Source of the DNA: JAWCQZ01 sp038869515 [NCBI: Halobacteria archaeon]
GTDB lineage: Archaea; Halobacteriota; Syntropharchaeia; JACQPP01
Direction: 5' to 3'
DNA: 64,000 nt
NCBI GenBank assembly: GCA_038869515.1
Contig: JAWCQZ010000010.1
Span: 1-64,000 of the forward strand
Shown here: piece after piece, positions 1-64,000 of the stretch
Numbering within the stretch: the stretch's first letter is position 1
How the letters are laid out: every line of letters begins with the position of its first letter
Translations under genes and position numbers: made by a program
The notes under the pieces: generated by a model
Told to the model about the DNA's origin: nothing
The model's database searches: none
The model's input: the letters and a program-made list of their open reading frames with translations, nothing else

Positions 1-146
1 CCGGCCTGAAGGCCGGGGCGTCTCGGGTCGGGAGAGGTCCCAGGCCGGGCCGTCGCTGCCCGGCCTCTCCAGCGCAGGCTCAAGAGGTGCCGGCCCGCCG
101 GCTCCTCCCCGGTCTGAAGCCCGGGGCGTCCGCCGGCGGGCCTTTT
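1..146 (+). terminator. Structured gene-free end with terminator-like hairpin
   Basis: No gene is seen here. Positions 92-102 (GGCCCGCCGGC) pair perfectly with 132-142, enclosing a smaller CCCCGG/CCGGGG hairpin, and the stem is followed by TTTT at 143-146. This looks like an intrinsic terminator for a + strand gene lying before the window. A 22-nt motif at 1-22 (hairpin CCGGCC-TGAA-GGCCGG then GGCGTC) recurs with two differences at 109-130. Confidence 0.4.
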
Positions 147-173
147 AAGAATTTTCGCGCAGCGAAAATTCTT
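147..173. repeat. Perfect 12-bp hairpin, 3-nt loop
   Basis: AAGAATTTTCGC at 147-158 and GCGAAAATTCTT at 162-173 are exact reverse complements around a GCA loop. It is AT-rich against a GC-rich background and lies upstream of the promoter of the following wHTH gene. It could be an operator or a remnant palindromic repeat. Confidence 0.6.
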
Positions 174-210
174 GTGAACATAGGTCGCGAATCGCATGTG
201 TTCGAGTAAC

Positions 211-218
211 CTTTAAAT
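211..218 (+). promoter_or_regulatory. TATA box of wHTH gene
   Basis: CTTTAAAT is centred about 26 nt before the ATG at 240, the spacing expected for a leaderless archaeal transcript. It fixes the start of the downstream gene. Confidence 0.6.
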
Positions 219-239
219 CGCCCCGGGGGGTCTCTCGCC

Positions 240-506
240 ATGCGCGAGGTTGCCCGGTTCCTCCTCCAGGAGAGGCCGGCCCAGATTCTCCTAGCCGCGA
301 AGCGGCTCAAGAGCCCCTACATCTCGACCCTGGCCAAAGATGTGGACTGCACCTACGCCCACGCCTCCCGGGTGGTCAAGAAGATGGGGAAACTGGGGCT
401 GGTGAAGCTCAACCAGCGGGGGCGGGTCAAGTTCGTCACCCTCACCCCCGGCGGCGAGAAGGCCGCCGCCGCCCTCCAGCGCATCGCGAATTTGGGCGAA
501 AATTGA
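240..506 (+). CDS. Winged-helix DNA-binding regulator
   Basis: This 88-residue protein is almost entirely one winged helix-turn-helix domain of the MarR/ArsR kind. An N-terminal helix is followed by a helix-turn-helix around residues 25-50 (ISTLAKDVDCTYAHASRVVKK) and a beta wing near residues 52-70 (KLGLVKLNQRGRVKFVTLT). No ligand-binding domain is present, so it probably acts as a simple dimeric transcription factor or chromatin-associated protein. The ATG is set by the TATA box at 211-218. It stands alone, with a large hairpin just downstream. Its targets cannot be told from the sequence. Confidence 0.8.
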   Translation: MREVARFLLQERPAQILLAAKRLKSPYISTLAKDVDCTYAHASRVVKKMGKLGLVKLNQRGRVKFVTLTPGGEKAAAALQRIANLGEN

Positions 507-541
507 AAACCTTTCAGGGGGGGAGAGGGTCAAGAGGTCGA

Positions 542-586
542 GGAGACCGGGGGGAGGGGGGCTTCGCCCCCCTCCCCCCGGTCTCC
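542..586. repeat. Perfect 21-bp hairpin, 3-nt loop
   Basis: The arms at 542-562 and 566-586 are exact reverse complements around TTC (centre GGGGC-TTC-GCCCC). It starts 35 nt after the wHTH stop and ends one base before tRNA-Thr. It may terminate transcription or help separate the tRNA transcript. Confidence 0.8.
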
Positions 587-587
587 C

Positions 588-659
588 GCCGCCGTAGCTC
601 AGCGGCAGAGCGACAGTTTCGTAAACTGTAGGTCGAGGGTTCAATCCCCTCCGGCGGCT
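588..659 (+). tRNA. tRNA-Thr (CGT anticodon)
   Basis: A complete cloverleaf can be drawn: acceptor GCCGCCG/CGGCGGC, D stem GCTC/GAGC, anticodon stem ACAGT/ACTGT with loop TTCGTAA (CGT at 620-622), and T stem GAGGG/CCCTC with loop TTCAATC. The discriminator is T and CCA is not encoded. There is no intron. Confidence 0.95.
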
Positions 660-667
660 GTCGCCGG

Positions 668-696
668 GGGGAGGGGACCTGTGGGGTCCCCTCCCC
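668..696. repeat. 12-bp inverted repeat after tRNA-Thr
   Basis: GGGGAGGGGACC at 668-679 pairs exactly with 685-696 around a 5-nt loop. It sits between the tRNA and the convergent HAD gene and probably serves as a 3' boundary. Confidence 0.6.
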
Positions 697-721
697 GCAT
701 TTTCGAAGGGGCCCGACCAAA

Positions 722-1711
722 TCAGACAGTGAGCATCCGCTTGAATTTCCGGTGAATCGCCAGCACCTTCCGCGGGCCGCGGCGGTACTCCTTGGCGTCG
801 AAAAGGCGGAGGTCGGGCCCCCGCAACTCCCTCGGGTCGCGGCCCCGCTCCAGCGCATCCACCACCTCCGGCAGCCGCTCCACCTCGGTTGTGGCCGCGT
901 GCCACCGGGCCGCCGCGAGGGTCGGGGGGGAGGTGCAGTTCAACGCGATGCCCCACTTCGCCCCGCCGACCATCTCCGCGTCCACGATGGAGTCCCCGAT
1001 GGCGACGTCGGGGCGCCCGAACCGGCAGAGGGCCCGGAGCTTTCCGTGCCCCCCCATGACCCCCCCCTCGCTGAGGAGGAGGCGCGCCACCCACGCCCGG
1101 GGTCCGGGGGGCAGGGAGCGGGCGAGGGCCGAGGCGGACTCCCGGAAGCGGGCCCCTCCGGCGGGAGCGGAGAGGGGGGGGACGAGGGCGAGGTAGTCCC
1201 GCACGAACTCCTTCAGGGCGGAGTCCTCCAGGGCCCGGGGCCACCTCCGGGCGGCCTCCGCCCGGAGGGGCGCGCGGCCCCGCGCCGGGGGAAGTCCGTG
1301 GGTGAATGTCCGGGAGAAGGGGAGTCCCGCCTCCCGGGCGAGCGAGAGCCCCAGGGCGGGGGCGCCGCTGGTGAGCAGGACGAGGGTCCGCCCCTCGGCG
1401 AGACCCCGGACCAGCGAGAGCGCCCCGGGATTCCTCTCCATCCGCCGGGCCACCCGGAGGAAATGGTCCACCGTCGCCCCGGAGCCGCTCGCCCCGAGGG
1501 AGGCGACGAGGGGGGTGGTCCCGGTGGAGTGGCGGAGCCCCCGCCCCCGGCGCTCCCGGAGGTACCAGCGGTCGTCCCAGGCGTCGAACCGCACCAGGGC
1601 GCCCCGCAGCTCCCGGAGGCCCCGGTCCCAGAGGCGCTCCACCGTGAGCCGCGCCATGTCGAGGCCGGGGCGGAAGACCGGCCCCTCCAGGTCGAGTCCG
1701 ACGAGTTTCAT
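722..1711 (-). CDS. Archaeal HAD-superfamily phosphatase
   Basis: This 329-residue protein has the HAD landmarks of an archaeal predicted-hydrolase family (COG4030-like). Motif I is near the N-terminus (LVGLDLEGPV, residues 3-12, with D-x-E where most HADs have D-x-D). Motif II is LLTSGAPA near residue 111 and motif IV is IGDSIVDAEM near residue 240. The D-x-E is typical of this archaeal group rather than a loss, as far as I recall. The substrate is unknown. It stands just downstream of two small minus-strand genes at 1745-2148, with a 33-nt gap. Confidence 0.7.
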   Translation of the reverse strand: MKLVGLDLEGPVFRPGLDMARLTVERLWDRGLRELRGALVRFDAWDDRWYLRERRGRGLRHSTGTTPLVASLGASGSGATVDHFLRVARRMERNPGALSLVRGLAEGRTLVLLTSGAPALGLSLAREAGLPFSRTFTHGLPPARGRAPLRAEAARRWPRALEDSALKEFVRDYLALVPPLSAPAGGARFRESASALARSLPPGPRAWVARLLLSEGGVMGGHGKLRALCRFGRPDVAIGDSIVDAEMVGGAKWGIALNCTSPPTLAAARWHAATTEVERLPEVVDALERGRDPRELRGPDLRLFDAKEYRRGPRKVLAIHRKFKRMLTV

Positions 1712-1744
1712 GATTCTACGCCCGCGCGAGCACCGAGCACGGGC

Positions 1745-1954
1745 TCACGCCGCCCCCCTCCTCACCAGCACCTCCCACTTCCGGAGGTCCCGCTCCATGC
1801 GGGCCAGGTAGAAGCCGGCCCGGGTCCGCTCCACCCCGTCGAGGGACTCGGCGGCCTCCCGGGCCCGGCGGACCAGGTCGCGCAGGGCCTCCAGGTCCCG
1901 CTCCCGCTCGAACCTCCGGTGGAGCCTCTCCACCGCCTTCCAGCCGCCCCTCAT
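1745..1954 (-). CDS. Small charged helical protein
   Basis: This 69-residue protein is rich in Arg and Glu and is predicted to be almost all helix (RRFERERDLEALRDLVRRAR). The ATG at 1954 overlaps the stop of the zinc-ribbon gene as ATGA, so the two are probably co-translated. I do not recognise the family. Confidence 0.55.
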   Translation of the reverse strand: MRGGWKAVERLHRRFERERDLEALRDLVRRAREAAESLDGVERTRAGFYLARMERDLRKWEVLVRRGAA

Positions 1955-2148
1955 GGAGGGCGCGGTCGGGCGGCGAGGAGGTTCATCAGCAGGAGGCTCC
2001 CCATCACCGCGAAGAAGAAGAGGAGGACCCACCGCTGCCGCCGCCGCTGCCCCGACACCGTCCTCTGGCACTCTTCGGAGCAGACCTTCTCCTCCGAGTC
2101 CACCGCCTTGCCGCAGACGTTGCAGTGGCGGTGGGGGAGGGGCTTCAT
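1951..2148 (-). CDS. Zn-ribbon plus membrane anchor (DUF2116-like)
   Basis: This 65-residue protein carries CNVCGKAV at residues 9-16 and CSEEC at 23-27, a four-cysteine zinc knuckle. A basic stretch (QRRRQRW) and one transmembrane helix (about residues 41-58) follow. The pattern matches the archaeal DUF2116 family of unknown function. It heads the small operon that continues into the 69-residue gene. The start lies 60 nt from, and divergent to, UMP kinase. Confidence 0.7.
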   Translation of the reverse strand: MKPLPHRHCNVCGKAVDSEEKVCSEECQRTVSGQRRRQRWVLLFFFAVMGSLLLMNLLAARPRPP

Positions 2149-2208
2149 CGCTCTCCGCGGGTCCCGGGGGGGCAAAAGTCTTTGGAACCGGGGCCCGAGC
2201 CGGGAGGG

Positions 2209-2865
2209 ATGAAGGTCGTGGTCTCCCTGGGGGGCTCGATCCTCCCCCGGGACCCGGAGGGCCTCGCGCGGATGGCCCGGGTCCTGGAGGGGCTGGCCCG
2301 CCGCCACTCGGTCCGCGTGGTGGTGGGCGGCGGGAGCCCCGCCCGGGAGGCCATCCAATCGGCCCGGGAGCACGGGGCCTCCGACCGCTTCTGCGACCTC
2401 CTCGGCATCGGGACGACGCGGCTCAACGCCCACCTTCTCCTCTCGGTCCTCCGGGGCGCCCGCCCCGGGGTTCCCGAAACGGTCCGCGAGGCGGCCCGCC
2501 TCCGCGGACCCCTGGCGGTCATGGGGGGGACCGCCCCGGGCCACACCACCGACGGCGTCGCCGCCATGCTCGCCGCAGCCACGCGGGCCGACCTCCTGGT
2601 CAACGCAACCTCGGTGGACGGCGTCTATTCGGAGGACCCCAAGGCCAACCCCAGGGCCCGGAGGTTCCGCCGGATGACCCACCGGCAACTCGCGGCCGTC
2701 GCGGGAAGCGCGCGCCACCGGCCCGGCATGTCGGCGGTCATGGACCCCCTGGCGGTCCGGATCCTGGCCCGCCGCCGCATCCCGGCCGCGGTCGTGGACG
2801 GGCGAGACCCCCGCAACATCGCCCGGGCCGTGGCGGGCGAGCCGGTCGGGACCCGCATCGGGTAG
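2209..2865 (+). CDS. pyrH: UMP kinase, archaeal type
   Basis: This enzyme phosphorylates UMP to UDP in pyrimidine nucleotide synthesis. The 218 residues show the amino-acid-kinase fold: phosphate loop VVSLGGSIL at the N-terminus, VVGGGSPAR around residue 38, the TDGVAA segment near 115, and the nucleotide-site LVNATSVDGVYSEDP around residues 131-145. Length and motifs fit the short archaeal PyrH. The ATG at 2209 is chosen because GGGAGGG lies directly upstream and the protein then begins at the first beta strand. Confidence 0.9.
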   Translation: MKVVVSLGGSILPRDPEGLARMARVLEGLARRHSVRVVVGGGSPAREAIQSAREHGASDRFCDLLGIGTTRLNAHLLLSVLRGARPGVPETVREAARLRGPLAVMGGTAPGHTTDGVAAMLAAATRADLLVNATSVDGVYSEDPKANPRARRFRRMTHRQLAAVAGSARHRPGMSAVMDPLAVRILARRRIPAAVVDGRDPRNIARAVAGEPVGTRIG

Positions 2866-2921
2866 CCGCCGCCTCCCGCGAAAGGGTAATGGCCCCCGAT
2901 GCGGGGTGGGGGTGAAGGCAC

Positions 2922-2996
2922 GCTCCGGTAGTCTAGTCCGGCCAAGGATAGGAGGCTCTCAATCTCCTGACCCGGGTTCAAATCCCGGCCGGAGCA
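2922..2996 (+). tRNA. tRNA-Glu (CTC anticodon)
   Basis: The acceptor is GCTCCGG/CCGGAGC. The anticodon stem GGAGG/TCTCC contains one G-T pair and the loop is CTCTCAA. The T arm is CCGGG-TTCAAAT-CCCGG and the discriminator is A. A GC-rich imperfect hairpin follows at about 3003-3046. There is no intron and no encoded CCA. Confidence 0.95.
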
Positions 2997-3104
2997 ACTC
3001 CTGGGAGAGGGGGGCGGCGGGTTCCGGGTCGCCCCCGCCCCCTCCCGAGTCGAATCCTGAGCGGTCCGGCGCATGGTTTTACGTTCTTCGGCCCATGGGT
3101 GGGG

Positions 3105-3776
3105 ATGGTGGAGCCCTTCGGCCTCGACCGGGTGGCCGACCACGAGCGGGAACTCCGGGTCATCAAGCGGATGATCATGGACCTGGAGGAGCGCTTCCGG
3201 AAATCGCCCGGGACGGACGACGGCCAGGCCCAGGCGCGGCTCCACCAGGACGTGGAGGCGCTCAAGCAGATCGTGGACCAGCTCTCCTCCCGCGAGGGGG
3301 TCACCCTCCACCGGCTGGAGACGCTCAAGGAGCGCATCGACGAGTTCACGGCCCTGGGCCGGGAGGTGGAGGAGTTGAAGAGACGGGCGGAGTCGCTGGC
3401 CGGCCCCTCCGGGAGCCTGCCGGCGGAGGTGGTGGCCGCCTTCACCGACGGCCTCCGGGAGGCGCGCCAGCAGTTGGAGGTTCTCCGGGCGAACCAGGCG
3501 GCCCAGGCGAAGCGCCTCGACGCCCTGAAGGAGGAGAACGCGAAACTCCGGAGCGAGCACCGCCAGCTGGAGGCCCAGGCCCACGCGGCCCTCGAGGCCC
3601 TCCAGGAGAGGGGGGCGCGGCTCGAGGAGCGGCTCGTGAGCGCGCAACCATCGCCGCCCCCCCCTCCTCCCTCTCCGCGCCGGGTCGCGGCGAGGCGGTC
3701 GAACCTTGACTCTCTCCGGGAGCGCGCCGCCCGCGTCGCCGAGATCAGCGACCCTTCCGAGGCGGCGGACTCCTGA
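3105..3776 (+). CDS. Coiled-coil protein
   Basis: These 223 residues are predicted to be helical from about 5 to 185, with heptad-like Leu/Glu/Lys patterning (ELRVIKRMIMDLEERF and later segments). A short proline run (SPPPPPPSP) and a charged tail follow. There is no signal peptide or membrane segment, so it is probably a cytoplasmic structural or scaffold protein. GTG at 3099 is an alternative start. The 3' end overlaps the convergent RFC-like gene by 32 nt. I do not recognise the family. Confidence 0.65.
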   Translation: MVEPFGLDRVADHERELRVIKRMIMDLEERFRKSPGTDDGQAQARLHQDVEALKQIVDQLSSREGVTLHRLETLKERIDEFTALGREVEELKRRAESLAGPSGSLPAEVVAAFTDGLREARQQLEVLRANQAAQAKRLDALKEENAKLRSEHRQLEAQAHAALEALQERGARLEERLVSAQPSPPPPPPSPRRVAARRSNLDSLRERAARVAEISDPSEAADS

Positions 3777-4785
3777 CCGGGGCCTCCCAGAGCCCCTGCA
3801 ACTGGGTCCTCTCCCGCAGCCCCCTCCGGAGCCGCCCGTCGGCCTCGGCCAGGGCGATCGCCCACCCCGCCTTCCCCTCCTCCGGGAGGGGGGAGGCGGC
3901 GATGTGGGCCGCGAGCCGCTCGATGATTTCACCGGGGGCGACGCCCCGGGAGAGGAGCCGGTCGACGAATCCGCGGGCGTCGGCGAAGGAGGCGGCGGCG
4001 AGCCGCGCGAAGTCGGTCTGCCAGGCCGACGCGGCGCGGAGAACCCCCTCGGCATCGAGGGGACGGCCGCCCGAGGCGAGGTGGGCTGCCTGGAGGATGT
4101 GGAGGGCCCGCTCGCCGCTCCCGCGGGAGTGGAAGAGCAGGACCTCGCGCCCTTTCCCGGAGAAGCCGGCCCCCTCGGCCCGCGCCACCCGGTCCACCAG
4201 GGTCCCCAGGGCGGAGTCGGCGAGCGGCCGGAAGGGGACCGGGAGGAGGCGGGAGCGGAGGGCGGGGACCAGCCGCCCCAGCCGGGAGACGATGAGCAGA
4301 AACCGGCTCACTTCCGACAGCCGCTCCACTGTCCGCCGCAGCCCCTGCTGGGCCGTCGGCGGGAGGGCGTCGCAGCCGTCGAGGATGACGAGGCGGAACC
4401 GCCGCCCCACCGGCCGCATCCCCGCCTGGCGGGCGACGGGGGCGAGGAGGTCCCGCGCCGCCCCGCGGCCGCCGTCCGAGAGGTCGAGGAGGCTCGTCGA
4501 ACCCTCCCACCCCTCCCCGAAGAGGGAGCGGGCGAGGGCGAGAGCCGCGGAGCGCTTGCCGGTCCCGGGGGGCCCGTAGAGGACCAGGTGGGGCATGTCT
4601 CCCCCGGCGGCCATCCGCCCGAGCAGGGCCACGGCGTCCTCCTGGCCCGCGACGCCGTCGAGAGTCCGGGGCCGGTGCTTCACGCTCCAGAGGAGGTCTG
4701 CGGAGGGCCGTGCCGCGGGTCGGTCGGGAATTTCCCTCCGCGGGGAGGGGGGGCGCTTTCCGGACGGCGTGCGGACGGGGGCCAT
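3745..4785 (-). CDS. RFC small-subunit-like protein with altered ATPase motifs
   Basis: The 346-residue protein has the clamp-loader layout: AAA+ module (residues about 35-230) and C-terminal helical collar. The Walker A region reads GPPGTGKRSA, with Arg where Thr/Ser normally follows the Lys. Walker B reads LVILDGCDAL instead of an -DEAD- type box, so the catalytic Glu is missing. The usual SRC arginine-finger site reads LRSRLL. It probably sits in a clamp-loader complex as a structural or regulatory subunit, with an active RFC-S encoded elsewhere. ATG 4785 is preferred to TTG 4809. Confidence 0.75.
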   Translation of the reverse strand: MAPVRTPSGKRPPSPRREIPDRPAARPSADLLWSVKHRPRTLDGVAGQEDAVALLGRMAAGGDMPHLVLYGPPGTGKRSAALALARSLFGEGWEGSTSLLDLSDGGRGAARDLLAPVARQAGMRPVGRRFRLVILDGCDALPPTAQQGLRRTVERLSEVSRFLLIVSRLGRLVPALRSRLLPVPFRPLADSALGTLVDRVARAEGAGFSGKGREVLLFHSRGSGERALHILQAAHLASGGRPLDAEGVLRAASAWQTDFARLAAASFADARGFVDRLLSRGVAPGEIIERLAAHIAASPLPEEGKAGWAIALAEADGRLRRGLRERTQLQGLWEAPVRSPPPRKGR

Positions 4786-4807
4786 CCCATCCCGGGGGCC
4801 CCCGGCC

Positions 4808-4814
4808 AAAAAAA
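4808..4814 (-). terminator. T-run after the 4823-5149 gene
   Basis: Seven T residues on the minus strand lie 9 nt past the stop of the two-helix membrane gene, as in archaeal T-tract terminators, and just before the RFC-like gene. Confidence 0.4.
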
Positions 4815-4822
4815 GCGCGGGT

Positions 4823-5149
4823 CTACCGGAGGGCGACGGCGCGGCGCTCGTCCGCCGTCTCCACGGCCCGCCGGGTGACGGTGAGCTTGCGCTCGACCTC
4901 CTCGCCGACGCTCTGGATGTTCACCCGCAGGGCCCGCTCGGCCCGCTCGACGCGCTCTTCCAGGCGCCGGAGGCGGACCTCGATGGAGAGCATGAGGGAG
5001 GCGAGGGAGGCCATCAGGATCATGGCCGAGACGACGATGATGGCGTCCCCCCGAGCGTAGGCGGTCTTCTCCAGCCACTGGGTCGTGAGGAGGAACGCCG
5101 AGACCACCATGACCGCAGCGAGGAGGAGGTCTCGGGGCTCGATGCGCAT
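4823..5149 (-). CDS. Membrane protein with cytoplasmic coiled coil
   Basis: The 108 residues form two transmembrane helices (about 8-24 and 36-56) and then a charged coiled coil (SIEVRLRRLEERVERAERAL onward). The topology suggests a small membrane anchor with a helical cytoplasmic tail. A TATA box (TATATAAC read on the minus strand, around 5172-5180) lies 25-30 nt before the ATG. The family is not recognised. Confidence 0.65.
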   Translation of the reverse strand: MRIEPRDLLLAAVMVVSAFLLTTQWLEKTAYARGDAIIVVSAMILMASLASLMLSIEVRLRRLEERVERAERALRVNIQSVGEEVERKLTVTRRAVETADERRAVALR

Positions 5150-5170
5150 GGAAATCGGGTGGGGGACCTT

Positions 5171-5182
5171 GAGTTATATACT
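5171..5182 (-). promoter_or_regulatory. TATA box for gene 4823-5149
   Basis: GTTATATAC is nearly symmetrical and centred about 28 nt upstream of the minus-strand ATG at 5149. A separate GTTTAAG at 5220-5226 sits about 28 nt before the plus-strand ATG at 5251. Confidence 0.6.
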
Positions 5183-5250
5183 TTCCATCAAAAACCGGCA
5201 CACGTCGGCCCCGCGCAACGTTTAAGGGAGCGGCCGGGAGAAGTGAAGCG

Positions 5251-5589
5251 ATGGCCCTCCTCACCATCTCCGAGAGCGCGGCCCGGAAGATCCAGAGCCT
5301 CCTCCAGGCTCAGGGCAAGCCCCCCACCGGCGGCCTCCGGGTCGCCATCATCGGCGGCGGCTGCTCCGGCATGCAGTACAAGATGAGCCTCGCGGAGGTC
5401 CCGGCCCCCGGGGACACCGTGGTGGAGGAGCACGGCGCAAAGGTCCTGGTGGACGCCAAGACCCTCCTCTTCCTCGCGGGCTCCCGGGTGGACTACGCCG
5501 AGGGGCTCTCCCTCCAGGGCGCGGGGTTCAAGGTCACCAACCCCAACATCAAGTCCTCCTGCGGCTGCGGCGAGTCCTTCTCGGTCTGA
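5251..5589 (+). CDS. A-type iron-sulfur carrier (IscA/ErpA family)
   Basis: This protein accepts or delivers Fe-S clusters to apoproteins. The 112 residues carry the three conserved cysteines: one in GGGCSGMQY (about residue 37) and two in SSCGCGESF near the C-terminus. The rest follows the HesB/IscA fold from start to end. It is monocistronic, with a TATA-like GTTTAAG at 5220. No IscU or IscS is nearby. An HscB-like J-protein and DnaK occur at 31.9-35.6 kb. Confidence 0.9.
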   Translation: MALLTISESAARKIQSLLQAQGKPPTGGLRVAIIGGGCSGMQYKMSLAEVPAPGDTVVEEHGAKVLVDAKTLLFLAGSRVDYAEGLSLQGAGFKVTNPNIKSSCGCGESFSV

Positions 5590-5666
5590 GTTCACGAGCG
5601 CCGGACCCAGCCGGTGGAGGGTCCTTCCCCAAAAGCCTTTACCCTCCGGCGGCAGCAGAGCGGCCG

Positions 5667-6269
5667 GTGGTTTTCTGCTCCTCCTGCGGCGCGACGGTTC
5701 CGGAGGCCGCCCGGTTCTGCCGCGCCTGTGGAGCCCGGCAGGAGGCGGCCGGGACCCCTCCCCGGCCCCCCGCCCCATCTCCCGCACCGGCGCCGGCTCC
5801 CGCCTCACCTCCCAAGGCCCGGCCCGGGGACGTCACGGCGGTCGCCGTCTTCCTCATCCTGTTCGGGGTGGGCGCGTTCTTCTCGCTCGTGGTCGGCCTG
5901 GCCCTGGGATACTCCTACGGCTGGACCCCCTGGCTCACCTACAACCTCGCCCTCGCCCTCTATTTCATGCCCGCGAACATCGTCATGGCGGTCGGGCTCC
6001 TCACCGGCCGCCCGTGGGGGTGGAAACTCACCGTCGCCTCCCTCTTCGTCCTGGTGGTGCTTTCCCTTCCCCCCCTCCTCTCTGGGCTCACAAGCACGGC
6101 ATCGGCCGCCCTCGCGCAAATCCTCATCGCCCTCCCTCTCTTCCTCTACCTCGCCCGCTCGCGGGGGGTCCGCGCCCACTTCGGGGCCGAGGGGACCTGG
6201 CGCTGGGTGGGGGGATATGGCGCGTCGCTCAAGCGGGAGGCGCGAAAACGGGAGACCGGGGCGCGATGA
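5667..6269 (+). CDS. Zinc-ribbon membrane protein
   Basis: The 200-residue protein opens with a four-cysteine zinc ribbon (CSSCG at residues 4-8, CRACG at 18-22). A Pro/Ala linker and four hydrophobic helices follow between about residues 50 and 175. Such zinc-ribbon-plus-membrane proteins are common in archaea and have no fixed function. The start is GTG. Its stop overlaps the next gene's ATG (ATGA), so it is co-translated with the lipoprotein. Confidence 0.7.
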   Translation: MVFCSSCGATVPEAARFCRACGARQEAAGTPPRPPAPSPAPAPAPASPPKARPGDVTAVAVFLILFGVGAFFSLVVGLALGYSYGWTPWLTYNLALALYFMPANIVMAVGLLTGRPWGWKLTVASLFVLVVLSLPPLLSGLTSTASAALAQILIALPLFLYLARSRGVRAHFGAEGTWRWVGGYGASLKREARKRETGAR

Positions 6270-7336
6270 GGCCCGGCGCCCTCCTCGCCGCCGCGCTCCT
6301 GGTCAGCGGGTGCGTCATCCCCGACTTCTCCCCCGCCGAAGCGGTCTCCGAGGGGAACTTGAAGGCGAGGGCCATGGAGGGTGTCCGCTCGGTCCGCAGC
6401 CTCAACTTCACCACCGAGATGACCGTCACCCTCCCCTCCTCCGGCCCCGACGCCTCGCCCCTCCGTTTCACCACGACCCTCCGGGGGACGCTGGACAACG
6501 AAACGGGGAGCGCCATCTTCCATTCGAAATCCCAAGGACCGCAAACCACCCAGGAGACCTCCGAGGCGGTGGTGGGGGGATTCAACTACACCCGGGACAC
6601 CTCCGGCGCCTGGTTGAAGGAACGGGTCTCCCCGGAGGAGGGGAAGCGGCAGGTGAGCCAGGTGGACCCGATGAACTACACCGCGCAGTTGTTTTCCATC
6701 TCGGACCTGACCTGGCAGCGGCTGGAGTCCTCCGGGGGACGGAGCCTCCACATCGTGAAGGTCGCTCCCGACCGCGGCAAAGTGCTCGACCTCCTGGGCC
6801 CGTCGTTCCTTTCCCAGGGCGTGCTGGAAACCGCCGAGGCGACCTACCGGCTGGAGGCCTCGACCCTCTACCCGGAGAGCGGCGACCTACTCCTCCGCCT
6901 CCGCTTCCCGGACCAGGGCCCGAGTCCCGGAGGGACGTTCGAGATGCGCATGCGCGGGAACTACTCGGGCCACAACCGCGTCCCTCCGCGGGTCCTCCCG
7001 AAGGAGGCGGAGGGGGCGCCGACGGCAAGCGAGTGCGCGGCGAAGGGATGTTTCGTCGCGGCGGCGAACCTCTGCAAGGCCGCGACCGTCACGGTGAGCG
7101 AGAGTTTCGGGACGATGCGCTACTCCTCCAACGACTGCGCCCTCACCAAGTCGGTGGTCGCCCCCGCCCCGGGCGAGAGGCCGGAGTTGAAGACACTCCT
7201 CCAGGGCGCCAGCATGACCTGCGCGTATGGGCGGGGCAAGTTCGACCGGACGTGGGTGGACTCGCTCCTGGCGGGGGTCGAGTTTTGCGAGGGGGGGCTG
7301 AAGGACCTGATTGCGGACCTGGTGGTGTTCGCCTGA
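6266..7336 (+). CDS. Secreted lipoprotein
   Basis: The 356 residues begin with a lipoprotein signal peptide ending in the lipobox LVSGC (Cys about residue 15). The mature part has alternating beta-strand segments resembling LolA/LppX-like lipid-binding folds (NFTTEMTVTL, TTTLRGTLD). The C-terminal third has several cysteines that could form disulfides. It is translationally coupled to the zinc-ribbon membrane protein, suggesting a shared cell-surface role. The function is unknown and the fold call is weak. Confidence 0.7.
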   Translation: MRPGALLAAALLVSGCVIPDFSPAEAVSEGNLKARAMEGVRSVRSLNFTTEMTVTLPSSGPDASPLRFTTTLRGTLDNETGSAIFHSKSQGPQTTQETSEAVVGGFNYTRDTSGAWLKERVSPEEGKRQVSQVDPMNYTAQLFSISDLTWQRLESSGGRSLHIVKVAPDRGKVLDLLGPSFLSQGVLETAEATYRLEASTLYPESGDLLLRLRFPDQGPSPGGTFEMRMRGNYSGHNRVPPRVLPKEAEGAPTASECAAKGCFVAAANLCKAATVTVSESFGTMRYSSNDCALTKSVVAPAPGERPELKTLLQGASMTCAYGRGKFDRTWVDSLLAGVEFCEGGLKDLIADLVVFA

Positions 7337-7366
7337 TTTATGTCCGACGACGTCGAGTCTGCATCC

Positions 7367-8167
7367 ATGCGCGGAAGAGGTGCCCGGGCGCTCCTCGTGC
7401 TGGCCTTGGTGCTGGCCGTGTCGGTCTCCGTCGCCAACGCGACCCATTTTAACCCAAAGACGGACAGCTGCGACCTCAGCACCTACCGTTGTGGCTCGGG
7501 ATGCACTTGCACCCCCGCCAACCTCGCCACATGCCACTACACCTCCTACTGTCCGGGGAAGGGGGGAGACCTCCCCCCCGTCCCACGAACCGCGGGACCC
7601 GAGTTGCAGCAGGCGGTCGTCGGTGCCGGCATCGGTCTGGAGTATGCGAAGAAACTCCGCCAGGGGGGGGCCACGACGTCGGACGAACTCCTCAAGGTGG
7701 AGAGCCAGTTGGAGAGCCACTACGAGGAGATCCTCAAAGTGGACCCGAAGAACTTCTGGGGGAACTGGGACTACGCGACCCTCCGGGCGAACCAGAAGGA
7801 CTACTCCTCCGCAGACCGCCTCTACCACACCGCGGTTTCCACCCTCGACCCCGCGACGAGGAAGGAGATCATCGCCAACCTCCAGATACCGGCCGTCGAG
7901 AAGTGGAAACTGAGCGAGAGGCCGGCGCCGGAGACGTCGTCCTTCCTCTCCTCAATCAAGGAGAACCTCCGCGAGCGGCTTCTCAACCGCGGGGTCCCCG
8001 GCGCGGACCAAGACGGCGAGAAACTGACGCTCATCGGAAAGATTGCCAAGAAGACCGGCCTCTACGACCAATATGAGGCATACAACCAGTGCGTCTCGGG
8101 CCAGCGGGGGGTCGGCGGATGCCTGGTCGACACCGTCGTCGGACCGCTGGGCGGCCGGAGCCGCTGA
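7367..8167 (+). CDS. Secreted cysteine-rich protein with TPR-like helices
   Basis: The 266 residues start with a signal peptide (LLVLALVLAVSVSVANA, cleavage after ANA). A compact cysteine-rich segment follows (residues about 35-65, six Cys within 28 residues, probably disulfide or metal bound), then helical repeats typical of TPR around residues 95-185. ATG 7367 is chosen over 7340 because the TATA-like TGATTTATG at 7333-7341 is about 28 nt upstream. It follows the lipoprotein gene closely but appears to have its own promoter. Confidence 0.65.
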   Translation: MRGRGARALLVLALVLAVSVSVANATHFNPKTDSCDLSTYRCGSGCTCTPANLATCHYTSYCPGKGGDLPPVPRTAGPELQQAVVGAGIGLEYAKKLRQGGATTSDELLKVESQLESHYEEILKVDPKNFWGNWDYATLRANQKDYSSADRLYHTAVSTLDPATRKEIIANLQIPAVEKWKLSERPAPETSSFLSSIKENLRERLLNRGVPGADQDGEKLTLIGKIAKKTGLYDQYEAYNQCVSGQRGVGGCLVDTVVGPLGGRSR

Positions 8168-8183
8168 GGCGGTTCCGGGTTCA

Positions 8184-8256
8184 TGGGCCCGCCCGGATTC
8201 GAACCGGGGAACTCCGCCATGTCAAGGCGACGTCATAGCCGCTAGACCACGGGCCC
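8184..8256 (-). tRNA. tRNA-Val (GAC anticodon)
   Basis: On the minus strand the acceptor is GGGCCCG/CGGGCCC. The anticodon stem is TCGCC/GGCGG with loop TTGACAT, the T loop is TTCGAAT, and the discriminator is A. There is no intron and CCA is not encoded. A second valine tRNA (TAC) is at 46962-47033 with the same acceptor stem. Confidence 0.95.
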
Positions 8257-8308
8257 GGGGACCTTCACTCCCCACCACCCCCTCGCCCTTTATTCTTTCG
8301 GGCAGGAC

Positions 8309-9205
8309 CTACCGCGGCGCGCAGCGGGGGATCTCGACGCCGAGGACCTGCCGCGTGTCGAGGCCGAGTTCGTGGAGGTGGGCGATGAGGAGACTCACCC
8401 CGGGACGGGAGCGGACCATCTCGCGGGCCCTCCCCGAGTCCCCCCTCAGTAGGTAGTCGAGCCACGCCGTCGCGTAGTGGAGGATGAGGTCCTTGGTCCA
8501 GTGGGGGACGGAGGGGAGGTCGGAGATGGGGAGGAGGTGCTCCGAGCCGATGATGGAGAGCCACGCCTTCGGCGGGTCGGCGGCGCGGTACATGGGCAGG
8601 TCGTTGAAGTAGTTGGGAGCGAGGACGAGGTCGAGGTCCCCCGAGATGAAGAGGGTGTTGGGGTGGACCCGCTTCTCGAGGGGGAGGACGAACGTGGAGG
8701 CGGGGGGGAGAATCCAGTTGAAGGGCTGGATGGAGACCCGGGCCTTCACCCGGTCGTCCCGCACGGTCGCGGCCTGGTAGCCGCCGCGGGAGTGGCCCAT
8801 GAGGGCCAGGGGCCCCCCCTCGACGACCGATTCCAGGGCGTCGAGGGCCGCCCTGGCGTTCTCGGCGTTCCTGCGGTGGTAGAACATCCGGCCGTCGATG
8901 AAGGTGTCCCACGAGGTCCGGGTGGTCCCCGGGGCGCGCCCCTCCCCGAGGAAGTCGAAGGCGAGGACGTGGTAGCCCGCGGCCGCCAGGCCGAGGCAGA
9001 GGCGGGTGTAGAGCCGGTGGTCCACGAGCCAGGCGGGGCAGAAGACCACCCCCGCCGGCTCGCCCCCGTTCTCCGGTGGCCGGAAGAGGCGCGCGGGCAG
9101 GTCGCCCACGGAGGCCTCCTCGAAGGAGACCCGGCCCAGGGCCCGGGCCGCCCGGTTGCGCAGGTCGGTGACGTCGGCGAGGAGGGCGAAGGCGCGCCGC
9201 ACCAT
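8309..9205 (-). CDS. Alpha/beta hydrolase
   Basis: The 298-residue protein has the nucleophile elbow GHSRGG (about residue 150), an acidic residue in ISGDLDLVLAP and a late histidine in GSEHLLP, completing a Ser-Asp-His triad. There is no signal peptide. It resembles dienelactone-hydrolase or PAF-acetylhydrolase-like families, but the substrate cannot be assigned. ATG 9205 is preferred to TTG 9223 because a TATA element at 9227-9235 lies 26 nt upstream. That element is shared with the divergent aroE promoter. Confidence 0.8.
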   Translation of the reverse strand: MVRRAFALLADVTDLRNRAARALGRVSFEEASVGDLPARLFRPPENGGEPAGVVFCPAWLVDHRLYTRLCLGLAAAGYHVLAFDFLGEGRAPGTTRTSWDTFIDGRMFYHRRNAENARAALDALESVVEGGPLALMGHSRGGYQAATVRDDRVKARVSIQPFNWILPPASTFVLPLEKRVHPNTLFISGDLDLVLAPNYFNDLPMYRAADPPKAWLSIIGSEHLLPISDLPSVPHWTKDLILHYATAWLDYLLRGDSGRAREMVRSRPGVSLLIAHLHELGLDTRQVLGVEIPRCAPR

Positions 9206-9226
9206 CCCCCGGAGTCGCCGCAACGG

Positions 9227-9235
9227 TCTTTAACC
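9227..9235. promoter_or_regulatory. Shared bidirectional TATA element
   Basis: TCTTTAACC is centred 26 nt from the hydrolase ATG (9205, minus) and 24 nt from the aroE ATG (9255, plus). One element can serve both leaderless genes. Confidence 0.5.
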
Positions 9236-9254
9236 TCGCGTCCCCGGGAGTCCC

Positions 9255-10109
9255 ATGGCCCGAGGCCCCCGACGCAGTCCCGTTCACGCTCCGCAACGCG
9301 AGCTCCGGGGGCCGGGCACCGAGCGGTTCGGCATCTTCGGCGACCCCGTGGGCCACACCCTCTCGCCGCCGATGCAGGAGGCGGCCTTCCGGGCCCTCGG
9401 CATCGACGCGGTCTACCTCCCCTTCCGTGTCCCGCCGGAGCGCCTTGGGGCCGCCCTGGAGGGGGCCCGTTCCGCGGGGTTCCGGGGGCTCAACATCACG
9501 ATTCCCCTGAAGGAGGCGGCGTTCCGCCGGGTCCGGCCCACCGAGGCGGCGCGGCGGATGAAGGCGGTCAACGCGGTGGACCTCCGGCGGGGCGTGGGCC
9601 ACAACACCGACGGCGAGGGGGCGCTCCGCGCGCTCCTCCGGGCCCGGGTGGAGCCCCGGGGCCGGAGGCTCCTGCTCCTGGGGGCGGGGGGCGCGGCGCG
9701 GGCCGCCGCCCACGTCTTGGCGGAGCGGGGCGCTCAGGTCACCATCGCCAACCGGACCCTTTCCCGCGCCCGCGGCCTCGCCCGGGAGGTGGGGGGGCGG
9801 GCGGTCCCCCTCGGCGCCCTGGCCCGGGAGGCGCCCCGGGCCGACATCGTGGTGAACGCCACCTCGGCCGGCATGGAGGAGGGGTGCCTCCTCCGGGAGT
9901 CGTGGCTCCGGCCGGGCCAAGCGGTCTTCGACATGGTCTACCGGCCTCCGGAGACGGAGTTGCTGCGCCGGGCCCGTCGGCGGGGCGCGCGGGCCTTGAG
10001 CGGGGTGGAGATGCTGGTGGAGCAGGGGGCAGCCTCCTTCCGGTTCTGGACCGGACGGGAGCCCCCGATCGGAGTGATGCGCCGGGCGGTTCGGGAGCGG
10101 CTTCAATGA
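9255..10109 (+). CDS. aroE: Shikimate dehydrogenase
   Basis: This enzyme reduces 3-dehydroshikimate to shikimate with NADPH. The 284 residues show the substrate pocket FGIFGDPVGHTLSP (near residue 26), the catalytic Lys in LNITIPLKEAA, the Asp in GHNTDGEGA, and the nucleotide-binding LLLLGAGGAARAA around residue 140. Its stop overlaps the start of tyrA (ATGA), so the pair forms an aromatic amino-acid operon. Confidence 0.95.
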   Translation: MARGPRRSPVHAPQRELRGPGTERFGIFGDPVGHTLSPPMQEAAFRALGIDAVYLPFRVPPERLGAALEGARSAGFRGLNITIPLKEAAFRRVRPTEAARRMKAVNAVDLRRGVGHNTDGEGALRALLRARVEPRGRRLLLLGAGGAARAAAHVLAERGAQVTIANRTLSRARGLAREVGGRAVPLGALAREAPRADIVVNATSAGMEEGCLLRESWLRPGQAVFDMVYRPPETELLRRARRRGARALSGVEMLVEQGAASFRFWTGREPPIGVMRRAVRERLQ

Positions 10110-10969
10110 AAATCACAGTTGTCGGCGGCGCGGGCGGCATGGGCAGATTCTTCTGCCGGTTTTTTGCCAGCAAGGGTTGGGAGGTCCTCCTGGTGGACCT
10201 CGACCCCCGGGCCCCCGAGATCGCCACCGAGTTGGGCGTCGGCTACGAGAGCAGCGGACTCCGGGCGGTGAAGGAGAGCGACGGGGTCCTCGTCTCGGTC
10301 CCGATCCCCGCCGCCCCGGAGGCGATCGGGTCCCTCGCCCCCTCTCTGAGGCCGGGCTCCTTCCTCATGGATGTGACCTCCGTGAAGCGGGGCCCGGTGG
10401 ATGCGATGAAGGCCTCCGCCCCCGCCGAGGCGGAGGTCATCGGGACCCACCCCCTCTTCGGCCCCACCGCCCGGGGCCTGGAGGGGCAGACCATCATCCT
10501 GACTCCGGTGGGGAGAGGCAAATGGTTCCAGAAAATCCAGGAGCTCTTCGAGTCGGCGGGGGCCCGCTGCCCGGTGATGACGCCCGAGGAGCACGACCGA
10601 TGGATGGCGGTCATCCAGGGCCTCACCCATTTCACCCAGCTCGCCTTCGGCCTCACCCTGCGGCGCCTCGGCTTCGATGTGGAGAGGGCGCGGGAGTTCA
10701 TGAGCCCCTCCTACGAGGTCTCCGTGGACCTGGCGGGGCGCATCCTCGCCCAGAACCCGAAACTCTACTTCGCCATCCAGAGGGGGCTCGACACGGAGCC
10801 GGTCCAGCGGGCCTTCCTGGAGGAGGTGGAGGGCCTCATGAAGCGCGTCCGCCAGGGCGACGAGGAGGGTTTCGCCCGGGAGTTCGTGGCGGCCCGGGAG
10901 CACTTCCGGAAGAGCCAGGAGGCCCTCCAGCGGACCGACGAGCTCATCGCGCGCTACCGGAAGCGTTAG
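10106..10969 (+). CDS. tyrA: Prephenate dehydrogenase
   Basis: This enzyme oxidatively decarboxylates prephenate on the way to tyrosine. The 287 residues start with the Rossmann motif VVGGAGGMGRFF and carry the catalytic-site GTHPLFGPT near residue 113 and the helical dimerisation half typical of archaeal TyrA. There is no fused chorismate mutase or ACT domain. It is translationally coupled to aroE. Confidence 0.92.
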   Translation: MKITVVGGAGGMGRFFCRFFASKGWEVLLVDLDPRAPEIATELGVGYESSGLRAVKESDGVLVSVPIPAAPEAIGSLAPSLRPGSFLMDVTSVKRGPVDAMKASAPAEAEVIGTHPLFGPTARGLEGQTIILTPVGRGKWFQKIQELFESAGARCPVMTPEEHDRWMAVIQGLTHFTQLAFGLTLRRLGFDVERAREFMSPSYEVSVDLAGRILAQNPKLYFAIQRGLDTEPVQRAFLEEVEGLMKRVRQGDEEGFAREFVAAREHFRKSQEALQRTDELIARYRKR

Positions 10970-11013
10970 GTCGTCCCCTCCGCACCGCCCGCGCCCCGTC
11001 GGCGGCCACGCGT

Positions 11014-11060
11014 GCCGTTGCCGGCAAGGCGAGAGTGTTCCCGAGTGGAGCGGCAACGGC
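11014..11060. promoter_or_regulatory. 10-bp inverted repeat upstream of exporter operon
   Basis: GCCGTTGCCG at 11014-11023 and CGGCAACGGC at 11051-11060 are exact reverse complements. They end just before a TATA-like CCTTTAT (11065-11071). A regulator-binding site is plausible. Confidence 0.4.
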
Positions 11061-11101
11061 GTCACCTTTATCGCCCCGGGGTCTTGGACGTTGCGACGGC
11101 G

Positions 11102-12328
11102 ATGGCACATCGTCCCTGGGTGGGGCTCCTCCTGCTGGCGCTCCTCGCGCTCCCCGCCGCCGCCCAGCCGCCGGTCCTCCGGGTCACTCCCGACATCGTC
11201 GACCCCGACCTCCAGCCAGGCGAGCGGGGGAACGCCATCGTCACGCTTGCCAACGGGGGGAACCAGACCCTCACCCGACTCCGGTTGACCGCGCTCCTCG
11301 AGCCCCTCACCTCCCAGATCCAGGTCTCGCCGCGCTACCTGGAGAGGATCGACGGCGAGCAGTCGGCCCAGGTGAACCTCCCGCTCTCGGTGAACCCGGG
11401 GGCGGAGAAGGGGACCTTCACCATCCGTGTTGTGGTGAACTACTCACGGGGGGCCCTGGAGGAGTCGGCCGAGGGTTATGTCCGCATCAACATCACCAAC
11501 CCGCCTCTCCTGGACGTGGTGGGGGTCCGGGCCGAGCCGCAGCCCGTGCCCCGCCAGCCCTTCAACCTCCAGGTGACGGTGAAGAACCAGGGGGTCGGGA
11601 CCGCCCGCCACGTCCGCCTCCTCTTCGCCTACGAGGTCTCCCAGCAGCAGGAGGTCAACCCCACCCAGGCCTTCAGCCCGTCGGCGCTCGCCCAGTCCAA
11701 CCTCCAGCTGGTCGAGATCCCCTTCAACCCCCTCCGGGACTTCATCGGATACGCAGGAACGCTGCGGCCCGGCGAGGAGGCCGTGGTGGAGTTCCCCCTC
11801 GTCTCCGGGGAGGGGGCGAAGTCGGGACCCTACTCTATCCCGGTCACCCTCCTCTACCAGAGCGACAACGGCCAGGAGCAGAGCCCGGTGAAGACCGTGG
11901 TCGGCTTCGTTCTCGGCGGGGCGCCCCGCCTCGAGGTGGCGGGGGTCCGGACCGACCCGGCCCGGGTGTCGCCGAACCAGGAGCTCCTCCTCACGGTCCA
12001 GTTGGAGAACGCCGGGACGGGCGAGGCGCGCTCGGTCAGGGCGGTCCTCGACGGCCGCGCCACCGAGTTCCTCGGGACCGTCCGGCCCCGGGACGTCGCC
12101 TCCCCCCTCTTCGCCCTGCGCTCCGGCCCCGCCGGCCTGGAGAACCACACCCTCGAGGTCCGCTACCTCGACGGCGAGGGGCGGGAACTCACCCTCCGGG
12201 AGGGGCTCACGGTCAACGTGGCGGGCGGCGGAAACGGTGGACCGGGGACCGCCGCCGGGGCCCTGCTCCTCGCAGCCGCGCTGGGGGCGCTCTGGTGGAT
12301 GCGCCGCAGGCGCAAGACCCCCGATTGA
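11102..12328 (+). CDS. Secreted CARDB-like beta-repeat protein, membrane anchored
   Basis: The 408 residues comprise a signal peptide (WVGLLLLALLALPAAAQ), about three beta-sandwich repeats each opening with a 'V..VR.(D/E)P..V' pattern and 'VKNQGVGTARHVRL', and a C-terminal transmembrane helix with a basic tail (RRRRK). The repeats resemble CARDB/COG1361 domains. The stop is directly followed by the permease ATG. It is probably the extracytoplasmic partner of the MacB-like exporter, a context inference. Confidence 0.8.
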   Translation: MAHRPWVGLLLLALLALPAAAQPPVLRVTPDIVDPDLQPGERGNAIVTLANGGNQTLTRLRLTALLEPLTSQIQVSPRYLERIDGEQSAQVNLPLSVNPGAEKGTFTIRVVVNYSRGALEESAEGYVRINITNPPLLDVVGVRAEPQPVPRQPFNLQVTVKNQGVGTARHVRLLFAYEVSQQQEVNPTQAFSPSALAQSNLQLVEIPFNPLRDFIGYAGTLRPGEEAVVEFPLVSGEGAKSGPYSIPVTLLYQSDNGQEQSPVKTVVGFVLGGAPRLEVAGVRTDPARVSPNQELLLTVQLENAGTGEARSVRAVLDGRATEFLGTVRPRDVASPLFALRSGPAGLENHTLEVRYLDGEGRELTLREGLTVNVAGGGNGGPGTAAGALLLAAALGALWWMRRRRKTPD

Positions 12329-13486
12329 ATGGGCTCCATCTACCTCCGCTACGCCCTCCGGAACTTCGCCCACCGGAGAGGGCGGACCGCCCTGACCCTC
12401 CTCGGGGTCACCATCGGCGTTGCCGCCATCGTCACCCTGGTGGCCCTGGCCGACGGGCTCCAGTCGGCGGTCATCAGCACCCTCGAAAAGGTCCAGCGCA
12501 TTACTGTGACCCAGCGGGGGGTCCTCTTCCCCGAGTCGAGCATCCTCCCCGCCGACACGGTGGAGCGGGTCGAGCGGGTGGAGGGGGTCCTCCAGGCAAG
12601 CCCCCAAATCCACCGCACCCTTGGCTCCATCGAGTCCAAGGAGGTCACCTTCAACCTCATCGGCGGCCCTCCGCCCTCCCTCCTCGGAATCGACCCCGCC
12701 CGGGAGAGGCTCTCCCCCGGATCCATGGTTCTGCGGAGCCTCCGCACCGGCCGCTTCCTCATTCCCGGGGACCGGCTCTCCGCGGTTCTCGGGAAGGACA
12801 TCGCGGAGGCGTTCCACAAGCAGGTGGGCGACGTCCTCCGGCTCGAAAAGCGGGAGTTCAGGGTGGTGGGCATCTTCGAGACCGGCTCGCCCTTCGTGGA
12901 CGGGGTGGTGGTGGTCCCCCTTGAGATCGCCCGGGAGATGGCGGGGCTCCGGTCGGGGGAGGTGAACACCGTGACGGTGGACGTCCGGGAGGTCTCCGAC
13001 ATCGACCGGGTGGCCAGGCGCATCGCGCTGAAAATCCCCGAGGTGAACGCGGAGACCCCCGCCACCTCGGCGGCGCAGCTCTCCGACCTCCTCGGGACCG
13101 TCCGCTCCTCCGCCTTCGCGGTGACCGCCCTGGCGGCCATCGTGGGGGGGATCGGCGTGACCAACTCGATGCTGATGAACGTTCTGGAGCGGCGCCGTGA
13201 GATCGGCGTCCTGAAGGCGGTGGGGTGGTCGAACGGCGAGGTGATGCGGGCCATCCTGCTGGAGGGGGCCGCCATCGGCCTCCTCGGGGGCACGGTCGGG
13301 GCGGTCCTGGGGGCGGCGGCCCTCCCCGCCATCCAGGCGGCCCAGCCGAGCCTCGCCTACAACCTCTCGCCGGCCCTCGTGGTCCAGGCGCTCCTCTTCG
13401 CGCTCTTCCTGGGGCTCCTCGGGGGGCTCTACCCCGCATGGTCCACCACCCGCATCCAGCCCGCGGAGGCGCTGCGCTATGAGTGA
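12329..13486 (+). CDS. MacB/FtsX-type ABC permease
   Basis: The 385 residues follow the MacB permease plan: an N-terminal helix after a basic start (RNFAHRRGRTALTLLGVTIG), a large extracytoplasmic domain (about residues 45-235) and three C-terminal membrane helices forming an FtsX domain with the ERRREIGVLKAVG motif. Such systems move lipoproteins, peptides or macrolides, or transmit mechanical force. The substrate is unknown. It overlaps the ATPase gene by 8 nt. Confidence 0.9.
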   Translation: MGSIYLRYALRNFAHRRGRTALTLLGVTIGVAAIVTLVALADGLQSAVISTLEKVQRITVTQRGVLFPESSILPADTVERVERVEGVLQASPQIHRTLGSIESKEVTFNLIGGPPPSLLGIDPARERLSPGSMVLRSLRTGRFLIPGDRLSAVLGKDIAEAFHKQVGDVLRLEKREFRVVGIFETGSPFVDGVVVVPLEIAREMAGLRSGEVNTVTVDVREVSDIDRVARRIALKIPEVNAETPATSAAQLSDLLGTVRSSAFAVTALAAIVGGIGVTNSMLMNVLERRREIGVLKAVGWSNGEVMRAILLEGAAIGLLGGTVGAVLGAAALPAIQAAQPSLAYNLSPALVVQALLFALFLGLLGGLYPAWSTTRIQPAEALRYE

Positions 13487-14153
13487 CGCGGTCCTGGAGG
13501 CCCGGGAGGTCACGAAGGTCTACACCCTCGGAAAGGAGCGGGTCCGGGCCCTCGACGGGGTGAGCCTCCGGGTCGCCCGCGGCGAGTTCCTCGGCGTCTT
13601 CGGCGCGTCGGGGAGCGGCAAGTCCACCCTCCTGAACATGCTCGGGGCGCTCGACCGCCCCACCTCCGGCGACGTCCTCGTCGAGGGGGAGAACGTCGCC
13701 CGCCTCCGGGACGCGGCCCTCTCCCGCATCCGGCGGGAACGCATCGGCTTCGTCTTCCAGACCTTCCACCTCCTCGCCAACCTCACCGCCCTGGAGAACG
13801 TCATGGCGCCGCTGCTGCCGGTGGCGCGGGAGGCGACCCTCCGGACGCGGGCCGAGGAGCTCCTGCGGCGGGTGGGCCTCGGGGAGCGGCTCCGCCACCG
13901 CCCCTTCGAACTCAGCGGCGGGCAGCGGCAGCGGGTGGCCGTCGCCCGGGCCCTGGTCAACCGCCCGCGGTTCATCCTCGCCGACGAGCCCACCGGCAAC
14001 CTCGACTCCAAGACCGGGGAGGAGATCCTCGACCTCTTCCAGGCGCTGAACCGGGAGGGGCAGACCCTGGTGGTGGTCTCCCACAACCCGGCGCTGGCGG
14101 ACCGGTGCCACCGGTCGGTCGAGCTTCTCGACGGGAGGATCGCGGGGAGCTAG
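13479..14153 (+). CDS. ABC transporter ATPase (LolD/MacB type)
   Basis: The 224 residues include Walker A GASGSGKST (about residue 43), the signature LSGGQRQR, Walker B ILADEPTGNLDS and the switch His in VVSHNP. It powers the adjacent FtsX-domain permease. The stop codon shares CTAG with the convergent MBL gene. Confidence 0.93.
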   Translation: MSDAVLEAREVTKVYTLGKERVRALDGVSLRVARGEFLGVFGASGSGKSTLLNMLGALDRPTSGDVLVEGENVARLRDAALSRIRRERIGFVFQTFHLLANLTALENVMAPLLPVAREATLRTRAEELLRRVGLGERLRHRPFELSGGQRQRVAVARALVNRPRFILADEPTGNLDSKTGEEILDLFQALNREGQTLVVVSHNPALADRCHRSVELLDGRIAGS

Positions 14154-14776
14154 GTCTCCACGAGGCCGCCGGTCACCAGGTCCACGAACCGGCGGGCGGA
14201 CCTGACCCGGTAGACCGGGTTGGTCCTCTTCTCGGAGTCCACCGTGGAGGCGGGGCGCGGCCCGTAGTCGTGGCCGGGGCAGACTTCAAGCTCGGGGTCG
14301 AGGCCCGCGATGCGCTGCAGGCTCTCCCACATCTTCGCCGGGTCGGAGTCGGGGAGGTCCACCCGGCCGAAGGAGCCCACGAAGAGGGTGTCGCCCGTCA
14401 GAAGCTTCCCCTTCACCTCGAACGTGACGCTGTCCTCCGTGTGGCCGGGAGTGTGGAGGACGCCGATTTTCACCCGCTCGCCGAGGCGGAGCACGTCCCC
14501 CTCCTTCAGCGCCAGTTCGGGCGACACAGGGGAGACCTTGTGCGCGGCTGTTTTGGCCCCCGCGTCCCTCGCCAGCCGCTTGGCGTCTGCGGAGTGGTCG
14601 ATGTGGTGGTGGGTGGTGAGGACGTAGGCGACCGAGTAGCCCGCCTCGTCGGCGAGCCTCTGGAGGGGCCTGCCGTCGAAGGAGGGGTCCACGACGGCGG
14701 CCAGCTTGGTTCCCGGGTCGCCGACGAGGTAGGAGAAGTTGGCGGCGAGGTGGCTGAGGCTCCGCTCGAACAGCAT
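14150..14776 (-). CDS. Metallo-beta-lactamase-fold hydrolase (glyoxalase II/ETHE1-like)
   Basis: The 208 residues carry metal motifs THHHIDHSAD (about residues 55-64), LHTPGHTEDS, LLTGDTLF and CPGHDYG. These give the histidine/aspartate set of glyoxalase II and persulfide dioxygenases. It may hydrolyse a thioester or oxidise a persulfide; the sequence does not decide. It lies directly downstream of a small acidic gene and the ATPase D gene on the same strand. Confidence 0.85.
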   Translation of the reverse strand: MLFERSLSHLAANFSYLVGDPGTKLAAVVDPSFDGRPLQRLADEAGYSVAYVLTTHHHIDHSADAKRLARDAGAKTAAHKVSPVSPELALKEGDVLRLGERVKIGVLHTPGHTEDSVTFEVKGKLLTGDTLFVGSFGRVDLPDSDPAKMWESLQRIAGLDPELEVCPGHDYGPRPASTVDSEKRTNPVYRVRSARRFVDLVTGGLVET

Positions 14777-14779
14777 GGG

Positions 14780-14938
14780 CTACCCCGGGTCTCCCCCCGC
14801 GTCGCCGTCCCCGGAGTCGCCGGGGGCCTCCCCGCTCTCCCCGCCGCCCTCCCTCTCATCGTCCGCCCCGTCCTCCAGCGGGAGGTCCTCCTCCCCCCTC
14901 TCCGGCGCGCGCCGCTCCCGCTTCTTGAGCCAGCCCAT
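14780..14938 (-). CDS. Small acidic protein, tentative
   Basis: A 52-codon frame begins MGWLKKRERR and continues as an acidic, Gly-rich tail. It fits between the ATPase D stop (14992) and the MBL start (14776) with 3 nt to the latter, as an operon member would. Low complexity makes the coding call uncertain. Confidence 0.4.
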   Translation of the reverse strand: MGWLKKRERRAPERGEEDLPLEDGADDEREGGGESGEAPGDSGDGDAGGDPG

Positions 14939-14991
14939 CCTCCGGGAGGGGGAGGGGGCGCGGAAAACGGTTGCGCCTGGCCGCGGCGGCC

Positions 14992-15678
14992 TCAAGCCGC
15001 CCCGACCCTCATGCTCCCCGCATCGGTCGAAACGGGGTGGGCCGTGGCCGCTTCCGCCTCCCCCTTTGCCTTGATGCGCTTCAGCCGGAAGATGTTCTCC
15101 CGCTCCATCTCCTCCAGCCGGAGGGTGATGAAAGCGGCCTGGGATTTCAGCCGCGGGATGACCCGGAACTCGAGGGCGTTGACCCGCCGCTTCGTGGCCT
15201 CCACTTCGTCCAGCAGCTTCCGGAGCGTGGTCTCCACCTCGGCGGCGTAGAGGATGTCCTCGAGGAGCGCCTCGTAGGCCTCCGCCACCACGTCGATTCG
15301 GTCGCTGGTCCCGATGACGCCGTAGCCCCGCTCCAGGAGCCGCTTGCGCGCAGCCCGCGCCTCGACCTTGGGGACGAGGACCCCCATGACGTTCTTGCTG
15401 CCCAGTTCGAGAGCCGGCAGCTCCCGCAGGGCGTCGGCGGCGCTGCGGATGGCCATCGCCCCGTCCACCGCCTCGGCCAGGGCCCGCTTCTGCTCGGCCC
15501 GGAGGTAGTCCGCGACGATTTTCGAGCGGACGTCCTTGGCCTTGTTCAGGACCGCGAAGAACTCGAGGATGAGGCCGTCCCGCTTCATCTTCAGGAGGCG
15601 GTGGCCCATCTCGCTCAGCTTGATGCGCCGCTTCAGGGCGATGAGTTCGGAGCGGGTCGGCTTGACCTCGGCGGACAT
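14992..15678 (-). CDS. atpD: A/V-type ATP synthase subunit D
   Basis: Subunit D forms the central rotor shaft of the archaeal ATP synthase. The 228 residues begin with the family's TRSELIALKRRI segment, form a long coiled coil, and end in ITLRLEEMERENIFRLKRIK. The C-terminal residues from about 211 lie within palindromic repeat B. The gene is away from other ATPase subunit genes. A TATA-like AGTTAAAAGG at about 15700-15711 lies 26 nt upstream. Confidence 0.93.
   Translation of the reverse strand: MSAEVKPTRSELIALKRRIKLSEMGHRLLKMKRDGLILEFFAVLNKAKDVRSKIVADYLRAEQKRALAEAVDGAMAIRSAADALRELPALELGSKNVMGVLVPKVEARAARKRLLERGYGVIGTSDRIDVVAEAYEALLEDILYAAEVETTLRKLLDEVEATKRRVNALEFRVIPRLKSQAAFITLRLEEMERENIFRLKRIKAKGEAEAATAHPVSTDAGSMRVGAA
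14996..15048 (-). repeat. Coding-embedded palindromic repeat, copy B
   Basis: This shares the left segment CGCCCCGACCCTC and the right segment CGAAACGGGGT with copies at 21166-21214 and 35192-35249. It supplies the last 15 or so codons of the ATPase D gene. Its arms are only partly complementary. Confidence 0.6.
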
Positions 15679-15738
15679 GGAACGACGGTGGACGGGGGCC
15701 CCTTTTAACTTTCCGGCGGGGGCCGGGGCGGGCCCCGC

Positions 15739-16518
15739 TCACTCGTTCTCGATTCTAGGGGCGAGCAGATACTCGACGCTCCCCTTCCCGCCCGCGACCT
15801 CGAACTTCATCTTCACCGGGTAGTCGCTCCCCAGCTCCAGGGAGACCTCGGGGGCCTTGCCGATGGCCTTGGTCATGTCGGAGAGGTAGTCGAGGCTGTA
15901 GAGGGAGCGGATTTTCGACGGCTTCGAGGCCCACTTCAGCTCGATGAGGCTCGCCTTGGGAATCTCCAGCCGGACCCGGTCGGTGTCCCCCTTGGCCTCC
16001 ATGGCGAAGGCGTCCTCCTCCACGGCCAGGGCGAGGTAGTCGCTCACCTTCTCGGCGGCCCGGATGCCGGTCCGGAAGTCCGCCCCGGCGAGGCGGACCC
16101 GGGCCGGGAGGTCGAGGGGCGGGATGGTGGGGTCCTTGCGGATGTGCGCCAGGTCGAGGAGCCCGAGGGAGGCCTTCAGGTTGCCCAGGACGAGGTGGAG
16201 CTTCCGGGCCTCGTCGTCCACCTCGATTTCGACCCGGTCGGCCCCCTCCGCCATCCCGAGGAACTCCAGGAACTTCTTCAGGTCCACCCCGAACTCCGCC
16301 TCCCTCCCCTCGAACTTCTCGAACCCCTTGGCGGCGAGGCTGATGGCGACCATCGCCACGTTGGCCGCGTCCACAGCCCGGAGGGTGAGCTCCCCCCTGG
16401 AGACCTTGAATCGCCCCTCGTCCACGAGGATGGAGGCCGCCTCCAGGGAGTCCCGCAGGACCCCGGCGCCGATGGAGGCGCGGAAGACGGTGACCGCAGA
16501 ACCGGCAGCGGAGGGCAT
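15739..16518 (-). CDS. pcn: Sliding clamp PCNA
   Basis: PCNA is the homotrimeric DNA clamp for polymerase and repair enzymes. The 259 residues contain the two-domain clamp fold, the interdomain region around LDLAHIRKDP, and the C-terminal strand YLLAPRIE that contacts PIP-box partners. It is about 10 residues longer than many archaeal PCNAs because of its N-terminus. The palindromic GTTTAAAC box at 16541-16548 is 26-27 nt upstream. Confidence 0.95.
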   Translation of the reverse strand: MPSAAGSAVTVFRASIGAGVLRDSLEAASILVDEGRFKVSRGELTLRAVDAANVAMVAISLAAKGFEKFEGREAEFGVDLKKFLEFLGMAEGADRVEIEVDDEARKLHLVLGNLKASLGLLDLAHIRKDPTIPPLDLPARVRLAGADFRTGIRAAEKVSDYLALAVEEDAFAMEAKGDTDRVRLEIPKASLIELKWASKPSKIRSLYSLDYLSDMTKAIGKAPEVSLELGSDYPVKMKFEVAGGKGSVEYLLAPRIENE

Positions 16519-16540
16519 ATGCGACAGACCCGCCGGAGGA

Positions 16541-16548
16541 GTTTAAAC
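16541..16548. promoter_or_regulatory. Palindromic TATA box shared by divergent genes
   Basis: GTTTAAAC is a perfect palindrome. Its centre is about 26 nt from the pcn ATG (16518, minus) and 26 nt from the ATG of the membrane gene at 16571 (plus), so both leaderless transcripts can use it. Confidence 0.65.
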
Positions 16549-16570
16549 CTTTTGGGCCGCTCGAAAGCCC

Positions 16571-16918
16571 ATGGACGGCCCGCCCCCCTCCGGCCCGCGC
16601 CTCCCCTCCCGGGGAGCTCTCGCGGCCTCCCTCCCTCCCGGCCTGGGCCACCTCCGGGCGCGCCGCTGGAGCCAGGGGCTCATGCTCCTCGCCGCCTCCC
16701 TCTTCTTCACCGCCGTCGCGGCCCACCCCGCGCACTACGCCGTCCCCCCGCCCCCGTGGGGGCTCGCCTTGGCGGGCCTCGCGGTGTTCACCCTCTTCTG
16801 GCTCTACGCGGCGCGGGACCTCGACCGCCACCCGGGGCCCGGGGCCAGCCGCGGGCGGGAGGTCACGGGCCGCCCTTGGGCCCCTTCCCGACGGGGGAGA
16901 GGGCCAGGAAGCCGATGA
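16571..16918 (+). CDS. Small two-helix membrane protein
   Basis: The 115 residues contain PPGLGHLRARRWSQG followed by two transmembrane helices (about residues 36-52 and 61-80) and a basic, disordered tail. The 'PGLGH.Y..RW..G' entry resembles TM2-like membrane domains. The last 56 nt overlap the convergent 16863-17255 gene. The function is unknown. Confidence 0.65.
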   Translation: MDGPPPSGPRLPSRGALAASLPPGLGHLRARRWSQGLMLLAASLFFTAVAAHPAHYAVPPPPWGLALAGLAVFTLFWLYAARDLDRHPGPGASRGREVTGRPWAPSRRGRGPGSR

Positions 16919-17255
16919 GCCCGATGGCGAGGACCGTCCCGTAGACCACCGAGGCGTAGACTCCGGTGGCCCAGAACCGCTCCCAGGTCTCGAAGTTGGG
17001 GTCGGTGGTCCCGGCGAAGGCGAGGTGGGCCGCCATGCCCGCCATCCCGAGGAGGGTGAGGACCAGGGCGATGCGCTGGATCTGGTCGAAGAGGAGGAAG
17101 AGGCGGGCCTTGATGAGCTCTTTGTTCTTCCGGAACTGGGAGAGGAAGAGCGCCAGGGAGAGGAGGGCCGCGGCCCCCAGGGCGAGGGTCAGAAGGCGCG
17201 GCCCGGGGGCGGCGGCTTGGACCAGGACGGCGGCGAGGGGCTCCACGCCCCTCAC
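16863..17255 (-). CDS. Multi-helix membrane protein paired with Roadblock protein
   Basis: The 130-residue protein starts with GTG in a GTGA overlap with the Roadblock stop, so the two are translated together. It has about four hydrophobic segments (around residues 8-38, 52-66, 78-92 and 95-118) with a charged loop FRKNKELIKARLFLLF. Coupling to a Roadblock/LC7 protein suggests a membrane dock for a small-GTPase or motility-type module, as an inference from order only. Confidence 0.7.
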   Translation of the reverse strand: MRGVEPLAAVLVQAAAPGPRLLTLALGAAALLSLALFLSQFRKNKELIKARLFLLFDQIQRIALVLTLLGMAGMAAHLAFAGTTDPNFETWERFWATGVYASVVYGTVLAIGLIGFLALSPVGKGPKGGP

Positions 17256-17620
17256 CCAAGGAGTTCTTTGACCTTCTCGGCCGCCTTCCCCACGTTGACG
17301 AGGATCGGCCCGACCATGGCCTGGGGGCCCGTCAGGGCCACAAGGAGCGCCTTGGAGCCGGCGCCGGTCACGATGAGGTTCCCGTCTTTGGTCTCGACGA
17401 TGACCCGGTCGGGGACCCCCTTCTTGAGTTCGGAGGAGGCGGTCTCGGCCGCGCCGAGCATGGTCGCGCTCATGGCCGCGAAGGTCTCGGCCCGGACGCT
17501 CGTGTGCATCGAGGAGGACATGAGGAGCCCGTCCCGGGAGACGATGGCGCTGGCGTTGATGCCGCCGCTCCGCTCCATCTCCCTCAGGGCCGCTTCCATC
17601 GACTCCCGCAGCGTGGCCAT
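17252..17620 (-). CDS. Roadblock/LC7 domain protein
   Basis: The 122 residues match the Roadblock/LC7 fold: helix ALREMERSGGINASAIVSRDGLLM, the central helix with AAMSATMLGAAETA and strands DGNLIVTGAGSKALLVAL. Such proteins bind small GTPases as GAP-like dimers. No GTPase gene is adjacent. A strong TATA box TTTATAAATA (about 17643-17652) lies 27 nt before the ATG. Confidence 0.9.
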   Translation of the reverse strand: MATLRESMEAALREMERSGGINASAIVSRDGLLMSSSMHTSVRAETFAAMSATMLGAAETASSELKKGVPDRVIVETKDGNLIVTGAGSKALLVALTGPQAMVGPILVNVGKAAEKVKELLG

Positions 17621-17743
17621 GGTGGGGGCCCATTCGCGGGGGTATTTATAAAAACTTCCCGCAAAGCGGACCGGGGGGCCGGTGTCGCCGAATCCGAAAA
17701 TCGCCCCCGGATAGATGGGAGATGAAGTCCGCGGCGGGTTGCG

Positions 17744-18643
17744 TCACGCCCTCCGGAGGTCCCGGGCGCACTCCTCGGGCAGGCGGGTCCGCGTCCAGGT
17801 TCCCGCTCCGGTCTCGAGGCCGCCCCGGTATTTCACCCTCTCCCGGGACTCCAGGGCCGGGTAGAACTCGATGTGGAGGTGGAACCACCGCGCTCCCCGG
17901 GGGGCCTGGTGGACCGCCATCATCAACGGCATGGGCCGCCCGAAGAGCCGGTCGTACTTCCGGAGGAGGCTCTTCAGGGCCGAAGCCAGGGGGAGCGGGT
18001 CCCGGAGGGCCCGGAGGTCCGGGATGTGCTCTTCCGGGACGAGGTGGACCTCGTGGGTCCACCGGGCGAAGCGCGGGACGTAGGCGGTCCACCCGCCCCG
18101 GGAGAGGACGCGGGACTCTCTCTTCCGCAGGTCGCACAGGAGGCACCGCCCGGTGGACCTCCGGTGGGCCCGGAGGGCGGCCGCCTCCGTCTGGAGGACG
18201 GGGGGGACGAAGGGCAGGGCGTAGATCTGCCCGTGGGGGTGGTCGAGGGTGACCCCGTTCTCCCTCCCCCGGTTCTCGAAGACGAAGACATACTTGACGG
18301 AGGGGAGGGCCGAGAGGGCCGCGCTCCTCTCCCTCCAGAGGGCGACCACCCGGGCGATGCGCTCCGCCGGGAGCTCCCCCAGGGAGCCCCGGTGGTCCGG
18401 GGTGTAGAGAACCACCTCGCAAGCGCCCCTCGCGGCCGATCGGCCCCCCCCGCCCTGGGGGATGAGGGAGGGGAACCGGTTCGGGACGGAGAGCACGTCG
18501 TAGGACTCCGGCACGTCGGGCCCCCCGGGGCAGAAGGGGCAGGAGCCCGGGAGGTTGGGCCTCCGGAACCTGCGGGGGGCCACGAGGACCCACTCCCGGA
18601 GGAGGGGGTTCCACCGCTTCCGGGGCCGGTCGGCGGCGGGCAT
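17744..18643 (-). CDS. galT: Galactose-1-phosphate uridylyltransferase family
   Basis: The 299 residues show the GalT/HIT-family plan: RWNPLLREWVLVAPRR at the start, zinc ligands CPFCPG, the HPHGQIYALP active site (His of H-P-H) near residue 150, a second Cys pair CLLCDLRKRE, and a C-terminal HLHIEFYP. It transfers UMP between UDP-glucose and hexose-1-phosphate, though related adenylyl transferases share these motifs. ATG 18643 aligns with the family start. Confidence 0.85.
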   Translation of the reverse strand: MPAADRPRKRWNPLLREWVLVAPRRFRRPNLPGSCPFCPGGPDVPESYDVLSVPNRFPSLIPQGGGGRSAARGACEVVLYTPDHRGSLGELPAERIARVVALWRERSAALSALPSVKYVFVFENRGRENGVTLDHPHGQIYALPFVPPVLQTEAAALRAHRRSTGRCLLCDLRKRESRVLSRGGWTAYVPRFARWTHEVHLVPEEHIPDLRALRDPLPLASALKSLLRKYDRLFGRPMPLMMAVHQAPRGARWFHLHIEFYPALESRERVKYRGGLETGAGTWTRTRLPEECARDLRRA

Positions 18644-18766
18644 GGGCCGGGGTGGGGGGCCACCGGCATAGCCCTTTTCCGCCATTGACTGCCGCGCGCG
18701 CCGGAGGCGCGGAAGTTCGAGGCCCCGCGCGACGGGGCATGGGGAGCGCGAGTGGAACGGCGACAA

Positions 18767-19567
18767 CTACCGCAGGACCCGTCTCCAGAGGTCCGCGAAC
18801 TCCCGGGGTCTCGTCAGGAAGGCGAGTTCGTCGGGGGCTTTCCGGAGCCACCCGTAGATTTCGCCCCCGCGGGCCACCTCCCGGGCGGGCTTCGCCTCCC
18901 GCAGCGGCGGAGAGGGCGCCAGCCTCGGGTTCGGCGCGAACTTCCCGTCGGAGGTCTCGTAGTAGGCCGCGCCCCCCGCCCGCCGGTAGGGCTCGTAGAG
19001 GGACTGGAAGCCGTCGGCCACCAGGTTCGCCATCCGGAGCACCTTGCGGGAGGGGTTGATGGTGACGTGGCCGTAGCCGGGGGGGATGAGGACCTTGTCG
19101 CCCGCTTTGGCCCGGACGAGAACCGCGTCCTTGAGTCCTCCGGGGAGGGGGGGCGGGCCCGTGGATGCGGGGGCGGCAGCCCCCGGGGGGTCGCCGGCCG
19201 TGGCTCCCCCGGCGACAGTCTGCAGCAGGTAGTGGGCCTCCCCCTCCAGGACCTCGTAGAGTTCGGGGTAGGTCATCCCGCTCCCCGGGACCGGCGGGTG
19301 GTAGTGGCCCAGGGTCTTGACGAACTCCCGCCCGAGGGTCCCGGGCGGGATGACCGTGATGTCGTAGCGGAGCCCCCGCTCCTTCAGCAGCGCCCCGTCG
19401 CGCTCGCTCAGGAAGAGGCCCCGGTACATGAAGTAGACCGGCCGCTTCAGGTCGGCGTAGTGGAGGAAGGAGGGGTCGAGGAGAACCTCCCGCATCTCCT
19501 CCAGGGTCCGGGGAGCGGGCTCGGTGGTGCGGGCGCCGAACTGGAGGGGACCGGGTGCCGTGGGCAT
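18767..19567 (-). CDS. Cupin-type glucose-6-phosphate isomerase
   Basis: This metal-dependent isomerase interconverts glucose-6-phosphate and fructose-6-phosphate in Euryarchaeota. The 266 residues contain the metal motif KTLGHYHP, the glutamate-bearing YPELYEVLEGEAHY, and PPGYGHVTINPS. A Gly/Ala/Pro-rich insertion of about 30 residues (around TAGDPPGAAAPASTG) sits between the two cupin motifs and looks like a loop expansion. The promoter is weak; ATG 19567 gives the usual family start. Confidence 0.88.
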   Translation of the reverse strand: MPTAPGPLQFGARTTEPAPRTLEEMREVLLDPSFLHYADLKRPVYFMYRGLFLSERDGALLKERGLRYDITVIPPGTLGREFVKTLGHYHPPVPGSGMTYPELYEVLEGEAHYLLQTVAGGATAGDPPGAAAPASTGPPPLPGGLKDAVLVRAKAGDKVLIPPGYGHVTINPSRKVLRMANLVADGFQSLYEPYRRAGGAAYYETSDGKFAPNPRLAPSPPLREAKPAREVARGGEIYGWLRKAPDELAFLTRPREFADLWRRVLR

Positions 19568-19598
19568 CTTTTTATTCCCCGCCCCCCACACAAAAACC

Positions 19599-19730
19599 GT
19601 GTCGGAGGAGGTCTCCCAGGACAAGGTCTACTTCCAGTGCGGCACCTGCCAGTTCACCTTCCAGGAGGACCCCGGCCAGTTCATCGTCAAGTGCCCCCAG
19701 TGCGCCTCGGAGAACAGCGCCCGGATCTGA
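19599..19730 (+). CDS. Small zinc-ribbon protein
   Basis: The 43 residues consist of one zinc ribbon with CGTC at about residues 15-18 and CPQC at 33-36. The GTG start is supported by TTTTTAT at 19569-19575, about 27 nt upstream. It resembles the tiny stand-alone archaeal zinc-ribbon proteins of unknown role. It lies between the divergent PGI gene and convergent gatB. Confidence 0.7.
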   Translation: MSEEVSQDKVYFQCGTCQFTFQEDPGQFIVKCPQCASENSARI

Positions 19731-19733
19731 TGC

Positions 19734-21632
19734 TCAGAGCCGCTTCTGCAGGGCCTTCCGCACCTCGGCCGCGTCGGCCCGCCCCTTCAGCCGCTTCAGG
19801 ACTTGGCCCACGAGGAAGTTGAGCGCCTCCGGCTTGCCCCCCTTGTAGTCGCCCGCCGCCCTCGGGTTCTCCCCCAGAACGGCCTCGACGGCCTCCCCGA
19901 TCTCCGAGGCCTCGGCCTTGGCGAGGCCCAGGCGGGAGACGAGGTCCCGGGGCGAGCCCCCGTCGTCAAGGAGGCTCCGGAGGACCGCTACGGCCGCGGG
20001 GTCGGAGACCTCCCCGGACTGGAGGAGCCGGAGGAGCTCGACCATCGCCCCGGGGGCCACCTCTCGGAGGGGCGCCGGCGCGGGCAGGGGGTTCCGGTCC
20101 GCATCCACCAGGACCGCCCCCGCGGCCTCCAGGGAGGCCCGGACCCGCCTCGCCTCTTCGGACGGGCCCGGGTCGAGAAGTCCCGGCGCCCAGATGACCG
20201 CCTTCACGGGCCGCCCCGACTTCCGGGCGACCTCCGCCCTCTGCCCCTCGATCTCCCCGGGCTCGACGTCGTAGAGGTGCTCCCGGACGACCCCCATGGC
20301 CCACGCCCCCTCCGGAGTCTCGGCCAGGAAATCGGGGCGGAAGGGGAGCCCCACGTCGGTGTCGGGGTAGGCCCGGAAGTTCCGGAGACCCATCCGCCGG
20401 GCGGCCTCCGCCATCTCCGGGGAGCGGAGCCTCCGGTAGCGCCCGTCCCGGAAGTTCACCTCGCCTTGATAGATGTCCGCAATCCAGGTGGCCGCCAGCT
20501 TCGGCTCCACCTCTTTCGCCACGGCCTCGAACAACCGGGCCAATCGGTACTCCCCGGCCAGGACCCGGGCGTGCTGCTCCGAGATGGAGAACTCCCCCAC
20601 GAACCGCTCCGCCTTCGCGTCCGGCAGCTCCGGCAGCGAGACCCGTTCGCCCCACTCCTTCACCCGGAAGGGGACCAGGTCGGGCTCCGGGAAGTAGCGG
20701 TAGTCCTCCTCGGTCTCCTTGCCCCGGAGGGGCGTGGTAATGCCCCGCGCCTCGTCGTAGTGGCGAGTCTCCTGCGCAATCCTCTGGCCCCGCCGCAGGA
20801 GCCCCTTCTGGCGCGCAATCTCGAAGGTGAGGGCCCGTTCGACCCCCTTGGCCGAGCCGATGTTCTTCACCTCGACCCGGTTCCCCCCCGCGAGTGAGAT
20901 GTTGGCGTCGGCCCGGAGCGCCCCCTCGCGCTCGGGGTCGCACACCTCCAGGTACTCCAGCACCGTCCGGAGGGCCTGCAGGAAGCGGCGCGCCTCCCGG
21001 GGGCTCCGGAGGTCGGGCTCCGTGACCACCTCGAGGAGCCCCACGCCGGAGCGGTTGTAGTCGATGAGCGAATAGGGCGCCGTCTCGATGGAGCCTCCGG
21101 GGTAGAGGAGGCGACCCGGGTCCTCCTCCATGTGGACCCGCCGGATGCGGATCTCCCGCCTTCTCGGCCCCCGACCCTCGTGTTCCGGATTCGAACGGGG
21201 TTGGGTCGGGGGCCCCGCCCCGTCGCCGTCCAGGAGGACCCGCCCCCCCGTCGCCAGGGGGAAGTCATACTGGGAGATCTGGAACCCCCGGGGCAGATCG
21301 GGGTAGAAGTAGTTCTTGCGGTAGAAGAGGGTCCGGTCGGCCACCTCGCACCGGAGGGCCCGCGCGACACTGAGCCCCGCCTCCACCGCCCGGCGGTTGA
21401 TGTTCGGCAGCGCCCCGGGGAGCCCCAGGCAGACCTCGCACACCCGGGTGTTGGGCTCCGCCTCCTGGTAGTCGCACGGGCAGCCGCAGAAGAGTTTCGT
21501 CCGGAGCCGGTTCAGCTGGACGTGGACCTCGAGGCCGATGAGGAGGCCGTCGCCGGGGAAGGATGAAGGATGGGGGAGGAGGGGCGCAGGACCGTCTTCC
21601 GCTTTCATCCTTCCGCCTCCATCCTTCGTCAT
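19734..21632 (-). CDS. gatB: Asp/Glu-tRNA amidotransferase subunit B with insertions
   Basis: GatB activates and amidates Asp-tRNA(Asn) or Glu-tRNA(Gln) with GatA and GatC. The 632 residues include LIGLEVHVQLN, the zinc cysteines FCGCPC and CEVCLGLPG, the catalytic core and the C-terminal YqeY-like domain. It is much longer than the usual 450-480 residues. Extra pieces are a palindrome-derived N-terminal stretch, repeat A near residues 140-156, and a segment of about 130 residues (about 401-529) before the C-terminal domain. The ATG at 21632 overlaps the gatA stop (ATGA). Confidence 0.92.
   Translation of the reverse strand: MTKDGGGRMKAEDGPAPLLPHPSSFPGDGLLIGLEVHVQLNRLRTKLFCGCPCDYQEAEPNTRVCEVCLGLPGALPNINRRAVEAGLSVARALRCEVADRTLFYRKNYFYPDLPRGFQISQYDFPLATGGRVLLDGDGAGPPTQPRSNPEHEGRGPRRREIRIRRVHMEEDPGRLLYPGGSIETAPYSLIDYNRSGVGLLEVVTEPDLRSPREARRFLQALRTVLEYLEVCDPEREGALRADANISLAGGNRVEVKNIGSAKGVERALTFEIARQKGLLRRGQRIAQETRHYDEARGITTPLRGKETEEDYRYFPEPDLVPFRVKEWGERVSLPELPDAKAERFVGEFSISEQHARVLAGEYRLARLFEAVAKEVEPKLAATWIADIYQGEVNFRDGRYRRLRSPEMAEAARRMGLRNFRAYPDTDVGLPFRPDFLAETPEGAWAMGVVREHLYDVEPGEIEGQRAEVARKSGRPVKAVIWAPGLLDPGPSEEARRVRASLEAAGAVLVDADRNPLPAPAPLREVAPGAMVELLRLLQSGEVSDPAAVAVLRSLLDDGGSPRDLVSRLGLAKAEASEIGEAVEAVLGENPRAAGDYKGGKPEALNFLVGQVLKRLKGRADAAEVRKALQKRL
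21166..21214 (-). repeat. Coding-embedded palindromic repeat, copy A
   Basis: GGCCCCCGACCC (21166-21177) and its exact reverse complement (21203-21214) bracket a loop containing CGAACGGGGTTGGGT. The element lies inside gatB in frame and replaces a short loop of the family. Confidence 0.7.
21557..21614. repeat. Palindromic insertion at gatB N-terminus
   Basis: GGAAGGATGAA (21557-21567) and TTCATCCTTCC (21604-21614) are exact reverse complements. The element is translated as the low-complexity N-terminal extension of GatB, with a HPSSF sequence, just before the conserved LIGLEVHVQ start of the domain. Confidence 0.6.
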
Positions 21633-23029
21633 GACGGGCCGCACCCCGGCGGCCACCGGACGAAATCGGTCCGCTTCTGGAAGGCGTAGCCCGCCCGGAA
21701 CAGGGTCCTTTCCTCGAAGGGCCGGCCGATGAGTTGGAGGCCGATGGGTAGGTCGCGCCCGTCCGCACGTTCGAACCCGCAGGGGATGGAGAGGGCGGGG
21801 ACCCCGGCCAGGTTCACCGGAACCGTCTCCACGTCGGCGGCGTAGAGGGCGAGGGGGTCGGCGATTTTCTCCCCCAGGCGCGGCGCTGTGAAGGGCATGG
21901 TGGGGGTCGCCAGGAGGTCGTGCTCCTGCAGGGCCTCCTCGAACTGCTCCCGGAGGAGCGCCCGGACCCGGAGGGCCTTCAGATAGTAGCGGCCGTAGTA
22001 GCCCGCGGAGAGGGCGTAGGTCCCGAGGAGGATGCGCCGCCTCACCTCGGGCCCGAACCCCGCCCCCCGCACCTCGGAGAAGGCGGCGTTCCAGTCGCCG
22101 CCCTTGGGGGGGTGGAGGCCGTAGCGGAGGCCGTCGAAACGGCTCAGGTTGGAGGAGGCCTCCGCGACCGCGATGGTGTAGTAGGCCGGGAGGGCCCACT
22201 TCACCGCGTCGAGGGAGACCTCCTCCACCTCGGCCCCCGCCTCGGCCAGGAGCCCGATGGCGTCGCGGACAGCCCTCTCCACGGGCTTCGTGATCCCCTG
22301 GAACATCTCCCGGACCACGCCGATGGAGAGGTCCGAGACGCCCTCCCGGAGTGCCGCGGCGTAGCCGGTGCGGGGGACCCCCTTGGCTTGCGTCGGGTCC
22401 CTCGGGTCCTCGGTCGCTATCGCCTCGAGGAGCGGCGCCAGTTCCTCCGCGGTCCGGGCAATGGGGCCCACCTGGTCCAGGGAGTTCGCGTAGGCGACGA
22501 GGCCGTAGCGGGAGACGAGGCCATAGGTCGGCTTGAGGCCGGTGACGCCGCAGAAAGAGGCGGGGCACCGGACCGAACCGCCGGTGTCGGAGCCGAGGGC
22601 CAGCGGCGCGAGGCCGGCCGCCACCGCCGCCCCGCTCCCGCCGGAGGAGCCTCCCGGAACGCGGTCCGGGTCCCACGGGTTTCGGGTGGGCCCGAAGCCG
22701 CTCCACTCCCCCGTGGAGCCCATCGCGAACTCGTCCATGTTGGTCTTCCCGACAACCGCCGCCCCCGACCTCCGGAGCCCCTCGACCACGTGGGCATCGT
22801 AGGGCGGGAGGTAGCCTTGGAGGATGCGGCTGGCGCAGGTGGTCGCGAGACCCCGCGTCGAGAGGTTGTCCTTGACCGCCACCGGGACGCCCGCGAGGGG
22901 GCCGCCCCGCCTGACCCCCTCGGCCTGCTCCTCCCGGGCCCTCGGGTTGACCGCCAGGTAGCAGTGGAAGGGGTCCCGGGCGATGCGCTCAAGGAGGGAG
23001 GCCAGCCTCCCGGGGCTCCAGCCGCTCAC
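21629..23029 (-). CDS. gatA: Asp/Glu-tRNA amidotransferase subunit A
   Basis: GatA is the glutaminase that supplies ammonia to GatB. The 466 residues contain the amidase signature: catalytic Lys in VAVKDN, GGSSGGSGAAVAAG and the Ser of GSDTGGSVR. The GTG start at 23029 lies in a GTGA overlap with gatC, and the stop overlaps gatB. The order gatC-gatA-gatB is a single operon. Together with the AspRS at 24485 it probably makes Asn-tRNA or Gln-tRNA by transamidation. Confidence 0.95.
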   Translation of the reverse strand: MSGWSPGRLASLLERIARDPFHCYLAVNPRAREEQAEGVRRGGPLAGVPVAVKDNLSTRGLATTCASRILQGYLPPYDAHVVEGLRRSGAAVVGKTNMDEFAMGSTGEWSGFGPTRNPWDPDRVPGGSSGGSGAAVAAGLAPLALGSDTGGSVRCPASFCGVTGLKPTYGLVSRYGLVAYANSLDQVGPIARTAEELAPLLEAIATEDPRDPTQAKGVPRTGYAAALREGVSDLSIGVVREMFQGITKPVERAVRDAIGLLAEAGAEVEEVSLDAVKWALPAYYTIAVAEASSNLSRFDGLRYGLHPPKGGDWNAAFSEVRGAGFGPEVRRRILLGTYALSAGYYGRYYLKALRVRALLREQFEEALQEHDLLATPTMPFTAPRLGEKIADPLALYAADVETVPVNLAGVPALSIPCGFERADGRDLPIGLQLIGRPFEERTLFRAGYAFQKRTDFVRWPPGCGPS

Positions 23030-23316
23030 GGCCCCTTCCCCGCCAGGATGCGGGGCCCCCGGACGTATCCCCTCTCCGTCCCGGCGGCGTTGTCGAGGAC
23101 CGCCTTCGGGTCGAGGCAGGGCCGGGGCTCGTCCTCCCGGAAGACCGACTCGAGGCGGAGGACGTGGTGGAGGGGCTCCTCCGCCGCGGGCGCGCGGTCG
23201 AGTTCCCGGAAGAGCCCCAGCACCGCCTCCATCTCCCCGGCGAGGGCGGGCTTCTCCTCCTCCCGGAGCCGGAGGCGGGCGAGGCGCGCGATGCGCTCGA
23301 GTTCGGGGATTTCCAT
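23026..23316 (-). CDS. gatC: Asp/Glu-tRNA amidotransferase subunit C
   Basis: GatC stabilises the GatA-GatB pair. The 96 residues start with the family's ERIARLARLRLREEE helix and end in the extended region that wraps GatA (LDNAAGTERGYVRGP). ATG 23316 is selected over 23349 and 23325 because GTTTATC at about 23340-23347 is 27-28 nt upstream. This promoter serves the whole operon. Confidence 0.88.
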   Translation of the reverse strand: MEIPELERIARLARLRLREEEKPALAGEMEAVLGLFRELDRAPAAEEPLHHVLRLESVFREDEPRPCLDPKAVLDNAAGTERGYVRGPRILAGKGP

Positions 23317-23401
23317 CCATCCCATCCACGAGAGGGGGAAGATAAACACCCTCGGCGACCGCGGTCAAGGTTTTTCCCCCCGTCGGGCCGATAGGCGCCC
23401 C

Positions 23402-24070
23402 ATGTACGTCATCGTCGTCGGCCTCGGGCGGGTGGGACAGTATGTCGTCGAGTTCCTGGTCCCGAGGAAGCACACCGTGGTGGCGGTGGACCTTGACCCG
23501 GAGCGCTGCCGCGAAATCACCTCCCGCTTCGACGTCGTGGCAATCCCGGGCGACGCCACCGCTCAGCGAATCCTCGAGCAGGCGGGGGCCTCCAAGGCCG
23601 ACTCTCTCATCGCCACCACCGGCGATGACTCCGTGAACTTCATGGCGGCCCACCTCGCCCGGAGCCTCGGGGTGAAGCACCTGGTGAGCGTCCTCAACCG
23701 CCGCGAGCACCAGCCCCTCTTCGCCGCCGCCTCCATCGCCCTCGTCGAGAACCCCGAGATGGAGGTGGCGAAGCACCTCTACTGGGCGGTGGAGCGCCCC
23801 AACGTCCGGGACCTGCTCCGGCTGGGGGAGGAGAAGGTGGAGATGTTCGAGGTGACCGTCGGGGGGGACTCCGACGCGGCCGACAAGAACCTCGGGGAGC
23901 TGAAACTCGCCGACGCGACCGTGGTGGCGATCGAGCGGAAGAACAAGCTCATCATCCCCCGGGGGGACACCCGCGTCCAGCCCGGGGACAAGGTGACCCT
24001 CTTCGCCGCCGGGGAGGCGGTGGAGAAGCTGGCCACCCTCTTCGTCGGGAAGAACTCCGGGAAGAAGTAG
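23402..24070 (+). CDS. trkA: TrkA-type K+ channel/transport regulator
   Basis: The 222 residues form an RCK protein: N-terminal NAD-binding Rossmann domain (VIVVGLGRVGQYV, acidic VAVDLDPE) followed by a C-terminal TrkA-C domain (about residues 140-222). It would gate a TrkH/KtrB potassium transporter, which is not encoded here. One base separates it from the Nudix gene, forming an operon that continues into aspS. Confidence 0.9.
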   Translation: MYVIVVGLGRVGQYVVEFLVPRKHTVVAVDLDPERCREITSRFDVVAIPGDATAQRILEQAGASKADSLIATTGDDSVNFMAAHLARSLGVKHLVSVLNRREHQPLFAAASIALVENPEMEVAKHLYWAVERPNVRDLLRLGEEKVEMFEVTVGGDSDAADKNLGELKLADATVVAIERKNKLIIPRGDTRVQPGDKVTLFAAGEAVEKLATLFVGKNSGKK

Positions 24071-24071
24071 C

Positions 24072-24488
24072 GTGGCGAGGCTCCACCGGTTTCGCGAGCC
24101 GAGGGTCACCGTGGACGCGGTCATCCTCGAGAGGGGCCGCGTCGTCCTGGTCCGCCGGGGGACCCCGCCGTTCCGGGGCCGCTTCGCGCTCCCCGGGGGG
24201 TTCCTGGAGCCGGGCGAGACCGTGGAGCGGGCGGCGCGGAGGGAGGCCCGGGAGGAGACCGGCCTCCGCGTCGCGCTGACGGGGCTGGTGGGGGTCTACT
24301 CGGGGCCCGGGCGCGACCCGAGGGGCCCGGTGGTGACGGTCGCCTTCCGGGCGCGGCGGGTCTCGGGGAGCCTCCGCGGGGGGGACGACGCCGCCGAAGC
24401 GCGCTGGTTCGGGACTGGAAATGTGCCGCCGCTCGCCTTCGATCATCGGAAGATTCTTCGGGACGCCCTGCGGATGGGGCGGCGATGA
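24072..24488 (+). CDS. Nudix hydrolase
   Basis: The 138 residues contain a full Nudix box (GGFLEPGETVERAARREAR then EETGL, about residues 43-65), the divalent-metal site for nucleoside diphosphate hydrolysis. The substrate may be ADP-ribose or a damaged NTP; this is not decided by the sequence. The start is GTG, and its stop overlaps the aspS start (ATGA). Confidence 0.88.
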   Translation: MARLHRFREPRVTVDAVILERGRVVLVRRGTPPFRGRFALPGGFLEPGETVERAARREAREETGLRVALTGLVGVYSGPGRDPRGPVVTVAFRARRVSGSLRGGDDAAEARWFGTGNVPPLAFDHRKILRDALRMGRR

Positions 24489-25765
24489 CCCCCACCCACG
24501 CCAGCGACCAGGTCACCCCGGAGTTGGAGGGGAAGCGGGTCACCGTGGCGGGGTGGGCGGAGGAGACCCGGGACATGGGGGGGCTCCTCTTCCTGGTCCT
24601 GAGGGACGGCCACGGGAAGGTGCAGGTGACGCTCGCCAAGAAGCGCGTCGATGCGTCGCTCTTCGACGCCGCCCGCGCCGTTCCGCGGGAGTCGGTGGTG
24701 GAGGTGACCGGGACCGTCCGGCGGGAGCCGAAGGCGCCCGGGGGGTGCGAACTCCAGCCCGACTCCCTCCGGGTGGTCTCGGCGGCGCGGAGCCCGCTCC
24801 CGCTCGACCCCTCCGAGAAGGTCCCCGCGGAGCTCGACACCCGCCTCGACGCGCGCTTCCTCGACCTGCGGCGGCCGGCGGTCCAGGCGATCTTCCGGCT
24901 GCGGTCGGAGCTCCTCCAGACCCTCCGCGCGCTGTTTGCGGAGCGGGGCTTCGTCGAGATCTACACCCCGAAAATCCTCGCCGCGGCCGCCGAGGGGGGT
25001 GCCGCCCTCTTCCCGGTCGCCTACTTCGAGCAGGAGGCGTTCCTCGCCCAGAGCCCCCAGTTGTACAAGCAGTCGATCATGGCGACCGGCCTCGACCGGG
25101 TCTTCGAAATCGGGCCCATCTTCCGCGCCGAGGAGCACGACACCCGCAAGCACCTGAACGAGGCGGTCTCCATCGACGTGGAGTGCGCCTGGATGGACGA
25201 CGCGCAGGTGATGGACCTGGCGGAGGAGGTGGTGGCGGCGTGCTACGCGCGGGCCGCGGGGAGCCGGTGGCTCAAGCCGCTGCAAACCGAGTTGAAGGTG
25301 CCGAAGCGCCCCTTCCGGCGGCTCACCTACCGGGAGGCCGTGTCGCTGATTCCCGACCACGCGCGGTTCGGCGAAGACCTCTCCACCGCGGCGGAGAAGG
25401 CGCTCGGGGACAGAATCGGAGCCCCCTACTTCATCACCGACTGGCCCGCGCGGCTCAAGCCCTACTACACCCAGCCGGGCTCCGACCCCGCCCTCTGCAA
25501 GGGGTTCGACCTGATGCACCCGCGGATGGAACTTGCGTCCGGCGGCCAGCGGGTCCACGACCCCGACCTGCTCGAGAAGCGCATCCGGGAGCAGGGGCTG
25601 AGCCCGGAGCGGTTCGAGTTCTACCTGCGGGCGTTCCGCTACGGGATGCCCCCCCACGCCGGGTGGGGGATGGGGCTCGACCGGCTGATGGCGTGCATCG
25701 TGGGGGCGGAGAACATCCGGGAAGTGGTGCTGTTTCCGCGGGACCGGAAGCGATTGGTGCCGTAG
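24485..25765 (+). CDS. aspS: Aspartyl-tRNA synthetase, probably non-discriminating
   Basis: The 426 residues have an N-terminal OB anticodon domain and a class II core with motif 2 FRAEEHDTRKHLNE and motif 3 GMGLDRL. It is the archaeal/eukaryal type. By memory-based alignment to the Thermococcus enzyme, the determinant positions read Glu (GWAEE) in place of W26 and Pro (PKAPGG) in place of K85. The Pro matches enzymes that also charge tRNA-Asn. With gatCAB nearby, indirect Asn-tRNA synthesis is likely. Confidence 0.92.
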   Translation: MTPTHASDQVTPELEGKRVTVAGWAEETRDMGGLLFLVLRDGHGKVQVTLAKKRVDASLFDAARAVPRESVVEVTGTVRREPKAPGGCELQPDSLRVVSAARSPLPLDPSEKVPAELDTRLDARFLDLRRPAVQAIFRLRSELLQTLRALFAERGFVEIYTPKILAAAAEGGAALFPVAYFEQEAFLAQSPQLYKQSIMATGLDRVFEIGPIFRAEEHDTRKHLNEAVSIDVECAWMDDAQVMDLAEEVVAACYARAAGSRWLKPLQTELKVPKRPFRRLTYREAVSLIPDHARFGEDLSTAAEKALGDRIGAPYFITDWPARLKPYYTQPGSDPALCKGFDLMHPRMELASGGQRVHDPDLLEKRIREQGLSPERFEFYLRAFRYGMPPHAGWGMGLDRLMACIVGAENIREVVLFPRDRKRLVP

Positions 25766-26123
25766 CGGCTCATGATGAAAACAAGCGACGGCGGAAGAAA
25801 CAACCGCACTTTGCCGTGTTCAGAGAGCCCGCAGAAGACCGCACCGCCCTCGGGCTCATCTCCAGGAAGTCGGTGCAGCAGGAGTGGTCGGGGGCCTTCC
25901 TGAGCCGCAGCCGCTCCCGCCATCCGTCGCTCATCGCCGGTGCGAATCTGCAATTTTCCAACGGCCACAGAGCGACGGCCTCAAAAACGCTGGCGCTTCC
26001 ACGCCCTTGCGCCCGCGCGCGGGCCCTTCCGGGGCCCCTGCGTTCAAAACCCGCCCCGGGCCGGGAACTCCGCGGCGCGCAGGACTGGATAACTTAAATA
26101 GAAGCCAGCCGGCTTCGATGGGA
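25766..26123. other. Gene-free stretch before endonuclease IV
   Basis: No convincing gene was found in about 350 nt; minus-strand frames of 63 and 109 codons here have no family features. Contents are a 14-bp perfect palindrome GCCCGCGCGCGGGC at 26011-26024, a GGGCCC-TTCCG-GGGCCC hairpin just after it, and the TATA box CTTAAATA at 26093-26100 for the next gene. Confidence 0.5.
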
Positions 26124-26966
26124 ATGTCCCTCCTCGGCGCCCACGTCTCCATCTCCGGCTCCGTCGCCAACGCCCCGGAGAATGGCGCCCGCATCGGCTG
26201 CGAGGCCATCCAGATTTTCTCGAAGAACCAGCGCCAGTGGAAAGCGAAGCCCCTGACCGACGCGGAGGCGGAAGCATTCAAATCTGCGATGGAGAAGCAC
26301 CACATCCGCGCCGCCATGGTCCACGACTCCTACCTCATCAACCTCGCCGACCCGGAGGAGGCGGGTTGGAAGCGCTCGGTGGCCGCATTCGTGGACGAGA
26401 TGGAGCGGTGCGAGGCTCTCGGAATCCCGCGGCTGGTCTTCCACCCCGGCGCACCGAAGGAGGCGGGGGAGGAGTTTGGCCTGAAGCGCATCGCCGAGGC
26501 GCTCGACCGCAGCCTCTCGAAGGCGAAGGCCGGGAGCGTCTCGCCGCTCATCGAGAACACCGCGGGCCAGGGCTCCAACGTCGGGTGGCGGTTCGAGCAC
26601 CTGCGCGCCATCCTCGACTCCCTCTCCGACCCGAAGCGGGTGGGAATTTGCATCGACACCTGCCACACATTCGCGGGCGGCTACGACATCCGGACCAGGG
26701 AGGGCTGGGAGGCGACTTTGAAGGAGTTCGACCGGGTCGTGGGGCTGGAGAAAATCGGCGCCTTCCACCTCAACGACTCCAAGAAGGAGTTGAACTGCCG
26801 CGTGGACCGCCACGAGCACATCGGGCAGGGGCGCATCGGCGCCGAACCCTTCCGGGCGCTGGTCCGCGACCCGCGGTTCAAGGAGACCCCCATGGCCCTC
26901 GAGACCCCGGGGGAGGACTCCGATTTCGAGCGGAACTTGAAACTCCTGAAGCGGTTCCGCGGCTGA
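26124..26966 (+). CDS. nfo: Endonuclease IV (AP endonuclease)
   Basis: This enzyme cuts DNA at abasic sites in base-excision repair. The 280 residues follow the TIM-barrel Nfo family: LGAHVSISGS at the start, LVFHPGA, the metal Glu in LIENTAGQG, ICIDTCHTFAGGYD, HLNDSKKEL and DRHEHIGQG with further His ligands. ATG 26124 is preferred to 26118 because TTAAATA at 26094-26100 is then 27 nt away. Confidence 0.95.
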   Translation: MSLLGAHVSISGSVANAPENGARIGCEAIQIFSKNQRQWKAKPLTDAEAEAFKSAMEKHHIRAAMVHDSYLINLADPEEAGWKRSVAAFVDEMERCEALGIPRLVFHPGAPKEAGEEFGLKRIAEALDRSLSKAKAGSVSPLIENTAGQGSNVGWRFEHLRAILDSLSDPKRVGICIDTCHTFAGGYDIRTREGWEATLKEFDRVVGLEKIGAFHLNDSKKELNCRVDRHEHIGQGRIGAEPFRALVRDPRFKETPMALETPGEDSDFERNLKLLKRFRG

Positions 26967-27008
26967 CCCCGCAAAAGCCATTTCACGCCCCCCGCGCCAC
27001 GTTTCCCC

Positions 27009-27599
27009 ATGGAGAATCCATCCCTGGCCGTGGTGGACCTCTGGCTCCGGGAGGAGCTGGAGGAGGCCCTCCGCTTCGTGGGCCGGAGACTCCGCGGCGA
27101 AATCCCCATCCCCGGCCTCCGGGGGTTCCTCGCCGACATCCTGGTGGACCGGGCGCGGAAACTCGGCCTGAAGAAGATCGACTACCTCCTCGAGAACGCC
27201 GGCGATTCCCGCAGCCCCGACGGCTGGAGGGACTACGCGGAGCTCCAGGAGGTCTACCGGAGGGCCCGGCGGGACCACCCGCGCTTCCCCGACCTCGAGG
27301 ACCTCCTCCGGACGGCCTACCTCCGCGCATCGGGGGTGGTGGCCCGCCTCTTGAAGGCGCGGGGGGGGACCATGGGGGAGCTCCTGCGGAGCGCCTACCC
27401 GACCCGCCAGGAGGCCCTTGAAGCGGTCCAGAGGGAGCTGGAGATGCTCGACCGCCTCCTCGACCTGGTCGGAAAGAACCTCGGCCTGGTCGCCTTCCCG
27501 GGGCCGGTCCGGGGGCCCTGGCTCCGCCTCGCCCGGGAGACCGCCGATTTCTCGCGGGGGAGGCTCGTCGCATTCGTGGAGGAGGCCTACGCCCGGTGA
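27009..27599 (+). CDS. Helical protein of unknown function
   Basis: The 196 residues are predicted to be mostly helical and soluble, with a DLWLREELEEALRFVGRRL opening and no recognised catalytic motif. Its stop overlaps the MFS transporter start (GTGA), so they are probably co-expressed. I do not recognise the family. Confidence 0.65.
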   Translation: MENPSLAVVDLWLREELEEALRFVGRRLRGEIPIPGLRGFLADILVDRARKLGLKKIDYLLENAGDSRSPDGWRDYAELQEVYRRARRDHPRFPDLEDLLRTAYLRASGVVARLLKARGGTMGELLRSAYPTRQEALEAVQRELEMLDRLLDLVGKNLGLVAFPGPVRGPWLRLARETADFSRGRLVAFVEEAYAR

Positions 27600-28789
27600 G
27601 CGAGCCGCACCCGGCCGCCGACAGGGTCCCTCGCGAGTTTCGCCGGAACGTGGCCATCCTCGGCCTCGTCTCCTTTTTCAACGACTTCGGCAGCGAGATG
27701 GCGCTGCCGCTGCTCCCCTTCTTCCTCCTCTCCCTCGGCGCCACCCCCGCCCACATCGGCCTCATGGAAGGGGCGGCCCTCGGGGCGGTCTACTTCGCCA
27801 CCCTCCCCGCGGGCCTCCTCTCCGACCGGCTGGTGCGCCGGAAGCCGGTGGTCGTCGCGGGCTACGCCGTCGCGGCCCTCTCCCGGGCCGGCTTCGTGGC
27901 GGCGACCCACTGGACCCACCTCCTCGCGGCCCGCCTCTCCGACCGGGTCGGGAAGGGCCTCCGGGGGCCCCCCCGGGACGCCCTGGTGGCGGAGTCGGAG
28001 GCCCGCGCCCGGTGGGGCCGCGCCTTCGGCCTCCAGCGCGCCCTCGACACCGCAGGGGCGGTGGCGGGCTCGGTGTGCGCGCTCCTCTTCCTCGCGGCGG
28101 GGGCGGACTACCGGGCGGTCTTCCTGGTCGCCCTCGCGCCCTCCCTCCTTTCGGTCCTCCTGCTGCTCGGGGTCCGGGAGACCGGCTCCGGAGTCCGACG
28201 GCGGGAGCGGCTGCCGCGCCGCCCGGTCGGGCCGGAGTTGAAGCGGTTCATGGGGGTCGCCCTCCTCTACGCCGCCGGGAGCCTCGGCGCGGTCCTCCTC
28301 CTCCTGCGGGCCTCGGAACTTGGCGCCTCCCCGGCCGCGGGGGCGGGGCTCTATATCCTCTTCAACGTCGCGGGGGCCGCGCTCGCCTACCCGACGGGCC
28401 GCCTCTCCGACCGGGTCGGACGGAGGCGGGCGGTCCTCCTCTGCCTCCTCGTCCAGGCCGCCGCGATGGGGAGTTTCGCCGCCGCGCCCCCGGGGCTCCT
28501 CCTGGCCCCCCTCTTCCTCCTCGCGGGCTTCGCCTACGAGTTCTTCCAGACCTCCTCCCGCGCCTACGTGGCCGACCTCGCGCCGCCGGAGCGGCGGGCC
28601 ACCTTCTTCGGGGGCTACCAGGTCGTTCTCGGCGCCGGAACCGTGGCGGGCGGCGCGGCGGCGGGGGCCCTCTGGGCCGCCCGCGGGGCGGAGGCCGCCT
28701 TCGGCCTCGCGGCGGGGCTGGTCCTGCTCTCGGCCCTCGTGCTGGCGACCGGGCGCAAACGGGAAAATTTTAACCCGCCACCGGCCTAG
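27596..28789 (+). CDS. MFS transporter
   Basis: The 397 residues form about 12 transmembrane helices with the major-facilitator loop motif GLLSDRLVRRKP after helix 2 and its repeat GRLSDRVGRRRA in the second half. FNDFGSEMALPLLPFFL in helix 1 resembles drug/metabolite exporters of bacteria and archaea. The GTG start overlaps the previous stop. The substrate is not predictable. Confidence 0.85.
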   Translation: MSEPHPAADRVPREFRRNVAILGLVSFFNDFGSEMALPLLPFFLLSLGATPAHIGLMEGAALGAVYFATLPAGLLSDRLVRRKPVVVAGYAVAALSRAGFVAATHWTHLLAARLSDRVGKGLRGPPRDALVAESEARARWGRAFGLQRALDTAGAVAGSVCALLFLAAGADYRAVFLVALAPSLLSVLLLLGVRETGSGVRRRERLPRRPVGPELKRFMGVALLYAAGSLGAVLLLLRASELGASPAAGAGLYILFNVAGAALAYPTGRLSDRVGRRRAVLLCLLVQAAAMGSFAAAPPGLLLAPLFLLAGFAYEFFQTSSRAYVADLAPPERRATFFGGYQVVLGAGTVAGGAAAGALWAARGAEAAFGLAAGLVLLSALVLATGRKRENFNPPPA

Positions 28790-28797
28790 CCTCCAGC

Positions 28798-29511
28798 GTG
28801 CCCGCGCTCCCCCCCAAGGGCCCCAAGGCCGACGTCGGCAACCTCGCCCTCGCCACCCAGGCCTCGTTGCGCGTCCGGGAGGAGGGGCTCGGCCTGAACA
28901 TCCACATCGACCCCTTCCAGGTGAAGGAGCCGGCGAAGACCGACCTCATCTTCATCACCCACCCCCACTTCGACCATTGCGACCCGAAGTCCGTCGAAAG
29001 GCTCTACACCAAGGGCAAGACACGCGTCGTCGCCCCCGCCGAGTGCTTCAATGACCTCAAGGGGCTCGCGAGGGAGGACTGCCACGTGGTCGCCCCGGGC
29101 CAGTCCTCCGAGATTTTCGGCGTCCCCTTCACCACGCTGCCCGCCTACAACCTCGTCCAGGAGCGCGCCCACTTCCACCCGCGGGAGAAAGGGTGGGTCG
29201 GCTACGTCCTGAAGGTGAACCGGCAGACCCTCTACCACGCGGGGGACACCGACCTCATCCCGGAGATGGGCCCGCTCGCGAGCCGCCTCAACCTCGGCTT
29301 CCTCTGCGCCGGGGGGACCTACACGATGTCGGTGGACGAGGCGCTGAAGGCGGCGGAGTCCATCCGGGCCGACATCACGGTCCCGATGCACCTCATCCCG
29401 GTCGACCCGAAGGACGTCACGAAGCAGCGGAGGGAGGCGGAGCGGTTCAAGACCGCGATGGAGACGAAGAAGATGAGGGCGGAAGTGATGGGCGGGTTCG
29501 GGAAGTTCTGA
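28798..29511 (+). CDS. Metallo-beta-lactamase-fold protein (UPF0173-like)
   Basis: The 237 residues carry ITHPHFDHCDP (about residues 53-63, H-x-H-x-D-H), LYHAGDTDLIPEM and a late VPMHLIPV, the pattern of the UPF0173/UlaG-like MBL family. The reaction is unknown. The GTG start is supported by AAAATTTTAAC (28764-28774), about 27 nt upstream. It lies 8 nt downstream of the MFS gene but has its own promoter. Confidence 0.85.
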   Translation: MPALPPKGPKADVGNLALATQASLRVREEGLGLNIHIDPFQVKEPAKTDLIFITHPHFDHCDPKSVERLYTKGKTRVVAPAECFNDLKGLAREDCHVVAPGQSSEIFGVPFTTLPAYNLVQERAHFHPREKGWVGYVLKVNRQTLYHAGDTDLIPEMGPLASRLNLGFLCAGGTYTMSVDEALKAAESIRADITVPMHLIPVDPKDVTKQRREAERFKTAMETKKMRAEVMGGFGKF

Positions 29512-29629
29512 AACTGTCGCCGGTCCACTCCCGACAGAAGACGGAAAAACGGCGGTGTTGCTATCTCGCCAGGCCCCGTGCTCTTGCCCACGCCCCAAGC
29601 CATAAGCCCCGGAGGTTCGAAGAGGTCCG

Positions 29630-30235
29630 ATGCGCCAAATCATCTTGTTCGCCCGTCGCGCCCCCACCTCCCCGGGGTTCAAGTTGAACGACCTCCCGGG
29701 CGCGGGCCGGATGGACCTCGTCTGCCGGTGCGTCACCTCCGCCCTCTTTCTCTCCGAAGAGATCCGGCGCGACACCGCGATTGCGGCGGTCCTCGACGGG
29801 GCCCCCGACCCCCCGAAGGCCGTCACTTTCCACGGCGCGAAGGTCCGGCGGCTCTACCCCGACGAGCGCAACGTCGCCTCGCACATCCAGATTGCGCTGG
29901 AGGCGAGCCTCCGGGCGGGGCCGGGCGAGGTCCCCGAACCGGAGCCCGGAATCACCGTGGCCCGGAAAGGGCTTGAGTCCATTTTGAAGGAGCGGGCAGA
30001 GGAGGGCCGAGCATTGCTCTATTTGCACAAGCAGGGGGAGGACCTCCGCAAGGCCGAGTTGCCCGGGGGCGCGACCTTCGTCCTGGGCGACCACCTCGGA
30101 TTGCCGAAGGCGGCGGAAGGGCTCCTGGAGCGTCTCGGGGCGCGGCGGCTCTCGGTGGGGCGGGTTGAATATCTCGCCAGCCACGTCATCGCCGTGGTGC
30201 ACAACGAACTGGACCGGCGGCTGGAGGGTCCATGA
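29630..30235 (+). CDS. trmY: tRNA pseudouridine-54 N1-methyltransferase
   Basis: TrmY makes N1-methylpseudouridine at position 54 of archaeal tRNA. The 201 residues match the SPOUT family: QIILFARRAPTSPGFKLNDLPGAGRMDLVCR at the start, FVLGDHLGLP (knot, SAM site) and the C-terminal VEYLASHVIAVVHNELD. It appears monocistronic. Confidence 0.93.
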   Translation: MRQIILFARRAPTSPGFKLNDLPGAGRMDLVCRCVTSALFLSEEIRRDTAIAAVLDGAPDPPKAVTFHGAKVRRLYPDERNVASHIQIALEASLRAGPGEVPEPEPGITVARKGLESILKERAEEGRALLYLHKQGEDLRKAELPGGATFVLGDHLGLPKAAEGLLERLGARRLSVGRVEYLASHVIAVVHNELDRRLEGP

Positions 30236-30351
30236 AAAAACATCCTCCTCAAGAACGTCGTCTTCACTCAGGGGTCGCGCGGTGGCGAGTCCCCTGAGGC
30301 CCGCGCCCGCGCGCAAGGAGCTGCCTGCATTCCGGAGGTCGGTGGAGGAAT

Positions 30352-31239
30352 CTATACCCGTCTGAGGAACAACGCGGCGGCCATCAATGCGATGAACACA
30401 AGGGCCGCCGCCTGCGCGGGAAGGGGCCAGTCGAACCGGATTTTCTCCAGCGCCTCCGGGTTCGCGTTCAGTTTCGACGCCCACGGCTCCTGGGCGTGGA
30501 ACCTCCCCTCCCACGCCACCGCGTTCCTCCGCTCCCGCAGGGCCTTCAGCACCTCCGCTTCGGTCAACTCCGGGACGAGAACGCAGGTGGTCGCCTCCCC
30601 GAGGCCGTCGGCGAAGTGGGAGTCGCTCACCCCGATTTTGAGCGTGTCGTTGTAGAGGCCGAGCCCCTGCAGGATGGCGGTGAACTCCTCGACCTCCCGG
30701 TGCTTCCCCTCGAAGGCGACCGCCGTGTTCACCCACTCGTAGCCGTCGGCCTTCCCGTTCTCGAAGACCGGCAGGACGTTCCGGTGGTAGCGGGCGGCCG
30801 GGTGGTTGATGATGGCGATGCCCCCCTGGCGGCGGATCTCCTCCAGCGTCTCGTTCAGAGGCAGCCACCGGGAGACCGTGGTCCGGATTCCGAGGGCCCC
30901 CACGTGCCAGGAGGCGGTGGTGACCTCCTCCCCGGTGATGACCAGGATGGGGAAGCCCGCGAGCCCGCCCCACCACTTGACGAGGTCGCCGCCGAAGGCG
31001 GTGTTGTGGTCGGTGACCACCACGAAGTCGTTGTTCCTGCGCTGGAGCGTCGCGAGGAAGTCGTGGGGGTGGACCCGGGCGTCGAAGGAGGGGAAGAGGT
31101 GGGTGTGCATGTCGCCGCAGGCGAGGCGGAGGCCGTCCACCGTCACCACGGTCGGCCCCCGGCCGTCGTAGGCGGCGGAGAGGGCGAGGGACGCCGCCAG
31201 GGCGGCCGCGGCGATTCCGAGGAGGGCGACCGGCCTCAT
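30352..31239 (-). CDS. Exported PHP-domain phosphoesterase
   Basis: The 295 residues have an N-terminal signal helix, the PHP metal motifs DMHTHLFP, VTDHNTAFG, TGEEVTT, IINHPAARYH and SDSHF, and a C-terminal transmembrane helix. This places a metal-dependent phosphoesterase on the outer face of the membrane. The substrate is unknown. Its start overlaps the stop of the Yip1-like gene (ATGA), so the two form an operon. Confidence 0.82.
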   Translation of the reverse strand: MRPVALLGIAAAALAASLALSAAYDGRGPTVVTVDGLRLACGDMHTHLFPSFDARVHPHDFLATLQRRNNDFVVVTDHNTAFGGDLVKWWGGLAGFPILVITGEEVTTASWHVGALGIRTTVSRWLPLNETLEEIRRQGGIAIINHPAARYHRNVLPVFENGKADGYEWVNTAVAFEGKHREVEEFTAILQGLGLYNDTLKIGVSDSHFADGLGEATTCVLVPELTEAEVLKALRERRNAVAWEGRFHAQEPWASKLNANPEALEKIRFDWPLPAQAAALVFIALMAAALFLRRV

Positions 31240-31862
31240 GGTCCGGGGACCGCGTACCGCGCCTCCGTGAAGAAGAGGAAGACGTCGGGCTGGATGAACA
31301 GGTGGGGGACGAGGAGCATGGCCGAGAAGAGGAGGGCCAGGAGGGCGACCGCGAGCCGGGCCCGCCCCTTGCTCAGCCCGTAGGCGACCTGGACGCCGCG
31401 CCTCTGGAGCGCGAAGAACCAGACGGCGAAGGCGAGCCCCGGCGGGATGCCGGCGTAGGGCTCGCTGAAGAGGAGGGTGTGCTCGAACCCCTTGAGGGCG
31501 GTGGGCGGCACGAGCAGCAGCGCCCCGATGAGGATGGGGAGCCAGGAGACGACCGCCACCGTCGCGCCCGCGCCCCGGGAGCCCTCTCCTCCCAGGGCCC
31601 GGCAGAGAATGTGGAGGAGCCCCATGTGGAGGGCGAGGAAGCCGAGCCAGAACGCGAAGATGTGGAGGACGTGGCTCGCCAGCAGCATCCGGGACCAGAA
31701 GTAGGAGCCGAGGACCGCCATGAGGGCGGCGGTGAAGAGCCAGTGGGCGGCGATGTCGCGGCGGGACCAGGGGCTCCGTTTCAGGGCCTCGAATGCCCGG
31801 GTCGGGCGGCGGACGAGGAGGCGGGAGAGGTTGGAGGTCGGGACGGGGGCGGCCTCGCCCAT
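31236..31862 (-). CDS. Yip1-family membrane protein
   Basis: The 208 residues begin with RLLVRRPTRAFEALKRSPW, the short amphipathic lead typical of Yip1-domain proteins, followed by five or so transmembrane helices. It is translationally coupled to the PHP phosphoesterase. The promoter CCTATAGG at 31886-31893 is 27 nt upstream. Confidence 0.75.
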   Translation of the reverse strand: MGEAAPVPTSNLSRLLVRRPTRAFEALKRSPWSRRDIAAHWLFTAALMAVLGSYFWSRMLLASHVLHIFAFWLGFLALHMGLLHILCRALGGEGSRGAGATVAVVSWLPILIGALLLVPPTALKGFEHTLLFSEPYAGIPPGLAFAVWFFALQRRGVQVAYGLSKGRARLAVALLALLFSAMLLVPHLFIQPDVFLFFTEARYAVPGP

Positions 31863-31899
31863 GGGCCGCCTGGGGCGGTCCCCCTCCTATAGGTGGCGG

Positions 31900-33639
31900 C
31901 TATGGGGACTTCCGCCCCGCCATCTGGGCCCGCGCCTCTTCCATGATGATGGCCGCGAGCCGCCGGGTGGCCTTGTCGAGCCTCTCCTTCGCGGCGTTGA
32001 CCCTGGCGAACTCCTCCGTCTCCAGCGCCTTGTGGGCCTCCAGGAGCGCCCCGTCCGCCTCCCTCCGCTCCTCCGGCGTGAGGCGCGCACCGAACTCCTT
32101 CAGCGCCTTCACCGACGCCAGGACCGCGGTCTGGAGCCCCAGTTTCGCCTCGGCTGTCTGGCGCTTCTTCATGTCCTCCATCGCCTTCTCGACCGAGGCC
32201 TTCACCATCTCCTGCACCCTCTCGTCGGCGACGTCCACTGCCGATTTCACCGTGGTCTCCACCTTCTTCCCGGTGCGGGTGTCCATGGCGAGGACCTGGA
32301 GGATGCCGTTCTCGTCAATCGTGAACTGGACGCCGATGCGGTGGGTCATGGCGGGAGCGGGCTCCACCTCGAGGTAGAACTTGCCGAGGGAGAAGTTGTC
32401 CGCCGCCATCTCGCGCTCCCCCTGGAGGACGTGGATGAGGATCTTCCGCTGCCCCTCGACGTGGTTCGAGAACATCTCCCCCGCCTTGGTCGGAATCGTC
32501 GTGTTCCGGGGGATGAGGATGTTCATCAGCCCCCCCATCGTCTCGATGCCGAGGCTGAGCGGCGTCACGTCGAGAAGGAGGACGCTCGGCGACTCCCCCG
32601 CGAGGACCGAGCCCTGGATGGCCGCCCCGTGGGCGACCACTTCCATGGGGTCGATGCCCGCCTCGGGCTCCTTGCCCAGAAGCGAGGCCACGAGCCTCCG
32701 CACCGCGGGCATCCGGGTGGGCCCGCCGACCAGGACCGCGCTCTCCACCGCCGGGGGGTCGAGGCGGGCGTCGGCGAGGGCCTGCAGGAGGGGGCCCCGG
32801 CACCGCTCCAGGAGGGGGAGGAAGAGCCCTTCGAGCTCGGCCCGCGTCAGGGTGCGGCGGAAGCCCTTCCGGCCGCCGAGGAACGGGAGGTTGATCTCGG
32901 TCGCCTCCTCGGCGGAGAGGCGGATTTTCGCCTCTTCGGCGGCCTCGCGCAGTTTGGCCGTCGAGGAGGCGTCGAGGGGCCCCGCCTCGGCGGAGAGCCG
33001 CTCCACCAGGGCGCGGTCCATGTCGGTCCCGCCCAACTGCGTGTCGCCGCTGGTCGCCATGACCTGGAAGACCCCCTCCTGGAACTCGAGGAGGGTCACG
33101 TCGAGCGTCCCGCCGCCGAGGTCGAAGACCAGCACACGGTGGCTCCCCTTCCTGTCCAGACCGTAGGCGAGACAGGCGGCGGTGGGCTCGTTCAGGATGC
33201 GGACCGCTTCGAGGCCCGCCATTTCCCCGGCCTTTTTGGTCGCCGTCCGCTGGGCGTCGTTGAAGTAGGCGGGGACGGTGACGACCGCCTTCTCCACCGG
33301 CTCGCCGAGGTGGGCGGAGGCGTCCTCCCTGATTTTCCGGAGCAGGATGGCGCTCAGGTCCACCGGGGTGTACTCCTTGCCGAAAATCGAATACTTGTGG
33401 CCGCTCCCCATTTTTCGCTTGAAGGCGGCGACGGTTCCCTCCGGGTTGGCTGCGGCCTGGCGGCGCGCCGGCTCGCCCACCAGGACCGTCCCGTCCCGCT
33501 GGAAGCCGATGACGCTCGGGAAGTTCTTCCCGTAGGGCGATGGCCCCTCGCGGCTCGGGATGGTGACCGGCCTGCCCCCCCGGACCACCGCGGCCGAAGA
33601 GTTGCTCGTCCCGAGGTCGATGCCGATGATGGGCGCCAT
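31900..33639 (-). CDS. dnaK: Hsp70 chaperone DnaK
   Basis: The 579 residues contain the Hsp70 nucleotide-binding domain (IIGIDLGTSNSSAAVV, VFDLGGGTLDVT, VLVGGPTRMPAV) and the substrate domain (TPLSLGIETMGG, QGEREMAADN). The C-terminal lid is shortened and the usual disordered tail is absent, so it is about 30-60 residues shorter than common DnaK. No GrpE or DnaJ gene is in the window. The HscB-like J-protein at 34817 may be its partner. Confidence 0.95.
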   Translation of the reverse strand: MAPIIGIDLGTSNSSAAVVRGGRPVTIPSREGPSPYGKNFPSVIGFQRDGTVLVGEPARRQAAANPEGTVAAFKRKMGSGHKYSIFGKEYTPVDLSAILLRKIREDASAHLGEPVEKAVVTVPAYFNDAQRTATKKAGEMAGLEAVRILNEPTAACLAYGLDRKGSHRVLVFDLGGGTLDVTLLEFQEGVFQVMATSGDTQLGGTDMDRALVERLSAEAGPLDASSTAKLREAAEEAKIRLSAEEATEINLPFLGGRKGFRRTLTRAELEGLFLPLLERCRGPLLQALADARLDPPAVESAVLVGGPTRMPAVRRLVASLLGKEPEAGIDPMEVVAHGAAIQGSVLAGESPSVLLLDVTPLSLGIETMGGLMNILIPRNTTIPTKAGEMFSNHVEGQRKILIHVLQGEREMAADNFSLGKFYLEVEPAPAMTHRIGVQFTIDENGILQVLAMDTRTGKKVETTVKSAVDVADERVQEMVKASVEKAMEDMKKRQTAEAKLGLQTAVLASVKALKEFGARLTPEERREADGALLEAHKALETEEFARVNAAKERLDKATRRLAAIIMEEARAQMAGRKSP

Positions 33640-33696
33640 GGGGAGAGGGCTCCGGGTGGGCCTTGAACCCTTTCAGTTTTCTCTATTTTCCCGGGG

Positions 33697-34692
33697 CTAC
33701 GCGGCTCTTGGACCCAAGTCCAGGCCCAGTTTCAGTGCCAGTTCCTTGTAGCGGTTCCGGATGGTGACCTCGGAGACACCCGCCACCCGGGCCAGTTCCC
33801 GCTGTGGCGGGGCGCGGTCGGCCAGCAGCGACGCGATGTAGATGGAAGCCGCCGCCATGCCGTCCGGCGATGCGGCCCCGAGGAGCTTCTTCTCCCGGGC
33901 GGTGTTCAGGAGGTCGAGGGCTTTGCGGCGGATTTCGTGCTCCAGGTGGAGCTCGGAGCAGAACCGGTCGATGTAATCGGTGCTCGACACCGGCGCCAGC
34001 TTCAGTTCCAGTTCACGGGCCATGAGGCGGTAGGCGCGGGCGATGTCCTTCCGGGAGACGCGGGCCACCGCGGCCACCTCGTCGAGGGTGCGGGGGATGC
34101 CCCCGCCCCGACAAGAGGCGTAGAGGGTCGCGGCGGCGACCGCCTCGATGGAGCGGCCCCGGATGAGCCCCTTGTCCACGGTCTTCCGGTAGAGGACCGC
34201 GGCCTTCTCCCGGATGTTCCTGCTCAGGCCGAGGCTGGAGGACATGCGGTCGATTTCGCTGAGGGCGAAGGCGAGGTTCCTCTCGGCGGCGCTGCTCACC
34301 CGGGCGCGGCGCTGCATCTTCCGCAGCCGGTAGAACTGCTCACGGTTCCGCAGCTCCTGGCCGCGGGCGTCCCGGTTGCGCCAGTCGATCTCGGTGGTGA
34401 GCCCCTTGTCGTGGATGGTGAGGGTGAGGGGGGCGCCCGAGCGGGCCCGCTGGGCGCGCTGCTCGGCGTCGTAGGCCGACCACTCGGGGCCGGTGTCGAT
34501 GATCGACTCGTCCACCACGAGGCCGCAGTCGGAGCAGTACATCTCGCCCCGCTGGTAGTCCCGGCGGATCTGGGGGGAGGAGCACTCGGGGCACTCGGTG
34601 ATGCGGTTGGCTACCTTGGGCCCCTCCCCGGAGGGGGGACCCTCCCCCGCGGAGGGGGGCGGAGGGGTCCGACGGACTTCTTCTTCTGCCAT
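33697..34692 (-). CDS. tfb: Transcription initiation factor TFB
   Basis: TFB recruits RNA polymerase to the TBP-TATA complex. The 331 residues have an N-terminal zinc ribbon ([14 protein letters not shown]), the B-finger region with [17 protein letters not shown], and two cyclin repeats (about residues 125-330) ending in a helix-turn-helix that reads the BRE ([13 protein letters not shown]). ATG 34692 is preferred to TTG 34716 because GTATTTGG at about 34713-34720 sits 24-25 nt upstream. The 5' side is an AT-rich island. Confidence 0.95.
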
Positions 34693-34716
34693 GGTAGAAT
34701 TGAGAGGCGGCTCCAA

Positions 34717-34816
34717 ATACGGCCATTTGGTCTTATCAACTTTTTGTGTTTTTTGTGTTTTATCTTATTATAGTTTCTAAAGCCTATCAATGTTTCCTGT
34801 TTTCGGAACTCCGAAA
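34717..34816 (-). promoter_or_regulatory. AT-rich island upstream of tfb
   Basis: About 100 nt between tfb and the J-protein gene are strikingly A/T rich, with repeated TTTTTGTG/TTTTTTGTG and TTATTATAG. It probably holds the tfb promoter and the J-gene terminator, and may act as a regulatory upstream element. Confidence 0.45.
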
Positions 34817-35563
34817 TTAAAGTCCCATGCTCTTGATTGTTAGAATCCGCTCCGCCACCAGCCCTTCGAACCTCGAGAGGTAGGAGAACCAGGAGGCGAG
34901 CCGCCCCAACTCCCTGTGGAGGGGGGTCCGGGGAGGGGGGGTCTCCCGCCATCTCCGGTCCAGCCCCTCCAGCTCCCCTGCGACCCGTCTCTTCCGCTCC
35001 TCCAGTTTAGCCCGGAGACCCTCCAGGGCCCGCTTCTGCTCCCCCCACCCCCCCTCCAGGGCCGCCGACGCCGCGGCGAGGGGGGATTTGCGCTCGGCGG
35101 CGAACCGGTCGAAGGCCTGGCAGACCCTCTGCACCTCCAGGGAGAGTTCCATCATCTCCCGGTCCACCACCGCCGCCCCGGGGGCCATCGGGGACCGCCC
35201 TGAACCCAACCCCGTTTCGCCGGCCGAAGGCGAGAGTTCGGGGCGGTCCAAGCCCCCCGCCTCCATCGAGATGAGGACCGGAATCCGGGTCTTCGCGTCC
35301 CGGAGGGTGGCGTGGGCCCGGTTCAGCAGGGAGGACCACCCGAGGGCATCCTCCCGGCGCTCCGGGGGCGCGTGGTCGGGGTGGAGCCGCATGCTCAACC
35401 GCCGGTAGGCCTCCTTCAGGGCCCCCTCGTCGAGGAGGGGGCGGGGCTCGACCCCGAGGAGGGAGAAGGGGTCGGTCTCCCGGGGCGGGAGCATTTCCCC
35501 GCACGAGCCGCAGAAGGGCCCTCGGGCCGGGATTCCGCACTTCGGGCATCGCGGGTCGGACAT
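34817..35563 (-). CDS. HscB-like J-domain co-chaperone with zinc finger
   Basis: The 248 residues have an N-terminal zinc finger (CPKCG at 6-10, CGSCG at 18-22), a J domain with the HPD motif (RLHPDHAPP, about residue 61), and a long C-terminal helical region (about residues 135-248). The zinc finger plus J domain plus helical tail recalls eukaryotic HSC20, which delivers Fe-S scaffold protein to Hsp70. The C-terminus is longer than HscB, so the role is tentative. Repeat copy C is inserted at about residues 105-123. Confidence 0.7.
   Translation of the reverse strand: MSDPRCPKCGIPARGPFCGSCGEMLPPRETDPFSLLGVEPRPLLDEGALKEAYRRLSMRLHPDHAPPERREDALGWSSLLNRAHATLRDAKTRIPVLISMEAGGLDRPELSPSAGETGLGSGRSPMAPGAAVVDREMMELSLEVQRVCQAFDRFAAERKSPLAAASAALEGGWGEQKRALEGLRAKLEERKRRVAGELEGLDRRWRETPPPRTPLHRELGRLASWFSYLSRFEGLVAERILTIKSMGL
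35192..35249 (+). repeat. Coding-embedded palindromic repeat, copy C
   Basis: GGACCGCCCTGAAC (35192-35205) pairs with GTTCGGGGCGGTCC (35236-35249) with one G-T. The loop holds ACCCAACCCCGTTTCG, the complement of the motif in copies A and B. It lies in frame between the J domain and C-terminal region of the J-protein gene. Confidence 0.65.
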
Positions 35564-35677
35564 GGTGGCTCTGTGGGAGGTGGACACCCGCCCATATCAC
35601 TTCTCTCAACTTCCGGGGAGGGCGGGCTTCTGGACGGGGGGCGGGCCCCCGGGCTCTCCCCGCGACCATCGGCGCGC

Positions 35678-35974
35678 CTACTCTTTGACTCCGGCGACCT
35701 TCCCGAAACTCCGGTAGACCTCGCACCTCTTCCGTGCGCATCGCCCCCAGCCCTTCAACTGCCACTTGTGGAGCCCGAGATTGCAGAGCGGGTGCTTGGC
35801 GAGCCGTTTCCCGAGCCGGACGAGGGGCCCCTTCGCCGCGCCTCCGATTTTCCGGAGCCGGTCGAGGGCGGGGCGCAGAGGCGCCGCGACCCCCTTCGGC
35901 CGCTTCTCCTTGGGGGCGTCGGCCCCCTTCTCCCCGGCCTCTTTGGGCGGCTCGGCGCTCTTCGCCCCGGCCAT
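35678..35974 (-). CDS. Small basic Cys/His protein
   Basis: The 98 residues have a Lys/Pro/Glu-rich N-terminal tail and a compact C-terminal motif (PLCNLGLHKWQLKGWGRCARKRCEVYR) whose three Cys and one His could bind zinc. It starts 7 nt after the marC stop and is probably in one operon with it. The family is not recognised. Confidence 0.6.
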   Translation of the reverse strand: MAGAKSAEPPKEAGEKGADAPKEKRPKGVAAPLRPALDRLRKIGGAAKGPLVRLGKRLAKHPLCNLGLHKWQLKGWGRCARKRCEVYRSFGKVAGVKE

Positions 35975-35981
35975 TGCAACC

Positions 35982-36620
35982 CTAAGAGGTCTGGGCCAGG
36001 AGCCGGAAGACGTTCCAGGTCCCGGTCGCGATGAACTGGACGGCGATGGCGGCGAGGAAGAGCCCCATGACCCGGAGGGCCACCAGGGAGCCGCTGACCC
36101 CGAGGACCCGGCGGAACCGCTCGCCGAAGGTGAAGAAGAGGAGGACCGCCCCGAAGGTCAGCAGGATGGAGCCGATCACCAGGCCCCGCTCCACCAGCCC
36201 GGCCCCCGACATGAAGATGACCACCGTGGTGATGGCCCCGGGGCCCGTGAGCATCGGCATCGCCAGGGGAAATATGGAGAAGTCGGTTTTCCCCTTCGCC
36301 TCGCTCGCCTCCTCCTCGGTGTAGGACTCCCGGGAGCGCCGCCCCTGCATCATGTCCACCGCCACGAGGAGGAGCAGGAGCCCCCCCGCGATCCGCAGGT
36401 AGTTCGCGTCCACGCCGAAATAGCGCAGAAGCGCCTCGCCGGCGAGGGCGAAGAGCAGGAGGAGGATGCAGCCCGTGAGGGCCGCCTTGCGCCCGATGCG
36501 GACCCGCTCCTCCGGGCTCAGGTGCGAGGTGAGGGCCATGTAGGTCACCGTGTTGCTGACGGGGTCCACGATGGCGAAGATCGTCCCGAGGACCAGCAGG
36601 AACGATGCGCCCTCGGCCAT
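35982..36620 (-). CDS. MarC-family membrane protein
   Basis: The 212 residues contain six transmembrane helices with the family hallmarks TIFAIVDPVSNTVTYMALT near the N-terminus and PLAMPMLTGPGAITTVV near residue 120. The function of MarC/UPF0056 proteins is not established. The old link to multiple antibiotic resistance was not upheld. Confidence 0.88.
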   Translation of the reverse strand: MAEGASFLLVLGTIFAIVDPVSNTVTYMALTSHLSPEERVRIGRKAALTGCILLLLFALAGEALLRYFGVDANYLRIAGGLLLLLVAVDMMQGRRSRESYTEEEASEAKGKTDFSIFPLAMPMLTGPGAITTVVIFMSGAGLVERGLVIGSILLTFGAVLLFFTFGERFRRVLGVSGSLVALRVMGLFLAAIAVQFIATGTWNVFRLLAQTS

Positions 36621-36653
36621 CCCGGGAATTTCCGCTCCTCCTTGAAGGCCTTT

Positions 36654-37712
36654 TCAGCCGACCTCGACGGCGGTCCCCTCGCCGGCGGCGATTTCGGGCC
36701 TCCCGTCGGGCGCCGCCTTCACCCGCCCCCCGGTGATGCGGAGGGGGGTCCCGACGTCGAGTCTCGGGAGCAGGTCGGCCCGGTCCCCCCAGAGGGAGAC
36801 CCGGACCCGTCCCGAGCCGTCGGAGATGTGGATGGTCGCCACCCTCCGGGGCGCCCCGCCCCTCCCCGCGACCTCGCGGACCTCGCCGATGCCGCTCACC
36901 TCTCCGGCGACCGTGCAGAGGGTCCCGGGGACGAGCCGGTCGAGGGGGACCGGTCCCGCCTCGGCGGGGACCTCCTGCGCCGCGGGCCGGAGGCGGGTCC
37001 GGGCGTGGAGGTGGAGCTCCATCTGCCCCGCCCGCTCCTTCGCCTCGCCGTTCTCGACCTCGACCGACGCCCCCGGCTCCAGGGGCAGGTCGTTCTCCCA
37101 CGCAACGCCCCGGATCTGGACCGGGCCCTGCGCGAGCCGCAGCTCCCGGAACCCCCCGCGCGCCCCGTCGGCCCGGACGAACTCCCGGGGGCGCACCTCG
37201 AGGACGCGCACGCGGACGAGGGGGATGGGGCCGGGCCGGAGGAAGGCGAGGGAGGCGGGCTCGACCCGAACCGGCTCGGGGGCGGGCTCCATCTCCCGGA
37301 CCGACAGCTCCACCCCGGCCGGACCCGGCCGCACGACCCCGAGGAGCCGGAGGTCTTCGCCTGCCTGAACGGGTGTGGCGGGGTCCCACACCACCGCCCG
37401 GGCTGTGCCGGTGGGGTCGGCGAGCACCATCTCGACCCGGAGCCCGCTCGACCCATCGGGGCGCTGGAACCGCCTCTCCGCCTTGTGGATGACCTTCGCC
37501 ACCACCCGCGCCACAGCCCTCTCCGGGAGGTCGCGGAGGGGAGTCCGCTCCACATCGAGTCCCGCCTCCCGGAGGACCAGGAGGGCGGCGGTGGGCGCGT
37601 CGAAGAACTCGCCCAGCAGTTCCCGCTTCTCCTCGACCCGCCGGAGGAACTCGTCGAACGGGAGCAGCGACTTCGCCGGCTCGTGGAGGCGGCGGAGAGT
37701 TTCGTCGGCCAT
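36654..37712 (-). CDS. rpa: Replication protein A (multi-OB ssDNA-binding protein)
   Basis: This single-stranded DNA-binding protein has 352 residues. It has the archaeal RPA N-terminal helical module (DEFLRRVEEKRELLGEF then AALLVLREAGLD) followed by three OB folds (about residues 65-145, 160-245 and 260-345), the last with ATIHISDGSGRVRVSLWGD. No zinc finger is seen. ATG 37712 fits the family start. The 5' region is shared with the divergent truA promoter. Confidence 0.85.
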   Translation of the reverse strand: MADETLRRLHEPAKSLLPFDEFLRRVEEKRELLGEFFDAPTAALLVLREAGLDVERTPLRDLPERAVARVVAKVIHKAERRFQRPDGSSGLRVEMVLADPTGTARAVVWDPATPVQAGEDLRLLGVVRPGPAGVELSVREMEPAPEPVRVEPASLAFLRPGPIPLVRVRVLEVRPREFVRADGARGGFRELRLAQGPVQIRGVAWENDLPLEPGASVEVENGEAKERAGQMELHLHARTRLRPAAQEVPAEAGPVPLDRLVPGTLCTVAGEVSGIGEVREVAGRGGAPRRVATIHISDGSGRVRVSLWGDRADLLPRLDVGTPLRITGGRVKAAPDGRPEIAAGEGTAVEVG

Positions 37713-37786
37713 CGAGAGAGGGTCGCCGAATCGCCGGAAGGCCGTTTCGGTGGTTCTCTTTTTAGACCGGGCGCCCAACGGGGCCG

Positions 37787-38599
37787 ATGCTCCTCCTCAA
37801 ACTCGCCTACCTCGGGGGCGCCTACCACGGATTCCAGTTCCAGCCCGGGGTCCCGACGGTCGAGGGGGAGTTGCGGAAAGTCTTGAGGGAGATCGGGGCC
37901 TTCGCGGGCCCCGGGGTCGGCGTCTGCTGCCGGACAGACCGGGGAGTCTCAGCCCGCGCCCAGGTGGTCGCCTTCGACGAGAAGGACGGGGCCCGCGCCC
38001 TCCCCCGCGCCATCAACGCCCGCCTGCCCCCCGACATCTGGGTGTGGGCCCGGGCGGCGGCCCCCCCGGGCTTCGAGCCCTGGAAGTCGGTCCTCCACCG
38101 GCTCTACCGCTACTGGGCGCCGGTCCCGGAGGGATTCGACGCGGCCCGCGCCAGGCAGGCGGCGCAACTCCTGCCGGGGACCCGGGATTTCTCCGCCTTC
38201 TCGCCCGACAAGGGGGAGACCAAGAGCCTGCTCAAGGTCTCGGTGAAGCAGCAGGGCCCGCTGGTGCTCTTCGAGTTCCGCGGCAAGTCGTTCGCGCGGG
38301 AGATGGTGCGGCGGATGGCCGGCGCTCTCCTCGCGGTCGGTTCGGGGCGGAGGGGCGAGGATTGGGTGCGGCGCCTCCTCGAGGAGCCCCGGGGGGAGGG
38401 CGCGCCGCCCGCGCCCCCGGAGGGGCTGGTCCTGTGGGACGTGGGGCTCCGGCGGGTCGCGTGGGAGGCGGACATCTACGCGTTGCGCCGGGCGATGGAG
38501 GGCTTGGATGCCACCCGGGCCCCCCTCCTCCAGAGGGCGGCGGTGGCCGGGGCCCTGGCCGATGGACTCAAGCGTGAAATGGCGCGGGGGGGAGGATGA
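37787..38599 (+). CDS. truA: tRNA pseudouridine synthase A
   Basis: TruA forms pseudouridine at positions 38-40 of tRNA. The 270 residues include LAYLGGAYHGFQFQPG, the catalytic Asp in CRTDRGVSA (the usual RTDAGVHA region, about residue 50) and FRGKSFAREMVRRMAG near residue 175. The promoter CTTTTTAGA at 37758-37766 is 25 nt upstream. Its stop overlaps the TauE gene (ATGA). Confidence 0.93.
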   Translation: MLLLKLAYLGGAYHGFQFQPGVPTVEGELRKVLREIGAFAGPGVGVCCRTDRGVSARAQVVAFDEKDGARALPRAINARLPPDIWVWARAAAPPGFEPWKSVLHRLYRYWAPVPEGFDAARARQAAQLLPGTRDFSAFSPDKGETKSLLKVSVKQQGPLVLFEFRGKSFAREMVRRMAGALLAVGSGRRGEDWVRRLLEEPRGEGAPPAPPEGLVLWDVGLRRVAWEADIYALRRAMEGLDATRAPLLQRAAVAGALADGLKREMARGGG

Positions 38600-39348
38600 G
38601 CGCCGACCCGGGCCTGGAGTTGCTCTGGCTCCTCCCCGCGGGTCTCCTCATCGGCCTCGCATCCTCGATGGTGGGAGTCGGCGGCGGCGTCTTCATGGGC
38701 CCGCTCCTCGCTCTCGGCTTCGGCTTCGCCCCCGCCCGGGCCTTCGGGACCAGTTTGGGGGCGATGGCCCCCATGGCGCTCTCCTCGGCCCTCGCCTACC
38801 GACGGCAGGGCCACGTGAAGTGGCAGCTCGCTCTCTATCTGGTCCCCCTCGCCGCCGCAGGCGGGGTCCTCGGCGCCTGGGCGACGACCGCGATTTCGCC
38901 CGAGGCGCTCCGGTGGGGGTTCGGCCTCTTCGTCGTCGCCATCGGGGCCGCTCTCGTGCTGCGCCCCGGGGGGCCGAAGGAGGACTCGAGGTTCAAGCTC
39001 CCCCGGGCCGCCCTCGCCCCCCTCGGCCTCGGGGTGGGCTTCGCCTCAGGGCTCCTTGGCATCGGCGGCGGCGTCCTCATGGTGCCTGCCCTCATGGCCG
39101 TGGGGCTCGACATCCGGGCCGCCGTGGCGACGTCGCTCCTCGCCATCCTGCCGACCAGCCTCTTCGGGGCGGGGGCCCACTACGCGCTCGGCTCCCTCGC
39201 CCTCCCCCACGCCCTCCTCCTGGCGGCGGGCGCCATCCCGGGGGCCCAGGTCGGGGCGCGGCTCGCGGCCAGGGTGAGCCGGAGGAGCCTCGCCTACCTG
39301 CTGGCGGCGGTCCTCGTCTACTCCGCGGTCCGGATGTGGTCGGGATGA
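38596..39348 (+). CDS. TauE/SafE-family anion exporter
   Basis: The 250 residues form eight transmembrane helices with the paired signature GVGGGVFMGPLLALGFGF and GIGGGVLMVPALMAVGLD of the TauE/SafE (DUF81) family, which exports sulfite, sulfoacetate or other organosulfur anions. The substrate here is unknown. It lies between truA and mch with ATGA overlaps on both sides. Confidence 0.88.
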   Translation: MSADPGLELLWLLPAGLLIGLASSMVGVGGGVFMGPLLALGFGFAPARAFGTSLGAMAPMALSSALAYRRQGHVKWQLALYLVPLAAAGGVLGAWATTAISPEALRWGFGLFVVAIGAALVLRPGGPKEDSRFKLPRAALAPLGLGVGFASGLLGIGGGVLMVPALMAVGLDIRAAVATSLLAILPTSLFGAGAHYALGSLALPHALLLAAGAIPGAQVGARLAARVSRRSLAYLLAAVLVYSAVRMWSG

Positions 39349-40250
39349 GCGGGGCCAACGCGGACACGGTCCGGATCTTCGAGGAGATGGCCCGCCTGGC
39401 CCCCGAGTTGGGGGTTGCGACCTCCACCCTCTCCAACGGCGCGCGGGTCGTGGATGCGGGGGTCTCCGCCCCGGGCTCCACGGAGGCGGGGCTCCTGGCC
39501 GCCCGCGTCACACTGGGGGAACGGGCGCGGGTCGAGTTGCGGAAGGAGGGGGGCCGGACCTGGGTCCATGTCGAGAGCGAAGACCCCGCCCTCGCCACCC
39601 TCGGGTGCCAGTTCGCCGCCTGGATGGTCCCGATGGGCGACTCCCGGGGGATGGCATCGGGGCCGGGGCGCATCCTCGCCCGGAAACCGAAGTTGCTCTA
39701 CGAGAAACTCGGATTGTCGGAGAGGAGCGACGTCGCGGTCTTCTTCCTCGAAGCGGACCGCCTCCCGACGCCCGATGTCGCCGATTTTCTCGCGAGGGGG
39801 TGCGGCCTCGAACCCCGCGCCCTCCGGATGGTCGTGGCTCCCCCGGCGAGCCCGGCGGGACTCGTTCAAATCTGTTCGCGCGCCCTGGAGAACGGGATGC
39901 TGCGGCTCTACAACGAGGGGTTCCCGGTCGGGAAAATCCGCAAGGCGCGGGGCCGGGCGCCGTTGGCGGAGCCCCCGCCAGGGAAGGACCCGGTCCCCTC
40001 CCTCAACGACAACATCCGCTTCTCGGGCGAGGCGACAGCGGAGGTGGAGTGGAGCCCTCCCGAGGAGTTGGAGGGCTGGGCCGCGCGGGCGGTGACCGCG
40101 GGGACGCCCGAGGAGAAGAAACCGTTCGCCCGGATTCTCGAGGAGGCGATGGGGGACTTCCGCAACATCGCGGTCCGGGTCTTCTCGCCCGCGAAGTTCA
40201 CCTTTGTCGAGACACGCTCAGGGAAGCGATTTGGAGCCGGGAAAATTTAG
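39345..40250 (+). CDS. mch: Methenyl-tetrahydromethanopterin cyclohydrolase
   Basis: Mch interconverts N5-formyl- and methenyl-tetrahydromethanopterin in archaeal C1 metabolism. The 301 residues contain the family opening with STLSNGARVVDAGVSAPGSTEAGLLAARVTLG, VGKIRKARGRAPLAEPP and PSLNDNIRFSG. It is a sign of a methanopterin-linked C1 pathway, but no other enzyme of the pathway is in the window. It is coupled to the TauE-family gene. Confidence 0.92.
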   Translation: MSGANADTVRIFEEMARLAPELGVATSTLSNGARVVDAGVSAPGSTEAGLLAARVTLGERARVELRKEGGRTWVHVESEDPALATLGCQFAAWMVPMGDSRGMASGPGRILARKPKLLYEKLGLSERSDVAVFFLEADRLPTPDVADFLARGCGLEPRALRMVVAPPASPAGLVQICSRALENGMLRLYNEGFPVGKIRKARGRAPLAEPPPGKDPVPSLNDNIRFSGEATAEVEWSPPEELEGWAARAVTAGTPEEKKPFARILEEAMGDFRNIAVRVFSPAKFTFVETRSGKRFGAGKI

Positions 40251-40261
40251 TCCCGGCCCCG

Positions 40262-40500
40262 GCCATGCAGGGGATGGGGGAGGGTCCGGACTTGAACGCG
40301 GATCCTCCCGCGGGCGCCGTCTACCCGGTGCGCCCGAATCGTGTGGGCGCGGGGGTCCCGGCAGCGGCCGCCTCCCGGCCCGGGTTGGCCCAGAAGCGTG
40401 TAGGGCCGCCGAACGGTTCTTGGCCGCCTTTGCCTCTACCCCCCATACGCCGGGGGGGCTATGGCCCTGGGCCGAGAGCGGGGTGAAAGTAATCCTTACC
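40262..40500. ncRNA. Structured intergenic region, candidate RNA
   Basis: Consecutive hairpins occupy this gene-free stretch: 40278-40288 pairs with 40299-40309 (11 bp, one G-T), CGGGCGC 40311-40317 pairs with 40330-40336, and further GC-rich complementary segments follow to about 40400. The first loop contains a TTCAA sequence on the minus strand, but a proper tRNA cannot be folded. The strand and RNA class are undetermined. Confidence 0.3.
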
Positions 40501-40515
40501 CGGAAACCGCTATCC

Positions 40516-40686
40516 ATGGACCCCGGAAATCCTGGCCTTTGTGCGACCTGCGTCCACTCCCGGAAAGTCGAGACCACCCGGGGGACGGCCTACTGGATGT
40601 GCGAACTGTCGAAGAGCGACCCGCGGTTTCCCAAATATCCGAGGCTGCCGGTCGCCAGGTGCGAGGGCTACCGCGCCGTGGCGTAG
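40516..40686 (+). CDS. Small conserved cysteine protein
   Basis: The 56 residues hold CATCVHSR near the start, a middle WMCELSK and a C-terminal ARCEGY, four Cys that could bind zinc or a cluster. The pattern '...DPRFPKYPRLPV..C.GY' recurs in small proteins of many bacteria and archaea, function unknown. TAATCCTTA at about 40489-40497 is 23-25 nt upstream. The last 19 nt overlap the convergent ETF gene. Confidence 0.7.
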   Translation: MDPGNPGLCATCVHSRKVETTRGTAYWMCELSKSDPRFPKYPRLPVARCEGYRAVA

Positions 40687-42509
40687 GCTTCCGCGGCGGG
40701 TCGGAGAGGTCCCTCCAACTCGCGGGCAAGACGGGGGACCACCCGGCTCCAGTCCCCGACGATTCCGAGGTCCGCGCTCTGGAATATGGGCGCCTTCGGG
40801 TCCGGGTTGATGGCGATGACGAATCCCGCCCGCCGCATTCCCACGGTGTGCTCCACGGCCCCGCGGATGCCGATCGCCATGTAGATTCGGGGAGCGATGG
40901 CACGCCCGGTCAGCCCCACTTGGTGGTGGCGGGGGAGCCAGCCCGCGTCCACCACATCGCGGGTCGCCGCCATGGGCGCCCCGAGCCGTTCGGCCAGGAG
41001 CCGCAGGGCCGGGAGGTTCTCGGGGACCCCGATGCCCATGCCAACGCCCACGATGACCTCCGCGTGATCCAGGGCGGTCGCTTCAGACCCTTCGTTCACC
41101 GATCGCATCACGACCCGGACCCTGGGCGGGGGGAGCCGGACCCGCAACCGCTCGACACGGGCGGTCCGGCCGGAGTCCGGACTCCTGGCCTTCAGCATCC
41201 CCGGCCTGACGGTGGCCATCTCCGGCCACGTGCGGGAGAGGATGGGGGCCACCACGTTCCCACCGAAGGCGGGCTTGTGCTGGACCAGCCGCCCGTCGCC
41301 CCCGATGCCGAGGTCGATGCAGTCCCCGGTGAGGCCCAGGCCGAGGCGGGCGGCCACCCGCGGGGCCAGGTCGCGCCCGTAGGCGGTGGAGGGCAGGAGA
41401 ACCGACCGGGGGCGATGTTCCCGGATGGCGTCCGCGAGAACGGCGGCATGGGCGTCGGTGGTCCAGGGCTCGAGGCCGGGGTCGTCGGCCAGGAGGACCC
41501 GGTCGGCGCCGTGGGCGGCGAGGGCGGTGGCGTGCTTCTCCAAACGGTGACCCATGAGCAAGGCCGCCACCTCCCCGCCCGCCTTGTCGGCCAGGTCCGC
41601 GGCCTTTCCGAGAAGTTCCGCACTCACTGGCCGGAGGGTCGGGCCCTGGGCCTCGGCCACCACCCAGAAGGGCCGGCCGGCGCTCCTCGGGGCGGGCGGG
41701 GGCCCCCCGCCTCCATCGGCGGGCCTCGCGGGTCTTCGGTCCCGGAGGACGCGCACCACCTCGCCCACGGCCTCTTCGACGGGCTCTGAAGGGACGATGC
41801 GCCGCTCCCGGGGGACCTCGACGGTCTGCAGCCCCGCCACCTCGGTGGGAGAGCCCGCCTTTCCGAAGATGGAGGAGTCGGAGGAGAGGTCGACCGCGGT
41901 CACGGCCTCGACGGGCAGGGCCTTGGCCCTTTCCCGCCCCTCCCGGGTCGGAAGCGGCTCGGATGCCAGGTCCTCGGCCACGGTGAGAAGGGCCGGGAGA
42001 GAGGTTTCGACGATTTCGAATCCCGAGTCGGTCTCCCGCTGGGCCGCCAAGCTCCGCCCGAAGAGGGCGAGGCTCCGGACACCGGTGACCTGGGGCACGT
42101 CCAGCAGTTCGGCCGTCTCGGGGCCGACCTGGCTGGTCTCCGCATCGGTGCTGCATTTTCCGCAGAAGACCAGGTCGAACCCGGTCCTCCGGATGGCCAG
42201 CGCGAGGGCCCGGGCGGTGGCCAGGGTGTCGGAGCCCGCGAAGGCCCGGTCCGAGAGGTGGACGGCCCGGTCGGCCCCCAGGGCGAGGCAGTGCTCCAGG
42301 GCCGCGCGGGCCTGGGGCGGCCCCATGGTCATGACCACGACCTCGCCGCCGTAGCTACGCTTCAGCTCCACCGCCTTGGCGACAGCCCGGAGGTCGAAGG
42401 AGTTGACCTCCAGGGGGACCCCCTCCCGTCTCAGGGTGCGGGTCTGGGGGTCGAGGACCATCGCCTTCGCCGCGGGGACCTGCTTGACGCAGACGACGAT
42501 TCTCGGCAT
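40668..42509 (-). CDS. Fused electron transfer flavoprotein beta-alpha
   Basis: The 613 residues fuse EtfB (about 1-255) to EtfA (about 275-613). The beta part starts VVCVKQVPA and contains LGADRAVHLSD. The alpha part ends with the FAD domain: VGVGMGIG, HHQVGLTGRAIAP, IGIRGAVEHTVGM and IAINPDPKAPIFQSADLGIVGDW. It passes electrons between dehydrogenases and a quinone or other acceptor. It starts 1 nt after the porter stop, so it belongs to the operon with the NarK-like and molybdoenzyme genes. No ETF-quinone oxidoreductase is nearby. Confidence 0.9.
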   Translation of the reverse strand: MPRIVVCVKQVPAAKAMVLDPQTRTLRREGVPLEVNSFDLRAVAKAVELKRSYGGEVVVMTMGPPQARAALEHCLALGADRAVHLSDRAFAGSDTLATARALALAIRRTGFDLVFCGKCSTDAETSQVGPETAELLDVPQVTGVRSLALFGRSLAAQRETDSGFEIVETSLPALLTVAEDLASEPLPTREGRERAKALPVEAVTAVDLSSDSSIFGKAGSPTEVAGLQTVEVPRERRIVPSEPVEEAVGEVVRVLRDRRPARPADGGGGPPPAPRSAGRPFWVVAEAQGPTLRPVSAELLGKAADLADKAGGEVAALLMGHRLEKHATALAAHGADRVLLADDPGLEPWTTDAHAAVLADAIREHRPRSVLLPSTAYGRDLAPRVAARLGLGLTGDCIDLGIGGDGRLVQHKPAFGGNVVAPILSRTWPEMATVRPGMLKARSPDSGRTARVERLRVRLPPPRVRVVMRSVNEGSEATALDHAEVIVGVGMGIGVPENLPALRLLAERLGAPMAATRDVVDAGWLPRHHQVGLTGRAIAPRIYMAIGIRGAVEHTVGMRRAGFVIAINPDPKAPIFQSADLGIVGDWSRVVPRLARELEGPLRPAAEAYATAR

Positions 42510-42510
42510 G

Positions 42511-43839
42511 TCAGCGCGAGGGCGGGACGGAGGGGGCTCTCGGGGAAGGCGGGGTGGAGGGCACGTCGGCGCCGATGCCGTGGCCGGGTTCCGGCGAGTG
42601 CTCGACCGTGTGCGGGGTGACCTGGACCCCCGCCCGGAGCATGGACTGCACGGTCGCGTGGAGCCAGACCAAACTGGCGCCGCTCAGGAGGAACAGGGCT
42701 AGGAACGTGGTCTCCGGGACGCCCGTCAACTGGGTCGTGTACCCGAAAAGGGGAGGAAGGACGAAGCCGCCGAGGGCGCCCAGCAGCCCCACCTGGCCGC
42801 CCACGGCCCCCACATCCCCCGGAAAGTGCTGGGGGATGAACTTGTAGACCGCGGCCTTGCCGATGCCCATGCAAATCCCAATGGAGACGACCGCGAGAGT
42901 GAACCACCATGGAGAGGTGACGATTCCCGGGAGGGAGAGGGGCAGAGCCAGAGCCGTGGTGGCGCCGAGGGTCCAGTACATCACTGGCCGGGCGCTCAGG
43001 GCGTCGGACGCCCATCCCCCCAGGGGGCGCAGGAGGCTGGCCGGGAAGATGAAGAGGGCGGTCAGGAGGGCGGCCGTCCCCAGCGGGAGGCCGAAGGTGT
43101 CCACGTAGTATTTCGGCAGCCAGAGGGAGAGGGCGACATAGGCGCCGAAGACCACGACGTAGTAGAGGCCGAAGCGCCAGACCCTCACGCTCTGGAGGGG
43201 CCGGAGCATTTCGGTGAACGAGCGGTCGGACCCGGGCCTCCGGTCGGGCCGTGGGAGGAAGAGCCATATGAGCGCTGCCATGGCGACGAGCAGGAGGGCG
43301 TAAAGGACGGGCACGAAGCGCCAGCCCCCAGGCAGCGCGCCGCTCCACAATCCCCCAGCGGGTACCAGGGTGATCAGGGCGGGCCCGATGAACTTGGTCA
43401 CCGACGCCCCCACGTTGCCCGCGCCGAAGACCCCCAGGGCGAACCCCTGCCTCTCTGCAGGGAACCACGCGGAGCACCAGGCGATGCCTATGGAGAACGT
43501 GTTCCCGGCCAGGCCGGTCCAGAGGGCGTAGAGCACCAGTTCCGGGTAGGAGTGGGCCTGGCTCACCAGGAGGGCGCCCGGGGCGGTGGCGAGGAGGAGC
43601 GCGGTGAAGACTTTCCCGCCCCCGTGCCGGTCGGCCAGGACGCCGAAGAGCAGGCGCGGGAGGGAGCCCCCGAGGACGGCGGCAGCCAAGAGCCAGCCCA
43701 ACTGCGTGTCGCTCAGGCCGAACTCCTTCCGGATGGGAATCCCGAGGATTCCGAACATCGTCCAGACAGCGAATGCCAGGGTGAACCCGGCGGTGGAGAG
43801 CCATAGCACTCGGGCCCGCGCTCTTTCGGCCCCGGTCAT
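42511..43839 (-). CDS. NarK-type nitrate/nitrite porter (MFS)
   Basis: The 442 residues form 12 transmembrane helices with the nitrate-nitrite-porter-like segments GVFGAGNVGASVTKFIGPAL (helix 5) and GICMGIGKAAVYKFIPQHFPGDVGAVGG. It could import nitrate or export nitrite. The ATG overlaps the stop of the molybdoenzyme (ATGA). A copper nitrite reductase gene lies 7 kb away. Confidence 0.8.
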   Translation of the reverse strand: MTGAERARARVLWLSTAGFTLAFAVWTMFGILGIPIRKEFGLSDTQLGWLLAAAVLGGSLPRLLFGVLADRHGGGKVFTALLLATAPGALLVSQAHSYPELVLYALWTGLAGNTFSIGIAWCSAWFPAERQGFALGVFGAGNVGASVTKFIGPALITLVPAGGLWSGALPGGWRFVPVLYALLLVAMAALIWLFLPRPDRRPGSDRSFTEMLRPLQSVRVWRFGLYYVVVFGAYVALSLWLPKYYVDTFGLPLGTAALLTALFIFPASLLRPLGGWASDALSARPVMYWTLGATTALALPLSLPGIVTSPWWFTLAVVSIGICMGIGKAAVYKFIPQHFPGDVGAVGGQVGLLGALGGFVLPPLFGYTTQLTGVPETTFLALFLLSGASLVWLHATVQSMLRAGVQVTPHTVEHSPEPGHGIGADVPSTPPSPRAPSVPPSR

Positions 43840-44402
43840 GGGCCCGCCTCCGGGGGAAAGAGTCCATACCTCTCCTGGAACGCCCTCGCCAAGCTCCCGT
43901 CCTTGCTCTGCCCCAGGAGGGTCTTGATGCCCAGGGGGTTGTTCGGGAAGACCCGGATGCCCGCGAGCCACTTGACGCTCTTGTATCCCTGGAGGAACGG
44001 GACCACCAGCCGCATCGGGCCGCCGTGCTCGTGGGGCAGGGGCGTCCCGTTCATGCCGGTCGCCAGCAGGACCCGCGGGTCGAGGGCCTCGGCCCGGGTC
44101 AGGACCTCGAAGTAGTGGCCGTCGCGGGAGTAGAAGGCGAAGAAGTTCCCGCCCCCCGCGTCCAGCCCGGTCCGGGCCAGGACGTCGCCCAGGCGGAAGC
44201 CCTCCCAGGTCACCCCCTCGATGACGCAGTTGAAAATCTGGCAGATGAGGGGCACGTGGGTCCGGATGGTCCCCCCCGCACCCGGGCTGGTGTGGGACGC
44301 CGGCTCCAGGGACTTCAGGTCGGCCAGCCGGAACCGCTTCGGCTTGCAATCGAGGCCGCAGAAAACCAATTCCAGGCCCTCCGGGCCGTGGCGCGGAGCC
44401 AC
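43836..44402 (-). CDS. Sulfite-oxidase-fold molybdopterin enzyme
   Basis: The 188 residues correspond to the oxidoreductase molybdopterin-binding domain. The molybdenum-ligand Cys is in IFNCVIEGVTWEG, followed by HEHGGPMRLVVPFLQGYKSVKWLAGIRV. No Tat signal, heme or dimerisation domain is present, so it is a stand-alone cytoplasmic domain. Operon order (molybdoenzyme, NarK-like porter, ETF) suggests nitrogen- or sulfur-oxyanion redox chemistry. The GTG start at 44402 is the only suitable codon near the family start. Confidence 0.8.
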   Translation of the reverse strand: MAPRHGPEGLELVFCGLDCKPKRFRLADLKSLEPASHTSPGAGGTIRTHVPLICQIFNCVIEGVTWEGFRLGDVLARTGLDAGGGNFFAFYSRDGHYFEVLTRAEALDPRVLLATGMNGTPLPHEHGGPMRLVVPFLQGYKSVKWLAGIRVFPNNPLGIKTLLGQSKDGSLARAFQERYGLFPPEAGP

Positions 44403-44654
44403 GCGGACCAGTGGCGGAGCCGGAGACCCGACCCCGGGGAACTGCTGGAACGCCTGGAGTTGTGCAACTTTTTCAAAATCAGCACCAGCGGGGGCGGGCA
44501 GTTCACGTTGCTGCCCTGCTCCGCACCCCTCCGCGAATTCTCCAAGTGGGTCGTGACCGATTTCCTCGAGGCGCTGGGGCACCGCGCCGAGGTCCAGGAG
44601 GATCTGGCGAAGCTGCGGGTGAAGGTCCCGGGCCCCGACTCCCCGGGCTCCTGA
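44388..44654 (+). CDS. Small conserved-looking domain protein, divergent
   Basis: The 88-residue frame (GTG start) reads as a compact alpha/beta protein: a helix (ELLERLELCNFF), strands (KISTSGGGQFTLLPC), an amphipathic helix (SKWVVTDFLEALGH) and a final strand KLRVKV. The composition is coding-like, and it fills the gap between the molybdoenzyme start and the formyltransferase, where the minus strand has no gene. Its 5' end overlaps the divergent molybdoenzyme gene by 15 nt. The family is unknown. Confidence 0.5.
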   Translation: MARSHADQWRSRRPDPGELLERLELCNFFKISTSGGGQFTLLPCSAPLREFSKWVVTDFLEALGHRAEVQEDLAKLRVKVPGPDSPGS

Positions 44655-44727
44655 AGGGACGGCGAGGGCGTCGCCCATCCCTGCTCCGGGCACCTCCTCG
44701 GGCGGGCTGCCCGCTGGGCCTCCGGGT

Positions 44728-45657
44728 TCACGCCTCCCTCCCTCCCCGTCGGCTCCCGAGGCGCGCCTCGACCTCCTCCGTCACGTCCTCCGGCTCCCGC
44801 GGCTTGCCCCCCGAATCCACCAGCGCCCCGCCCTTGAACGCCAACTCCCCACGCGCGAACCTCTCCAGGGTCGCCAGGGTCAACGGCACCTCCCGCGCGA
44901 ACTGCGCCTTCCGGATGGCGGTGAAGAGCGGATAGGACCCCCCGGGGTAGCGCCAGTCGGGGAACCGCTTCTGCAGGTCGGCGACCGTGAGGCCGTGGCC
45001 CCGGTCCTCGTCCAACTGCTTCCAGAGGGGGTCGAACTCCGGTCCCCGGAGGCGGACCCGGCAGTGGGTGGCGCAGGGCCCCCGGTCGAGGTCGAGGGTC
45101 ATCCGGTGGAGCATCGCCCCGGCGAACTCGGAGCGCCGGCGGATGTGCTCCCACATCACGTGGGTCCAGTGGCCCGCGATTTCGGCCCCGCCCCCCGGCG
45201 ACAGCGGGGAGGGGTGGAGGTTCAGGATGTCCAGTTCCCGCAGGAACTCCGGGCTCCGGATGACCATGATGTAGCCGAGGGCGAGGTCCACCGCGGGCCT
45301 CGGCCTCCGCAGGGGCGCGAGCCGCTTCAGCGCCTCAGCGTGGAAGGCGCGGTTCCAGGCCGCCTCGTCCCGCCGCTTCAGGTCGGGGTTGAACTTCAGG
45401 GAGGAGAGGGCCGCCGTCTTCAGGCCGAGCCGGTCCGCCTCGTCGAGGAGGCGGTCCGATTCGGGCCGGTCGCCGCGCTCCCGGTTCACGAAGAGGTAGC
45501 GGACGGAGGGGCCGTCGGCCTCCAGCCCCTCCACCACCGACTTCAGCAAGAGGCGGGCGTCGTCGTCCCTCCCGGAGGAGAGGATGCCGACTTCGAGAGG
45601 CTTGCCCCTGACCGCGCGCTGCACGGGCCGCTTCCTCGGCGGAGTCTTCCTCTTCAT
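44728..45657 (-). CDS. Formyltransferase-family protein (PurN-like)
   Basis: The 309 residues include a formyl-transferase-like N-terminal domain: VGILSSGRDDDARLLL at the start, LGYIMVIRSPEFL and the active-site LNLHPSPLSPG. The normal Asn-His-Asp set is partly visible as NLHPS. The C-terminal half is longer than PurN. It may use formyl-tetrahydrofolate on an unknown acceptor. Its start overlaps the rfcL stop (ATGA). Confidence 0.75.
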   Translation of the reverse strand: MKRKTPPRKRPVQRAVRGKPLEVGILSSGRDDDARLLLKSVVEGLEADGPSVRYLFVNRERGDRPESDRLLDEADRLGLKTAALSSLKFNPDLKRRDEAAWNRAFHAEALKRLAPLRRPRPAVDLALGYIMVIRSPEFLRELDILNLHPSPLSPGGGAEIAGHWTHVMWEHIRRRSEFAGAMLHRMTLDLDRGPCATHCRVRLRGPEFDPLWKQLDEDRGHGLTVADLQKRFPDWRYPGGSYPLFTAIRKAQFAREVPLTLATLERFARGELAFKGGALVDSGGKPREPEDVTEEVEARLGSRRGGREA

Positions 45658-46829
45658 TTCCGGTCCGCCAGCCAATCCATCTGCTTCTCCTCCAGCCCCA
45701 GCCCCGAGAGGTCCGCCCCCAGCTTCGCGAGCGCCTTGAGGACCGGAAGAGCCTCCCGGGCCTTGGCCTTCGGGATGGAGAGGGAGTGGGCGACCCGGGC
45801 GGCCACGGCGTCCCCGGTCCGCCCCGCGAAGAACCAGTAGAGGTCGGGCTTCTCCACGTAGCGGGTCGGGGCGGGCGCGGGCCCCGTGGCCGGGATGCCG
45901 AAGGCGAGGAGCGAGGTGGCGTAGCGCCACAGCCGGTAGTTCTGTCCCCGGGCGGCACGGCCGAGGAACACGTCTGCCCGCTGGACCACCCGGAGCGCCT
46001 CCCGAAGCCCGCCGCCGCTCCGGGCCCGGGGGAGGTTCTCCTCCGCCAGCTGGACCGTCTCCTCGGGGTCGGCGTCCGCCCGCTGGAGGGCGGCGTAGGC
46101 CTCCCGGCCCGATCTCTGGAAGAGCGCCTCCAGGACCTCGCGCACCTCGGCCGCCCGGTCGCGGGAGGAGAGGACCGGCGTCGCGGCCCCGGCCCACGCC
46201 TCCATATCCATGAGGGCGGAGCGGAGGTCCCCCCCCGCGTTGCGGGCGAGGGCCTGCAGGGCGGTCTCTTCGATTTTCATCTTCTCCGCGGCCGCGACCC
46301 TCTTCAGGGCCGAGAGGATGTCCTCTTCGGCGAGGGGACGGAGAGCGATCGCCGCGCACGCCTTCCGCAGCGGGTAGGGCATCCGCTCGGGGTGGTTGGC
46401 GGTGAGGAGGACCGGGTGGGAGGTCTCCTTCACCAGCCGCCCCAGGGCCGCGTAGCCCCCGCGGTCGTAGTTGCCGTGGAGGGCGTCCGCCTCGTCCATC
46501 AGGATGAGTTTTCGGCCTCCGAAGAGCGTCTGCTGCTTCGCCGCCGCGAGGGCCACCGACTCGACCCTCTCCTGGGTCCGGGCGTCGCTGGCGTTCATCT
46601 CGACCACTTCCCACCCCATCTCCCTGGCGAGGGCGAGCGCCGCCGAGGTCTTCCCGCACCCCGGGGGCCCGTGGAGGAGGAGGGCCTTGCCCCTCTTCGG
46701 CCACTGCTCGGCCCACGCCCGGATTTGGGGGGCTGCCTCTCCCTGGCCGACCACGTCGGAGAGTTTCTGGGGGCGGTGCCTCTCCACCAGCGGGAGACGG
46801 GCGGGTCCCGGGTTGCCGGTCCGGTCCAT
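45654..46829 (-). CDS. rfcL: Replication factor C large subunit
   Basis: RFC-L is the clamp-loader subunit that, with RFC-S, loads PCNA. The 391 residues have Walker A HGPPGCGKT (about residue 55), Walker B LILMDEADAL, the sensor LLTANHPERMPYPLRKAC and a helical collar. It is shorter than many archaeal RFC-L proteins and I see no C-terminal PIP box. A promoter AAAAGAATCAAAG at about 46852-46864 lies 26 nt upstream. Confidence 0.93.
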   Translation of the reverse strand: MDRTGNPGPARLPLVERHRPQKLSDVVGQGEAAPQIRAWAEQWPKRGKALLLHGPPGCGKTSAALALAREMGWEVVEMNASDARTQERVESVALAAAKQQTLFGGRKLILMDEADALHGNYDRGGYAALGRLVKETSHPVLLTANHPERMPYPLRKACAAIALRPLAEEDILSALKRVAAAEKMKIEETALQALARNAGGDLRSALMDMEAWAGAATPVLSSRDRAAEVREVLEALFQRSGREAYAALQRADADPEETVQLAEENLPRARSGGGLREALRVVQRADVFLGRAARGQNYRLWRYATSLLAFGIPATGPAPAPTRYVEKPDLYWFFAGRTGDAVAARVAHSLSIPKAKAREALPVLKALAKLGADLSGLGLEEKQMDWLADRK

Positions 46830-46961
46830 GGAGAAGGGGAGGGTGCTCCCCTTTGATTCTTTTGGCGCCCCGATGGGACCGCAATCAGCGACCGGAAACC
46901 CTCAGGGGGGTTTCCGGACGGGCAAGGGTCATAGGGGTGCAAGGGGCTGAAGGTGTTGCGA

Positions 46962-47033
46962 GGGCCCGTGGTCCAACGGCCAAGACACTGCCCTTACAAG
47001 GCGGAGACCCAGGTTCGACTCCTGGCGGGCCCA
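46962..47033 (+). tRNA. tRNA-Val (TAC anticodon)
   Basis: The acceptor is GGGCCCG/CGGGCCC. The anticodon stem is CTGCC/GGCGG with loop CTTACAA, the T loop is TTCGACT, and the discriminator is A. There is no intron. Confidence 0.95.
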
Positions 47034-47125
47034 TGCCGCGGCCCTCGGACAGCTCGCCGAGAAACGGCGCGCGGCCAGTCGGCGTGATGGGGCCCGAAAT
47101 ATCCGTGACGGAAGGGCCGCGGGCG

Positions 47126-47413
47126 TCAGCCCGAGACCTGGATTTTCCCCTTCCGGGGAACCCCCAGCTGGAGGGTGCCCTTGAACTCGCGGACGTAGGC
47201 CCCGGAGACCTCGAGGGTCTTCCCGGGGGCGACGCCGTTGCCCTGGTCGCCCCAGAGGGAGAGTTCGATCTTGCCCGAGCCGTCGTCCAGCTGGACCACC
47301 GTGAGGGTGTTCTCCCCATACCGGGTCGTCACCCTCCGCGGGGGTTCCACCTGGATCACCGACGCCTTCAGGACGACGTTCGACGCGCCGGGCTTCAACT
47401 CGGAGATTTTCAT
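47126..47413 (-). CDS. Single-OB-fold nucleic-acid-binding protein
   Basis: The 95 residues form one OB fold of the RPA/SSB kind (ISELKPGASNVVLKASVIQV, TVVQLDDGSGKIELSLWGDQ, GAYVREFKGTLQLGV). It resembles the third OB fold of the RPA at 36654. It overlaps the RGG/TRAM gene stop as ATGA, so the two nucleic-acid-binding proteins are co-translated. Confidence 0.85.
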   Translation of the reverse strand: MKISELKPGASNVVLKASVIQVEPPRRVTTRYGENTLTVVQLDDGSGKIELSLWGDQGNGVAPGKTLEVSGAYVREFKGTLQLGVPRKGKIQVSG

Positions 47414-48030
47414 TCCTCGGTCCCGTCCGGTCCGTCCTCCGACCCCTCCGCGGGCCCCTCCTCATCGCGGGCCGGGGGCTTCCCCGCCGGCTCCTCGGAG
47501 CCCGAGGCGGCCTCTCCGGTGGCCAGTTCCGCGACCGCGAAGCGCTGCGCGACCTCACGGATGCGGACCTTCACGCGTTCGCCCTTCTGGGTCCCGGGGA
47601 CGAAAATGACGAAATTCTCGACGCGGGCGATGCCGTCGCCCTTGTTCCCGACCTCGGCGATCTCGACGTCGTGGATCTCTCCGACCCGGACCGAGGCCTC
47701 GGGGGAGGGCCTGCGGGGCCCCCGGAATCCCCCTCCGCCGCCGTAGCCTCCCCGGCCGCCGCCGCGGAAGCCTCCGCCACCGCCGCGGCCGCCGTAGCCG
47801 CCCCCGCCGCGCTGCTTCTGGTAGCAGTCCCGGCAATAGACGGGCCGGTCCTGGGTGGGCTTGAACGGGACCTGAGTATCTACGCCGCAATCGGCGCACC
47901 TGACGGGGTGCATCTCCGCGGGCTCCCGGAAGCCCCCGTAGCCGCCGCGGCTCCCGTAACCTCCGCCGCCGCGGCTCCCGTAGCCACCGCCTCCGCGGCC
48001 CCGGTAGCCACCTCCGCCTCGATATCCCAT
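47410..48030 (-). CDS. RGG-rich zinc-finger TRAM protein
   Basis: The 206 residues combine a Gly/Arg/Tyr-rich N-terminal stretch (about 1-35), a zinc knuckle CADCG...CRDCYQKQR (about 45-75), a second RGG stretch (about 75-105), a TRAM domain (about 110-170: VGEIHDVEIAEVGNKGDGIARVENFVIFVPGTQKGERVKVRI) and an acidic tail. TRAM proteins act as archaeal RNA chaperones in cold response. RGG repeats add RNA binding or condensation. This combination in one chain is unusual. It heads an operon with the OB-fold gene. Confidence 0.88.
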   Translation of the reverse strand: MGYRGGGGYRGRGGGGYGSRGGGGYGSRGGYGGFREPAEMHPVRCADCGVDTQVPFKPTQDRPVYCRDCYQKQRGGGGYGGRGGGGGFRGGGRGGYGGGGGFRGPRRPSPEASVRVGEIHDVEIAEVGNKGDGIARVENFVIFVPGTQKGERVKVRIREVAQRFAVAELATGEAASGSEEPAGKPPARDEEGPAEGSEDGPDGTEE

Positions 48031-48422
48031 GGTGTCCGCCCCTTACACCCCACCGGGGGGATAAGGCTTCCCCCGCCTCTTGCCGGGGCCCCCGCGGGGC
48101 TCTTGGGGGTCAAAATCGCACTCCTGCGGCATTCCTGCTCGAGAATCGCGGGATTCGCTCCCGCCCCCGGCGGGCTCCAAAGGCGAAAACCGGGGGGTTC
48201 CCGGGGGCGCCAACCCCTTGGGGCGCCCGGGGGGACCCCGTCGGGGCGGCTCACCCGGTCCAGCGGTAGCAGCCGGGAACGTCCTCGGACTCGACCTTCG
48301 CCGGCCCCTCGGCGGCGACCATCGGAGTGGCCCCGGGCCAGTTCGCGTGGCAGGTATAAAAACGGGGCTCTTGCCGCTGCCCCGGCGGCGTTTCTGGGGG
48401 GTCATCGGGGGCGGGTGGCGGC
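48031..48422 (-). other. Gene-free stretch with orphan promoter
   Basis: No convincing protein gene was found. On the minus strand a strong TATA box GTTTTTATACC (48351-48361) predicts a transcript start near 48330. The region downstream is full of GC-rich complementary segments, including CCCGG/CCGGG at about 48253-48276 and a 5-bp stem with a 7-nt CGAAT-containing loop near 48145-48161. A 23-codon frame starts at 48322. A non-coding RNA is possible; the class is unknown. Confidence 0.35.
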
Positions 48423-48722
48423 TCATCGCCCGGGGGCAGAGCTCCCCCGCGGAAACGCGGCTCCGCGCTCATCTCTCCGGGACGCGGGGAGGCCCGGGGA
48501 CCTCTCCGGAGGCCCGAAGGCCCGGACGTGTCTGCCCGGCTCTCCGGGCTCCCACCTCTGGATGTGCTTGAACAGCGCACGCGCGGTGGTGCAGTTGTAC
48601 CCGCAGATGCAGTAGTAGTTGGCGCGGTTGGGCGCCGCGGGCGGAGTGGCGCTCGAGCCCATCGGCACCGGGAATGGCGGCCGCCGCGCGGGGGGGGCGG
48701 GAGGCGCGGGGAGCGGGCTCAT
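48423..48722 (-). CDS. Putative zinc-finger small protein
   Basis: The 99-codon frame has Pro/Ala-rich flanks around a plausible finger: YYCICGYNCTTARALFKHIQRW (three Cys then His). The flanks are low complexity and no clear promoter is visible, so only the centre looks like protein. If real, a compact DNA- or RNA-binding finger is likely. Confidence 0.4.
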   Translation of the reverse strand: MSPLPAPPAPPARRPPFPVPMGSSATPPAAPNRANYYCICGYNCTTARALFKHIQRWEPGEPGRHVRAFGPPERSPGLPASRRDERGAAFPRGSSAPGR

Positions 48723-49154
48723 GCCCACGACCTCGTCAACCCGACCGCCATCTTGAGGGCCGGATGATGGAGAGTTGGCATCGGAAACAGAGTCGCGACC
48801 CCGCCCTTCGACCGATTCGGGGCACCACCACACAACTGGCACGGCAGGGGGCGGCCAAGAACCGCAAGACGCCCCGGAATCAGGCGGCGGCGATGGGCAA
48901 TGGAAGGGTCGGTCATGGGGGTTCCTCGGGGGCGCGTCGCCACTCCGAAAATTCAATCCGTCCATAGCAATCTCAGCGTTCAGAAACGGCTATTGGCGAA
49001 CTGCCTTTTGCGCAACGCTGGTTCTCCAGGGGTTCTCCTTGCGTATAAGGTTGCGGGCACGGGTACGCGCGACAGGAATCTTGTTGTGCAAGGAAATGAT
49101 AGCGCGGAACCCTGCCCTCCGCGCCCGCTCGCGATATGACGACGGGCGCGGGGG

Positions 49155-49195
49155 CGCAGAACCCGCCCCTCGCTTCGCTCGGGGCGGGTTCTGCG
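49155..49195. repeat. 15-bp inverted repeat
   Basis: Arms 49155-49169 and 49181-49195 are exact reverse complements around an 11-nt loop TCGCTTCGCTC. Confidence 0.75.
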
Positions 49196-49247
49196 AGTAT
49201 AGACCCCCGGGAACCCCGTCGGGCGGAGGGGGCCCGGGGGTGGGGCC

Positions 49248-49286
49248 GCCCTTTTGCGCGCGGGCTCCGCCCGCGCGCAAAAGGGC
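49248..49286. repeat. Perfect 18-bp hairpin, 3-nt loop
   Basis: GCCCTTTTGCGCGCGGGC (49248-49265) and its exact reverse complement (49269-49286) are separated by TCC. The style matches the hairpins at 147-173 and 542-586. Confidence 0.8.
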
Positions 49287-49499
49287 CTATGTTCCAAGTT
49301 CAGGCACCCGACCGGCGGGGAAGTGCAACTTCGCAGACTCCACGGTCCGAAAGTCTGCAGTTTCGCAGAGAAGCGGTGGCGAATCTGGCCGGCTTGGGCC
49401 CTCCAAGCCACCGGAACCCGTCCCCAATGTCTGCTCGACGGCAGGGGGCCGGAACCCGTTGTTGCAGCGGGACGGTCTGCCCTCCGGAACGCAGACGAC

Positions 49500-49619
49500 C
49501 TATCCCGGCTCGTTCTCCACACGCACCAAGGTCGCCTCGGCGATGTTGGCGGCCCCGTAGCCGATGCGCCTCCCGGAGCGGCCGATGCGGGGGCGGGTGA
49601 GCCGGGGCTGAGGCGTCAT
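49500..49619 (-). CDS. 39-residue basic peptide, coupled to RMD1-like gene
   Basis: The frame starts with ATG overlapping the RMD1-like stop (ATGA) and reads MTPQPRLTRPRIGRSGRR then IGYGAANIAEATLVRVENEPG. The tight coupling and non-repetitive sequence suggest a real small gene. The function is unknown. Confidence 0.45.
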   Translation of the reverse strand: MTPQPRLTRPRIGRSGRRIGYGAANIAEATLVRVENEPG

Positions 49620-50584
49620 CGTGGCAGGAGGGCCCGGCCCACCTCGAAGAGCAGGAGGGCGACGATGGCGGCCTCCAGGACCAGCATGTAGAAGTTGCTC
49701 GCCCGCTGGGAGGCCATTTCGTGGAGGTCCTCCAGGGTCCCGAGCCGCTCCTTCACCTCCTGGGTCTTTTCGTCCAGGTGCAGCCGCCGGGAGGCGAGGG
49801 CGTAGAGCTTGGCGGTGTACCAGTCCCCGAAGAGGTCGATGTCGCGCCGGATGGCCTCGAACTCCAGCAGGAACCCGGTCCGGAGGCGGAGGATGTCCTG
49901 CCACGCCCGGCGGCTGCGGAGCCACCGGCCCTGCCCCCGGCCGCCCCGGAGGCCCGCCATGGCCGCCTCCACCTCCGCGTCGAGGACCCGGAGTTTGAGC
50001 AGTTGGATGTTGGCGAGGGTCAGGATTTCCGCGATTTCCTGGAACTCGCGCTCGTCCGAGAAAACCACGGCCCCGTCCCAGCCGACGACGGCCAGGTCGT
50101 CGGCCCCGTAGCGGAGGCTCGCCGCCGCCAGGGTCGTCGCCACGACGTCCGGAGCCATCTCCTCCGTCTCGGCGTGGAGGAGGCCCACGATGCGGGCCTT
50201 CCGCGCCTCCGAGAGCGTTCCCGGGTCGTCCGATGCGCAGTAGAGGGCGTACTCCTCCGCCAAGGCCCCGGGAGGCGCGTAGTTGCGCGCTAGGCCGTGG
50301 CAACGGTCGAGGAGTTCCCGCTTGAACTTCAGGACCGAGAGGTCGAAGAGGTCTCCCGCCTCCGCCCCCGCCTCGGCGACCACGGTGGAGGGGTGGTAGA
50401 ACTTGACCCGGAAATTCACGGGCCGGTCCTGGACGCGCGCCTCCTCGGATGCGAGGAGGCGGTGGCCGGGGAGGACCTCCGGATAGGCGGGCGCCGCGCG
50501 GACAGGCTCGGGGCCCACGGCCTCCCCGCCCTCCAGGGCGCGGCCTACGTCCACGGCGACGAGGCAGAGAATGCGGGACTTCAT
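49616..50584 (-). CDS. RMD1/YagE (DUF155)-like membrane protein
   Basis: The 322 residues resemble the RMD1/DUF155 family: a variable N-terminal half, DDLAVVGWDGAVVFSDE (about residue 165), then long helices with LANIQLLKLRVLDAEVE, and a C-terminal transmembrane helix (ASNFYMLVLEAAIVALLLFEV). Eukaryotic members sit in organelle membranes and the bacterial/archaeal role is unknown. The promoter (TATA centre about 50611) carries an operator-like palindrome at 50622-50640. Confidence 0.7.
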   Translation of the reverse strand: MKSRILCLVAVDVGRALEGGEAVGPEPVRAAPAYPEVLPGHRLLASEEARVQDRPVNFRVKFYHPSTVVAEAGAEAGDLFDLSVLKFKRELLDRCHGLARNYAPPGALAEEYALYCASDDPGTLSEARKARIVGLLHAETEEMAPDVVATTLAAASLRYGADDLAVVGWDGAVVFSDEREFQEIAEILTLANIQLLKLRVLDAEVEAAMAGLRGGRGQGRWLRSRRAWQDILRLRTGFLLEFEAIRRDIDLFGDWYTAKLYALASRRLHLDEKTQEVKERLGTLEDLHEMASQRASNFYMLVLEAAIVALLLFEVGRALLPR

Positions 50585-50621
50585 CTCCACAGGTGGACGG
50601 GGCAGGCCTTCAACGTTCCAC

Positions 50622-50640
50622 CGTCCCGGCCGGGGTGACG
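50622..50640 (-). promoter_or_regulatory. Operator-like palindrome, RMD1-like promoter (19-nt variant)
   Basis: CGTCCCGGCCGGGGTGACG resembles TGTCACC-N6-GGTGACA with one base less. Its near edge is 11 nt from the TATA centre (about 50611), the same geometry as the other copies. Confidence 0.45.
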
Positions 50641-50644
50641 AGCC

Positions 50645-52174
50645 TCAGTGACCCGCGGCCGAGGTCCCGCCGGGGGTCACGGCCTTGTAGACCGCGGGAT
50701 TCTCCGGCCCCTCGACCTCAATGAATCCGACGGCCCCCTTGTCGAGGGCCCGGGTCAGGGAGTGGTCCACCAGGATGTAGCGTCCGGGGACGTCGAGGGC
50801 GAACTCCACGGCCGCAGCCCCGCCTGCGGGGACCGTGGTGGTCTGGACGTCCCGGATGGGGTCCTTGAGGGCCCCCTCGGGGTAGACCTTGTCGAAGATT
50901 TCACCGATGACGTGGAACGACGAGGGCAGGAAGGCCCCGACCCCCACGTAGATGCGGACCCTCTCCCCGACCTTCGCCTTCAGGGCGTTGGCGCCGGTCA
51001 GCGCGGCCACCTTGCCGTTGAATGTCACGTACTCGGGGTGCTCCAACTGCATCTTCTCACCGCTGAAGGGCTGGAGCCCCTTCTCGCCCCGCTTGCCTTC
51101 GGTGTACCACTCGCCCTGGACGACGTAGAACTCGCGGTCCACCGACGGCAGCCCCTCCTTCGGCTCCACGAGAATCATCCCGTAGAGGCCGTTGGCCACG
51201 TGGCTCGGGATGTGGGGCGTTGCGCAGTGGTAGATGTAGATGCCGGGGTTGACCGCCTTGAAGGTGAAGACCCTCTCCTCGCCCGGCTTGGCCTGGGTCA
51301 AGACCGCGCCGCCGCCGGGGCCGGTCACCGCGTGGAGGTCGATGGAGTGGGGCTGGGTGCTGTCGGCGGCGTTCTTCAGGTGGAACTCCACCGTGTCCCC
51401 CTCCCGGACCCGCAGCATGGGGCCGGGGACCGTCCCGTTGTAGGTCCAGTAGCGGTAGTGGACACCGTCGGCCATCTCCCCGACCACCTCCCGGACCTCG
51501 AGGTCGATGCGGACGGTGGCGGGCTCCTTGCGGGTGATGGGCGGAGGGACGTCATCGCCCCGGCGGACCACGTCGGCGGAGGGGCCGGTGTAGGGCCCGG
51601 CGGCCGCGGTCTTCGGGACGGAGGGGGCGGATGTCGCCGTGGCGGGGGCGGCCCCCTGGACGACGATTTTGCCCTTCATGCCCGCTTCGTAGTGGCCCGG
51701 GATGTGGCAGCCCGCCTCGTAGGTCCCGGCCCTGAGTTCGATGACCGGGCTCTCCTGGGTCTTTCCGGCGTCGATGTTCTCGATGTCGACCAGCACGCCC
51801 GGCGTCACCACCCCGTGCTTGTCGCCGCCCGCGGCCATCGCCTTCTTGTGGGCGGCGACAGCCTCGGCCTTCTGCGCCTCGGAGTAGAGGACGAACTCGT
51901 GGGGCGCCACGCCTTTGTTGGTGACGACGAACTTCACCTTGCCGGGGTTCAGCGTGACGTCGGGCGTGATGGCGAATTCACTGAGCTCGATGGCGACCAC
52001 CTGCACCCCGTCCACCACCCTGACGTTCGTGGAGACCGGCCCGGGAGCCGGGGGCGCGGCCGGGGGGGCGGCCCCGGAGGGGGTCGTGGCGGTGGGGGGC
52101 GCTGTGCAGCCCGAGACCAGGAGGGCGGCGGCGAGCAGGGCGGCCGGCGGAAGGAGGCGCAGCCGATTCATCAT
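50645..52174 (-). CDS. nirK: Copper nitrite reductase with N-terminal cupredoxin, lipoprotein
   Basis: NirK reduces nitrite to nitric oxide outside the cell. The 509 residues start with a lipobox (LLVSGC). A blue-copper domain follows (about 48-175: PHEFVLYSE, AGCHIPGHYEAGMKG), then the two-domain NirK. The T1 site is IYHCATPHIPSHVANGLYGM. T2 and catalytic residues lie in PHSIDLHAVTG, SSFHVIGEIFD and ILVDHSLTRA. The extra cupredoxin may be a tethered electron donor. The promoter CCTTATGG (52197-52204) carries an operator at 52212-52231. Confidence 0.93.
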   Translation of the reverse strand: MMNRLRLLPPAALLAAALLVSGCTAPPTATTPSGAAPPAAPPAPGPVSTNVRVVDGVQVVAIELSEFAITPDVTLNPGKVKFVVTNKGVAPHEFVLYSEAQKAEAVAAHKKAMAAGGDKHGVVTPGVLVDIENIDAGKTQESPVIELRAGTYEAGCHIPGHYEAGMKGKIVVQGAAPATATSAPSVPKTAAAGPYTGPSADVVRRGDDVPPPITRKEPATVRIDLEVREVVGEMADGVHYRYWTYNGTVPGPMLRVREGDTVEFHLKNAADSTQPHSIDLHAVTGPGGGAVLTQAKPGEERVFTFKAVNPGIYIYHCATPHIPSHVANGLYGMILVEPKEGLPSVDREFYVVQGEWYTEGKRGEKGLQPFSGEKMQLEHPEYVTFNGKVAALTGANALKAKVGERVRIYVGVGAFLPSSFHVIGEIFDKVYPEGALKDPIRDVQTTTVPAGGAAAVEFALDVPGRYILVDHSLTRALDKGAVGFIEVEGPENPAVYKAVTPGGTSAAGH

Positions 52175-52211
52175 GGCTGCTTCTCGGCCCGCGGGCCCAT
52201 AAGGCTTCCAT

Positions 52212-52231
52212 CGTCACTCGGGGAAGTGACA
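52212..52231 (-). promoter_or_regulatory. Operator, nirK promoter
   Basis: CGTCACT-CGGGGA-AGTGACA, a 7-6-7 palindrome 11 nt upstream of the TATA centre of nirK. Confidence 0.65.
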
Positions 52232-52404
52232 AGTTGCCCTCCTCCCCGGACCCTTCGGACCTTTCGGCTCGCTGCATGCCGCTTCCGGGAGACATCGGGA
52301 CCGGTCCGGGGCCGTCCGGCCCATCCTTCGGCCGCGACGGTGCCCTTCATGCCCCGCTACCGGCAGGGCGGAGGGCATTTAAGCGGAGTTTCGCACCTCT
52401 CTCC

Positions 52405-52698
52405 ATGCCCGAAAAGGCCTCCATGGAGTGCGCCTTCTGCAAGGGCCCCGTGGGCTTCGACCAGCTCTTCACCTTCATCAAGGCGGGCCCCGTCCACTTC
52501 GACTGCTTCCGCAAGGATGCGGAGGGGCGCAAGGCCCCGAAAGTCCTCGCGGACCTCCTGGAGGCCGAACTCAAACTGCTGGTGGCCTACAAGGTCGCGG
52601 CCAAGTCGGCCGACGGGGACCTGAAGGCCCTCTTGGAGGCCCAGGGGAAGGACGCGGAGAGGCACGCCGCCCTGCTGACCAAGCGCCTCTCGGGCTGA
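52405..52698 (+). CDS. DUF2175-like small zinc protein
   Basis: The 97 residues contain MECAFCKGPVGFDQLFTFIK and GPVHFDCF (Cys-x2-Cys, His-x2-Cys), the zinc site of the archaeal DUF2175 family, then a helical tail. ATG 52405 is set by ATTTAAG (52377-52383), 25 nt upstream. No convincing copy of the shared operator is present. It is convergent with the USP gene at 52703. Confidence 0.8.
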   Translation: MPEKASMECAFCKGPVGFDQLFTFIKAGPVHFDCFRKDAEGRKAPKVLADLLEAELKLLVAYKVAAKSADGDLKALLEAQGKDAERHAALLTKRLSG

Positions 52699-52702
52699 CC
52701 CC

Positions 52703-53173
52703 TCACTTCACCACCAGGACCGACACCTTGGCCTCGTGGACCACGGCGCCGGAGACGCTGCCGAGGAAAAGGCGGCCGATGCCCGAGAGCCCCCGGGAGC
52801 CCACGACCAGCAGGTCGAACTTCCCCTTCTCGGCGAACTTGAGAATTTGGGTGGGGACGTGCCCCTCCTGGATTCGGGTCTCAGCCTCCACCTTCTGCCG
52901 CCGCGCCAGGTCGGCCACCCGGTCCAGCACCTTGCGGGCCTCCGCCAAGAGGTGCTGGCGGAGGTCCTCACTGTAGTCGAAGGCCCCTCCCCCCGCCATG
53001 AAGACCCCCGCGTTGTAGACCTGCGCCGGGACGTGGACCACCGAGACGAAGGTGAGGGAGGCCCCGGTCTCCCGGGCGAGGGAGACGGCCGCCGCCGCAG
53101 CCCGGACCGCGGGCTCCGAGCCGTCCACGGCGGCGAGGATGCTCCGGAATGAGGAGGTCTTGGGGGCGGCCAT
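52703..53173 (-). CDS. Universal stress protein
   Basis: The 156 residues form one UspA domain with ILAAVDGSEPA at the start and the ATP-binding loop VVGSRGLSGIGRLFLGSVSGAVV. The central loop (about residues 55-68) is longer than in its paralogs. It begins 1 nt after the 55-residue membrane gene, in one operon. A stretch of 132 nt is identical to the USP gene at 60782. Confidence 0.92.
   Translation of the reverse strand: MAAPKTSSFRSILAAVDGSEPAVRAAAAAVSLARETGASLTFVSVVHVPAQVYNAGVFMAGGGAFDYSEDLRQHLLAEARKVLDRVADLARRQKVEAETRIQEGHVPTQILKFAEKGKFDLLVVGSRGLSGIGRLFLGSVSGAVVHEAKVSVLVVK
52737..52868. repeat. 132-bp identical tract, copy 1
   Basis: Identical base for base to 60816-60947. It covers the C-terminal ATP-binding part of two USP genes whose remaining sequence differs strongly. 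Confidence 0.85.
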
Positions 53174-53174
53174 C

Positions 53175-53342
53175 TCAGGTCCGGATTCGCGCCACAGCGG
53201 CGAGCAGGACCATGAGGAAACCCACGATGACCGCCGCGGCGGCCACAGCCAGCAGGAGGAGACTGTCGAGGCCCAAGTCCTCCCCCGGGAGGGCGTGGAC
53301 CGGGTCGGCGGTCCGGTCGCGGAGAATCGTCTCCATGGTCAT
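53175..53342 (-). CDS. Small single-pass membrane protein
   Basis: The 55 residues have one strong transmembrane helix (SLLLLAVAAAAVIVGFLMVLLAAVA) and a short charged N-terminus. ATG 53342 is 25 nt from CCTTATGG (53363-53370), above which an operator lies at 53378-53397. It leads the operon with the USP at 52703, perhaps as a membrane partner. Confidence 0.65.
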   Translation of the reverse strand: MTMETILRDRTADPVHALPGEDLGLDSLLLLAVAAAAVIVGFLMVLLAAVARIRT

Positions 53343-53377
53343 ATCTGAGTTCCCGGGAATCTCCATAAGGACTTCTC

Positions 53378-53397
53378 CGTCACCGGTGAGAGTGACA
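53378..53397 (-). promoter_or_regulatory. Operator, 55-aa/USP operon
   Basis: CGTCACC-GGTGAG-AGTGACA, near edge 11 nt from the TATA centre (about 53367). Confidence 0.65.
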
Positions 53398-53405
53398 CCC
53401 CGCCC

Positions 53406-53660
53406 TCACCCGTGGGGACGCCCGGGGGTGCGGCGTGCGCGACCTTCCGGGAAGGCGTTCCGGGCCAGGCTCCGGAGACCGGTGCCGAGGAGCGCGAGGC
53501 CCGCTCCGAGGCCCGCGACCTGGAACAGGAGGAAGGGGGCCCCACTCTCCACCGGGGCCTGGAGCCCTTTGGCGAGGGCGGAGGCCGCCAGCCCCGCCAG
53601 GGCCAGGCCGAGAACCACGAGAAGCCCATCGGCCGCGTCCTGCGAAGGGGCGCCCTCCAT
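53406..53660 (-). CDS. Small two-helix membrane protein
   Basis: The 84 residues have two hydrophobic helices (GLLVVLGLALAGLAASALAKG; FLLFQVAGLGAGLALLGTGL) and a basic tail. The ATG at 53660 is 27 nt from TATA AGTTATCG (53683-53690), with an operator at 53698-53717. The same frame stays open upstream to an ATG at 53885, so a longer 159-residue form cannot be excluded. Confidence 0.6.
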   Translation of the reverse strand: MEGAPSQDAADGLLVVLGLALAGLAASALAKGLQAPVESGAPFLLFQVAGLGAGLALLGTGLRSLARNAFPEGRARRTPGRPHG

Positions 53661-53697
53661 CCGCCTACGGCACCCTCCCGCCCGATAACTCCGGCTG

Positions 53698-53717
53698 TGT
53701 AACCGGCAGGGGTGACA
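53698..53717 (-). promoter_or_regulatory. Operator, 84-aa membrane gene
   Basis: TGTAACC-GGCAGG-GGTGACA, near edge 11 nt from the TATA centre (about 53687). Confidence 0.65.
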
Positions 53718-53881
53718 AAACTCCTGCCCCCCGGCCGGGTCCCCCGTGGCGCCGATGGGGGCCCGGGCCGCACGCACCCGGAGAAAGGCGCGAAGGGCGG
53801 CGACGGGGCGGAGCCATTTCTGCCAGCGGGCCCAGGTGAAGGCGGTGTCGAAGGCCGCCGCCAGGGCGATGCCCGGCGCAA

Positions 53882-54040
53882 TCATGGCGCGCCTCCCGCC
53901 CGCGGCATCGGGAGCCCGTGGGAAGCGTCCATCCGCCGGAACAGGAGGCAAAGGGGGCCCAGGAGGACCGGCGCCGCCAGGAGGAATGGGGCGGCGATGG
54001 GCCGCAGGACGCGGGTCGCCGCCCCGGCGAGCCTCGCCAT
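53882..54040 (-). CDS. Small membrane protein, tentative
   Basis: A 52-codon minus-strand frame reads MARLAGAATRVLRPIAAP, then a hydrophobic helix (FLLAAPVLLGPLCLLF) and a polar tail. Its stop overlaps an ATG at 53885 (ATGA) that opens into the 53406 frame. The coupling makes it plausible, but the length and composition leave doubt. Confidence 0.35.
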   Translation of the reverse strand: MARLAGAATRVLRPIAAPFLLAAPVLLGPLCLLFRRMDASHGLPMPRAGGAP

Positions 54041-54129
54041 CCGGGGGTTCGGGCCACGGTCCCTCGCCCCCTTTTTCCCGCGTCGCCTTATGCCGGTTTC
54101 AGCGGGAAGATGGGCAGCCCCTCAGGAAT

Positions 54130-55434
54130 CTACGTAGGGGACCCCTTCGGGACGAAGAGCCGGGAGGCGAGGAGCCCCAGGGCCACCATCCCCAAGCCGA
54201 AGCTGGCCCCGTGCCACCCGGTGCAGAGGAGGAGAGCGAGGCAGGTGGCCGCCCCCGCGGCGGGCAGGAGGGCGCGCTTCCCGCTGCCCGGGGCCTCTCC
54301 CCTCCGCCAGAGCACCAGGAGGGCGAGGTTCACCATGGTGAAGAGAAGGAGGACCGCCCCGTTGCTCAGTTCGGCGACGGTGGTCAGGTCCCCCAGAAGG
54401 GCGAAGCCGGCGGCCAGGAGGGCGGCGGCGACGGTGGCGGCCCAGGGGGTGCGGCGGCGGCCCACCCTCCCGAGCCACCGGGGGAGGGCGCCCGCCTGCC
54501 CCATCCCATAGAGGTTCCGCGAGACCGAGAGCATCATCAGGAGGACCGTGTTCGCGGTGGCGGCGAGGGCGAGGAGCACCAGGAGGAGTCCCGTCCGGGG
54601 ACCCGCCACTGTGCCCACCATCAGGGCCAGGGGCGAAGCGCTTCCTTCGAGTTGTTGCCAGGGGACCGCGCTGACCACCGCGACCGCCACCAGGATGTAG
54701 ATGGCCGTGGTGATGGCGACGGCGGTCAGGATGGCCCGCGGGAGGACCCGCTCGGGCTGGCGGGCCTCCTCCGCCATGTTGGCCAGCCCTTCGAACCCCA
54801 GGTAGGCGAAGAAGATGAGAGCCGCGGCCCCGCCGATGCCCGCGAGCCCGTGGGGCATCTCCAGGTAGTCCGCCTCCCCCCAGCGGGGCAGGCCGAAGGC
54901 GATGACCAGCAGGAGCCCGAGCAGTTCGACCAGGGTGAAGGCCACCGCGAACCCGACGGACTCCCGGATGCCGGCCCAGAGGAGGAGGCCGCACAGCCCG
55001 ATGAGGAGGAGCGCGCCCGCAGCGAGAGGGAGGGGGAGGAGGACCTGGAGGTAGCCCGCGAATCCCAGGGAAATCGCTGCGATGGCCACCACGTTGGAGG
55101 CCGACATGACCCACCCTCCGATGAATCCGGCTCGCATCCCGAAGGCCGCCCGGAGATACTGGAACTCGGCCGCGTTCCGGGGGTGGAGGGCGGAGAGGCG
55201 GGCGTAGGAGTGGGCCGTGAGCGCCGAGACGACTCCGGCGGCGAGGAACGCGAGCCAGAGCGCCCCGCCCGCCCTCCCTGCGGCGGGCCCGATGAGGGCG
55301 TAGATGCCGGCGCCCAGGATGACCCCGACCCCGGAGAGGGCGACGCCCCAGAAGCCGAGGCCGCGGCGGAGGCCGGGGGAGGAAGTGGAGCCCTCCGGAA
55401 CGGCGGTCCCGCCTGCCTCAGCGGCCGACCCCAT
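54130..55434 (-). CDS. APC-family amino acid permease
   Basis: The 434 residues form about 12 transmembrane helices. VGVILGAGIYALIGPAAG in helix 1 is the amine-binding Gly-rich motif of the APC superfamily, with FFAYLGFEGLANMAEEARQP near residue 210. The start is ATG at 55434 sharing one base with the AMP phosphorylase stop, or GTG at 55437 in a GTGA overlap. It is the last gene of the operon from 60060 and may import amino acids or amines. Confidence 0.88.
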   Translation of the reverse strand: MGSAAEAGGTAVPEGSTSSPGLRRGLGFWGVALSGVGVILGAGIYALIGPAAGRAGGALWLAFLAAGVVSALTAHSYARLSALHPRNAAEFQYLRAAFGMRAGFIGGWVMSASNVVAIAAISLGFAGYLQVLLPLPLAAGALLLIGLCGLLLWAGIRESVGFAVAFTLVELLGLLLVIAFGLPRWGEADYLEMPHGLAGIGGAAALIFFAYLGFEGLANMAEEARQPERVLPRAILTAVAITTAIYILVAVAVVSAVPWQQLEGSASPLALMVGTVAGPRTGLLLVLLALAATANTVLLMMLSVSRNLYGMGQAGALPRWLGRVGRRRTPWAATVAAALLAAGFALLGDLTTVAELSNGAVLLLFTMVNLALLVLWRRGEAPGSGKRALLPAAGAATCLALLLCTGWHGASFGLGMVALGLLASRLFVPKGSPT

Positions 55435-56981
55435 CACCGCTCCAGGATGAAGGGGCGCGGGTGGGGGACCCGCGCCGGAATCTTGTCAAGGAGCATCTTC
55501 TGCTCCAGCCCCCGGGCCACCACCACCGGCTCGCTCTCCGACGCCATCCGCAGGGCGTGCTCGATGCGGCTCCCGTTGCTGGAGAAGATGGAGAAGAGCA
55601 GGCCGCCCCGCTTGACGCGGGAGCCGGTCTTGACGTGGAGCAGGACCCCCGCCCCCGGGTCCCGGGGGGCCCCGGCCTCCCGGGCCACCGCCGCGATTTC
55701 GGCGTTTTTGACCCAGAGGACGCGCCCCTCCTTGGCGGCGCGGATGTTGGCGCGCCGCCCGATGGGAATGTCGGAGGGGCGGACCTCGGGGTCGCCCCCC
55801 TGCTCGGCGATGATTTGGCGCATCTTCGCCTCCGCCTTGCCGCTCCGGAGGAGCCTCCGGGCGTGCTCGGTCCCGGAGTTCCGCCCCTTGACCGTCTCAA
55901 ACAGGAGTCCCGCGAGGCGGGTCGCTTTCTCCGCCAGGTCGGCCGGACCCCTCCCGCGGAGGGCCTCCAGGGCCTCCCGGGCCTCGAGGGCGGGCCCGAT
56001 GGCGCGCCCCACAGGCTGCTCCCCCAGGGTCACGGCGCAGGCCACCTTCATTCCAAGGCGCCCCCCCAGGGCGATGAAGTCGCGGGCCAGGGCGTGGGCC
56101 TCCCCGACGGTCTTCACCTTGGCCCCCCGGCCCGTGGGGATGTCGAGGACCACGAAGCGGGCCCCCACCGCCTTCTTCTTCGAGAGGATGGAGGGCATGA
56201 GCAGGGGGTCGATGCTCAGGGGATACTCGACCTGGATGAAGAGATCGTCCGCCGGGGCGAGATTGAGGGCGCCCCCCCACGCGATGCAGCCGTGGGTCCT
56301 CTTCACCACCCGGAGAATCTCCTCCGCCTCCAGGGCCACCGGGGCGAGAACCTCGAAGCGGTCGGCGGTCCCCGCGGGGGAGGTGATGGCGCGGGAGGAG
56401 GTCTTGGGGATGGTGAGCCCCGCGGCGGCCACCAGCGGGACGACGAGCAGGGAGGTCTTGTCTCCCGGGATGCCACCGACGCTGTGCTTGTCCACCACGT
56501 TCCTCGCCGGCACCCGCAGGGTGCGCCCGGTCTCCAGCATCGCCCGGGAGAGGGCCTCGGCCTCCTCCAGGGACACGCCGTGGAGTTCCAGGGCCACCAC
56601 GAAGGCCGTCAACTCCGGGTCGGAGAGGCGGCGGTCGAGCGCGTCGCGGACGATGGTCCCCATTTTTCCCCCGTCGAGGCGGTTCCCGGTCACCTTCTCC
56701 CGGATGTAGGCCACCGACTCCGGCCTCTCCCCGTGCTCGACGGCTACGGGGTCTCCCGGCCGTAGGCCGAAGAAACGGGTGACCGCGTCGCCGGTCACCA
56801 ACTCCCCCGGCTCGGCGAACCGCGCCGTGATGTCGGCGATGGCCGAGAGGGAGCGGCCCCGGTTCCGCAACTCGACCCGGTCGAGGGCGTGGATGGAGAG
56901 GGCCTCGGCGTCCTGCTTGTTCAGGATGACGAAGGGCTTCCCCCCGGCCTCGAGGCTCAGCGGGCGGGCGCGCAGCCTCAT
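55434..56981 (-). CDS. deoA: AMP phosphorylase
   Basis: This enzyme phosphorolyses AMP (and CMP/UMP) to base and ribose-1,5-bisphosphate. The 515 residues match the archaeal family: an N-terminal extra domain (about 1-85), then KHSVGGIPGDKTSLLVVPLVAAAGL, KTSSRAITSPAGTADRFEVLAPV, VKRTHGCIAWGGALNLAPADD and the late PVGRAIGPALEAREAL. The 500-residue length separates it from bacterial thymidine phosphorylase (about 440). ATG 56981 overlaps the RuBisCO stop. Confidence 0.93.
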   Translation of the reverse strand: MRLRARPLSLEAGGKPFVILNKQDAEALSIHALDRVELRNRGRSLSAIADITARFAEPGELVTGDAVTRFFGLRPGDPVAVEHGERPESVAYIREKVTGNRLDGGKMGTIVRDALDRRLSDPELTAFVVALELHGVSLEEAEALSRAMLETGRTLRVPARNVVDKHSVGGIPGDKTSLLVVPLVAAAGLTIPKTSSRAITSPAGTADRFEVLAPVALEAEEILRVVKRTHGCIAWGGALNLAPADDLFIQVEYPLSIDPLLMPSILSKKKAVGARFVVLDIPTGRGAKVKTVGEAHALARDFIALGGRLGMKVACAVTLGEQPVGRAIGPALEAREALEALRGRGPADLAEKATRLAGLLFETVKGRNSGTEHARRLLRSGKAEAKMRQIIAEQGGDPEVRPSDIPIGRRANIRAAKEGRVLWVKNAEIAAVAREAGAPRDPGAGVLLHVKTGSRVKRGGLLFSIFSSNGSRIEHALRMASESEPVVVARGLEQKMLLDKIPARVPHPRPFILER

Positions 56982-58330
56982 CTCGGCCTCCTCCGGCCCC
57001 ACGTTTCAAGAGCCTGGCGCAGGGCGGGGGAGGAGCGGGCAGCCGACGCCGGCGAGCGCCCCTCCATGAACGCATCCACCGCGTCCCGCACCGCCCGGGC
57101 CCCCGCCCCGCTGCCCCCGGGGTGGCCGTGGACCCCGCCCCCCATCTGGAGGACGAGGTCCGCCCCCATGCGGCCGAGGAGCGGCGCCGCGATGCCGGGG
57201 TGGACGCCCCCTGATGCCACCGGCAGGACGGGGAGCATGGCCCCCCACTCCTCGCCGAGGGTGTGGAGGGAGGGGTTCGGCGGGACGCGGGAGAACCTCC
57301 GGTGGTTCCGCCGCTCGCCCGGCGGGTGGGGCGGCTCCGCGAGGTGGACCTGGATTTGACGAACCTCGCCGGGCGCGCCCTCCAGTTTCCCCGCGCCCGC
57401 GGTCCCGACGTGGAGCTGGTCGGCGCCGAGGAGGCGCGCGATTTCCGCCACCGCGAGCATGGACATGCCGTGGCGCGGGTTGCGGGTGAAGGCGGCGTGG
57501 AAGGCGCGGTGGGCGTGGATGGCGAGGCCCAGGTCGCCGCACGCCTCCCGCAGGCTGCGGAGGGCGAGCCAGCCCGTGGTCAGGATGTCCACCATGGCGT
57601 AGCGCCCCCCGTGGCGGGCGACGAGGCGGGCCCGCCGCTCCATCTCCCGGAGGGTCGGGGCGGTGACGTTGACCAGGTAGTCCTTGCGCTCGCCGGTCGC
57701 CTCCTCGATGCGGTCGCGGATGCGGAGGGCGAGGGCCACCCGCCTTCCGAAGGGGTTGAACCTCTGCCCCGCCAGGTTCTCGTCGTCCTTGAGGAGGTCG
57801 AGCCCCCCGGTCCAGATTTGGCGCGCGATCTCGCAGTGCTCCGCCGTGGTCAGCCCCACCTTGGGCTTCGGGACCGTGGCGAGGAGGGGCCGCTCGGGCA
57901 CCCCCATCGCCTTGCGGACCCCGTCAATGCCGAACCGGGGCCCCGGGAAGGAGTCGCGGAGGGCGCGCGGCCACCGGATGTCCTGGAGGCGGAGGCTCGC
58001 CACAGCCTTCATCCCGAAGACGTTGCCCGCCACCGAGGCGAGGACCTGCGGCATGTTCCCCCGCTCGAAGTGCTGCAGAGGGTAGGCGATGCGGGCCCAG
58101 ACCGCCGACCCCTCCCGCTCCATCGCGTAGACCCGCGCCCCCACCCGGCGGACGTGGGGATGGCAGAGGCCCCGGAGGCGGGTCCAGGTCCCCACCGAAC
58201 TCTCGGCCGCCACGGCCCCGGCAGCCCGCTCTGCGCTCTCTCCCCGGGGCACCCCGATGCGGAAGGAGGCGAGCAGGTCCGAAGGGCGGGGCCGGTAGCC
58301 GAGGTCCACGAAATCCTCGTAGCCCGTCAT
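56978..58330 (-). CDS. rbcL: Type III ribulose-bisphosphate carboxylase
   Basis: This enzyme fixes CO2 onto ribulose-1,5-bisphosphate made from AMP, giving 3-phosphoglycerate. The 450 residues retain TVPKPKVGLTTAEH (catalytic Lys), GGLDLLKDDENLAGQ (carbamylated Lys and metal residues), HAHRAFHAAFTRNPRHGMS, HVGTAGAGKLEG and PVASGGVHPGI with GGGVHGHPGG. All key active-site residues appear intact. It is sandwiched by ATGA overlaps between R15P isomerase and AMP phosphorylase. Confidence 0.96.
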   Translation of the reverse strand: MTGYEDFVDLGYRPRPSDLLASFRIGVPRGESAERAAGAVAAESSVGTWTRLRGLCHPHVRRVGARVYAMEREGSAVWARIAYPLQHFERGNMPQVLASVAGNVFGMKAVASLRLQDIRWPRALRDSFPGPRFGIDGVRKAMGVPERPLLATVPKPKVGLTTAEHCEIARQIWTGGLDLLKDDENLAGQRFNPFGRRVALALRIRDRIEEATGERKDYLVNVTAPTLREMERRARLVARHGGRYAMVDILTTGWLALRSLREACGDLGLAIHAHRAFHAAFTRNPRHGMSMLAVAEIARLLGADQLHVGTAGAGKLEGAPGEVRQIQVHLAEPPHPPGERRNHRRFSRVPPNPSLHTLGEEWGAMLPVLPVASGGVHPGIAAPLLGRMGADLVLQMGGGVHGHPGGSGAGARAVRDAVDAFMEGRSPASAARSSPALRQALETWGRRRPR

Positions 58331-59187
58331 CGCAGCTCCCGGAGTCTCCGGACCACGGCGGCGGGCGTCCGGACCCCCTCCTCGGTGACGACGCGGCTCA
58401 CCCGCTCCCACGGGGTGACGTCGAAAGCCGGGTTGAAGACGCGGACCCCGGCGAGGCGGCGGTGGACTTCGGCGGGGGGGCGCTCCTCGATGACCAGGCG
58501 GGGGCGACGGTCCATCTTGAGGGCGCTCGCCGCCACCACGAAGGGGCGCCCGTGCTCCCGGGCGGCGAGGGCGAGGAGGGAGGTTCCGATCTTGTTCACC
58601 ACTCCCGCCGGGGGCCGGGACCGCAGGGCGTCGGCCCCCACCAAGACCAAGTCGGCCCGGGCCACCGCCGCTCCCATCGCGGGGTCGGGGACGAGGGTCA
58701 CCGGAATCCCCGCGCTCCGCAGTTGCTTCGCGGTCCGGATGCCCTGGCGCACCGGCTCCGTCACGGTGGCGATGGCCGAGAACCTCCGGCCCCGCCTCCA
58801 CGCCTCCTCCAGGATGGAGAGGGCCTCTCCGGAGTGGCAGTGGGTCAGGACGGCGGCTCCGGTGCGGACGAGGGGTGCCCCCGAAGCGGCGACGCGCCGG
58901 GTCGAGTCGCGCAACTGCGAGAGGAGGGCGTCGAGGGAACGGAGACCGGGCTCCTCCCGGAGGGCCTCGAGGCAGTTGTGGAGGACCGCCGCCGTGGGCC
59001 GCGCCTCCTCCATGCGGCGCGCGAGAAGCCAGAACCCCCGGCCGAACCCCTCCCGCTCCGCGACCCCCCGGAGGTGGAGGAGGCTCCGGAGGGCGATCTC
59101 CTTGGCCCCCTGGATGCGAAGGTCCTTCAGCCTCCGGAGGAACGCGCCGGAACTCTCCGTCCCGCGGAAGCGGTCACCGGACGACAA
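58327..59187 (-). CDS. Ribose-1,5-bisphosphate isomerase
   Basis: This enzyme converts ribose-1,5-bisphosphate to ribulose-1,5-bisphosphate, the RuBisCO substrate. The 286 residues belong to the eIF2B/MtnA fold: LKDLRIQGAKEIALRSL, VLTHCHSGEA (catalytic Cys region), TVTEPVRQGIRTA, VLVGADALRSRPPAGVVNKIGTSLLAL and VFNPAFDVTP. The start is unclear: TTG 59187 is the best in-frame codon and overlaps the USP end by 14 nt. The protein is somewhat shorter at the N-terminus than known enzymes. Confidence 0.88.
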   Translation of the reverse strand: MSSGDRFRGTESSGAFLRRLKDLRIQGAKEIALRSLLHLRGVAEREGFGRGFWLLARRMEEARPTAAVLHNCLEALREEPGLRSLDALLSQLRDSTRRVAASGAPLVRTGAAVLTHCHSGEALSILEEAWRRGRRFSAIATVTEPVRQGIRTAKQLRSAGIPVTLVPDPAMGAAVARADLVLVGADALRSRPPAGVVNKIGTSLLALAAREHGRPFVVAASALKMDRRPRLVIEERPPAEVHRRLAGVRVFNPAFDVTPWERVSRVVTEEGVRTPAAVVRRLRELR

Positions 59188-59620
59188 GCACGGAGCCTCC
59201 GGTCCCCCGCGCCACGGCCCACGAGACCCTTCCCGGAAGCGCGGCAGGGAGGCCCGAGAGGCCCCGGCGCCCCACCACGACGAGGTCGCAGCGGAGGCTC
59301 CGTGCCGCCTTCGCGATTTCGCGGGCCGGGCTCCCCTCAACGATGCGCGTCTCCACCCGGGCCCTCCGGGAGCGCCCCCGCCCCACCCGCTCCAGGAGCC
59401 GCTCGGCCTGGCGCTTCCACTCCTCCCGGACAGACCGGAGGTAGGACTCGGGCAGGAAGTCCCGGAAGGGCCAGGGCATCTCGACGACGTGGAGCAGGGT
59501 CACGCGCGCCCCCGTGGCGGCGGCGAGGTCGAGGGCGAACCGGGCTGCCCTGATGGAGGGCTCCGAGCCGTCCACGGCGGCGAGGATTCGGCGCGGGGCT
59601 CCGCCGGGGAGCCGGCTCAT
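59174..59620 (-). CDS. Universal stress protein
   Basis: The 148 residues contain ILAAVDGSEPSIRAARFAL and an ATP-loop region VVVGRRGLSGLPAALPGRVSWAV. The last part departs from the G-x2-G-x9-G(S/T) pattern (GLPAALPGRVS), so nucleotide binding is less certain than in its neighbours. The ATG at 59620 overlaps the upstream USP stop. It is cotranscribed with the RuBisCO pathway genes. Confidence 0.88.
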   Translation of the reverse strand: MSRLPGGAPRRILAAVDGSEPSIRAARFALDLAAATGARVTLLHVVEMPWPFRDFLPESYLRSVREEWKRQAERLLERVGRGRSRRARVETRIVEGSPAREIAKAARSLRCDLVVVGRRGLSGLPAALPGRVSWAVARGTGGSVLVVR

Positions 59621-60060
59621 TTCACGACCAGCACCGACACCTTCGACTGCTGGACCAGGGCGCTGGAGACGCTCCCCAGGAACATCCGGTCCACGCCCGA
59701 GAGGCCCCGGGAGCCCACCACCAGCAGGTCGAAGTTCCCCTTGTCGGCGAAGCGGGCGATTTCAACGGCGGGGTGGCCGTGGAGAACCCTGACCTTCGCA
59801 TCCAGCCCCTCCCTGCGGGCCATGGGCACCACCCGGGCCAGGGCCTCCCGGGCCTCCTCCGCAAGATAGTCCTCCACATCCCTGGACACGGCGGTGGCGT
59901 ACTCCGGGGCGACAGGGACTTGGACCACGGTCGCCGCCGTCAAGTCGGCCCCCGACATCGCCGCAAGGTCGACGGCCACCCGGGCCGCCTTCATGGAGGC
60001 CTCGGAGCCGTCCACGGCCACGAGGACCCTCTCGAGAGGGCGGATGGGGGGTCCCTCCAT
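59617..60060 (-). CDS. Universal stress protein, first gene of AMP-pathway operon
   Basis: The 147 residues form a UspA domain with VLVAVDGSEASMKAAR and the ATP loop VVGSRGLSGVDRMFLGSVSSALV. ATG 60060 is chosen over 60090 because it lies 28 nt from the TATA-like element centred about 60088, over which an operator (60099-60118) sits at the standard distance. It leads a six-gene operon: USP, USP, R15P isomerase, RuBisCO, AMP phosphorylase, APC permease. Confidence 0.88.
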   Translation of the reverse strand: MEGPPIRPLERVLVAVDGSEASMKAARVAVDLAAMSGADLTAATVVQVPVAPEYATAVSRDVEDYLAEEAREALARVVPMARREGLDAKVRVLHGHPAVEIARFADKGNFDLLVVGSRGLSGVDRMFLGSVSSALVQQSKVSVLVVK

Positions 60061-60098
60061 GGCTTCCCCGTGGACTCCAAGCGCCTTCATCCTCTCTC

Positions 60099-60118
60099 TG
60101 TCGCGGGGCGGGGTTACA
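60099..60118 (-). promoter_or_regulatory. Operator, USP/RuBisCO/AMP operon
   Basis: TGTCGCG-GGGCGG-GGTTACA, near edge 11 nt from the presumed TATA centre (about 60088). The left half is the weakest of the set. Confidence 0.5.
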
Positions 60119-60145
60119 CCCGAGGCCGAGGTTCCAGGGCGGGGC

Positions 60146-60715
60146 TCAATCCACCCGGACCTTCCGGCTCCCGGGCTTCTTTCCCGCCCTCTCCAGGACC
60201 ACCTGGAGGACTCCGTTCTTGCAGGTCGCCTTGGCCGTCTCGGGCTTCACCGGACAGGGGAGGTCCACTTCCCGGAAATATTTCCGGTCCTTGCGGTCCA
60301 CCCGGATGGTCACCTGCTCCTCGGAGGTCTCCAGATGAACGTCCTCCTTCTCGACTCCCGGAACTTCGGCGGTCACGGTGACGGTCTTTTCGTTCTCCAT
60401 GACGTCCACCAGGGGCTCCCGGGTCCCCGGCTCCAGGGCGGTCCGCGCCGGGGAGACGAGGCCGGGGACGTTGCCGAACTCCTCGAAGCGGGGCTTGCCC
60501 CTGTCGTCCACCCGGAAGGTCCAGCCGTAGACGCAGGGGCCCCCCTTCTCCGGCGGAGGCAACTCCCCCCTCCGGGCCTGCTCCACGAGGCGGCCCATGT
60601 GGCGTCGCATGCGGGCGAACTGGTCGTCCACGTCGTCGAAGAAGTCCCGGAAGCCGAAGAGGTCGTCGAAGTCCCACTCGATGGGGCGGCTCCTGGGGAT
60701 TTTGCGTGGCTCCAT
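60146..60715 (-). CDS. Small heat-shock protein Hsp20
   Basis: This is an ATP-independent chaperone of the alpha-crystallin family. The 189 residues have an acidic, aromatic N-terminal arm (FDDLFGFRDFFDDVDDQ), a segment PCVYGWTFRVDDRGKP, the crystallin core (about 100-180: VTVTAEVPGVEKEDVHLE, KNGVLQVVLERA) and a short C-terminus. The TATA box (60739-60746) and the perfect operator at 60755-60774 lie upstream. A terminal I-x-I motif is not obvious. Confidence 0.92.
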   Translation of the reverse strand: MEPRKIPRSRPIEWDFDDLFGFRDFFDDVDDQFARMRRHMGRLVEQARRGELPPPEKGGPCVYGWTFRVDDRGKPRFEEFGNVPGLVSPARTALEPGTREPLVDVMENEKTVTVTAEVPGVEKEDVHLETSEEQVTIRVDRKDRKYFREVDLPCPVKPETAKATCKNGVLQVVLERAGKKPGSRKVRVD

Positions 60716-60754
60716 CGCCGAGGCAACTCTCCCGGAGGTCAAAAAGGGTTGCTC

Positions 60755-60774
60755 TGTCACCGGCAGGGGTGACA
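60755..60774 (-). promoter_or_regulatory. Operator, hsp20 promoter (perfect copy)
   Basis: TGTCACC-GGCAGG-GGTGACA, with fully complementary 7-nt half-sites. Its near edge is 12 nt from the TATA centre (about 60743). It also lies just past the stop of the USP gene at 60782. Confidence 0.75.
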
Positions 60775-60781
60775 GCGGGGT

Positions 60782-61189
60782 CTACCGCACGACGAGAACC
60801 GAGGTCTTGGCGTGCTGGACCACGGCGCCGGAGACGCTGCCGAGGAAAAGGCGGCCGATGCCCGAGAGCCCCCGGGAGCCCACGACCAGCAGGTCGAACT
60901 TCCCCTTCTCGGCGAACTTGAGAATTTGGGTGGGGACGTGCCCCTCCACGACCCTGGTCTTCACGGCGACCCGGTCCCTCCGCGCCTGCTCCTCGACGCG
61001 CCGGAGGGTCTTCTCCGCCATCTTGCGGACTTCGACCCGGAGCTCCTGCAGGTACTCGAGGGGCGCCCGGGGGGGCTCGACCACCATCACGGCGGTGAGG
61101 GGGGAGCCGGTGGAGCGGGCGATGCGGGCCGCCATCTTCGCGGCCCGGAGGGCGTGGGCCGAGCCGTCCACGGCCACCAGGATCTTCAT
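60782..61189 (-). CDS. Universal stress protein
   Basis: The 135 residues form a UspA domain with ILVAVDGSAHALRAAK and VVGSRGLSGIGRLFLGSVSGAVV. It is the last gene of the operon starting at 62655. The C-terminal 132 nt tract is identical to the USP at 52703 while the N-terminal parts differ, a sign of gene conversion. Confidence 0.93.
   Translation of the reverse strand: MKILVAVDGSAHALRAAKMAARIARSTGSPLTAVMVVEPPRAPLEYLQELRVEVRKMAEKTLRRVEEQARRDRVAVKTRVVEGHVPTQILKFAEKGKFDLLVVGSRGLSGIGRLFLGSVSGAVVQHAKTSVLVVR
60816..60947. repeat. 132-bp identical tract, copy 2
   Basis: Matches 52737-52868 at every base, in the same orientation, inside the two USP genes. Confidence 0.85.
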
Positions 61190-61196
61190 GGCCCCT

Positions 61197-61598
61197 CTAT
61201 CCGTGCTGGGGGACGATAAGGATTGGGGTCCGGGCGACGTTCATCACGTCCTGGGCGGTGGACTGGTGGACGAACCGATAGATGCGGTCGTACTGGAAGT
61301 GGCCCATCACGATCATGTCGTAGCCGAGGCCGAGGCGGGCGACCCGCTCGGCGAGTGCCTCGGGCCCCCCCGACACCTCCTCCACGACGAAGGTCGCCTT
61401 CACCCCCTTGTCCCGGCAGAGCTCCTCGATGCGCGCGAGCCCCCGCCGCCGGAGCTCCTTGATCTCCCGGAGCTCGCTCTTCGGGTTGAGGGTCACCACC
61501 TTGAGGCTCGCCCCGAGGGCCTTGGCGTAGGCGATGGCGGCCATCATCAGCGTGTCGGACTCCCGGAGGGGGTTCACCGGGACGAGGATCTTCTTCAT
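61197..61598 (-). CDS. UspA-like protein, divergent
   Basis: The 133 residues have the UspA fold (ILVPVNPLRESDTLMMAAIAYAKALG at the start, a YDMIVMGHFQYDRIYRFV strand-loop) but lack the G-x2-G-x9-G ATP motif, so it is of the non-ATP-binding type. It lies 7 nt upstream of the next USP and 40 nt downstream of the 113-residue gene. Confidence 0.82.
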   Translation of the reverse strand: MKKILVPVNPLRESDTLMMAAIAYAKALGASLKVVTLNPKSELREIKELRRRGLARIEELCRDKGVKATFVVEEVSGGPEALAERVARLGLGYDMIVMGHFQYDRIYRFVHQSTAQDVMNVARTPILIVPQHG

Positions 61599-61638
61599 CG
61601 GCCGCCCCGGAGAGGGGGCCGAAGAGCGACGGGGTCGC

Positions 61639-61980
61639 TCATGTCCGGCCCCTCCCGTCGCCCTCGAGGGCGGCCTTGAGCTCCTTGTGCCTCTCGGCGA
61701 TGATTTTCTTGAACGCCTTCGTCTCCTTCCGGATGCGGCGGGCGGTCTCCCTGTCCCCCAGGTAGTCCACCCAGTCGGCCACCCACCCCGCCTGCTCCTC
61801 CGTGAACTTCTCGAGGTGGGCATGGAGTTCGTCGAAGTTCCGGATGGCGAGGTCGCGGAGGTAGTAGGGCTCCCGCCCGGTGGGGTGGAACAGTTTCCGC
61901 GCCACGTCGGCGGCGGGGCGGGCCGCGGGGGGGAGGACCGAGGGGCGCGCGGCCTCCCGGGCCCTGGGGCCCTTTGCCAT
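61639..61980 (-). CDS. Helical protein of unknown function
   Basis: The 113 residues contain PYYLRDLAIRNFDELHAHLEKFTEEQAGWVADWVDYLGDRETARRI, then a Lys/Glu-rich helix. The pattern (loading helix, hydrophobic Trp pair, 'LGD..A..I') is faintly like DUF5752, a guess only. It is the middle gene of the operon and starts 1 nt after the zinc-finger gene's stop. Confidence 0.65.
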   Translation of the reverse strand: MAKGPRAREAARPSVLPPAARPAADVARKLFHPTGREPYYLRDLAIRNFDELHAHLEKFTEEQAGWVADWVDYLGDRETARRIRKETKAFKKIIAERHKELKAALEGDGRGRT

Positions 61981-61981
61981 C

Positions 61982-62134
61982 TCAGGAGACCTCCTCGAGT
62001 TCCGCCCGGGGATCGAAGAGGCGCCGGTCGAAGGTGGAGGCGCACCGACCGGAGCAGAAGTGGCGATCCCGCCACATCAGTTTCCGGGTGATGGGCTCGG
62101 AGAGAACGGACCTTCCGCACACTTCGCAGTTCAT
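61982..62134 (-). CDS. TRASH/MYM-like small zinc finger
   Basis: The 50 residues carry CEVCGRSV at the N-terminus and HFCSGRCASTFDRRLF later, a four-cysteine arrangement like TRASH or MYM metal-binding fingers. TRASH domains often sense copper or other heavy metals, of interest beside a copper enzyme island. The ATG overlaps the previous stop (ATGA). Confidence 0.7.
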   Translation of the reverse strand: MNCEVCGRSVLSEPITRKLMWRDRHFCSGRCASTFDRRLFDPRAELEEVS

Positions 62135-62655
62135 GCGCTGGCCTCCTCGCAGAGGCCCCCGCGCACTCCTGAATTCAACCGGTGGGACTCTCCAGCGTTC
62201 CGGGCCCCGGCGCACTCCCTGAGCCAGGCGTCGAGGAGCATCCAGAAGTGCTCCAGCGCCTCGGCGGCCTCGGATCCCCGGCCCGAGCGGCCGAGCCTCC
62301 AGACATCCTCCCAGAGGGCGCGGACCTCCCGGGAGGCGCCGGTGTCGGCGGGCAGGTTCTGCGCGCACCGGAGGAATTCCAGGTCCGCCTCGGCGAGGAG
62401 AAGGAGGGCGGGGCCGGATGGGAGGGTCTCTGCGAGTCCTTCCAGAAGGTCGTAGAGCACGGGGGGCGGCCCCGCCGCCAGTTGCGGGCCGGGGGAGACC
62501 CCCCCTCGCGCCTTGCGGCGCTCGCCGCCTCGCGCTGCGCGCAAGATGACTCCGCGGCCCCGGTCCGTCCGCCTTGCGGCGGGCGGGCGCCGGCGCGCGT
62601 CTCCGGCGTCTGCGCCGGGTTCCGGGAGGGGTCTTCCATGGTCCCAGTCGCCCAT
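62131..62655 (-). CDS. Unknown helical protein, operon leader
   Basis: The 174 residues have an Arg/Ala/Gly-rich disordered N-terminal third encoded by a palindrome-rich DNA stretch (about 62480-62620), and a helical C-terminal part (VLYDLLEGLAETL, AEADLEFLRCAQNL, EALEHFWMLLDAWLRECAG). ATG 62655 lies 17 nt from the centre of CCAAAAGG (62668-62675), so either a short spacing or another start is used. The operator is at 62683-62702. The function is unknown. Confidence 0.55.
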   Translation of the reverse strand: MGDWDHGRPLPEPGADAGDARRRPPAARRTDRGRGVILRAARGGERRKARGGVSPGPQLAAGPPPVLYDLLEGLAETLPSGPALLLLAEADLEFLRCAQNLPADTGASREVRALWEDVWRLGRSGRGSEAAEALEHFWMLLDAWLRECAGARNAGESHRLNSGVRGGLCEEASA

Positions 62656-62682
62656 CCTCGCGGAATTCCAAAAGGGCTCGTC

Positions 62683-62702
62683 TGTCACCGGCGAGGAGGA
62701 CA
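62683..62702. promoter_or_regulatory. Operator between trmB-like gene and stress operon
   Basis: TGTCACC-GGCGAG-GAGGACA. Its left edge is 11 nt from the minus-strand TATA-like centre (about 62672), the geometry of the other copies. Its right edge abuts the plus-strand TATA (GTTTTTC, 62704-62710), where binding should block the regulator's own promoter. Confidence 0.55.
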
Positions 62703-62732
62703 TGTTTTTCCCCCTCCCGCCGAAGGGGGTCC

Positions 62733-63902
62733 ATGGCCCCCGACTCCACTTCCCCGCTCCAGAGGCTCCTCGACCTGGGTCTCACCGAGTACCAGGCCAA
62801 GGTCTACCTCGCTCTCCTGAAGGCGGGCGCGGCGACGGCGAGCCAGTTGACCTCCTTGTGCGACGTCCCGAGGACCCGCATCTACCCGACCATGGAGCAG
62901 TTGCACGAGAAGGGGCTGGCGAACGTCCTCCCCGAGACCCCCATCCGCTACCGCCCCGTCCCCATCGGGGACTATCTGGAGCGGCGGGCGCGAGAGATGC
63001 GGAGCCGGGCCGACGAGATGGACGCCCTCAAGGGGACCTACGCCGAGGCCTTCGCCATCCGGGGCCAGGTGACCCCCGCCGCCGCGGGCTCCTTCGAGGT
63101 CCACCGGGGTCGGGACAACGCCCGGGAGAAACTGCTCCAGATGTGGGGCCGGGCGAGGAAATCGATCGAGTTCGTCGGGAGCGGCCACGCGCCCCCGCGC
63201 CTCCTGGGAAAACTCTACACCACGGCCCGGGAGCGGAGGCAGGCGGGGGCCAAGGTCCGCTTCATCTTCCCCCTCAAGACCCCCCACATGGAAAGGGTCA
63301 AGTCGGCGCTCTCCGATTTCGACGTCCGCTTCTCCCTGGAGGTCCCCCCGGTGGACGTCTGCGTCACCGACGGCCGGGAGGTCATCCTCATCCACCGCAT
63401 CCCCGACGACCCCGACCCCTACAAGGGGGAGGACGCCGCCATCTGGACCGACGACCCCGCCATCGGCGAGGCGCGGACCCGCCTCTTCGAGTCCTTCTGG
63501 AGGGACGCCTCGAGCCCGGAGCACCCGACCCTCGCCATGGTCCCCGCCGCCCTCCGGGACTGGCTGGAGGTGGAGGGGGTCAAGCCCAAGTTGGCGCTGG
63601 AGGGGATGGCCCGCAACCTCGGGACCCAGTTGGGCGCCTCGATGAAGAGCGAGACCGTCTCCGGCATCCTGAAGGAGTTGAATTCCATATTCACCGAAAC
63701 CGACATTGCCAACGTCGGCAAGGGGAAGGGGAACCGGGTCTTCGTCCGGTGCCGCTACCACGACATCACGGGAGCCTGCCCGGAGTACGACACCTTCTGC
63801 CGGACCCTCCTTCAGACGGTCTTCCGGGAGAAACTGGGCCCGGACGCCGTGAGCGAAATCACCCACACCCAGAGAGAGGGGTGCTCGGTCGAACTGAAAT
63901 AG
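62733..63902 (+). CDS. TrmB-family regulator with Cys-rich C-terminus
   Basis: The 389 residues begin with a TrmB winged helix (LLDLGLTEYQAKVYLALLKAGAATASQL, VPRTRIYPTMEQLHEKGLA), a coiled linker and a TrmB effector domain of phospholipase-D-like fold (about 115-265). A C-terminal extension (about 290-389) has four Cys within CRYHDITGACPEYDTFC and a late GCSVEL. The cysteines could sense redox state, NO or a metal. ATG 62733 is 26 nt from TATA GTTTTTC. It is the best candidate to bind the shared operator. Confidence 0.85.
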   Translation: MAPDSTSPLQRLLDLGLTEYQAKVYLALLKAGAATASQLTSLCDVPRTRIYPTMEQLHEKGLANVLPETPIRYRPVPIGDYLERRAREMRSRADEMDALKGTYAEAFAIRGQVTPAAAGSFEVHRGRDNAREKLLQMWGRARKSIEFVGSGHAPPRLLGKLYTTARERRQAGAKVRFIFPLKTPHMERVKSALSDFDVRFSLEVPPVDVCVTDGREVILIHRIPDDPDPYKGEDAAIWTDDPAIGEARTRLFESFWRDASSPEHPTLAMVPAALRDWLEVEGVKPKLALEGMARNLGTQLGASMKSETVSGILKELNSIFTETDIANVGKGKGNRVFVRCRYHDITGACPEYDTFCRTLLQTVFREKLGPDAVSEITHTQREGCSVELK

Positions 63903-63919
63903 GGGCGGGGGCCCCGGGG

Positions 63920-64000
63920 TCACTTCCCTTCCCCGTTCAGGCGGGCATTCAGGGACTCAAGCAGGTTGAGGAGCTCCATCAGGTCCCGGACCCTCCCCTC
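63920..64000 (-). CDS. Partial gene, C-terminal end
   Basis: The last 26 codons of a minus-strand frame (DLMELLNLLESLNARLNGEGK then TGA at 63920-63922) run off the window end. The leucine pattern suggests a helical or coiled-coil C-terminus. It is convergent with the TrmB-family gene and cannot be identified. Confidence 0.4.
   Translation of the reverse strand, partial: EGRVRDLMELLNLLESLNARLNGEGK

What the first reader, a model, noticed from the sequence alone, without database searches (positions are those of the whole stretch)
50622..62702. A shared palindromic operator at constant distance from TATA defines a new regulon
Seven promoters carry TGTCACC-N6-GGTGACA or close variants: 50622 (19-nt variant), 52212, 53378, 53698, 60099, 60755 and 62683. 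In each the edge nearest the gene is 11-12 nt upstream of the TATA-box centre, the place for an activator contacting TBP/TFB. The controlled genes are RMD1-like, nirK, two small-membrane/USP units, a USP-RuBisCO-AMP operon, hsp20 and a five-gene stress operon. I saw no matching site at the other promoters I inspected in the first 49 kb. Half-sites vary, and 50622 and 60099 are weaker.
Basis: partly seen in the sequence, partly recalled or inferred. Interest (0 to 1): 0.92.

Follow-up and report, generated by a model that had tools for sequence, protein, structure and literature searches.

The report
Archaeal stress-gene switch, fixed TATA spacing
In an uncultured archaeon, six or seven neighbouring stress and energy gene units share one DNA switch at exactly the same distance from their TATA box, and a likely protein that works the switch is encoded beside one copy of it, so a whole stress programme can be tested.

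Summary
TGTCAC-N8-GTGACA (at most 2 of 12 mismatches) occurs six times in the 64-kb window, all between 52.2 and 62.7 kb; 60 other spacers average 0.30 hits and 0 of 200 Markov-simulated windows reach six. A looser count is less extreme: 1 of 100 shuffles reaches six. In 7 of 7 listed promoters a TATA-like T.WW starts exactly 10 nt below the palindrome. Site 50622 is a marginal 19-nt variant.

New here: a TrmB-family gene (62733-63902, +) lies divergent from site 62683. The palindrome abuts that gene's own TATA-like element, while on the other strand it sits at the common 9-nt gap. Best explanation: a local TrmB-family activator that represses itself and helps TFB/TBP onto promoters of nirK, Usp, hsp20 and form III RuBisCO/AMP-phosphorylase units. 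It works like TrmBL1 or TFB-RF1, and the gene content recalls the DosR/OsdR island. The motif is not the Thermococcales TGM (N8, not N5).

Binding, sign, signal, genome-wide spread and conservation are untested: no host genome is held and I reached no close relative.

The parts
60755..60774 (-). Operator, perfect TGTCACC-N6-GGTGACA, upstream of hsp20
53698..53717 (-). Operator upstream of a small membrane-protein ORF (53409-53660)
   Evidence: ORF by reading, no NCBIfam match
53378..53397 (-). Operator upstream of a small membrane ORF and Usp (52703-53173)
   Evidence: Usp PF00582
52212..52231 (-). Operator upstream of nirK
   Evidence: TIGR02376 over cut-off
62683..62702 (.). Operator between the minus-strand five-gene unit and the plus-strand TrmB-family gene
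60099..60118 (-). Weaker operator upstream of the Usp-Usp-isomerase-RuBisCO III-AMP phosphorylase operon
50622..50640 (-). Marginal 19-nt operator variant upstream of gene 49616-50584
60740..60745 (-). TATA-like hexamer TTTTTG, 9 nt below operator 60755; equivalents at 50607-50612, 52197-52202, 53363-53368, 53683-53688, 60084-60089, 62668-62673
62703..62709 (+). TATA-like TGTTTTT of the TrmB-family gene, directly abutting operator 62683
   Evidence: read from the sequence
62733..63902 (+). TrmB-family protein, candidate regulator (389 aa)
   Evidence: PF01978 E 4.2e-19; NCBIfam TrmB models matched, all far below cut-off
50645..52171 (-). nirK, copper nitrite reductase with an extra N-terminal cupredoxin region
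52703..53173 (-). Usp
59617..60060 (-). Usp, first gene of the RuBisCO operon (start revised)
59174..59620 (-). Usp
58327..59187 (-). IF-2B-family protein, ribose-1,5-bisphosphate isomerase-like (170.5 bits, below the 314.1 cut-off)
56978..58330 (-). Form III RuBisCO
   Evidence: TIGR03326 over cut-off
55434..57002 (-). AMP phosphorylase
   Evidence: TIGR03327 over cut-off
60146..60715 (-). Archaeal Hsp20
   Evidence: NF041800 over cut-off
60782..62655 (-). Five-gene unit: unknown protein (frame unresolved), TRASH-like zinc protein (just below Pfam cut-offs), unknown protein, two Usp

Best explanation
The palindromes are sites for one dimeric regulator, most likely the TrmB-family protein encoded at 62733-63902. 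Bound just above the BRE, at a fixed 9-nt gap from TATA-like hexamers, the dimer helps TFB/TBP assemble and switches on nirK, the Usp units, hsp20, the RuBisCO III/AMP-phosphorylase operon and the five-gene unit together. At 62683 the same dimer covers the BRE region of its own gene on the other strand and represses it, giving a self-limiting two-way switch. Shown: repeated palindrome, fixed TATA spacing, confinement to the island within this window, and the gene arrangement. Inferred: binding by this TrmB protein (about 0.6), activation (about 0.7), autorepression, and a stress or low-oxygen signal.
For: Palindrome and spacer controls; matrix scan; T.WW at offset 10 in 7 of 7. Flanks are not conserved: mean pairwise identity 0.35 over 40 nt upstream and 0.30 over 30 nt downstream, against 0.63 and 0.71 in the half-sites and 0.67 in the hexamer, so these are not copied promoter segments. 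The TrmB-family gene is the only regulator I recognised in 49.5-64 kb; its TATA-like element abuts the operator. Its HTH scores best against the TrmBL1 model among four NCBIfam TrmB models matched (48.7 bits; 36.1, 35.9 and 23.2 for the others); the TrmBL1 half-site TATCAC (PMC4158304) differs from TGTCAC by one letter. TrmB-family proteins activate from sites above BRE/TATA and repress from sites over or below it (PMC4158304, PMC4706686, PMC9426492; passages).
Against: No binding or expression data. The four NCBIfam TrmB matches are far below their cut-offs, and the best solved-structure match is TrmBL2, not TrmBL1. The motif spacing N8 is not that of any TrmB motif quoted in the review (N3, N5, N7-8 with other half-sites). 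Core promoters under the sites are not significantly weaker than 28 controls (p = 0.32); p = 0.011 only against the 20 controls with a visible TATA, a choice made afterwards, and two of the seven starts in that script were off by 2-3 nt. The first gene at 62683 has an unresolved start. Conservation was not testable.
Confidence: 0.5

Rival explanations
1. The operator is real, but a regulator encoded elsewhere in the genome (another winged-helix family, for example Lrp, ArsR or MarR type) binds it; the TrmB-family gene is only one more target.
For: No whole genome to search; the spacing differs from the known TrmB motifs; a gene can carry a site without making the binding protein.
Against: Only the TrmB-family gene has the two-way arrangement with its own TATA against the operator; no other regulator was recognised in the island.
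Confidence: 0.3
2. The TrmB-family protein binds, but as a repressor of all units, blocking TFB at the adjacent BRE; the regulon is derepressed by its signal.
For: The palindrome ends next to the BRE position; MsvR of methanogens is a redox-released repressor at its own promoter (PMC3729527, passages); core promoters are not clearly weak (p = 0.32).
Against: The constant gap without overlap of the TATA is the published activator geometry (TFB-RF1; TrmBL1, where 2 of 3 tested upstream-site templates were activated and all nine downstream-site templates were repressed).
Confidence: 0.15
3. Chance palindromes or copies of one duplicated promoter.
For: 1 of 100 shuffles reached six loose matches; Usp coding sequences in the island are repeated, up to 85% over 213 nt; the motif was picked by eye.
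Against: Spacer and Markov controls, leave-one-out ranks, unconserved flanks, constant TATA offset.
Confidence: 0.03

Closest known systems
TrmBL1/Tgr regulon and Thermococcales glycolytic motif (PMC4158304, PMC4706686; passages seen)
   Same: TrmB-family regulator; palindrome with half-site TATCAC, one letter from TGTCAC; site above BRE/TATA activates; autoregulation proposed for this group
   Different: Spacer N5 against N8; sugar genes against stress, nitrite and nucleotide genes; the window protein is far below the TrmBL1 cut-off
TFB-RF1 of Pyrococcus furiosus (PMC5937170; passages seen)
   Same: Palindrome at a conserved distance above a weak BRE and TATA box; TFB recruitment
   Different: 13-nt motif TCTGAANTTCAGA; two operons in the ChIP data; I did not compare the proteins
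OxsR of Haloferax volcanii (PMC9426492; passages seen)
   Same: TrmB-family stress regulator, activates from sites 5' of BRE/TATA and represses from 3' sites
   Different: Single winged-helix protein; motif CGGnCGnGCG
DosR/DevR and OsdR dormancy regulons of actinobacteria (PMC5069765; passages seen)
   Same: Island of Usp genes, heat-shock and nitrogen-oxide genes with operators and the regulator gene alongside
   Different: Two-component response regulator and a different motif; an analogy of gene content only
MsvR of methanogens (PMC3729527; passages seen)
   Same: Archaeal regulator with a DNA-binding domain, cysteine-bearing C-terminal sensor and binding at its own promoter
   Different: V4R domain by Pfam, which the window protein does not match; binding boxes differ

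Membership tests
TrmB family (protein 62733-63902) | N-terminal TrmB winged-helix domain, PF01978 | tested here: met
   68.6 bits against cut-off 25.6, residues 14-78
TrmB family (protein 62733-63902) | Membership of a named subgroup (TrmB, TrmBL1, TrmBL2, haloarchaeal TrmB) | tested here: not met
   Four NCBIfam equivalogs match only the HTH, 23-49 bits against cut-offs of 500-650
Thermococcales glycolytic motif | TATCAC-N5-GTGATA | tested here: not met
   Half-sites TGTCAC with spacer N8; spacer 5 gives 0 hits in the window
Archaeal upstream activator site (TrmBL1/TFB-RF1 type) | Palindrome at a fixed place directly above BRE/TATA | tested here: met
   9-nt gap in 7 of 7
Archaeal upstream activator site (TrmBL1/TFB-RF1 type) | Weak core promoter | tested here: inconclusive
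   p = 0.32 on 28 controls; 0.011 on 20 chosen afterwards
Archaeal upstream activator site (TrmBL1/TFB-RF1 type) | Regulator binding raises transcription | not testable with these tools
   needs in vitro or in vivo assay
V4R-domain regulators (MsvR type) | C-terminal V4R domain by sequence (PF02830) | tested here: not met
   No V4R match up to E 10; profile comparison with four V4R tails gives probability 1%
V4R-domain regulators (MsvR type) | C-terminal V4R/H-NOX-like fold | tested here: inconclusive
   Model pLDDT 47.9; Foldseek has no match at E <= 0.001; 19 of 50 listed rows are H-NOX, TRAPP, PoxR/MopR or YslB chains at Z 3.8-5.2
DosR/OsdR regulon | Two-component response regulator as master | tested here: not met
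   The candidate is a TrmB-family protein; the true regulator is unproven

The most novel reading that the evidence does not exclude
A TrmB-family regulator with a V4R/H-NOX-like C-terminal sensor (redox, NO or another small ligand) runs an archaeal counterpart of the DosR dormancy island: one rigidly TATA-phased operator couples nitrite reduction, Hsp20, universal stress proteins and form III RuBisCO nucleotide salvage.
Probability: 0.2. Interest if true: 0.8.

Novelty: new variant of a known kind. Interest (0 to 1): 0.62.

Why it matters
Here operator, promoter geometry and a candidate regulator come as one set in an archaeon for which I found no genome. The switch would place form III RuBisCO and AMP phosphorylase, whose physiological role is still discussed (recalled), under the same control as Hsp20, Usp and nitrite reductase, which predicts a stress or low-oxygen role that can be tested. 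The exact spacing in unrelated promoters is also a clean case for asking how archaeal activators touch TFB or TBP.

Tried and rejected
Host and relatives. No genome is held for the window. The one genome-contig scan, with AMP phosphorylase, gave 29 loci with best-segment identities of 45-60%; 22 of 29 are titled Bathyarchaeota or Bathycorpusculum and 7 are other archaea. A tRNA-synthetase-like protein (name from reading) has a best listed identity of 50% in two strongly overlapping draws of 61 genomes from the phylum of a Bathyarchaeota-titled genome, taken to be Thermoproteota, and 47% in five further handles. I infer that the host lies outside that phylum. PCNA matches 3hi8 best among solved structures (organism recalled as Haloferax). 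Ca. Angelarchaeales (PMC9038741, passages) was considered as host and is unproven; those passages report no carbon fixation pathway in its CuMMO-encoding members. I found no way to reach Thermoplasmatota genomes, so conservation stays open.

Homologues of the regulator. Viral-contig scans with the TrmB and Hsp20 proteins confirmed no relative. The C-terminal 280 residues match weakly in 7 of 151 genomes of the first phylum, none beyond query residue 187. The whole protein matches in 178 of 195 genomes of the phylum of a Hermodarchaeota-titled genome; no listed row reaches beyond residue 306 and the list was cut. Of ten such or V4R loci read by script, four were misread as short fragments; in the other six I saw no TrmB-V4R fusion by eye.

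Motif elsewhere. Composite element in 1 of 398 genomes of the first phylum and 3 viral contigs (about chance by my own rough estimate), none followed up. In the 32 loci fetched by then, spacer 8 is not enriched (13 hits; other spacers from 0 to 15 give 4-17).

Structure. Full-length model pLDDT 39.3, not used. Tail model pLDDT 47.9. In one search the top rows are BcsD chains (8 of 50 rows, Z 5.8-6.8), 19 rows are H-NOX, TRAPP, PoxR/MopR or YslB, and 23 are other folds; the tool warns that Z under 8 may be only a common arrangement. Grouping of these folds is recalled; for V4R and Bet3 it is also the claim of PMC2253512 (passages).

Other. nirK against plasmids gave bacterial nirK at under 60% identity and did not help with lineage. 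Literature: half-site with archaea, promoter and palindrome, 0 papers; four of five terms on a Thermoplasmat- stress regulon, 0 papers; TrmB/Usp/nirK/RuBisCO terms, 47 papers of which 10 were listed, none of whose titles or abstract starts reports this regulon. This is not proof that it is absent from print. The Ptr2 paper is not held.
Full report
What is there. The window is 71.3% G+C. It is archaeal: it encodes a TFIIB-type factor and PCNA, and over my 48 gene calls the A+T content peaks at -34 to -32 and at -28 to -25 from the start codon, as expected for BRE and TATA of leaderless genes (the 48 include the site-bearing genes that were called). In the last 14 kb the genes named here run on the minus strand, except DUF2175 and the TrmB-family gene.

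The palindrome. TGTCACC-N6-GGTGACA with up to 3 of 14 mismatches has six matches, all in 52-63 kb; 1 of 100 dinucleotide shuffles reached six. TGTCAC-N8-GTGACA with up to 2 of 12 mismatches has the same six; 60 other spacers average 0.30 (maximum 2) and 0 of 200 order-3 Markov windows reach six. Left out one at a time, each site is outscored by at most ten positions, the number that the five training sites on two strands can give; in the full matrix the weakest of the six scores 16.8 and the best other place 9.9. The motif came from these sites, so the tests are not blind. Site 50622 was not in these sets: it ranks 272 as a 20-mer and first, by a small margin, as a 19-mer.

The distance. In 7 of 7 promoters the palindrome ends 9 nt before a hexamer with T first and A/T at positions 3 and 4; this pattern holds at 1.4% of window positions and reaches three of seven at no other offset of 45. 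The gap to the hexamer is constant; the hexamer-to-ATG gap varies from 28 to 34 nt with the starts I chose and would be 28, 26 and 18 with the other ATGs of three genes. Flanks are unlike one another, so these are not copies of one promoter, although the Usp genes are repeats of one another.

The genes. nirK; a small membrane ORF plus Usp; a small membrane ORF; Usp-Usp, an isomerase-like IF-2B-family gene (below its NCBIfam cut-off), form III RuBisCO, AMP phosphorylase and an amino-acid permease; Hsp20; a five-gene unit with a TRASH-like protein just under Pfam cut-offs and two Usps. Gene 49616-50584 has no Pfam match up to E 10. The operon limits are inferred from spacing.

The candidate regulator. 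A TrmB-family gene (PF01978) starts at 62733 on the plus strand, 30 nt beyond the 62683 palindrome. TGTTTTT (62703-62709) abuts the palindrome, and its first T of the T run is 28 nt before the ATG. So on the plus side the palindrome should cover the BRE, and on the minus side it has the common 9-nt gap: the layout expected of an autoregulated activator. Its HTH scores highest with the TrmBL1 model, far below cut-off; among solved structures TrmBL2 is best. The TrmBL1 half-site TATCAC is one letter from TGTCAC, but the TGM spacer is N5 (PMC4158304).

How it probably works. A dimer binds above the core promoter and recruits TFB or TBP. Precedents: TrmBL1 activated two of three tested templates with upstream sites, and TFB-RF1 has a palindrome at a conserved distance above a weak BRE. 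Repression is not excluded: the core promoters are not significantly weaker than 28 controls (p = 0.32; p = 0.011 for 20 controls chosen afterwards). The gene set recalls the OsdR/DosR islands (PMC5069765), which suggests low oxygen or energy stress as signal, by analogy only.

The sensor. The last 131 residues hold four cysteines and a predicted order helix-helix-helix-strand-strand-helix-strand-strand. The model is poor, Foldseek gives no match at E <= 0.001, and sequence tests for V4R failed. Even so, 19 of 50 listed rows are H-NOX, TRAPP, PoxR/MopR or YslB chains (Z 3.8-5.2), with eight BcsD rows on top (Z 5.8-6.8). I keep a V4R/H-NOX-like sensor as a lead, not a result.

Limits. No host genome, no close relative, no binding or expression data. 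The composite element is nearly absent from the one distant phylum searched (1 of 398 genomes), which says little about true relatives.

Noticed in passing
52709-52921, 59623-59835, 60788-61000: Repeated Usp coding sequence, 72-85% identical over 213 nt, while the promoter flanks are not alike.
   Followed up: partly
62001-62134: 44-aa TRASH-like zinc protein inside the five-gene unit, just below Pfam cut-offs.
   Followed up: no
52420-52695: DUF2175 gene on the plus strand, divergent from nirK; its own TATA-like element is far from the operator.
   Followed up: no
62490-62610: Repetitive, G+C-rich stretch where the first gene of the five-gene unit has no clear frame.
   Followed up: no
50645-52171: NirK with an additional N-terminal cupredoxin region ahead of the nitrite reductase domains.
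   Followed up: no
55434-60060: Two Usp genes head an operon with form III RuBisCO, an isomerase-like gene and AMP phosphorylase; AMP phosphorylase is 45-60% identical to the 29 loci found.
   Followed up: partly
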